A DNA stretch of 34,503 nucleotides from Clostridiales bacterium (GCA_012837605.1 DUQV01000040.1:1-34503), one strand, 5' to 3'; numbered from the stretch's first letter, positions 1 through 34,503 are shown. Program-made: numbers and translations. The notes: generated from the sequence alone by a model not told the origin.

Positions 1-87
1 CGTAAACATGTATATTACTGGATTTAACGGTTTTATTTGCCATTGGTCAGCATATAAATGTATCAAGATGACAAGAAGAAGGATACT

Positions 88-1383
88 ATGAAAATATATA
101 TTGTTCGAAATGGAGATAATATAAATTCGATTGCTGTTAAACATGGTGTGCCGGTCTCAAGATTAATACATGAGAATGGTCTGGCAAATCCTAATGAAAT
201 GGTTGAGGGTCAGGCTCTTGTCATTACATACCCGTATAAGACTCATGTGGTGAAAGAAGGAGATTCGTTAGCCGGCATAGCCCGAAGATATAATATTACA
301 ATAATGCAGTTACTGAGAAATAATTCTTTTCTGGCTGACAGGGAAATCTTATTACCCGGGGAAACGTTAGTTATAAGCCACAATACAACCGGAAAAACAG
401 CTGTCGCAGGGTACACATATTCATTCATTAATAGGAATACGCTTATAAAAACCCTGCCATATCTTACATATCTGTATGTGATCAATTATCAAATCATAGA
501 TGGGGGCAATTTATTAACTTATTATGATGATTCTGAGATAATTGATCTGTCCTTAGCGTATTCAACCATACCATTAATGGGAATTACCGCAGTATCTCCC
601 GGCGGAGAAATAGATATCGAAGTGGTTTTTAACCTCCTTATAAACGAGAGTTATCAAGAGACATTTATCAGCAATATACTTAATATACTTCAAGCATCAA
701 GCTATTACGGCGTGAATTTTTTTGTAAGTAAATTAAGCGATAATAATCAAAGCTTATATTTTGAATTACTGATAAAGCTGTCAGGAAGACTACATGATGC
801 GGGATATTCGGTTTTTGTCACAGTGAATCCACATCTAAAATATACCGATGGTTATATATCGTTTCAAGATATAGATTATTCAATTGTAAATCATCTGATT
901 GATGGTGTCACTTTTATCAAAGAGCTGCGGGCAGACTTTCACGGACCTCCTCTGCCGATTGCATCTGTCAGTCTGTCAAAAGAATTTATGGATTATATTA
1001 TTCCTATCATACCTCCTAAAAAAATATATATTGAGATTCCATTACTGGCATATGATTGGGAGCTTCCTTTTGATAAAGACTCGGTTGTTCGCTGCATGGC
1101 ATTAAGCTCAGCCGTTTCACTGGCTTTTGATGTTGGTGCTGTCATTCAATTTGATAAAAAATCTATGACACCTTATTTTAAATATGACAATGGCTGTTCA
1201 ACAGATAATGACGGTCACATAGTACGGTTTGTCGATGCAAGGACTATTAATGCATTGCTTCAATTGACAGCAGATAAATCCATGGCAGGGGCCGGTATAT
1301 GGAATATTATGATTTTCTTTCATCAAATGTGGTCTGTTCTTGCTGCACAATTTGACATTATAAAACTGCTTCCTGAACGATAA
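88..1383 (+). CDS. LysM-domain protein with C-terminal GH18-like (YaaH/SleL-type) domain, apparently catalytically degenerate
   Basis: Two N-terminal LysM repeats (IYIVRNGDNINSIAVKHGVPVSRLIHENGL; THVVKEGDSLAGIARRYNITIMQLLRNN). C-terminal part fits the YaaH/SleL GH18 pattern (IPLLAYDWELP, IQFDKKSMTPYFKY, RFVDARTINALLQL, GAGIWNI). ATG at 88 is preceded by AAGAAGGA, so the ORF-track ATG at 58 is less likely. Confidence 0.85.
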   Translation: MKIYIVRNGDNINSIAVKHGVPVSRLIHENGLANPNEMVEGQALVITYPYKTHVVKEGDSLAGIARRYNITIMQLLRNNSFLADREILLPGETLVISHNTTGKTAVAGYTYSFINRNTLIKTLPYLTYLYVINYQIIDGGNLLTYYDDSEIIDLSLAYSTIPLMGITAVSPGGEIDIEVVFNLLINESYQETFISNILNILQASSYYGVNFFVSKLSDNNQSLYFELLIKLSGRLHDAGYSVFVTVNPHLKYTDGYISFQDIDYSIVNHLIDGVTFIKELRADFHGPPLPIASVSLSKEFMDYIIPIIPPKKIYIEIPLLAYDWELPFDKDSVVRCMALSSAVSLAFDVGAVIQFDKKSMTPYFKYDNGCSTDNDGHIVRFVDARTINALLQLTADKSMAGAGIWNIMIFFHQMWSVLAAQFDIIKLLPER

Positions 1384-1425
1384 TCATTAATGTCTTTTTT
1401 TGCTAGACTTATTTGATATTGGTGA

Positions 1426-1453
1426 TATAATGTACACAACGATAATTATTGTT
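1426..1453 (+). promoter_or_regulatory. Putative -10 (TATAAT, 1426-1431) followed by near-palindrome AACGATAATTATTGTT (1438-1453), upstream of GH31 gene
   Basis: Perfect -10 hexamer but weak -35; 16-bp near-palindrome with one G/T-type deviation just downstream. Confidence 0.35.
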
Positions 1454-1472
1454 ATACATAGGGAGGAAAGCC

Positions 1473-3500
1473 ATGAGATTTGTTAATGACAATGGAGCAT
1501 TAGTATTTTATCGCAATGGTGAAACGGTCAGGATTGAAGCTTGGGGCAAGGATTCATTTCGTGTCCGTGCCACGATGAGACCAAAATTCACAGATAGAGA
1601 GTGGGCTTTGACAGAGCCTGTACCCGGCAGTGATACACAGGTTGAGTTTAAAGAAGAAGATTTTTGGGTCGGAGATGGAACCATTACTAAGAAAGAATAC
1701 GCAACTATTACTAACGGACACATCAAGGCAGTAGTTAATTTTGCCGGTGTTATTTCATTTTATAAAGATGATAAGCTGATATTGCGTGAGTATTACCGTT
1801 CTTATGGCGGAACCTTATCTAAGGAGAGCCGTTGCCTTAAGATTGTTAACCGTCAGTGGAAGGGTATTATCGGCGGCAATAACTATTCTTTGAATCTCAA
1901 ATTTGAGAGTAATGACGGTGAGAAAATATTCGGAATGGGGCAGTATCAGCAGCCCTATATGGATCATAAGGGCAGTGTATTGGAACTTGCACAACGTAAT
2001 TCACAAATATCTGTACCCTTTGCAGTATCTTCTTTGGGATATGGGTTCCTATGGAACAACCCTGCGGTCGGACGTGTGACATTTGGTAAGAATTATACCG
2101 AATGGATTGCAAGCTCGACTAAGGATATGGATTACTGGATTACAGTTGCCGATACTCCAAAACAGATAATATGCAATTATACTGCTGTTACCGGACGTGC
2201 GGACATGTTCCCTGAGGATCTTATGGGACTATGGCAGTGTAAGCTGCGTTACAGAACTCAGGAGGAAGTTTTGTCTGTAGCACGAAAATACAAGGAAGAA
2301 GGTATAAAGATAGATATGATAGTTATTGACTTCTTCCACTGGACACTGCAAGGGGATTGGAAGTTTGACAAGAAGTACTGGCCGGATCCGAAAGCTATGG
2401 TTGATGAGCTTCATTCCATGGGGATTAAGGTTATCGTATCTGTATGGCCTTCGGTAGATCGAAGAAGTGAGAATTTTGGACCAATGATGTCGAGAGGCTT
2501 GCTTATAAAGACAGAGCGTGGTGCGGCACAGACCTATGATTATATGGGTGATTGTGTGGAAATCGATCCGTTTAATCCTGAGACAAGAGAGTATGTCTGG
2601 GAGGTCTGTAAGAAAAATTACTATGATTATGGTTTTGATGCATTCTGGCTGGATAATTCGGAGCCTGATTATTGTGTATATGATTTTGATAACTACCGTT
2701 ATTATGACGGATCGGCACTGGAGATCAGCAATATATATCCGCAGATGTACAGCCGTATATTCTTTGATAAGATGAGTAAATTGAGCAAAGAGCCTGTCGT
2801 AAACCTGCTTCGCTGTGCGTGGGCCGGTTCGCAAAAACACGGGAATGTAGTGTGGTCAGGAGATGTACCCAGCACCTTTGAGGCATTTGTCGATCAGCTT
2901 CAATGCGGCTTGAATATTGGACTGGCAGGTATTCCATGGTGGACTACCGATATTGGCGGATTTATGACCGATGATGTGAATGATCCGGATTTCAGACAGC
3001 TGTTGATACGCTGGTATCAGTTTGCGGTTTATTCGGCAGTATTCCGTATGCACGGAGACCGTGGACCGTATAATATACCACCGCTGGATGACAGAGACTG
3101 GGGCGGAGGATATCAGAAAACAGGTCAGCCTAATGAGCTGTGGAGCTACGGTGAGGACAATTACAAAATCATGAAAAAATATTATGATATACGTATATCC
3201 ATGAAAGACTATATTAAAAAGCTATATGAAGAGGCACATACAAACGGTTCCCCTCTTATCCGCACCATGTTTTATGAATTCCCGGATGATCCAAAGTGCT
3301 GGGAGCTGGAGGATCAATATATGTTCGGAGACAAATACCTGGTGGCACCGATTCTTAAGCTTAATCAGTTTGAGCGTGAAGTGTACTTACCTGCAGGTAA
3401 ATGGAAGCTGACTTCCACAGGTGAATACTTTGACGGAAATTGTACCGTAAGAGTAGATGCACCGCTGGAGTATATGCCGGTATTTGAAAGACAATCATAA
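1473..3500 (+). CDS. Glycoside hydrolase family 31 (alpha-xylosidase/alpha-glucosidase-like)
   Basis: GH31 features: catalytic-region FDAFWLDNSEPDY, IDMIVIDFFHWTLQGDWKFDKKYWPDP, PWWTTDIGGF, FRMHGDRGP, YLPAGKW. ATG at 1473 preceded by GGGAGGAAAG; the ORF-track start at 1449 is less likely. Confidence 0.9.
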   Translation: MRFVNDNGALVFYRNGETVRIEAWGKDSFRVRATMRPKFTDREWALTEPVPGSDTQVEFKEEDFWVGDGTITKKEYATITNGHIKAVVNFAGVISFYKDDKLILREYYRSYGGTLSKESRCLKIVNRQWKGIIGGNNYSLNLKFESNDGEKIFGMGQYQQPYMDHKGSVLELAQRNSQISVPFAVSSLGYGFLWNNPAVGRVTFGKNYTEWIASSTKDMDYWITVADTPKQIICNYTAVTGRADMFPEDLMGLWQCKLRYRTQEEVLSVARKYKEEGIKIDMIVIDFFHWTLQGDWKFDKKYWPDPKAMVDELHSMGIKVIVSVWPSVDRRSENFGPMMSRGLLIKTERGAAQTYDYMGDCVEIDPFNPETREYVWEVCKKNYYDYGFDAFWLDNSEPDYCVYDFDNYRYYDGSALEISNIYPQMYSRIFFDKMSKLSKEPVVNLLRCAWAGSQKHGNVVWSGDVPSTFEAFVDQLQCGLNIGLAGIPWWTTDIGGFMTDDVNDPDFRQLLIRWYQFAVYSAVFRMHGDRGPYNIPPLDDRDWGGGYQKTGQPNELWSYGEDNYKIMKKYYDIRISMKDYIKKLYEEAHTNGSPLIRTMFYEFPDDPKCWELEDQYMFGDKYLVAPILKLNQFEREVYLPAGKWKLTSTGEYFDGNCTVRVDAPLEYMPVFERQS

Positions 3501-3564
3501 TAAATGTACCTATACATAATAATACTATTTGACCCACCGCCTAAGAAGGGGGAATCCCCACTGA

Positions 3565-3738
3565 GAATATATTATAAAACCGAGGAGAGATCCTCGGTTT
3601 TTTCTTAAAAAAAATTATTACAGGGATAAAGGCTGGTTTGAATCTGATTATTATTATGATACGTCTTTAGGACCAATAAAAAAGCTCTTAGGTTATCTGT
3701 TTGATTTTTTAGGCAGCCTGGTTGGTGAACGCATGTAA
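3565..3738 (+). pseudogene. Orphan C-terminal reading frame with no start codon (gene remnant)
   Basis: Open frame ...NYYRDKGWFESDYYYDTSLGPIKKLLGYLFDFLGSLVGERM* with no ATG/GTG/TTG after the preceding in-frame stop (3562-3564); it reads through the terminator hairpin. Confidence 0.35.
3576..3603 (+). terminator. Rho-independent terminator of the GH31 gene
   Basis: AAAACCGAGGA-GAGA-TCCTCGGTTTT perfect 11-bp stem continuing into a T tract. Confidence 0.85.
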
Positions 3739-3986
3739 AAGCAATCAAAGGTTCCAAGCATTCAGTATAAAAGTTACTGACTGTTGGGGCCTTGTTTTAT
3801 AATCGGAGAAATACGAAACTCATCACTATAGTGATTAAAGGTTCAATCCCATAAACAGTAAAATTACTTTTTATTAATAGAAAAAACATTATAAATGTAA
3901 TATAATTAAACTAGTGGCTGTTTTATTTAGCTGATTTATTAGACGGATTTATCAGACTATAATTTATTGGGGGAGGTTACCGGCAT

Positions 3987-4452
3987 ATGAGAAGAAGAAT
4001 TCTTGCCGCAGTACTGAGTATTACACTTACATTATCCTTGATAACTTCATTAACCGGTTGCGGCAATAAGGTAAAGGATACAATAAAGAATGCAATTGAT
4101 GATACAGTAAAAAACACAGATTTAATGTCCGGTATAAAGCCGAATGTGGTTACAGCTGATGTTGACATAACCGGAGATACGGCCGTAAAAGTTACCGATT
4201 TTGCCGTACGCCTTTTTCAGAACAGCATGTCGGATGAGAATAATACGCTGATTTCTCCGGTATCCGTTCTTAGTGCTCTTGCCATGACTGCAAATGGAGC
4301 AAAGGGCAATACTCTAACACAAATGTAAAAGTGTTTGGAATACCCGTTTCAGAGCTCAATGAGTATCTCCAAGTGCTGATATTTATAAAATACCTTTTAA
4401 CAGGCAGGCGGTAAATGATATAAACAAATGGGTAAACGAAAATACAGAATAA
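3987..4452 (+). pseudogene. Serpin-family lipoprotein pseudogene (frameshifted, internally deleted, 3'-truncated)
   Basis: Lipoprotein signal ITSLTGCGN, then FAVRLFQNSMSDENNTLISPVSVLSALAMTANGAKGNTLTQM (serpin N-terminus) stopping at 4328. VFGIPVSELNEYLQ continues in a second frame (4331-4372) and ADIYKIPFNRQAVNDINKWVNENTE* in another (4375-4452). Most of the serpin core and reactive loop are absent. Confidence 0.75.
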
Positions 4453-4482
4453 CATAGTTATTTATGTTGGGAGGCAGCCTTT

Positions 4483-6009
4483 ATGAAACAGGATAATCAC
4501 ATATATGTTGCGATTGATCTAAAATCATTCTATGCCTCTGTCGAATGTGTGGAACGGGGACTTGATCCCATGACCACCAATCTGGTTGTAGCCGATGCAA
4601 GCCGGACCGAAAAGACCATATGCCTTGCCGTATCGCCGTCTCTTAAATCATACGGTATCCCCGGCAGGCCAAGGCTTTTTGAGGTTGTTCAAAGAGTGAA
4701 GGAAGTAAATGCCGAACGGGCAAGACATGCCCCCAACCATGAGTTTGCCGGATCGTCATATGATAATGAGGAGTTGAAAAGGCACCCTGAACTGGCCTTG
4801 GATTATATAGTTGCAACACCAAGAATGGCATATTATATGGATTACAGTTCAAGCATATATAATATTTACCTTAAATATATAGCACCGGAGGATATTCATG
4901 TCTATTCGGTAGATGAGGTCTTCATGGATGTTACCCAGTATTTGAAGACATACAAGCTTTCGGCAAGAGAGCTTGTCAAGAGGATATTGCAGGATGTTTT
5001 GGAAGCAACCGAAATTACGGCTACAGCGGGAATCGGAACCAACCTTTATCTTGCCAAGGTTGCTATGGATATAGTGGCTAAGAATACCGAAGCGGACAAG
5101 GACGGCGTAAGGATAGCAGAGCTTGATGAGATGAGCTACCGGCATATTCTTTGGACACACAGACCGCTAACGGATTTTTGGCGTATCGGCAGGGGATATG
5201 CAAGAAAATTAAAAGAATACGGTATGTATACGATGGGAGATGTGGCAAGGTGTTCTATTGGTAAACCTAGTGATTATTACAATGAAGACCTTCTATATAA
5301 ACTGTTCGGAATAAACGCCGAGCTTCTGATTGATCATGCATGGGGATGGGAGCCGTGCACAATAGCAGATATCAAGGCTTATAAGCCAAGTGTAAACAGC
5401 ATCAGCTCCGGACAGGTTCTGCATATACCATATGATTATGAGAAAGCAAGACTGGTTGTTCAGGAAATGACGGATCTTCTTGTCTTGGACTTGGTTGATA
5501 AGGGGCTTGTGACAGATCAGATGGGCTTAACTATAGGATATGATGTAAGCAATCTGAGCAATCCTGAGATTAAAAGAAAATACAAAGGAGAAGTAACTAC
5601 AGACCGGTATGGACGTTCTATTCCAAAAAATGCCCACGGAACAATAAATCTCGGACGAAAGACATCCTCTACAAAGCTGATTATTGATGCGGTTATGAAG
5701 CTTTATAGCCGCATTGCTGATAAGAATCTTTATGTCAGAAGAATAAATATCACTGCAAATAATGTAGTTTATGAATCATCCGTTGAGAAAGAGGATTCAT
5801 ATGAACAGCTTAGCTTATTTACAGACTATGCAGATGAACAGGAAGCAAAAAAGGAAGAAGAATTTTTGCTGCGTGAAAAGAAGATGCAGCGCGCAGTTCT
5901 TGATATTAAAAAGAAGTACGGGAGGAATGCCATAATAAAGGGCATGAATCTGCAGGAGGGTGCTACGGCAAAAGAGCGAAACAGGCAAATAGGAGGGCAT
6001 AAGGCATGA
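4483..6009 (+). CDS. Y-family DNA polymerase (UmuC/DinB/UvrX-like lesion bypass polymerase)
   Basis: IYVAIDLKSFYASVECVERGLDP, HVYSVDEVFMDVT, TATAGIGTNLYLAKVAMDIVAKN, FWRIGRGYARKLKEYGM; RBS GGGAGG. Confidence 0.92.
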   Translation: MKQDNHIYVAIDLKSFYASVECVERGLDPMTTNLVVADASRTEKTICLAVSPSLKSYGIPGRPRLFEVVQRVKEVNAERARHAPNHEFAGSSYDNEELKRHPELALDYIVATPRMAYYMDYSSSIYNIYLKYIAPEDIHVYSVDEVFMDVTQYLKTYKLSARELVKRILQDVLEATEITATAGIGTNLYLAKVAMDIVAKNTEADKDGVRIAELDEMSYRHILWTHRPLTDFWRIGRGYARKLKEYGMYTMGDVARCSIGKPSDYYNEDLLYKLFGINAELLIDHAWGWEPCTIADIKAYKPSVNSISSGQVLHIPYDYEKARLVVQEMTDLLVLDLVDKGLVTDQMGLTIGYDVSNLSNPEIKRKYKGEVTTDRYGRSIPKNAHGTINLGRKTSSTKLIIDAVMKLYSRIADKNLYVRRINITANNVVYESSVEKEDSYEQLSLFTDYADEQEAKKEEEFLLREKKMQRAVLDIKKKYGRNAIIKGMNLQEGATAKERNRQIGGHKA

Positions 6010-6431
6010 GAAGAGGTCAATATGATGATATAATCAACTTGCCTCACCACGAATCTGCTTCCCGACCGCGGATGCCTATACAAAACCGGGCGGCACAGTT
6101 TATGCCGTTTGCTGCATTAACCGGTTATGATGATGCCATCGAGGAGACGGCAAGGTTAACAGATGAAAAAATAAATCTTGATGAGTATATGAAAGCAAAA
6201 TTAGATAAGAAGCTGAAAATATTACAGAAACAGATAAAGAATGAACCGGAAATTACAATTATTTATTTTCAGCATGATAAGCTAAAGACCGGAGGAGCTT
6301 ATGTATCTGTTAACGGTGTTGTTAAAAAAATAGACTATTATAAACGGACTATTGTTATGCAGGATGAGACAGAAATAGCAATAGATGATATTATTAATAT
6401 AACAGGAGATATTGTTAAATTTTGTGAGTGA
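6006..6431 (+). CDS. YolD-like protein (partner of Y-family polymerase)
   Basis: 4-bp ATGA overlap with the polymerase gene; RAAQFMPFAALTGYDDAIEETARLTD and C-terminal small beta domain typical of YolD-like partners in Firmicutes polymerase operons. Confidence 0.65.
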   Translation: MRRGQYDDIINLPHHESASRPRMPIQNRAAQFMPFAALTGYDDAIEETARLTDEKINLDEYMKAKLDKKLKILQKQIKNEPEITIIYFQHDKLKTGGAYVSVNGVVKKIDYYKRTIVMQDETEIAIDDIINITGDIVKFCE

Positions 6432-6465
6432 AACAGCTTCTGCTGCGAAATTTGGAGGATTGAAA

Positions 6466-6984
6466 ATGTACTATAGTACAAATTACAAATCTCCCCTGGG
6501 AGAAATACTTATTGCAAGTAATGAAAACAGTATCGTTGGTCTATGGATAGGAAAGCAGAAATATATTACAGAAACAATGCCAAAGGATATAACCGGGATG
6601 GACAGCCATCCGATATTAAAGGAGGCAAAAGCATGGCTGGATGATTATTTTGCCGATAAGAAACCCGAATTGTCAAGATTGCCTCTGGCTCCTATAGGAG
6701 GTGAGTTTAGACAGCTGGTGTGGAAGATCCTTGCCGAGATACCTTATGGTAAGCTAACAACATACGGCAGTATAGCAAAAGAAGTGGCAAAGCGTATGGG
6801 AAAGGACAGAATGTCAGCACGTGCCATAGGCGGTGCTGTCGGACACAATCCGATTTCTATCATAATTCCATGCCATCGTGTGGTAGGAGTAAATAAAAAG
6901 CTGACCGGTTATGCAGGTGGAATCGATATGAAGATTAAGCTGCTTACGCATGAAGGGATAGATCTGACGGGATATGTGATATAA
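6466..6984 (+). CDS. ogt: Methylated-DNA--[protein]-cysteine S-methyltransferase
   Basis: PCHRVVG active-site motif, IPYGKLTTYGSIAKE, ARAIGGAVGHNP, LTGYAGGIDMKIKLLTHEG. RBS GGAGG at 6454-6458 supports ATG at 6466 rather than 6412. Confidence 0.92.
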   Translation: MYYSTNYKSPLGEILIASNENSIVGLWIGKQKYITETMPKDITGMDSHPILKEAKAWLDDYFADKKPELSRLPLAPIGGEFRQLVWKILAEIPYGKLTTYGSIAKEVAKRMGKDRMSARAIGGAVGHNPISIIIPCHRVVGVNKKLTGYAGGIDMKIKLLTHEGIDLTGYVI

Positions 6985-7019
6985 ACATACATGTTAATTA
7001 AATAGTCCCAAATGACATA

Positions 7020-7048
7020 TTGACATAGAATCAAATACATAATACAAT
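7020..7048 (+). promoter_or_regulatory. SigA-type promoter of TetR gene: TTGACA-N17-TACAAT
   Basis: Consensus -35 at 7020-7025 and near-consensus -10 at 7043-7048 with 17-bp spacing. Confidence 0.7.
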
Positions 7049-7049
7049 T

Positions 7050-7075
7050 TGAATGAAAAAATGTGAATTCATTCA
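7050..7075. promoter_or_regulatory. Candidate TetR-family operator: TGAATGA-N12-TCATTCA
   Basis: Perfect 7-bp inverted repeat directly downstream of the -10, with an internal TGAATTCA palindrome. Confidence 0.55.
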
Positions 7076-7089
7076 TTGGAGTCGAAATA

Positions 7090-7671
7090 GTGGAAGATAA
7101 GAAAAGCATTATATATAATTGTGCAAAAGAATTGTTTAGCCAAAAGGGATTTAAAGATACGAATATCTCAGAAATAACTCAAAAAGCAGGAATTGCCGTA
7201 GGTACATTTTATAACTATTATCCATCTAAAGAAAAGCTTTTTATGGACATATTTATAGATGAAAATGCTAAGTTAAAAAGGCATTGTATACGGTCTCTTG
7301 ATTTGTCCAAAAGCCCTTTGGAAATAGTGAAACAGATGCTGGCACTGAATGCAGAAGGATTGAACACAAATCCGATCTTAAATGAATGGAATAACAAAGC
7401 TGTTTTTTCAAGAATTGAACAGCTCTATCGGGAGGAGAACGGAATCCAGGCAGTAGATTTTATCTTTGACAGTTTTCATGATCTTGTGAAAGAATGGCAA
7501 GCACAGGGTAAAATACGAAAAGATATTGACAGCAAAATGATAATGATGATGTTTGCTGCAATTATTAATATCGATACACATAAGGAAGAAATCGGACTGG
7601 AATATTTTCCGGAGCTTTTAAATCATCTGACAGAGCTAATAATGAAAGGACTGACAGACTGCTCAGCTTAA
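7090..7671 (+). CDS. TetR/AcrR family transcriptional regulator
   Basis: N-terminal HTH: KKSIIYNCAKELFSQKGFKDTNISEITQKAGIAVGTFYNYYPSKEKLF. GTG at 7090 with upstream GGAG fits better than ATG at 7063, which lies inside the candidate operator with no RBS. Confidence 0.88.
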   Translation: MEDKKSIIYNCAKELFSQKGFKDTNISEITQKAGIAVGTFYNYYPSKEKLFMDIFIDENAKLKRHCIRSLDLSKSPLEIVKQMLALNAEGLNTNPILNEWNNKAVFSRIEQLYREENGIQAVDFIFDSFHDLVKEWQAQGKIRKDIDSKMIMMMFAAIINIDTHKEEIGLEYFPELLNHLTELIMKGLTDCSA

Positions 7672-7683
7672 GAGCAGTTTTTT
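7659..7683 (+). terminator. Rho-independent terminator overlapping the TetR stop codon
   Basis: CTGCTC-AGCTTAA-GAGCAG followed by TTTTTT; TAA stop lies in the loop. Confidence 0.75.
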
Positions 7684-7693
7684 CAGACTATTA

Positions 7694-7719
7694 AATGAAT
7701 ATGAATTCAAATATTCATT
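7694..7719. promoter_or_regulatory. Candidate second operator: AATGAATAT-N8-ATATTCATT
   Basis: Perfect 9-bp inverted repeat containing a TGAATTCA core like the 7050-7075 site, between the TetR terminator and apbE. Confidence 0.5.
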
Positions 7720-7752
7720 CAATAACAACAGATGAGGAAGGAAGTATACATA

Positions 7753-8718
7753 TTGGAACACTTAGATTTACAAAAAACAATATCATGTATGGATACGATT
7801 ATATCGTTACGTATATATGGTGAAAGAGCTAAATATGTTTTTAAAAAAGTGAAAGCAGAACTTTTCAAACTGGAAAAAAAGCTAAGCCGCTTTATGCGTG
7901 ACAGCGATATAAGCAGGATCAATCACTCTGCAGGGAAAGATTATGCTGATATCAGCGTAGAAACATGCGATATTTTATCTGATGCTATACGTTTAGGTGT
8001 TATAACAGAGGGGTTATTTGATATTACTGTTGCTCCTTTAGCAGACTTGTGGAATTATAAGAATTCATTCCGTGTACCTTTAGAAGATGATATAAGAAGT
8101 GCTTTATCATATGTTAATTATCACGATATACTCTTAAATTCAAAGAATAAAACGGCGGCTCTTCGCAGAATGGGGCAGGCTATCGATTTGGGAGGCATCG
8201 GAAAAGGCTATGCCGGTGACCGATGTATAAAAATACTTGCCGAATACGGAATCACCTCAGCATTTATCAGTATAGGCGGTAATGTATCAACTCTTGGGAA
8301 TAATCCAAACGGTTCCAGGTGGTGTGTAGGTATTCAACATCCCAGAGATAACAACAGCTTAATTGGCTCAGTTAAAGTAACCGACAAGGCAGTAGTTACT
8401 TCAGGTGACTATGAACGATATTTTATTGACGATTATGGCAACAGAAGACATCATATACTAAGTCCTGTTACAGGATACCCTGCCGATTCGGGCTTAATAA
8501 GTGCCACAGTCATATATGATAATGCAGTCATTGCAGATGCTTTATCAACTGCAGTGTTTATAGGAGGTATAGAAAAGGGACTTAGCTATATGTCTTGTTT
8601 TCCTGAAGCTGAGGCTATACTGGTTGATAAGAATTTGAAGATACATATTACAAACGGTCTGAAAGAAAGCTTTAAAGCATCAGTTGACATTGAAGCAAGT
8701 GATATCATAGTATTATAG
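7753..8718 (+). CDS. apbE: FAD:protein FMN transferase (ApbE family)
   Basis: KLSRFMRDSDISRIN, AIDLGGIGKGYAGD, SIGGNVSTLG, ILSPVTGYPA, ADALSTAVFIGG. Start uncertain: ORF-track ATG at 7732 has no RBS, while TTG at 7753 follows GAGGAAGGAAG. Confidence 0.88.
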   Translation: MEHLDLQKTISCMDTIISLRIYGERAKYVFKKVKAELFKLEKKLSRFMRDSDISRINHSAGKDYADISVETCDILSDAIRLGVITEGLFDITVAPLADLWNYKNSFRVPLEDDIRSALSYVNYHDILLNSKNKTAALRRMGQAIDLGGIGKGYAGDRCIKILAEYGITSAFISIGGNVSTLGNNPNGSRWCVGIQHPRDNNSLIGSVKVTDKAVVTSGDYERYFIDDYGNRRHHILSPVTGYPADSGLISATVIYDNAVIADALSTAVFIGGIEKGLSYMSCFPEAEAILVDKNLKIHITNGLKESFKASVDIEASDIIVL

Positions 8719-8858
8719 TAAACTGATACAAGCTTTTAACATCAGCAAAATAAGTTGATTATTGTTCAAATGACTGTACTGGCTGACAGTTCCTATTGAA
8801 TGTTGTTCTAATTAATAAATTACTAACTGATAAATTAATTAGATGAAAGGTATTTATC

Positions 8859-10604
8859 GTGAAGAAGGAACAAAAGACAATAAAAAGAATATTATTACGT
8901 AAATATTTATTATCAATAATAATACCTTTATTGATTCTTGGATTTGTTCTGACTTACTTTATAATGCAGTTGACACGGGAAAAAAGTACATCTGAGGTAG
9001 TCATCAGTAATAACAAGAGTTATGATGATATCAACAGCAGCTTTCGTTCAGTAACTAACGCAATGAACAAATTTAAATCAGATAAGGTGCTGTATGATAA
9101 ATTAAGTTATTTTTATTGGTCATATGGGACAACACTTCCATTTAAGGATTATAATGAATTCCAGAACACATTGGATTATTTTCCTGATGATATTTTGGAT
9201 ATTCAAGTATTTACAAGTAATCAAACAATACTGAACAGCCAATTTGTAAAAAAAACTACTGATGATCTGAAAACAAAAGAATGGTATCAGGAAACCTTAA
9301 AAAGAAATGGTAATACATATTTCTTCTATGCAGATGATACATTATATCTTTCTGCTCTTTTAAAGAGGACTAATATAAGCAGGGATGTTCATGTTATCTG
9401 TATAAAGATGAACATGGGCAAGATAAATGCCATTATGCAGAGTGATGAATACAGCAATATATTTGTTGATGATAAGGGATTTATTATTTCATCCAATGTA
9501 CCCCAATATAACAAAAAAAGCCTGGATGAAGCAGATTTGGAAGAAATATATGACATGGGAAACGGCATCTATAACTATAGAAAAGGTAATTTTGAGAATG
9601 CCGTAGTTACAGCATTTATTCCTGAGGAAGGAAATTCTTATTTTAAGGTTATTACTTTTATAAACAACAGGCAATATTCACGATTCGTTTTTAATGCAAT
9701 ATTAATAAGCTCTATAATCATTATTCTGTCAATAATCATATCATTTAGCAGTCTCACGCTATTTTCAAGAAGTATTTTGCAAAAGTTCATGTTGGTAAAG
9801 CAATATATGCACAATGTGGCAAGGGGAAATTTTAATTATATCAAGATAGAAAATGAAGAAATAATCGAATTCGACAATTTATTCCATGACCTTGATACAA
9901 TGTCGCATAGTTTGACAAACTTAATAAAACAAGTATATGATGTAACTAACCAGAAAAATGAAATAGCGTTAAAAAACGAAGAAATGAAGTTTAAGCTGTT
10001 AGCAAATCAGATTAATCCTCATTTTTTAATTAATACATTGGAAACTATCCGCATGAAAGCCTTTATTAACGGCGATAAGGATCTGGCAGACATAGTGAAA
10101 TGTCTGAGCAGATTAATGAGATATAATCTTGAGATCAAGACAGCTGAGGTGGATCTTAATAAAGAAATAGAAAACATAGAGAATTATTTTGAGATACAGA
10201 AGTTCCGTTTTGGTGACCGTTTAAAATACAGTATTGATAAAGAAAACATGCCTCCCAATTACATGATTTTACCCATGTTAATCCAGCCTATAGTTGAAAA
10301 TGCAGTTATTCACGGATTTGAAAAGACCAATAAGGATATGGAGATTAAGGTATACTTTGAGAAGGATGAGGAATATCTCAAAATTATTGTATATGATAAC
10401 GGGTACGGAATATCAAAAGAAAGACTTGAAGAAATACATGAAAAATTGCAGACACTGGATGATATTAGCGGAAGCCATATAGGTTTAATGAATATCCATC
10501 ACCGTTCACGTCTGTTTTATGGTGAAATGTATGGAATTGAAATAGATAGTGAACCGGACGCTTATACAAAGGTTATATTAAAACTCCCTTTATTTATGGA
10601 CTAA
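8859..10604 (+). CDS. Membrane sensor histidine kinase, YesM/LytS family
   Basis: Two TM segments around an extracellular sensor domain, HAMP-like region, NPHFLINTLETIRMKA phosphoacceptor motif, ENAVIHGFEKT N box, DNGYGISKERL G box. GTG start. Confidence 0.9.
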   Translation: MKKEQKTIKRILLRKYLLSIIIPLLILGFVLTYFIMQLTREKSTSEVVISNNKSYDDINSSFRSVTNAMNKFKSDKVLYDKLSYFYWSYGTTLPFKDYNEFQNTLDYFPDDILDIQVFTSNQTILNSQFVKKTTDDLKTKEWYQETLKRNGNTYFFYADDTLYLSALLKRTNISRDVHVICIKMNMGKINAIMQSDEYSNIFVDDKGFIISSNVPQYNKKSLDEADLEEIYDMGNGIYNYRKGNFENAVVTAFIPEEGNSYFKVITFINNRQYSRFVFNAILISSIIIILSIIISFSSLTLFSRSILQKFMLVKQYMHNVARGNFNYIKIENEEIIEFDNLFHDLDTMSHSLTNLIKQVYDVTNQKNEIALKNEEMKFKLLANQINPHFLINTLETIRMKAFINGDKDLADIVKCLSRLMRYNLEIKTAEVDLNKEIENIENYFEIQKFRFGDRLKYSIDKENMPPNYMILPMLIQPIVENAVIHGFEKTNKDMEIKVYFEKDEEYLKIIVYDNGYGISKERLEEIHEKLQTLDDISGSHIGLMNIHHRSRLFYGEMYGIEIDSEPDAYTKVILKLPLFMD

Positions 10605-10626
10605 TAAGCTGAATTATTTCAGCTTA
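10605..10626 (+). other. Intercistronic stem-loop between HK and RR genes
   Basis: TAAGCTGAA-TTAT-TTCAGCTTA perfect 9-bp stem starting right after the stop codon; no T tract. Confidence 0.55.
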
Positions 10627-10645
10627 CCCGGAAAGGAAGAATAAT

Positions 10646-12166
10646 ATGATACGCACTGTGATAATTGATGATGAACCGTTAATACGTGAAGGACTTAGTG
10701 TCGTTATTGATTGGGAAAGACTTGGATATGAAATAGTTGGAACGGCAGATAACGGCTATAACGGATACAATACAATAATTGAAACAAAAGCAGAGGTGGC
10801 CATTGTTGATATAATGATGCCGGATATGACCGGTTTGGAGTTGGTTGAGCTTCTAAAAAAGGATAATGTTAATTGTAAAATAATATTTCTGACGGCATAC
10901 GCAGATTTTGAGTATGCTAAAAAGAGTATAGAGCTTGATGTCTGCTATTATCTGATGAAGCCGTTGGAAGAGAAAGAGCTTGAGGATAAGCTGCAGATTA
11001 TTTCCGACATCATAAAGAAAGAGAAGAGAAATACCATCTTAACGAATGAGAAGATATTAGAAAAGCTTGTTCATGGAGACAAGGATATTATAGAGGGAAT
11101 AAACAGCGGACAGTTTGATTCAATAAATATCAATTGGGACAGCTTCAGATTAGCAGTAATTCAGGCAGAAGAAACAGACAGTAAAGAGCTTTACAACAAT
11201 TATGCAGCTTTGGATTTGGGCGACACAGCTGATAAATACTATAAAGGTACATATGTTTTTAGGCTGGACGGAAATATCGGAATTCTACTGCATGAAGAAA
11301 ATGAATCTAAGATCTTCCGAGCGGTAACCATATTACAGAAGCATATTAAAAGAACATACAATATCACACCTTACATATATGTCGGTGATGCGGTAAATAC
11401 AATTGATGAAATCGCAAACACCTATACAATTATAAAAAAATACATGCAGAATCGGTTTTTATACGGTTATAAGCAGATAGTACTGGCTAAAGCAGATGAA
11501 TTTAAAAAAACTGAGGATGATATTGCGGTCAGGAAAATAAGAGCCGCTGATTTATATGATGCGGTTTGTCTTAATAATATCAAAGCCATTAATACAATGC
11601 TTGATGATTACAGAGAATATTTTATACACAACCGCTGTAATGAAGAGTATATTAAGCTGTCATATTATAATCTTTATAAGGATGTATATGTATTAATATG
11701 CAATCGTATACCCGAAATAGCGGAAGCCTCATCAGAAGAAACAGACCTGTTATCGCAATTTACGATGATGAACAGTCTGCAGGAGCTACATGGATTTATC
11801 AAATATAAGATACTGCTTTTGTCAGAAAAGATATCTTCAATAAATCTTAACACACCAATCAAAAAAATAATTGACTATATCGACAGAAATTTGGACCAGG
11901 ATCTTAAAATTGAAAAGCTCGCAGAATTAATGCACTACAGCTGTAGTCATATGGGGAAAATGATAAAAGAGGAATTGGGCGAGAACTTCAACTCATACTT
12001 AAACCGCAAAAGAATCGAAAAAGCCAAAGAGTTATTACAGCAGGACATTAAAATATCTGAAGTAGCTGAAAAAGTGGGATACAAAAACAGCAACCTGTTC
12101 TTCACGTACTTCAAAAAAATAAACGGCTGCACCCCTCTGGAATACAAAAAATCAATAACCGAATAA
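10646..12166 (+). CDS. Response regulator with C-terminal AraC-type DNA-binding domain (YesN family)
   Basis: REC domain (VIIDDEPLIREGL, VAIVDIMMPDMTGLE, FLTAYADFEYA, MKPLEEKEL); C-terminal AraC HTH (IEKLAELMHYSCSHMGKMIKEELGENFNSYLNRKRIEKAKELL...VGYKNSNLFFTYFKKINGCTPLEYKK). Confidence 0.93.
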   Translation: MIRTVIIDDEPLIREGLSVVIDWERLGYEIVGTADNGYNGYNTIIETKAEVAIVDIMMPDMTGLELVELLKKDNVNCKIIFLTAYADFEYAKKSIELDVCYYLMKPLEEKELEDKLQIISDIIKKEKRNTILTNEKILEKLVHGDKDIIEGINSGQFDSININWDSFRLAVIQAEETDSKELYNNYAALDLGDTADKYYKGTYVFRLDGNIGILLHEENESKIFRAVTILQKHIKRTYNITPYIYVGDAVNTIDEIANTYTIIKKYMQNRFLYGYKQIVLAKADEFKKTEDDIAVRKIRAADLYDAVCLNNIKAINTMLDDYREYFIHNRCNEEYIKLSYYNLYKDVYVLICNRIPEIAEASSEETDLLSQFTMMNSLQELHGFIKYKILLLSEKISSINLNTPIKKIIDYIDRNLDQDLKIEKLAELMHYSCSHMGKMIKEELGENFNSYLNRKRIEKAKELLQQDIKISEVAEKVGYKNSNLFFTYFKKINGCTPLEYKKSITE

Positions 12167-12183
12167 TCCGGATTCTCCATCTT

Positions 12184-12307
12184 AGTATCATATCAATAGA
12201 AATTGAATCAGACCAAAAAGGTGTTTCACTCACTTAAAGGGTACTATATATTCATACTTAAATCACATTTAAGAGAGAATATAGTGCCCTTTAAGTGCTT
12301 TGATACT
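12184..12307. repeat. Long nested inverted repeat / extended hairpin in RR-transporter intergenic region
   Basis: CACTTAAAGGGTACTATATATTC (12231-12253) is near-complementary to GAATATAGTGCCCTTTAAGTG (12277-12297); inner hairpin CTTAAAT-CAC-ATTTAAG (12257-12273); outer AGTATCA (12184-12190)/TGATACT (12301-12307). Confidence 0.65.
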
Positions 12308-12330
12308 TCATTATATTTATTATTTATTAG

Positions 12331-12393
12331 CGGATTTTTTACTTATTTGTATCGGATTTTTTAATTGTTTAAACAATGAACCAATAATATACT
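12331..12393 (+). promoter_or_regulatory. Promoter with tandem direct-repeat activator-site candidate: CGGATTTTTTA x2 then TTGTTT-N17-TATACT
   Basis: CGGATTTTTTA at 12331-12341 and 12353-12363 (22-bp period); -35 TTGTTT 12365-12370; -10 TATACT 12388-12393; 14-bp palindrome ATTGTTTAAACAAT 12364-12377 overlaps the -35. Confidence 0.55.
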
Positions 12394-12455
12394 TAAGATG
12401 TAAAATGAATTGAAGATACAGACAATAAACAGATTCGGGGAAAGGAATAAATAAT

Positions 12456-15278
12456 ATGAAGAAAGTTACAGCATTAATTATTCTGGTTTGTTTCATTACA
12501 ACTTCATTCATAAGCCCTTCCTATGCTATCGAACAACCTAATAATATACAAAAACTGATATTCGAGTATACTCTTAAGGAAAATGGTTATGAGGCTTACC
12601 TGGAAAAACACAGGGACAAACAAAGACCTGATAAGGAAATTATAATCGAAGGCGGAGATTATTCATATTCCCAAGGAGACAGCTTTGTTCTGGACAGCTA
12701 TGAAGGTGTGGAAGGAAATCTGATTCAGACCTCAGAAAAAGGTTATGTAGAATGGAAATTCAACATAGAGGAGGCCGGACTTTATAATATAGAGATTACA
12801 TATTTCCCCATAGAAGGCAGGAGATCTTCAATTGAACGGCAACTGCTGATTAATGGAGAAGTTCCGTTTAATGAAGCTAGGTTAATCACGTTCAGCAGAA
12901 TGTTTTCAGATAAAACAGATATAAAACAGGATAATCAGGGAAATGACATCAGACCCAGTCAGGTTGAAAAACCCAACTGGAATAAATTTGTTTTAAGAGA
13001 TTCTGAGCGGTTATTCCCGGAACCGTTAAAATTTTATTTTGATAAAGGTGTACAGACCATAAGGCTTGTTGGAATCAGAGAGCCTATGATAATACAATCA
13101 ATTCGTATATTTAATCAAGAGGAATTACAAAGCTATAAGGATGTTAGTATCAGTTATGATATTGATCCGACCGTAGACGATTCTTATATTCAAATCATTC
13201 AGGCAGAAGATGCATACTTAAAATCAGATGCCACTCTATTTCCTTTATTTGACCGTTCCAGTTCAAAAACAGAACCCTTTGCTTATAATCAGATCAAACT
13301 AAATACAATAGGCGGATATAACTGGAGAAACAGCGGACAATGGCTCAGTTGGATAATATCGGTTCCTGAGGACGGATATTATAAGCTTGCTTTCAAATAC
13401 CGCCAGAATTATTCTGTTGGATTACCTATAACAAGAGCATTATATATAGATGGAAATCAGTACTTTAAAGAAATGAATCAGGTTGAATTCTACTACGGTG
13501 CTGATTGGCAGATGAAGACAATTGGCGATGACAGTGAACCGTTCTTATTCTATCTGACGAAGGGTGACCATGAGGTTAAACTGGAGATAACTTTGGGAGC
13601 CGTATCTGATATCGTTAGAGACACCAATCAGGTAGCAGTAGATCTGTACAATCTGTATACAAAAATTGTTATGCTTACAGGAGCGGCACCGGACTATTAC
13701 AGGGATTATCAATTAGAAAAAAAGCTTCCGGATATGCTTTCTATATTGGAAGAAAATCTTTTCATTCTTAGAGAGAAGATAGAAGAACTAAAGCTGATAT
13801 CACAGGACAATGTGAATGAATCCAGTATTCTTGAGCAGTTGGCTTTTCAATTGGAGGATATGATTAAGGAACCTGATACCATACCCAGGAGAATTAAGAA
13901 TTTTAGAGATAATATATCGAATCTGTCCACGTGGCTATTATCCGTTCGTGAAATACCTTTAGATTTGGATTATCTGGTTGTGGCTTCAAAGGATACAAAG
14001 CTTCCAAAGGTTAAAATGGGTTTCTTTGAAAGTATAATTTTTCATATAGTCAGCTTTTTTACTTCCTTTATCGTTGATTATGATACTCTTGGCAACATAT
14101 ATGAAGATGATGCCATTACTGTTTGGGCTATGATGAACAGAGACCAAGCTAATACACTTAAGGCTTTGATCGATGAGGAGTTTACGCCTCAGACAGGAAT
14201 AAGTGTTAATCTGAGTCTGATCAATAACGAAAATATCATGCTGTTTTCAGCTGCTTCCGGAACCGGACCGGATGTTGCGATTAATGTTTCAAGATATATT
14301 CCTATGGACTACGGCATCCGGAATGCTTTGATAGATTTAAGTACGCTGGATGGCTTTGAGGATATGCGTAAGCAATTCGTAGATTCTGCATTTGTACCAT
14401 ATTCCTATGGCGATAAGGTGTTCGGACTGCCGACAACACAGACCTTCCCCATGCTGTTTGTCCGTACCGATATTATGGCGAACTTAGGATTGGAGGTTCC
14501 TGAAACATGGGATGAGCTTCATAAAGTCATCGGTATTCTTCAGGAGAATAATCTTCAATTTGCACCCGGATATCCATATGACTGTATGATACTTCAAAGT
14601 GACAGTGAGTATTACAGCAAAGACCTGACAAAGGTGTTGTTGGATTCTCCTGAGGGAATTGAAGTGTTTAAGCTCTGGACCAATCTCTATACACAATATG
14701 GAGTAGACGTTCATTATGATTTCTTTAACCGCTTTAGAACCGGAGAGATGCCTATAGGTATAGAAGATTATACGATGTATAACATGCTGGTTGTTGCGGC
14801 ACCGCAGATAAAAGGACTGTGGAAAATGTACCTGCTGCCGGGAACGGTGAAGGAGGACGGAACCATAGATAAAACCGTTGCAGGCAATGGAACAGCCTCT
14901 ATAATATTTAATTCCTCGCAGAAGACAGATCAGGCGTGGGAATTCCTAAAGTGGTGGATGAGTGTTGATGTTCAGGCTAAATACGGCAAAGAGATAGAAG
15001 CAATATTGGGAACAGCAGCAAGATATAACACCGCAGCAGTAGAAGCTGTCGGATATCTGGATTGGCCTCAGGAAGAATATGAAGTTCTTATGGAGCAATG
15101 GTCATATGTGGAGGAAATTCCATATATCCCCGGTAGCTATTATGTAGGCAGAAATATTGGAAATGCATTTAATGAAGTGGTAATAAACGGGGAGAATCCA
15201 AGAGAAACAATCGAAAAATATGTAATAGAGATGAATAAAGAAATAGAAAAGAAGTTAAATGAGCTTATCAGGAAATAG
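12456..15278 (+). CDS. Large secreted extracellular solute-binding protein (family 1 type) fused to N-terminal CBM6/CBM35-like beta-sandwich domains
   Basis: Signal peptide (ITTSFISPSYA), no lipobox. Two beta-rich segments (YVEWKFNIEEAGLYNIEITYFP; IIQAEDAYL...GQWLSWIISVPEDGYYKLAFKYRQNY), helical linker, then an SBP domain (LKALIDEEFTPQTGISVNLSL, GTGPDVAINVSRYIP, WEFLKWWMSVDVQAKYGKEIEAILGTAARYNT). Confidence 0.8.
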   Translation: MKKVTALIILVCFITTSFISPSYAIEQPNNIQKLIFEYTLKENGYEAYLEKHRDKQRPDKEIIIEGGDYSYSQGDSFVLDSYEGVEGNLIQTSEKGYVEWKFNIEEAGLYNIEITYFPIEGRRSSIERQLLINGEVPFNEARLITFSRMFSDKTDIKQDNQGNDIRPSQVEKPNWNKFVLRDSERLFPEPLKFYFDKGVQTIRLVGIREPMIIQSIRIFNQEELQSYKDVSISYDIDPTVDDSYIQIIQAEDAYLKSDATLFPLFDRSSSKTEPFAYNQIKLNTIGGYNWRNSGQWLSWIISVPEDGYYKLAFKYRQNYSVGLPITRALYIDGNQYFKEMNQVEFYYGADWQMKTIGDDSEPFLFYLTKGDHEVKLEITLGAVSDIVRDTNQVAVDLYNLYTKIVMLTGAAPDYYRDYQLEKKLPDMLSILEENLFILREKIEELKLISQDNVNESSILEQLAFQLEDMIKEPDTIPRRIKNFRDNISNLSTWLLSVREIPLDLDYLVVASKDTKLPKVKMGFFESIIFHIVSFFTSFIVDYDTLGNIYEDDAITVWAMMNRDQANTLKALIDEEFTPQTGISVNLSLINNENIMLFSAASGTGPDVAINVSRYIPMDYGIRNALIDLSTLDGFEDMRKQFVDSAFVPYSYGDKVFGLPTTQTFPMLFVRTDIMANLGLEVPETWDELHKVIGILQENNLQFAPGYPYDCMILQSDSEYYSKDLTKVLLDSPEGIEVFKLWTNLYTQYGVDVHYDFFNRFRTGEMPIGIEDYTMYNMLVVAAPQIKGLWKMYLLPGTVKEDGTIDKTVAGNGTASIIFNSSQKTDQAWEFLKWWMSVDVQAKYGKEIEAILGTAARYNTAAVEAVGYLDWPQEEYEVLMEQWSYVEEIPYIPGSYYVGRNIGNAFNEVVINGENPRETIEKYVIEMNKEIEKKLNELIRK

Positions 15279-15311
15279 TATAGAATACGAAAATAGTAAG
15301 CTGAGAAGGGA

Positions 15312-16250
15312 ATGAGCAAACCTGTGTATCAGATAAAAGAAAAATTACATAATAAGTACAATTTTAAACGGGTTTTCAAGGAAATAAAGCGTAAGAAAGT
15401 GTGTTATGCACTTATCGCTCCTTACCTGTTATTGTTCCTTGTTTTTACCGTGTTGCCTGTAATCATATCAATCGTACTAAGCTTTACGGAATACAATGTA
15501 ATAGAAAAACCGAACTTTATCGGTTGGTCAAATTATATACAGCTGCTGCTTGATGACAGAGTATTCCTGATAGCTGTAAAAAACACCTTTATATTTGCCA
15601 TCATTACAGGTCCGATAAGCTATTTTGCATGTTTAATTTTTGCATGGCTCATTAATGAATTAAGACCAAAGCTTCGGGCTTGGGTAACATTGATTTTCTA
15701 TGCACCCTCAATATCGGGAAATGTGTTTCTGATTTGGACATATATCTTTGGTGGGGATGCGTACGGACTGATAAATTCAACATTGATGAAATGGGGATTC
15801 CTGAATGAGCCTATTTTATGGCTGCAGGATACAGCAATAAATTTGAAGGTTATTATGGTGGTACAGCTGTGGTTGAGTCTGGGAACAAGCTTCCTTGCAT
15901 TCATGGGCGGACTTCAGGGCGTTGACAAGAGTCTGTATGAAGCAGGAGCAATGGACGGTATCCGCAACAGATGGCAGGAACTTTATTACATTACCCTTCC
16001 GAGCATGAAGCCGCAGCTGATATTCGGTGGCGTTATGCAGGTAACAGCATCCTTCGCTGTCAGTGATATATGTTCACAGCTTGCAGGCTTCCCAAGTCCG
16101 CTTTATTCAGCTCATACTATAGGATTACACATGATGGACTATGGAACTGTCAGATATGAGATGGGGTTTGCCTCTACAGTGGCTGTCATATTATTTCTGA
16201 TTACTACTGTTACCAATAGTGTCATTAGAAAAGCGGTCAAAACGGATTGA
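15312..16250 (+). CDS. Sugar ABC transporter permease (MalF/LplB-like)
   Basis: ALIAPYLLLFLVFTVLPVIISIVLSFTEYN; EAA motif LYEAGAMDGIRNRWQELYYITLPSMKPQ. Confidence 0.92.
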   Translation: MSKPVYQIKEKLHNKYNFKRVFKEIKRKKVCYALIAPYLLLFLVFTVLPVIISIVLSFTEYNVIEKPNFIGWSNYIQLLLDDRVFLIAVKNTFIFAIITGPISYFACLIFAWLINELRPKLRAWVTLIFYAPSISGNVFLIWTYIFGGDAYGLINSTLMKWGFLNEPILWLQDTAINLKVIMVVQLWLSLGTSFLAFMGGLQGVDKSLYEAGAMDGIRNRWQELYYITLPSMKPQLIFGGVMQVTASFAVSDICSQLAGFPSPLYSAHTIGLHMMDYGTVRYEMGFASTVAVILFLITTVTNSVIRKAVKTD

Positions 16251-16269
16251 AGCGGTAAGGAGAGTAGAT

Positions 16270-17187
16270 ATGAGTAAAATAAACATAAGAGCAGGAAGAT
16301 TACCATTCAGCAAGAAGGGAATGCGGGAGGATGTAGGCAGAAGAAGCTACAGGTCCGCATGGGGAAATGCAATTATCGTACTGTTTATGGCTGTTATTGC
16401 ATTTTTTATGGCTCTTCCATTGATATATACTATTTCGACTGCATTTAAACCGATTAACGAGCTGTTTTTGTATCCTCCCAGGTTTTTTGTAAAAAATCCG
16501 ACATTAAAGAATATGAAGGATCTGTTTGCTACTATGAGCAGCTCCTATATACCGTTCAGCAGATATCTGTTTAATTCTTTACTGGTGAGTATTTTAGGTA
16601 CGGCCGGTCATGTTTTTATAGTGGCTATGGCGGCATATGCATTTGCTAAGCATACATTTCCGGGAAGTAAATTCTTCTTTAACATGATTGTGTTTTCGCT
16701 GATGTTTTCCGGATATGTTACCGGAGTACCAAGATTTATCATAATGTCAAAGATAAAAATACTGGACACCTATTTAGCCTTGATTTTACCTATGATGGCA
16801 AGCAGTTTGGGACTGTATCTGTTAAAGCAGTTCATGGAGCAGATGATCGTTGCCGAAACATTGGAATCGGCCAGAATAGATGGAGCAAGTGAGTTTAAGA
16901 TCGTATGGAACATTGTTATGCCCTGTGTGAAGCCGGGCTGGCTGACATTGATTCTGTTATCCTTTAAGGATTCATGGGGAGATATCAATTCTCCGTCTCT
17001 GTATATACAAACAGAAGGTCTTAAGACTCTGCCGCAGGCAATGTCTTATATACAGCAGGGCGGTATAGCCAGAATGGGAGCCGGTGCAGCCAATACACTG
17101 CTGATAATGCTGCCGCCCATATTAATATTCATTATTACACAAAGCAATGTTATTGAAACAATGAAATCTTCCGGTATGAAGGGATAA
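16270..17187 (+). CDS. Carbohydrate ABC transporter permease (MalG/LplC-like)
   Basis: EAA motif LESARIDGASEFKIVWNIVMPCVKPGW; six hydrophobic segments. ATG 16270 with AAGGAG upstream preferred over the ORF-track start at 16219. Confidence 0.9.
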   Translation: MSKINIRAGRLPFSKKGMREDVGRRSYRSAWGNAIIVLFMAVIAFFMALPLIYTISTAFKPINELFLYPPRFFVKNPTLKNMKDLFATMSSSYIPFSRYLFNSLLVSILGTAGHVFIVAMAAYAFAKHTFPGSKFFFNMIVFSLMFSGYVTGVPRFIIMSKIKILDTYLALILPMMASSLGLYLLKQFMEQMIVAETLESARIDGASEFKIVWNIVMPCVKPGWLTLILLSFKDSWGDINSPSLYIQTEGLKTLPQAMSYIQQGGIARMGAGAANTLLIMLPPILIFIITQSNVIETMKSSGMKG

Positions 17188-17255
17188 GATAAATACTTCA
17201 GTCAGTACAATGTTCTGTACATCAGTTTTATAAAGTTATAAAGGGAGGAAAAGGC

Positions 17256-18746
17256 TTGATAAAGATAAAAAGAAAAAAATATATACTGATAATTTTATGT
17301 CTGATGCTTTCATTTTTATCGATTCCTAATACCGCATATGCGGCTGAGCCTTATAAAAGCTATACCTATACAGCCCGTATGCAGGGAATTCCGTCCTTAA
17401 ACGGATATTCGCCTGAGGAAGTATATGTAGGAGCTGATTTTGGTACAGACGGATTTAATGCTCCAAAGGATTTGAGATTTGATTCCGAGGGTAATTTATA
17501 TATTGTAGATACAGGCAACAGCAGGATAATAAAATTAAACGGGGCATTGGAACTGGTGGCTGTCATAAACAGCTTTGACAATCAGGGAGAGAAAGATTTT
17601 TTCAATCAGCCTGAAGGCATGTTCATAACAAAAGAAGGAAATATCTATGTAGCTGATACTCAAAACAGCAGAGTAATTAAATTTGATTCTGAATTTAATT
17701 TACTGAAAACACTTGACAAACCTGATATGGGTGGGCTTTCAACAACAGAGGAATATAAACCGCAGAAAGTAGCTGTAGATGATTCTGAGCGGATATTTGT
17801 TGTTTCGGCAGGATCTATTGAAGGTCTGATACAGATAAGTCAGGAAGGAGATTTTATTCGTTTCTTTGGAAGCAATATAGTAAAACCCGATTTCTTTGAA
17901 CTTGCGCTAAGAAAATTCCTGACTAAAGAGCAGCGTGAAAAAAGAATGATTTTTCTGCCGACAGAATATTCGAATGTCATTGTAGATAATTCCGGCTTTT
18001 TAATGACAACGACATTGAATGTTTCGATTGATGCTGTTAAGCGTTTGAATTCAAAGGGCAGTAATATTATGCGCCATGATGGAAGAACAGGTGACGAATA
18101 TGGAGATGTTACCTATGAATGGAGAGAGACCAAGCCTCAATTTGTTGATTTGGTTATAGATGAGTATGACAACATGCTGTGTTTGGACAGAACAAGCGGC
18201 AAGATTTTTCAGTATAATTCCTTTGGTGATTTATTGTTCCAATTTGGAGGAAAAGGATCTGCAAAGGGTCTGTTTCAAAGCCCTTCTGCAATTGAACATA
18301 AAGATAATAAAGTATATGTGTTAGATGAGCGTAACAATGACCTTACGGTTTTTGTAACAACTGATTTTGGTGAAAAGGTACTGATAGCCAATGCCCTTTA
18401 TATTGCAGGAAGCTATGAGGAATCATTAGAGCCTTGGCAGGAAGTCATACGCATGAATTCAAATTATGATTTGGCATATAAGGGGATAGGAAAAGCATTA
18501 TTCAGAATGGGCAATTATAAAGAAGCCATGAAGAATTTCAAGCTTGCTTACTCATACAAAGATTATTCTAAAGCAAAGGCTGAGTACAGAACGCAGGTTT
18601 TGAGGGAGAATTTCTCACTTATAGTGATAATTATAATAGCCGTTATTATAGCAATCAGATTACTGTTCCGGTGGCTGCACAAAAAGAACATATACATAAA
18701 AAAGATAATTGAAGGCTATGATTTTCGAAGGGGGGAAGTCAGATGA
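17256..18746 (+). CDS. Secreted/membrane-anchored NHL-repeat beta-propeller protein with TPR region and C-terminal TM helix
   Basis: Signal peptide; repeats LRFDSEGNLYIVDTGNSRIIKLNG, MFITKEGNIYVADTQNSRVIKFDS; TPR-like ALYIAGSYEESLEPWQEVIRMNSNYDLAYKGIGKALFRMGNYKEAMKNFKLAY; C-terminal TM SLIVIIIIAVIIAIRLLFRW with basic tail. TTG start after AAGGGAGG. Confidence 0.82.
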   Translation: MIKIKRKKYILIILCLMLSFLSIPNTAYAAEPYKSYTYTARMQGIPSLNGYSPEEVYVGADFGTDGFNAPKDLRFDSEGNLYIVDTGNSRIIKLNGALELVAVINSFDNQGEKDFFNQPEGMFITKEGNIYVADTQNSRVIKFDSEFNLLKTLDKPDMGGLSTTEEYKPQKVAVDDSERIFVVSAGSIEGLIQISQEGDFIRFFGSNIVKPDFFELALRKFLTKEQREKRMIFLPTEYSNVIVDNSGFLMTTTLNVSIDAVKRLNSKGSNIMRHDGRTGDEYGDVTYEWRETKPQFVDLVIDEYDNMLCLDRTSGKIFQYNSFGDLLFQFGGKGSAKGLFQSPSAIEHKDNKVYVLDERNNDLTVFVTTDFGEKVLIANALYIAGSYEESLEPWQEVIRMNSNYDLAYKGIGKALFRMGNYKEAMKNFKLAYSYKDYSKAKAEYRTQVLRENFSLIVIIIIAVIIAIRLLFRWLHKKNIYIKKIIEGYDFRRGEVR

Positions 18747-19369
18747 AGGAAACACTAAAGACAATGTTATATTCTCTTCATGTAATATTTCACCCTTTTG
18801 ACTGCTTTTGGGAAGTGAAACACCACAAGAAGAATACTTTTGCAGCAGCTAATATTTTATTAGGTATATATTGCGTTTTAGTAACAATAAGCAATCAGAC
18901 AACCGGATTTTTATTCAATTTTAGTATGCCTGAGGAACGAAATGTATTTGTTGATATTATATCCATAATACTTCCTATAATGATATGGTCCGTGCTTAAC
19001 TGGGCACTAAGTACTCTTCTGGACGGCAAAGGCACAATGAAACAGATATGGATTACGACCATATATGGCATGACACCGATGATTATATCGGTAATACCCT
19101 GTATCATCATAAGTCAGGTTCTTACACTCGAAGAAAGTTTGTTTTATTCGGTGTTTATGAGCGGAATGTCCTATTGGAGTCTTATATTAATATTATTGGG
19201 GAATATGGTTATACATGAGTATACACTTGGAAAGACCATATTAATAGCCTTATTTACGCTGATTGGATTTGTTGCAGTCGTATTAATATTCATTATATTT
19301 TTAAGTACATTTCAACAATTGATAATATTTATCAATACAATATATGCAGAATTTAAGTATCGATTGTAA
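18743..19369 (+). CDS. Yip1-family polytopic membrane protein
   Basis: 4-bp ATGA overlap with upstream gene; ~5 hydrophobic helices; HPFDCFWEVKHHKKNTFAAANILL N-terminus typical of bacterial YIP1 proteins. Confidence 0.65.
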   Translation: MKETLKTMLYSLHVIFHPFDCFWEVKHHKKNTFAAANILLGIYCVLVTISNQTTGFLFNFSMPEERNVFVDIISIILPIMIWSVLNWALSTLLDGKGTMKQIWITTIYGMTPMIISVIPCIIISQVLTLEESLFYSVFMSGMSYWSLILILLGNMVIHEYTLGKTILIALFTLIGFVAVVLIFIIFLSTFQQLIIFINTIYAEFKYRL

Positions 19370-19393
19370 TGCAGCCTGAAAGGAGAGGACTAA

Positions 19394-21595
19394 ATGGCAG
19401 GTAAAAATAAATGTAAATTTGCGATATTGATATTTTGTATCCTAATTATCTTTTCAGTATTACAAAACAAAGATACTGTGTATGCAGCGGATAATTATAA
19501 ATTAATCACCTCAAACAACAGATATAACTTATATTTTGATGAAGAGACAGCCAATGTAAAATTTGAGGATAGGATAACGAATACCACCTGGACTACATTT
19601 CCTGAAGATTGGGAAGAGGATACAATGTCAAAAGGAGCGGTGCGGGAGAATATCGCAGCTCATATATTACTGGATGTATATGGTAAAAGTGACAACATGG
19701 CGGTTGTAAATTCATATACACAGGGTGTAAAGAAGAAGCAATTTTCATATGAAGCTCTGGAACAGGGTCTTGCCATTACCTACAACCTAAAAAATATTGG
19801 CGTTAATATAACCATTGAATTTCATCTTACAGACACCGGATTTAAGGTGATTATACCATCGTCAGAAATTGAGGAAAACAAGGACAGTATTATATCAAAT
19901 ATAAGCATTCTTCCTTTCTTCTTTACCGGTAAAAAGGGTGAGGATGGATATCTGTTCGTTCCTGACGGATGTGGCATGCTGGTTAGATTTACTGACAACT
20001 TTTCTTTATACAGGAATGTAACCAAGCCGGTTTATGGAAGAGACTACGCCACTAATATCCCGTCAAGCCAGCTTATTGAAGAAAATTATCTGCTGCCGGT
20101 GTACGGAGTCAAAAATGAGGATAAGGGAGCCTTTGCAATAATTGAAAAGCCGGATGCCAGAGCATCGATAACAACCGGCGTAGCAGGGTTTATGTACAAC
20201 AGATTCCGTAATTACTGCACGATTTCCTATAGGGAAAGAAATGAAATAGCCATTAAAAACAATGTCGGACTGGAAACAACCTATCCAAGGTGGTCTGAGG
20301 CTGTCAGCGGGAATATAGAGGTATCCTATTATTTGTTGACAAAGGACATGTCTGATTATTCTGATATGGCCAGAATCTATCAGGATTACCTTGTTGAGAA
20401 TATGGGATTAAAAAAGAATGTTTCTGATAAGGGAGCTTTAGATTTAACACTGATAGGCTCTGTTAAGATGAGAAAGTCATTTTTAGGTATTCCCATTACC
20501 ATGAATGTACCTCTTACAACCTTTAAGCAAGCCAAAACAATCATTACATCCTTACAAAATCGCGGTGTTGATAATATTAACATCAGATATCTGGGATATA
20601 ACAAAAACGGATATTTGGATCAGTGGACAGGAAAAGTCAGACCGGCAGGGAAGCTGGGCGGAACAAAAAATCTTAAAAATCTGATAGCTTTCAGCATGAA
20701 AAACAATGTTAATCTGTTCCTTTCAGGAGAACTGATTCAGGTCTATAAATCCGGAAATGGTTTTTCCATCAGCAAGCATGCGGTAAGAACTATCAGTAAT
20801 GCAGTGTTACAGGTATTTAACTACAGCAATATTACCGGAAATCTGCTTAGGGGAAACGGTACAAGATACCTCACTTCACCAAAATTCTATGTGGACGCAT
20901 TCAAGGGCTTTTTAAAAGGTTTGGTAAAGCTTTCTGCCAACAGCGTCGCATTTGAAGATGTGGGTACAACCATTTATTCCGACTATAATAAAAATTATAA
21001 CATTACAAGAGATGAATCAAAGGACTATATCCTGGAGGCTCTGGATATTCCTGAAAGTATCCGAAATGTTATGTATACCGGCGGAAATGCATATGTGCTT
21101 GGAACTGCCACGCATTTAGCAGATGTTCCTTTATACGGAAGCAACAGTCAGATTACCGCTGAATATGTTCCGTTCTATCAGATGGTTATACACGGATATA
21201 TTAATTATTCGGGAAAAGCCTTTAATTACAGCAGTAATCACAAAAAAGACCTGCTTAAAACAATAGAATATGGTGCGAACATCCATTTCATAGGAATATA
21301 TGAGGAATCATCCAAACTTAAAAATTCCAAGATAAATTATATTCTGAGTGCATGTTATAAGGATTGGATAGATGAAGCTTCTGAGATGTACAGGAAGATT
21401 TCCATTGCTTATGACGGCATCTACAATAAAAGAATGATTGACCATTACAAGCTGGATCACAATGTATATGTAACTAAATATGAAGGCGGAATCAGTACTA
21501 TTGTAAACTATAATGATTACAATTACGTTGTTGACGACAAGATAACAGTAAATGCAATGGATTTTATGATTGTGGAGGGGGGGAGTAAATTTTGA
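19394..21595 (+). CDS. Large secreted DUF5696-like protein (possible glycosidase-like fold)
   Basis: Signal peptide ending VYAADNYK; N-terminal beta domain (YNLYFDEETANVKFEDRITNTTWTTFP) like the sandwich preceding TIM barrels in several GH families; later beta/alpha pattern (NIRYLGYNKNGYLDQW; NSVAFEDVGTTIYSDYN). DUF5696 assignment is from memory of this gene neighbourhood. Confidence 0.55.
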   Translation: MAGKNKCKFAILIFCILIIFSVLQNKDTVYAADNYKLITSNNRYNLYFDEETANVKFEDRITNTTWTTFPEDWEEDTMSKGAVRENIAAHILLDVYGKSDNMAVVNSYTQGVKKKQFSYEALEQGLAITYNLKNIGVNITIEFHLTDTGFKVIIPSSEIEENKDSIISNISILPFFFTGKKGEDGYLFVPDGCGMLVRFTDNFSLYRNVTKPVYGRDYATNIPSSQLIEENYLLPVYGVKNEDKGAFAIIEKPDARASITTGVAGFMYNRFRNYCTISYRERNEIAIKNNVGLETTYPRWSEAVSGNIEVSYYLLTKDMSDYSDMARIYQDYLVENMGLKKNVSDKGALDLTLIGSVKMRKSFLGIPITMNVPLTTFKQAKTIITSLQNRGVDNINIRYLGYNKNGYLDQWTGKVRPAGKLGGTKNLKNLIAFSMKNNVNLFLSGELIQVYKSGNGFSISKHAVRTISNAVLQVFNYSNITGNLLRGNGTRYLTSPKFYVDAFKGFLKGLVKLSANSVAFEDVGTTIYSDYNKNYNITRDESKDYILEALDIPESIRNVMYTGGNAYVLGTATHLADVPLYGSNSQITAEYVPFYQMVIHGYINYSGKAFNYSSNHKKDLLKTIEYGANIHFIGIYEESSKLKNSKINYILSACYKDWIDEASEMYRKISIAYDGIYNKRMIDHYKLDHNVYVTKYEGGISTIVNYNDYNYVVDDKITVNAMDFMIVEGGSKF

Positions 21596-22500
21596 AAAAG
21601 AGAAACTTTTCATTAAGTAAGAAGAGGGCACTATGGGGAAGATTATTTGTTTATCCATGGGTTATAGGCTTTATACTGTTTCTTATGATACCCTTTATTC
21701 AATCCTTCAGATACTCCTTCAATGAGATTACAATAACTAGGACAGGTTTAAAATTAGAACATATAGGCTTGGGTAACTTCAAGAAAGCACTTGGAACGGA
21801 TCCGAATTTTATTCCGACATTTATAAGTACACTCCGGACTACAGCTGTAGAAGTTCCCTTGATAATAATATTCAGCCTTTTTATGGCAGTACTTCTTAAT
21901 CAGCCATTTAAAGGAAGAACCATAGTAAGAAGTATATTTTTCTTACCGGTTATAATTACGTCCGGTGCTCTGCTTGCCCTGATAGGAGCGGATATATCCA
22001 CTAACATGAGCGGTGGCTCAACAGGAGGAGCCTCCGGTGGAATGCCCATGCTGCAGGCTATTAACTTTGAACAGGTGTTTAATAATCTGTATTTGGGTAA
22101 GGGTTTGTCGGACTTTCTGAAACTTATTATTGATAAGGTATACGTAATTATATGGAAGTCAGGGGTGCAAATAGTTATATTCCTGGCAGGACTGCAGTCA
22201 ATATCAAAAGCTTTATATGAGAGTGCAAGCGTAGAAGGGGCTACTGCGTGGGAATCATTTTGGAAAATTACATTTCCGATGATATCACCGATTATGCTGG
22301 TAAATATCGTATATACGCTGATTGATTCCTTTACTGACAGCAGTAATGAAACCTTGGAGTATATTTATACTGTGATATACCAGAATGTTGATTATGGTTT
22401 TAGTGCAGCCATGTCGTTTATATACTTTTCAATCATTCTGGGAATTACCGGTATTATTGTATTCTTAATGTCGAGAAAAGTATTCTATATGAACGATTAA
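21592..22500 (+). CDS. Sugar ABC transporter permease (MalF/LplB-like)
   Basis: TTGA overlap with upstream stop; EAA motif LYESASVEGATAWESFWKITFPMISPI; Gly/Ser-rich loop MSGGSTGGASGGMP. Confidence 0.9.
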   Translation: MKKRNFSLSKKRALWGRLFVYPWVIGFILFLMIPFIQSFRYSFNEITITRTGLKLEHIGLGNFKKALGTDPNFIPTFISTLRTTAVEVPLIIIFSLFMAVLLNQPFKGRTIVRSIFFLPVIITSGALLALIGADISTNMSGGSTGGASGGMPMLQAINFEQVFNNLYLGKGLSDFLKLIIDKVYVIIWKSGVQIVIFLAGLQSISKALYESASVEGATAWESFWKITFPMISPIMLVNIVYTLIDSFTDSSNETLEYIYTVIYQNVDYGFSAAMSFIYFSIILGITGIIVFLMSRKVFYMND

Positions 22501-22513
22501 AGGAGGTGGGATA

Positions 22514-23503
22514 GTGTTGGCAATATTAGGCAGAAGGTCAAAACCAAAGATAATCAAACCAAAGATGAGATTTTCCAAGCAAAGCTTAAAAATCAGATTA
22601 AATAAAGGTTTTTATAAATTTTTAAGAACAATCTTGTTTTTGGGGTTAATATTTATTCTTCTGTATCCGGTTATATATATATTTTCCACCAGTATAAAGA
22701 GCGAAGCCGATATGTTTGACCCGACAACCATCTGGGTTCCGAAAGAGCCTACCATTCAGACCTATAAAGATGCTTATGATGCCATGGGTTATTGGGAAGG
22801 CTTTAGGAACAGTCTCATGATTGCCGGCTTATCAATGATTTTTCAGCTAATAAGCTGCTCCTTTATCGGATATGGATTCGCAAGATTGAGATTCAAAGAA
22901 AGTAAATTCATATTTGCAGTAGTATTACTGACTATGATAATACCGCAGCAAATTATCATTACGCCACAGATAATGATGTATAAGAATTTTGATTTGTTCG
23001 GTTTGCTTAAATTATTTGGCATGAAACAGCTGAACCTTTTGGACAGCTATGCTCCGTTTATTTTACCCGCCATACTGGGAAGCGGTATAAGAAGCGGTTT
23101 GTTTATCTATTTGTTCCGACAGTTTTACAGAGGTATGCCTAAGGAATTGGAAGATGCGGCATATGTCGATGGCTGCACTCCCATAGGAGCGTACTTAAGA
23201 ATAATGTTTCCGAATGCTGTGCCTGTAATTGTTTCCGTATCGTTATTCTCATTCGTATGGCATTGGAATGATACCTTCGGTCCAACCATGTTTTTGACAA
23301 AGATGAGCAAATACCCACTCTCCTTAAAGATGGTAAATATTGTCGGTATGATTACTCAGAGCTCCCAAATCTCGGACTTAACGTATATTATTCCTACAAA
23401 ATATGCAGGAATAGCTTTAGCGATTTTTCCGTTGATAATACTGTATGCTTTGGGGCAAAAGTACTTTGTTGAGAATCTGGACAGAAGCGGAATAGTCGGA
23501 TAG
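22514..23503 (+). CDS. Carbohydrate ABC transporter permease (MalG/LplC-like)
   Basis: EAA motif LEDAAYVDGCTPIGAYLRIMFPNAVPV; GTG start after AGGAGGTGGG. Confidence 0.92.
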   Translation: MLAILGRRSKPKIIKPKMRFSKQSLKIRLNKGFYKFLRTILFLGLIFILLYPVIYIFSTSIKSEADMFDPTTIWVPKEPTIQTYKDAYDAMGYWEGFRNSLMIAGLSMIFQLISCSFIGYGFARLRFKESKFIFAVVLLTMIIPQQIIITPQIMMYKNFDLFGLLKLFGMKQLNLLDSYAPFILPAILGSGIRSGLFIYLFRQFYRGMPKELEDAAYVDGCTPIGAYLRIMFPNAVPVIVSVSLFSFVWHWNDTFGPTMFLTKMSKYPLSLKMVNIVGMITQSSQISDLTYIIPTKYAGIALAIFPLIILYALGQKYFVENLDRSGIVG

Positions 23504-23568
23504 TTTCTATATAGTATAACTGCATTTGCAGATGCTATTTGAATTTATAAAAAAGGGAGGATGATATA

Positions 23569-24957
23569 ATGAAAAAAATTCTGGCGTTATTATTAACCGT
23601 TGTTTTGGTTATCAGCCTATTATCAGCATGTGGTGGAGGCAGCAGCACTGACGATAATGGAAGCAGCAAAGTAAATGGTATTGCTGATGAAAACGACAGC
23701 TCCAATGGTGATACATCAAATGAGGTACCAAGTGATACCCCATTCCTGACAAGAGACGATTATAGTATCTACAAAGATAAATTTGCAGGAGAGACTCTAA
23801 CCATCTGGACATGGTGGGATATGAGTGAAGATGAAATTGAAGCCTGGGAGCAATTTGAGGAATTAACCGGTGCAAGTTTGGATTGGGTTATTGTTGCATG
23901 GGCTGAATATCAGGAAAAATTAATATCCGGTGTATCGGCAGGTACCGGTCCGGATATAGCATACTTTGGTCCTGAGGCTATGCCTACTTATGTTAAGAAA
24001 AATATTATTCTACCGGTTTCTGATTATGTTGACCTTGAAAGACCGGCATTTACAACCTATAGCCCTCAGATTAATAAAATACTTGATTTCTTCACATTGG
24101 ACGGTAAGATATATGCTTTAACCGATCTTGGATCTAAGTCACACAAATTATATTATCGCAAGGACTTACTGGAAAATGCGGGCTTGGAGGATCCGTATGA
24201 TTTATTCGTAAATGGCGAATGGACTTGGGATAAATGGTTTGAGCTTATGGAAGATGTAACAATGGATCTTGATGGAGACGGAGAAATCGATGTTTGGGGA
24301 TTTGACGCATGGATGGATATTACACAATTCGTATATACAAATGGAACGGATTTTGTAATAGACGGTAAATTCGCTGTCAATACACCGGAGTTTATTGAGG
24401 CATTGGAATACTACAGAAGATTAAGAGAACCTGATTATATTTGGAAGCCTTGGGAAGAAGGCAAGGATCCGCAGATCAATCTGATCTCAGGCTCTACAGC
24501 GTTTAATTATTGGGGATATTGGGAGATAGATAACTTAAGAGAGAATATTGGTGATAATCTTGGCTTTGTTCCTTTCCCGAAGGGACCTTCAGCCAAATCA
24601 GATATGGCGGATTACTATGATTCAACAGTATGCGGTTTGGCAGCAAGCTCTCAGAATCCTGAGCTGGCAGGACTATGGCTTGAATACGTAAGAACACCGG
24701 AATCTTTGGAAGCTTGGGAAGAAAAGCAGGAGATACAGAGACAGCTTGACATAGAAAAATACGGTTCCGAGGAATTGGTAGAGCTGGCATATTACATGGG
24801 ATCAGAGGCTGTTATTGATGCGTCGCCATCATATCCGGGTCTAAAGACTGTAATTGACAGTATTGTAAACGACAGGGAAAAATCCGTGACACAGGCGGCT
24901 AACGAGTATCTGGCAGCCGGACAGGCAATCATAGATGAAATACTGAGCGGAAAGTAA
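23569..24957 (+). CDS. Extracellular solute-binding lipoprotein (family 1, sugar ABC transporter)
   Basis: Lipobox LLSACGGGSS; SBP features (LTIWTWWDMSEDEIEAWEQFEELTGASLDWVIV, GTGPDIAYFGPEAMPTYVKKNIILPVSDYV). Confidence 0.93.
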   Translation: MKKILALLLTVVLVISLLSACGGGSSTDDNGSSKVNGIADENDSSNGDTSNEVPSDTPFLTRDDYSIYKDKFAGETLTIWTWWDMSEDEIEAWEQFEELTGASLDWVIVAWAEYQEKLISGVSAGTGPDIAYFGPEAMPTYVKKNIILPVSDYVDLERPAFTTYSPQINKILDFFTLDGKIYALTDLGSKSHKLYYRKDLLENAGLEDPYDLFVNGEWTWDKWFELMEDVTMDLDGDGEIDVWGFDAWMDITQFVYTNGTDFVIDGKFAVNTPEFIEALEYYRRLREPDYIWKPWEEGKDPQINLISGSTAFNYWGYWEIDNLRENIGDNLGFVPFPKGPSAKSDMADYYDSTVCGLAASSQNPELAGLWLEYVRTPESLEAWEEKQEIQRQLDIEKYGSEELVELAYYMGSEAVIDASPSYPGLKTVIDSIVNDREKSVTQAANEYLAAGQAIIDEILSGK

Positions 24958-25005
24958 TATGTGTATAATAATAAGCTGTATTCATTAGTATAGGTATTAT
25001 TATGT

Positions 25006-25038
25006 AAGAGTGAAATGTCAGCTGTACATTTCACTCTT
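25006..25038 (+). terminator. Perfect 13-bp hairpin between SBP and GH5 genes (weak terminator or mRNA-processing/stability element)
   Basis: AAGAGTGAAATGT-CAGCTGT-ACATTTCACTCTT; no long T tract follows. Confidence 0.5.
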
Positions 25039-25087
25039 CTTATGAAGAAGTAATGATTAGGTTGGTATGTATGGAGGAAGTATGCAA

Positions 25088-26353
25088 ATGAAAAGGTATT
25101 TAGTTATTTTGGCAGCAATATTCATGCTGCTGGCAGTCGGCTGTTCTGACCAAAACGCAGATAAACCGGATGAATTGCCGGAAAGCGGGACGGTTTCAGA
25201 TACTGCCTCGCAGGATAGCGGCAGCGATAATGTTTCTGTTGAGAATAATGAGCAGCACAAGGAAGACGTGACTGACACTTTATGGAGTGAGCCGGGAATT
25301 ATGCGTGATATGAGTTCTTATGATATTGTAATGGATATGGGATTGGGCTGGAATCTGGGTAATACCTTTGATGCATGTGGTGATTGGATACCCGGCGGAG
25401 TAAGTACACATGAAACGGCATGGGGAAGTCCGATTACTACAAGACCGATGTTTGAGAATCTTCGGGATATGGGATTTCGCAGTGTAAGAATACCTGTAGC
25501 CTGGTCAAATCTAATGAAGGAAGATTATACCATATCCACGTTATGGATGGATCGTGTGGAAGAGGTCGTAAATTATGCCCTTGACAGCGGATTATATGTG
25601 GTTCTTAATCTTCATTGGGACGGCGGTTGGATTGCAAACTTCTCAACAGATTTTGATGAAACCATGAAAAAATATACCAGGATATGGGAGCAGGTTTCCG
25701 AGCGTTTTAAAAACTATCCTGATTATTTGATATTAGAATCAATGAATGAAGAAGGTCATTTTGATGATATATGGAATCGGTACAGTAATTATAAAGAGGA
25801 AGATAAGATAAGGGCTTATGATTTATTAAACGAAATCAATCAGACATTCGTGGATATTGTCCGCAGTTCAGGTTCTAACAATGAACAGCGTCATTTATTG
25901 ATTGCAGGATATTCAACCGATATTGATTTGACTGTTGACCCGGCCTTTAAGATGCCCGAAGATCCTGCCGGCAGGCTTATGATATCGGTACACTATTATA
26001 CCCCTTCAACCTTCACCATATTGGAGGAAGATGCCGACTGGGGCAAGGCTGTATCCTCATGGGGCACCGATGAAAAGGATTATCAGAGAATAAAGGATGA
26101 TTTTGAGAAGATGAAGGTTCGTTTTCATGATCAGGGCTATCCTGTTATTGTAGGAGAATATGGTGCGACTAAGGTTAATAAGGATCAGGACAGTGTAAGA
26201 AATTATATTACTGCGGTTGCCAAAACCGTATATGAGATGGATATGTGCCCTATGCTGTGGGATGCCAGTGCCCATTACAACAGATTACTCGGAACCTTTA
26301 GGGATGAACAACTGCTTAAAAATCTTCAGGAAATAATGGAAACAGGAAGATAA
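25088..26353 (+). CDS. Glycoside hydrolase family 5 lipoprotein (endo-beta-glucanase/mannanase-type)
   Basis: Lipobox LLAVGCSDQ; GH5 motifs GLGWNLGNTFDACG, VRIPVAWSN, VVLNLHWDGGW, LILESMNEEGHFD (acid/base), PVIVGEYGATK (nucleophile), MLWDAS. RBS GGAGGA suggests start at 25088 rather than 25067. Confidence 0.9.
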   Translation: MKRYLVILAAIFMLLAVGCSDQNADKPDELPESGTVSDTASQDSGSDNVSVENNEQHKEDVTDTLWSEPGIMRDMSSYDIVMDMGLGWNLGNTFDACGDWIPGGVSTHETAWGSPITTRPMFENLRDMGFRSVRIPVAWSNLMKEDYTISTLWMDRVEEVVNYALDSGLYVVLNLHWDGGWIANFSTDFDETMKKYTRIWEQVSERFKNYPDYLILESMNEEGHFDDIWNRYSNYKEEDKIRAYDLLNEINQTFVDIVRSSGSNNEQRHLLIAGYSTDIDLTVDPAFKMPEDPAGRLMISVHYYTPSTFTILEEDADWGKAVSSWGTDEKDYQRIKDDFEKMKVRFHDQGYPVIVGEYGATKVNKDQDSVRNYITAVAKTVYEMDMCPMLWDASAHYNRLLGTFRDEQLLKNLQEIMETGR

Positions 26354-26441
26354 GTGTCAAAAAAATATACAAAAAAACGGAATATTATGATATTATTAAC
26401 TTGATACCGATAAAAGCCACAGATTTTCCGGGGGAGGGAAC

Positions 26442-28064
26442 ATGTATAAGGTTTTTTTAGTAGAAGACGAAATAACCATAAGAGAGGGTATCAAGAATAA
26501 AATACGCTGGGAAGACGAAGGTTTTAAAATCGTTGGAGATGAGAGTGACGGGGAATTAGCATATCCGCTTATAATTAAGGAACAGCCGGATATCTTGATT
26601 ACAGACATCAGAATGCCATTCATGGACGGTCTTGAGCTGTGCAAATTATTAAGAAAGGACATGCCGCAGCTCAAGATTATTATTGTAAGCGGATACAGTG
26701 ATTTTGGATATGCACAGCAGGCTATTGATATCGGTGTAAATGAATATCTGTTAAAGCCTATAACATCAACCAAGCTGCTTGCTGCCGTTAAAAATGCTGC
26801 TTCGGCAATTGAAAAGGAACGTAGAGAGAAACAGATACTGGAGCAGTATCAGCAATTAGTATATGAGAAACAGGGGGAGAAAAGAAAAGAATTCTTCAAT
26901 GCTTTAATCAGTAAGAAAATGTCTCTGTCACAGATTGTCGAACAGGAGAAGGAACTGGGCATCAATATGGTGGCCAGTGTATTTTGCATTATACTGTTTC
27001 AATTCAGAATGCATGAAGATATGTATGAATACTCGAATGAGATAGTGCAGTGTGAGATAAAAATGATGGATATTTTGGGGAAATACAGTAATGTGAAAGT
27101 ATTTGAACGTGATATAGATGGCTGGGCTTTTATCCTTCTGGGTGAGGATGAAAAGCAGATTAGGGATCTAACTGATGAATTGTGTAATCTTTTGATAAGA
27201 ATCTGTGATAACAAGGTACACTATTTTGGGGGGATAGGAAGACCTGTTCACCGAATCCGCGACCTGCAGCAGTCATATCGTGATGCTAACAGTGCATTTT
27301 CTCTTAGGTATTTTGATATCACAGATCAGTTTTTATCTTATAATGATGTACGTGATATAAAGGCACAGATTGTAAACAGAGTCAATGTCAGCGAGATGAA
27401 CCTGGAGAATCTTGACAGGAAGCTGTTGGAGGATTTCTTAAAGAGGGGCACTGTTAATGATATAGATGAATTCGTAGACAGCTATTTTGACGGTTTCGGT
27501 ACTAAAGCCATGAACTCTGCTTTATTCAGACAATATATAATAATGGACGTATATTCTGTTATTACAAAATTTTTAAAGAGTCTTAATTGTCCGAAGGAGA
27601 AAACAGACGGCTTTATTAAAAGCATGAATATAGCCTCAGAGCAGCTTTACAGATTGAGTGACTGCAGCAAATTTTACAGGACAATTCTTAAGAAGGCGAT
27701 TGATATACGGAATAAAAGCAGCTTAAAGCGATATGCGGGGCTTATTGAGCAGGCAAAGGAATATATGCATCAAAACTATGCAATGAGTGATCTGTCTCTT
27801 GATAAGGTTGCATCAACTGTTAATGTCAGCCCTAATTATTTCAGTACACTTTTTAATCAGGAAACAGGAATGACGTTTATTGAATATCTGACAAATATCC
27901 GTATGGAAAAAGCGAAGGATTATTTAAGATGCTCTGCCAATAAGATTACTGAGATAGGATATCTGGTAGGATATCAGGATTCCCATTATTTCAGCTACAT
28001 ATTCAAGAAAACACAGAACTGTACCCCATCGGAATACAGGCTGTCGGGTAAAGGTGAGGAATGA
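26442..28064 (+). CDS. Response regulator with AraC-type DNA-binding domain (YesN family)
   Basis: REC domain (VFLVEDEITIREGIKNKI, DILITDIRMPFMDGLE, LKPITSTKL); AraC HTH (LSLDKVASTVNVSPNYFSTLFNQETGMTFIEYLTNIRMEKAKDYL...YFSYIFKKTQNCTPSEYR). Confidence 0.93.
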   Translation: MYKVFLVEDEITIREGIKNKIRWEDEGFKIVGDESDGELAYPLIIKEQPDILITDIRMPFMDGLELCKLLRKDMPQLKIIIVSGYSDFGYAQQAIDIGVNEYLLKPITSTKLLAAVKNAASAIEKERREKQILEQYQQLVYEKQGEKRKEFFNALISKKMSLSQIVEQEKELGINMVASVFCIILFQFRMHEDMYEYSNEIVQCEIKMMDILGKYSNVKVFERDIDGWAFILLGEDEKQIRDLTDELCNLLIRICDNKVHYFGGIGRPVHRIRDLQQSYRDANSAFSLRYFDITDQFLSYNDVRDIKAQIVNRVNVSEMNLENLDRKLLEDFLKRGTVNDIDEFVDSYFDGFGTKAMNSALFRQYIIMDVYSVITKFLKSLNCPKEKTDGFIKSMNIASEQLYRLSDCSKFYRTILKKAIDIRNKSSLKRYAGLIEQAKEYMHQNYAMSDLSLDKVASTVNVSPNYFSTLFNQETGMTFIEYLTNIRMEKAKDYLRCSANKITEIGYLVGYQDSHYFSYIFKKTQNCTPSEYRLSGKGEE

Positions 28065-29557
28065 ATAATATCAACAGTAAAAAGCAAATTAAATACCCGT
28101 TAAGATTTAAGCTCTTCATGGTAGCCGCTGTCATCATCGTTCCGATGATTATTCTGGCGGTTTATCAGATGGCAGCTCTTCATAACTATAGTACTGCATA
28201 CGATGCAATAGTACGAAGGATTACCTCTGCGAACAATTACAACCTAAATTTCAAAGAGGAAATGGATGAAAGTATGTATAAGATTGTTGTAGAATCAGTA
28301 ACCTTCGATGAGATTGATGAGAACAGTGATTTGATAAATCCTTATACTCTGATAGAAGATGCCGAAGAGAATTTCACGAAGCTTCAGGAGATAACCTCCA
28401 ACAGAGACAGCTTAGACTGGATCAAACGAATCCTGCTTAATCTTGATACACTAAAGGACAGAATCAATGAAATACGTGAAAATCTCAAGGAAACAGGAAA
28501 TTATGAGAAAAATATTGAGATGCTTGAATCTGATATCTATATTCTGACCGAGCTGTTTCAGGAAGAGATACAGTATTATATTTATTATGAAACACAGAAT
28601 CTTGAAGCTATAAGACAGAGCCTTGACGAGCAGGTAGCCAAAGTTATATTGACAATGATTGTAGCACTCACCTCTATCATAATTGCATCTGTGTTGGTTA
28701 ATATTCTTGTAACCGACAGTATTACAAAACCGATAAGGATGCTGTGCAGCAAGACAGCTATGGTTGCAAAGGGAGATTTTACAACCAGAACCACATGCGA
28801 TAATCATGATGAACTGGCTATTTTGTCCGACAGGTTTAACGATATGACAATCAAATTAGAGCAGCAGGTAAAAAGCATCAAGCTGGAACAGGAAAATTTA
28901 AGATATATGGAATCAAAGCTCCTACAGACACAGATAAATCCTCATTTCTTATATAATACATTGGACACAATTATTTGGCTGATAGAGGTTGAGAAAAGCA
29001 AAGAAGCAATAGACATAGTAGTAGCTCTATCTGAGTTTTTCAGAATTGTCGTAAGCAAGGGAAAGGATTTTATTACGATTCGGGAAGAGGAGATACATAT
29101 TAAGAGCTATCTTCAGATACAGCAATCGAGGTATAAGGATATCTTAACCTATGAGATTAACATACCTGAAGAACTGTATGCATATCAGATACTGAAGCTG
29201 ACACTGCAGCCGATTATCGAGAATTCATTATATCATGGTATTAAGAAGCAGAGAGCAAAGGGTAAGATAACAGTAACCGGTGATATTAAGGATGATGTCA
29301 TATACTTTCATGTGATTGATAACGGAGTTGGAATGGATGAAGAGGAACTGAATGCCTTAAGAAAAGAAATTGAGCTGCCCGGAAGTAAACAGAGTACAGG
29401 CTTCGGACTCGCTAATGTAAATAAGAGAATTAAGCTTATTTATGGGAATGACTACGGGCTTAGCATACAGAGTAAAAAGGGAGAAGGTACGGATATTATG
29501 ATCAAATTCCCCGCAAGGTTGATGGAGAATAAGGGAATCGAGGTGGGCTATGAATAG
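28061..29557 (+). CDS. LytS/YesM-family sensor histidine kinase with helical extracytoplasmic domain and HAMP
   Basis: ATGA overlap with RR; TM-helical domain-TM-HAMP; QINPHFLYNTLDTIIWLIE, IIENSLYHGIKKQ, DNGVGMDEEEL, GFGLANVNKRI. Confidence 0.92.
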   Translation: MNNINSKKQIKYPLRFKLFMVAAVIIVPMIILAVYQMAALHNYSTAYDAIVRRITSANNYNLNFKEEMDESMYKIVVESVTFDEIDENSDLINPYTLIEDAEENFTKLQEITSNRDSLDWIKRILLNLDTLKDRINEIRENLKETGNYEKNIEMLESDIYILTELFQEEIQYYIYYETQNLEAIRQSLDEQVAKVILTMIVALTSIIIASVLVNILVTDSITKPIRMLCSKTAMVAKGDFTTRTTCDNHDELAILSDRFNDMTIKLEQQVKSIKLEQENLRYMESKLLQTQINPHFLYNTLDTIIWLIEVEKSKEAIDIVVALSEFFRIVVSKGKDFITIREEEIHIKSYLQIQQSRYKDILTYEINIPEELYAYQILKLTLQPIIENSLYHGIKKQRAKGKITVTGDIKDDVIYFHVIDNGVGMDEEELNALRKEIELPGSKQSTGFGLANVNKRIKLIYGNDYGLSIQSKKGEGTDIMIKFPARLMENKGIEVGYE

Positions 29558-30653
29558 AAATCATAAGATTTTGGTATGGATTATCTTTATCTGCCTGTTT
29601 GTTCTGTCAAGCTGCAGTCTGAACCCATTGAAGGATCTTCAAAGCATTGAAACAGATAACACTGATGATATAGATTCTGATCTGATTATTGTAGGCTTCT
29701 CACAGCTTGGTTCAGAATCGGACTGGAGGACAGCAAATACAAAATCCATTCAGAATGCTCTTACTAAAGAAAATGGTTTTTCGTTGATATTTGCAAACGG
29801 AAGACAGAAGCAGGAAAACCAGATAAAGGATGTAAGAAGCTTTATATTTCAGGAGGTTGATTACATTGTAATTGCACCTGTAACAGAAAACGGATGGGAT
29901 ACGGTGCTTACGGAAGCAAAGGAAGCCGGTATACCTGTGGTTATTGTAGATAGAATGATTGATACAAAGGATGAAAGCCTTTATATTGCCTGGGTGGGTA
30001 CGGATAAATATGAAGAGGGAGTTAAGGCCGGACTATGGCTTGAAAAACACCTAAAAGAGCAAAACAGTAAGAACAATGTTTTGAATGAGGAAGGTACGGT
30101 ATCTGATGAAACAGAAAACCATGAAGACACGGCAGATAATGCAGAAGATTCGGATACTGTAAATATTGTTGTGCTTGAAGGCACCTTGAATTCAACAGCT
30201 CAGTTAGGACGCTCGAAGGGCTTTGAGGATGTAGCAAAACATAACGATAATTGGAACATCATTGCAAAGGAAAGCGGTGAGTTTACCAAAGCAAAGGGCA
30301 AGGAAGTAATGATAAAATTTTTGCAGGAGCATGATGATATTGATGTTTTGGTCTCTCAAAATGATGACATGACATTTGGAGCTATTGAAGCCATACATGA
30401 AGCCGGACTGACCTGTGGTGTTAACGGAGATATTACGATCATATCCTTTGATGCGGTATCAAAGGCTTTTGATATGATGGAAGCAGGTTATATAAATGTT
30501 GTTATCGAATGTAATCCTCTGCAGGGACCGCCTATAGCGGATATAATTACACGTTTGGAGAAAGGAGAAAAGGTTCCTAAGATAACCTATGTGGAAGGAC
30601 AGGTTTTTGAAGCTGAGAATGCCGGTAGAGACCGTATAGGACGGACATACTAA
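29550..30653 (+). CDS. Periplasmic-type sugar-binding lipoprotein (YtfQ/XylF-like), probable sensor partner of the adjacent histidine kinase
   Basis: Lipobox LSSCSL; IVGFSQLGSESDWRTANTKSIQNAL, AKEAGIPVVIVDRM, DVLVSQNDDMTFGAIEAIHEAG, ECNPLQGPPIADII; 8-bp overlap with kinase gene. Confidence 0.85.
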   Translation: MNRNHKILVWIIFICLFVLSSCSLNPLKDLQSIETDNTDDIDSDLIIVGFSQLGSESDWRTANTKSIQNALTKENGFSLIFANGRQKQENQIKDVRSFIFQEVDYIVIAPVTENGWDTVLTEAKEAGIPVVIVDRMIDTKDESLYIAWVGTDKYEEGVKAGLWLEKHLKEQNSKNNVLNEEGTVSDETENHEDTADNAEDSDTVNIVVLEGTLNSTAQLGRSKGFEDVAKHNDNWNIIAKESGEFTKAKGKEVMIKFLQEHDDIDVLVSQNDDMTFGAIEAIHEAGLTCGVNGDITIISFDAVSKAFDMMEAGYINVVIECNPLQGPPIADIITRLEKGEKVPKITYVEGQVFEAENAGRDRIGRTY

Positions 30654-30771
30654 AAATCGGAAGAAATCAAACAATAATCATATGAATCCTAACCATTAAC
30701 ATTTTATAATCTCAAATTCAGTAAAAATGACTACCATGGCAGTAATAATTTCCGTATTATTTCTATTTACC

Positions 30772-30815
30772 ATTGAATATACTTGGAAATGTAAACAAGT
30801 ATATTCAATTTTTTT
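30772..30815 (+). terminator. Strong Rho-independent terminator hairpin in the leader of the second YtfQ-like gene
   Basis: ATTGAATATACTTG-N10-CAAGTATATTCAAT perfect 14-bp inverted repeat running into seven Ts; RBS GGGAGG and ATG (30832) follow immediately. Confidence 0.8.
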
Positions 30816-30831
30816 ATGGGAGGAAAGTAAT

Positions 30832-31803
30832 ATGAAAAAACTGTTTTCTGTTGTACTGGTTTTAATGATTATGCTTTCTTTGGCTGCTTGCGGCAAAGAC
30901 AGCAAAACCACAGGCAAAAAGGACAAAAAAATTACAGTTGGGGTTGTACAGACTAATGCTAATGAATCTGACTGGCGTACAGCTAACACAGACTCACTTA
31001 ATAATGCATTTAAGGAAGCCGGATTTGAGACAAAAATGGTTTTTGGTGAAGGTGATCATGCAAAACAGATTTCACAGGCACAGCAGCTTATTCAGGAAGA
31101 GGTTGACTATCTCGTAGTACTGGGTCTTCAGTCTGCAGGCTGGGAGGATGTGGCAAAGGCAGCTAAGGAAGCCGGAATACCATTTATTATGGCAGACCGT
31201 AAGCTTGATTTGTCAGAGGATCTCTATACCGCAATGGTTTGCTCAGACTTTGAAGCAGAAGGTAATAAGGCTGTTGAATGGCTTGAAAAACAGGCACTTT
31301 CTGATGTCAAAATTGTAGTACTTGGCGGTGATACCGGTTCTTCCGCACAGCTTGGCCGTTCCAAGGCTATTGAAGAAGGCGCTGCCAAAAACGGCTGGGA
31401 AATCGTATTCAACCAGAACATGAAGGGTTGGGACGAAACCCTTGCAAAACAGGCTGTTGCCGATCTTATAGCTTCCGGTACCGAATTTAATGTAGTCTAT
31501 GCAGAGAATGATAATATGGCTCGTGGTGCCTGCGACGCTATGAGTGCTGCCGGAATCACTTACGGTAAGAACGGGGATGTTAAGGTTATAGCATTTGACG
31601 CAAATAAATGGGCTCTTGAGAAGGTTCTCGCAGGCGAATTCAATCTTGATGTAGAATGTAATCCTCTTCATGGACCTCGTATTGTAAAACTGATTAATCA
31701 GCTTGAAGCCGGTGAAAAAGTTGAAAAGAACGCTTATGTTGATGAGGAAGTATTTGACTGTGATACCATCACAAGAGAGATTGTTGATGCACGAAGCTAT
31801 TAA
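30832..31803 (+). CDS. Sugar ABC transporter substrate-binding lipoprotein (YtfQ-like)
   Basis: MKKLFSVVLVLMIMLSLAACGKDSK lipoprotein signal; VGVVQTNANESDWRTANTDSLNNAF, AKEAGIPFIMADRKLD, VVYAENDNMARGACDAMSAAG, ECNPLHGPRIVKLI. ATG 30832 with GGGAGG; ORF-track start 30727 lies upstream of the terminator. Confidence 0.92.
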   Translation: MKKLFSVVLVLMIMLSLAACGKDSKTTGKKDKKITVGVVQTNANESDWRTANTDSLNNAFKEAGFETKMVFGEGDHAKQISQAQQLIQEEVDYLVVLGLQSAGWEDVAKAAKEAGIPFIMADRKLDLSEDLYTAMVCSDFEAEGNKAVEWLEKQALSDVKIVVLGGDTGSSAQLGRSKAIEEGAAKNGWEIVFNQNMKGWDETLAKQAVADLIASGTEFNVVYAENDNMARGACDAMSAAGITYGKNGDVKVIAFDANKWALEKVLAGEFNLDVECNPLHGPRIVKLINQLEAGEKVEKNAYVDEEVFDCDTITREIVDARSY

Positions 31804-31869
31804 TATGATAAATGTTTCAGCTTAAAACCTCTCCTTTTTAAGAATACATATTAGGATAGTGTAAATCGA

Positions 31870-31923
31870 AATGCGCGGCGCCGATTATGTGGATTATGTT
31901 CGCAGATTCCAGCACCGCGCATT
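31870..31923 (+). other. GC-rich stem-loop between SBP and ATPase genes
   Basis: AATGCGCGG (31870-31878) pairs with CCGCGCATT (31915-31923); loop contains tandem GATTATGT(G)GATTATGT. Confidence 0.55.
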
Positions 31924-31978
31924 CTATGATATGAAGCTTAAACATATTATCATAACTGATTGGAGGTTTGAAGGATAA
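31871..31978 (+). CDS. Possible small ORF / leader peptide (35 aa) upstream of the ATPase
   Basis: MRGADYVDYVRRFQHRAFYDMKLKHIIITDWRFEG*, stop 2 nt before the ATPase ATG; only a weak, distant RBS (AGGAT); overlaps the 31870-31923 hairpin. Confidence 0.2.
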   Translation: MRGADYVDYVRRFQHRAFYDMKLKHIIITDWRFEG

Positions 31979-31980
31979 CT

Positions 31981-33495
31981 ATGCAGGAAGCATTACTTAC
32001 TATGCAAGGGATTTATAAAAGCTTTCCCGGAGTACGTGCATTACAGAACGTAAGCTTCACTTTAAAAGAAGGTGAGATCCATGCCCTGATGGGTGAAAAC
32101 GGTGCAGGAAAGTCAACCTTAATTAAGGTTTTGACCGGAGTATACACGAAGGATGCCGGTGATATATATTTGAGGGGACATTATAAGCCGGTAAATATAA
32201 AATCGCCCCAAGAAGCACATAAGCTTGGGATAAGCACTGTGTATCAGGAAATCACATTATGCCCGAATCTGACGGTAGCCGAGAATCTGTTTATTGGAAG
32301 GACAGATGATGTATTCGTTAATTGGAGAAAAAACAACAACAGAGCCGCAGAGATTCTGGAGGGACTTAAGATACCTGCCAAGCCGACACAGCAACTGTCT
32401 AACTGCTCCATAGCAGTTCAACAGATGGTAGCGATTGCCCGTGCTGTCGATATGGACTGCAAAGTATTGATTCTGGATGAGCCTACATCATCTCTTGACG
32501 AACAGGAAGTGGCTAAGTTATTTGCTTTGATGCGTGAACTTAAGGGCAGAGGAGTCGGAATAATATTTGTAACTCATTTTCTTGAACAAATGTATGAGAT
32601 ATGCGATAAAGTTACTGTCCTGCGAGGCGGTGAGCTTGTTGGTGAATATATGGTATCGGAATTGCCCCGTGTTGAATTGGTTGCCAAGATGTTGGGTAAG
32701 GAACTGGGAGATCTGGCCGGTATACATAATGAAGCGAAAGCTTGTAAAGATGAATCTAAGACGGTAATAATTGAAGCAGAAGGTCTGTCTAGTACTTCCG
32801 GCATAAAACCATTTGATTTCAAAGCATACAAAGGTGAAGTAACAGGCTTTGCGGGATTGCTTGGCTCGGGAAGAAGCGAATGTGTGCGTGCTATTTTTGG
32901 TGCAGACAAAGTAATAAAAGGAAAACTGCGGATTAAGGGTGAGAATGTCAATATTACATCACCTATAAAAGCCATGAAAAAGGGAGTCGGTTACCTGTCC
33001 GAGGATCGAAAGAGAGACGGAATAATTGGTGATTTGTCGGTACGGGAGAATATCATACTTGCCCTGCAGGCTATGAGAGGATTTTTCAGACCGTTCACTA
33101 ATGCTCAGGCACAGGCTTTCGCAGAAGAATATATAAAGATACTCGGTATTAAAACCGCTTCAATCGACACCCCGGTTAACTCTCTGTCAGGAGGAAATCA
33201 ACAAAAGGTAATTCTTGCACGATGGCTGCTCACTCATCCGGATTATCTAATTCTTGATGAGCCTACACGCGGAATTGATATAGGCACGAAAGTAGAGATT
33301 CAAAAGCTTGTATTAAAGCTTGCATCTGAAGGCATGAGCATCACATTTATATCCTCGGAGATTGAGGAGATGCTTCGTACATGTTCAAGACTTATAGTCA
33401 TGCGTGACTTGTACGTGGTAGGCGAATTGGAAGGTGACGACATGACACAGGATAAAATCATGTATACAATAGCGGGGGTGAGTGATACAAAATGA
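31981..33495 (+). CDS. Sugar ABC transporter ATP-binding protein (RbsA/YtfR/MglA-like, two nucleotide-binding domains)
   Basis: GENGAGKSTLIKVLTG Walker A, LILDEPTSSLDEQE, second domain GLLGSGRSECVRAIFGADK, LSGGNQQKVILARWL, LILDEPTRGIDIGTK. Confidence 0.95.
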   Translation: MQEALLTMQGIYKSFPGVRALQNVSFTLKEGEIHALMGENGAGKSTLIKVLTGVYTKDAGDIYLRGHYKPVNIKSPQEAHKLGISTVYQEITLCPNLTVAENLFIGRTDDVFVNWRKNNNRAAEILEGLKIPAKPTQQLSNCSIAVQQMVAIARAVDMDCKVLILDEPTSSLDEQEVAKLFALMRELKGRGVGIIFVTHFLEQMYEICDKVTVLRGGELVGEYMVSELPRVELVAKMLGKELGDLAGIHNEAKACKDESKTVIIEAEGLSSTSGIKPFDFKAYKGEVTGFAGLLGSGRSECVRAIFGADKVIKGKLRIKGENVNITSPIKAMKKGVGYLSEDRKRDGIIGDLSVRENIILALQAMRGFFRPFTNAQAQAFAEEYIKILGIKTASIDTPVNSLSGGNQQKVILARWLLTHPDYLILDEPTRGIDIGTKVEIQKLVLKLASEGMSITFISSEIEEMLRTCSRLIVMRDLYVVGELEGDDMTQDKIMYTIAGVSDTK

Positions 33496-34503
33496 GTAAG
33501 AATAATAACAGGAAGCTTGACACAAGCCGGTTAGTACCATTTATTAAACGGCTTATCAGACACAGATTGTTTATTCCTATAGCTTTTCTGGTATTTCTGC
33601 TGTTAATAAATATATTTATCAAACCGGGTTTTCTAAAGATCGGATTAGGAAAAGACAGCAGCGGTAATCCGGTTTTGATAGGTAATATAGTAAACATCTT
33701 AAATAATGCAACAGAGCTTGTTATACTTGCAATTGGTATGACATTGGTAACAACCTGTTCAAGAGGTCAGGACATAAGTGTTGGCTCTACTATTGCGATT
33801 GTCGGGGGAGTTGTTATGCGTGTGTTATGCGGAAATGAAACCCAGCCTGTGGATTTAAAGGCTCCGATAATTGTTGCATTTATACTTGGCTGTCTTGCAG
33901 GAATGGCCTGTGGTGTATTTAATGGTATTCTTGTTTCAAAGTTTAATATTCAGCCTATGGTGGCAACACTTATTCTGTTTACTGCAGGTCGCTCAATAGG
34001 CTCTATGGCTATGGGAGGGCTAAAGCCTAAGGCTGTGGCCAGCTTCGGATATTACGGAAATTTTATTCCGGGCTTTCCAATACCGACACCGATACTAATT
34101 ACTGTGGTTGTTATTGTTATAACATATATCGCATTGAAAAAAACAAACCTCGGATTGTATACCCGTGCCGTAGGTATAAATGATAAATCCTCAAGACTGA
34201 ATGGTCTGAACCCTGCAAGAATAAAGCTTATGGCATATGTTATTATGGGCCTGTGTGTAGGTATAGCAGGCTTTGTTCAATCAAGCAGGGTACAGACGGT
34301 CAATCCTTATACTATAGTACCCGGCATTGAGATGGATGCAATATTGGCAGTTGCCCTTGGAGGCAATTCATTAGGAGGAGGAACACTTAATATTCCCGGT
34401 TCGATAGTCGGAGCATATACCATACAGACACTGACATCGATGCTGACAACACTTAATGTCAATACGAATGCCGTACCGGTCTTTAAGGCTGTAATTATCA
34501 TTA
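33492..34503 (+). CDS. Sugar ABC transporter permease (RbsC/YtfT-like), 3' end beyond window
   Basis: ATGA overlap with ATPase stop. Manual translation MSKNNNRKLDTSRLVPFIKRLIRHRLFIPIAFLVFLLLINIFIKPGF...ELVILAIGMTLVTTCSRGQDISVGSTIAIVGG...FNIQPMVATLILFTAGRSIG...DAILAVALGGNSLGGGTLNIPGSIVGAYTIQTL; open to window end and missing from the ORF track. Confidence 0.92.
   Translation, partial: MSKNNNRKLDTSRLVPFIKRLIRHRLFIPIAFLVFLLLINIFIKPGFLKIGLGKDSSGNPVLIGNIVNILNNATELVILAIGMTLVTTCSRGQDISVGSTIAIVGGVVMRVLCGNETQPVDLKAPIIVAFILGCLAGMACGVFNGILVSKFNIQPMVATLILFTAGRSIGSMAMGGLKPKAVASFGYYGNFIPGFPIPTPILITVVVIVITYIALKKTNLGLYTRAVGINDKSSRLNGLNPARIKLMAYVIMGLCVGIAGFVQSSRVQTVNPYTIVPGIEMDAILAVALGGNSLGGGTLNIPGSIVGAYTIQTLTSMLTTLNVNTNAVPVFKAVIII

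Follow-up and report, generated by a model that had tools for sequence, protein, structure and literature searches.

A conserved glycan-uptake cassette of Gram-positive bacteria with two permease pairs and three accessory proteins

Nine co-directional genes on the + strand of the window (the whole 34,503-nt stretch of DNA that was analysed), spanning positions 12456-24957, encode a glycan-uptake unit, the conservation of which is well supported. The locus is probably, if with some reservation, one copy of a widespread and modular Gram-positive cassette that operates as proposed below. The cassette set has been inherited together while its enzyme partners have been swapped, such that nearly always the same accessory proteins, yet different enzymes, accompany it across lineages. 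The earlier note had proposed one multi-component system. The conservation of the accessories with the transporters, the fusion of NHL and Yip1, the co-divergence of the components and the adjoining glycan enzymes all favour this proposal, while the assembly of the cassette proteins into one physical machine is advanced here as a hypothesis from sequence.

Organization of the locus

All nine open reading frames of the claimed cassette were found, in the order SBP1, MF1, MG1, NHL, YIP, DUF5696, MF2, MG2 and SBP2, each on the + strand. SBP1 (12456..15278) is a 940-residue secreted protein without a lipobox that carries a C-terminal solute-binding protein (SBP) domain. It is followed by MF1 (15312..16250), a MalF/UgpA-type permease, and MG1 (16219..17187), which is of the MalG/UgpE type. 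NHL (17256..18746) is predicted to comprise a signal peptide, an NHL β-propeller, TPRs and one C-terminal transmembrane helix, a topology read from the sequence. YIP (18743..19369) is a Yip1-family multi-pass membrane protein (Pfam Yip1, 2e-11), and the DUF5696 protein (19394..21595; Pfam DUF5696, 2e-167) has an N-terminal signal/anchor helix. The second MalF-type and MalG-type permeases, MF2 (21592..22500) and MG2 (22514..23503), precede SBP2 (23569..24957), a solute-binding lipoprotein. The Pfam matches in the cassette were SBP_bac, BPD_transp_1 (in three of the four permeases), NHL with TPR, Yip1 and DUF5696; MF1 was recognised only through the UgpA/MalF-like models of NCBIfam. The genes are tightly packed, as had been reported, although the ‘several 4-bp overlaps' amount to two (NHL/YIP and DUF5696/MF2) together with a 32-bp overlap between MF1 and MG1, the other gaps being 13-68 bp.

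The cassette lies between a two-component system of the YesM/YesN type (8859-12166) ahead of it and a GH5 enzyme behind it, as the earlier note described. HK1 (8859..10604, + strand; His_kinase and HATPase_c) is a YesM-like sensor histidine kinase, and RR1 (10646..12166, + strand; Response_reg and HTH_18/HTH_AraC) a response regulator with an AraC-type DNA-binding domain. The GH5 lipoprotein (25067..26353, + strand) is closest to GH5_4-type endo-β-glucanases/xyloglucanases. Gram-positive polysaccharide utilization loci (gpPULs) are defined by the presence in one locus of a polysaccharide-degrading enzyme, a transport system and a transcriptional regulator (PMC5320581), a combination found in the window as the GH5 enzyme, the cassette and the two-component system. 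The gpPUL definition concerns gene content alone, whereas the cassette is a fixed transporter chassis that recurs with many different enzymes.

Conservation of the cassette across genomes

The DUF5696 family (PF18952) was found in 63 of 145 relatives (E ≤ 0.001), single genomes giving as many as eight matches. At the stricter cut-off of 1e-40 it was present in 37 of 399 genomes sampled across the phylum. The surrounding genes were mapped at about 80 loci from the relatives, 80 named loci drawn from Paenibacillus, Cohnella, Lederbergia and many Clostridia, and 20 phylum-wide loci. Considering all open reading frames at the 155 DUF5696 loci with flanks of at least 7 kb upstream and at least 3.5 kb downstream, not all of which are independent since some share a species or belong to close relatives, the transporter components were present nearby in 148 (SBP1), 150 (MF1), 149 (MG1), 154 (MF2), 155 (MG2) and 129 (SBP2) cases, SBP2 not being recognised near the remaining 26. 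NHL and YIP were each found at 153 of these loci; the conservation of the accessory genes with the transporters, on which the earlier note had staked its proposal, is thus borne out. The same gene order repeats in well over 100 loci, and the cassette is distributed among Paenibacillaceae, Clostridia, Caldicellulosiruptor and others.

By genome, SBP1 co-occurred with strong DUF5696 matches in 47 of 48 cases, compared with 0 of the 97 others (Fisher p 1.5e-37, a value that overstates independence because related genomes share history). Chance clustering was rejected on the basis of this co-occurrence and of the neighbourhood counts at the 155 loci. Sixteen of 97 SBP1 genes lacked a DUF5696 neighbour; among the 12 of these loci that were inspected, all except one (L221) end at a sequence edge within the following genes. 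The exceptions to the common arrangement comprise one genome in which the cassette halves lie on separate contigs (L221 and L069), lineages in which SBP1-MF1-MG1 is placed elsewhere (L208 and L213), a few loci from the vicinity of which these three genes are absent (L143, L171, L209 and L218), and L233, where a divergent DUF5696 protein accompanies a single permease pair.

Across 124 complete cassettes the median pairwise identity was 0.52 for MF1, 0.50 for MG1, 0.37 for MF2 and 0.36 for MG2, and 0.36 for SBP1, 0.33 for NHL and 0.27 for DUF5696; SBP2 is the most divergent component (0.20). Pairwise identities of the seven core components were strongly correlated over these cassettes (r 0.84-0.94). 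Comparisons restricted to paralogous cassettes within a genome, which control for species history (56 pairs, 18 genomes), still gave correlations of 0.57-0.88 between core parts.

The transport components

The EAA coupling motif is intact in all four permeases, and the coupling helix of MF1 is nearly invariant. Each half of the cassette therefore contains what characterizes a CUT1 importer, an SBP with a MalF-type and a MalG-type permease that bear the EAA motif. No ATPase gene is located within the cassette; the only OB_MalK-type match in the genome (an assembly that is 85% complete) is a 371-residue MalK/MsmX-like ATPase on another contig, and both permease pairs may be driven by this single ATPase encoded elsewhere. 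The cassette resembles CUT1 importers that share MsmX/MsmK in its SBPs, its MalF/MalG-type permeases, their EAA motifs and an ATPase outside the operon, but differs in having two permease pairs, two SBPs and three conserved accessory proteins in one operon.

The AlphaFold2 model of SBP1 (pLDDT 90) displays two β-sandwich domains, a helical region and the C-terminal SBP domain, the nearest solved relatives of which are oligosaccharide-binding proteins. The label ‘CBM-SBP' given to this protein holds for the SBP domain, but the supposed CBM matched no CBM family; the model places the two β-sandwich domains there. A conserved amphipathic insert (about residues 523-545) stands ahead of the SBP domain. 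Lipobox-like signals were present in 71-89% of SBP2 proteins and in 9% of SBP1 proteins; as SBP1 is not lipidated, it requires another means of retention at the membrane. The best PDB match of SBP2 is 6rjy, an arabino-oligosaccharide-binding protein (2e-21).

The accessory proteins

NHL and Yip1 are a single fused protein in 61 of the 155 loci. On the tree of 124 complete cassettes the fused or separate state changes about 11 times, compared with about 38 times with shuffled labels, showing that the two proteins have repeatedly fused or split. Loss of YIP from many loci was considered and rejected, the gene being in fact fused to NHL or, in a few cases, masked by an antisense open reading frame. 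The source genome contains two cassettes and two Yip1 proteins, one per cassette.

The AlphaFold2 model of DUF5696 (66 sequences; pLDDT 92) comprises a β-sandwich and a TIM barrel, a fold like that of GH129 and GH101 enzymes. Its best PDB matches by Foldseek were the GH129-type structures 5opq (E 4e-34) and 5wzn, followed by GH101; a search of viral structures with the model returned nothing useful. Profile comparison with GH129 proteins by hhalign gave a probability of 99% (E 5e-18), whereas the window's protein did not match the Pfam GH129 family (PF11308). The catalytic residues of GH129-type enzymes were taken from the literature (PMC5698469), and their columns were placed by profile alignment rather than by superposed coordinates. 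The nucleophile column (D522) holds Asp in 36 of the 66 proteins, and the acid/base column (T562) Glu in 8 and Asp in 15. DUF5696 thus shares the overall fold of GH129/GH101 enzymes and detectable sequence similarity with them, but its identity as an ordinary GH129 enzyme was rejected, since the two catalytic positions are poorly conserved. By contrast, D191, D217 and E625 are nearly invariant. Taken together, alignment and model suggest that DUF5696 may be mainly a binding protein of glycoside hydrolase descent rather than a hydrolase.

A published counterpart in Caldicellulosiruptor bescii

The xylan-induced XDL operon of C. bescii has been described as xloEFG-X-GH129-axoFGE-xynF-xynE-xynD-xyn10A-xynX-xynB, and its authors interpreted it as containing two CUT1 transporters, XloEFG and AxoFGE (PMC8579813). 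The matching genome copy (L219/L220) has 14 genes, SBP1-MF1-MG1-NHL=YIP-DUF5696-MF2-MG2-SBP2 followed by GH43, GH10, GH39, GH10, an esterase and GH39, the order and enzyme families of which match the published locus. The xylan degradation locus of Caldicellulosiruptor (Anaerocellum) bescii is therefore the same cassette, with the same gene order and families (PMC8579813, PMC12285236), although the publication presents two CUT1 transporters around an unknown X and a GH129 rather than one conserved cassette found with many other glycans. Its regulator is XynR, of the LacI family. Deletion of msmK in C. bescii severely impaired growth on xylan, pectin and cellulose (PMC8579813).

As the C. bescii operon has been published, the cassette is not wholly undescribed, as had been supposed; what stands is that the literature searched contains no account of it as a conserved system, the C. 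bescii locus being the sole instance found. The open-access literature searched neither mentions DUF5696 nor links Yip1 or NHL with sugar ABC transporters, an absence that carries little weight as subscription journals and supplements were beyond reach.

Proposed mode of action and alternative explanations

In the proposed mechanism the two-component system would, judging from its position, sense a sugar and turn the operon on. A secreted enzyme, here the GH5_4-like β-glucanase, would cleave the polysaccharide outside the cell, as the enzyme families suggest, and the β-sandwich domains of SBP1 together with the membrane-anchored DUF5696 may retain the released chains at the surface. The lipoprotein SBP2 would set the substrate specificity and hand oligosaccharides to MF2/MG2. 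The fusion and co-conservation of NHL and Yip1 are consistent with a membrane scaffold, NHL-TPR-TM-Yip1, that could link both permease pairs and the surface proteins. The lone MalK/MsmX-type ATPase would power both pairs, a use for which the C. bescii msmK deletion provides a precedent.

A rather unlikely explanation is that the operon encodes two independent CUT1 importers, which would take up oligosaccharides of one polysaccharide that differ in size or decoration, NHL, Yip1 and DUF5696 serving as separate helpers. Such an arrangement accords with the way in which the C. bescii operon was interpreted on publication, as the transporters XloEFG and AxoFGE (PMC8579813), with the SBP and intact EAA motifs that each pair possesses, and with the separability of the halves in some genomes. 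It sits less easily with the location of the accessories between the pairs, their presence in 153 of 155 loci and the NHL-Yip1 fusion, or with the membrane attachment that the non-lipidated SBP1 needs from elsewhere. In comparisons of within-genome paralogues, for which samples were small, MG2 also co-diverges with MG1 (r 0.79) and SBP1 (r 0.75) no less closely than with its partner MF2 (0.57). The proposal that DUF5696 is an active hydrolase of a new GH129-related family, which trims captured chains at the membrane before import while the rest performs transport, is unlikely. The variability of the D522 and T562 columns argues against it, as does the association of the same protein with enzymes for chemically very different glycans, while the fold, the GH129 annotation in C. 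bescii (PMC8579813) and the three nearly invariant acidic residues speak in its favour.

Two further proposals concern the more conserved half, SBP1-MF1-MG1-NHL-YIP. It is highly improbable that this half, instead of importing nutrients, serves as a sensor or a motor in which ATP hydrolysis is coupled to signalling or to the feeding of long chains into the variable half; MF1 and MG1 are markedly more conserved than MF2 and MG2 and the MF1 coupling helix scarcely varies, but the SBP domain of SBP1 is a normal one, similar to oligosaccharide-binding proteins, and the cassette proteins include no signalling domain. A nine-protein membrane complex, in which the same five proteins would form an ATP-driven station at the surface that captures long glycan chains and passes them to the variable MF2-MG2-SBP2 half, with DUF5696 as a non-hydrolytic holder of GH descent, is improbable; it would be a Gram-positive counterpart of SusCD in role, not in parts. 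Should the cassette act as one machine, DUF5696, the NHL-TPR-TM protein and the bacterial Yip1 found here would gain a common function, and annotations that describe such loci as two transporters and a GH129 would need revision.

The manner in which glycan fragments are held and imported is less worked out in Gram-positive bacteria than the SusCD route of Bacteroidota. SusC/SusD resemble the cassette in outline, in that a constant uptake chassis is combined with enzymes that change and a surface binder that varies. Homologous parts are not expected, as the cassette mediates ABC-type transport at the cytoplasmic membrane.

Enzyme partners, probable substrate and regulation

The enzymes adjoining the cassettes include GH10/67, GH26/113/130, GH32, GH16, GH3, GH31, GH36, GH38, GH43, GH51, GH88, GH95 and others. 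As these families cover very different glycans, the cassette is a generic, reusable chassis. In the copy at 12456-24957 the GH5 lipoprotein is probably the extracellular depolymerase. Since GH5 is nearest to GH5_4-type enzymes and SBP2 to an arabino-oligosaccharide binder, the substrate of this copy may, as a tentative assignment, be a β-glucan or a xyloglucan-like glycan. The assignment depends on one GH5 gene.

The position of HK1/RR1 suggests that this two-component system probably regulates the cassette, in contrast with XynR in C. bescii. Scans for promoters and terminators gave signals no higher than the shuffled background. An intergenic inverted repeat (12225..12299, without strand assignment), read from the sequence and with arms of about 19 nt that contain one mismatch, stands between the two-component system and the nine-gene operon.

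In one genome, G127, the cassette is present in two pieces located on separate contigs (loci L221 and L069). One piece, on a single contig, comprises the genes for the solute-binding protein SBP1, the MalF- and MalG-type permeases MF1 and MG1, the NHL/TPR membrane protein and the Yip1-family membrane protein, while the other encodes the DUF5696 protein, the second permease pair (MF2 and MG2) and SBP2. At locus L233 (G063:C8) only one permease pair, together with a weak SBP2 match, adjoins a divergent DUF5696 protein, an arrangement that may be related to the cassette but simpler. At another locus, L217, six SBP2-like genes in a row follow the cassette.

The gene set adjoining the cassette (26442-34503) is a CUT2-type sugar importer. 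Here genes for two Peripla_BP_4 proteins, one double ATP-binding protein and one permease come after a second two-component system, and the importer region extends past the end of the window (34503). On the upstream side, a GH31 family glycosidase gene (1449-3500) is separated from the cassette by ∼9 kb containing unrelated genes. A lipoprotein-like ORF of 113 amino acids (3987-4328) gave a partial match to the serpin profile PF00079 (1.9e-10; positions 3-49 of 370). As the match is confined to the start of the profile, the ORF looks like a truncated serpin gene.
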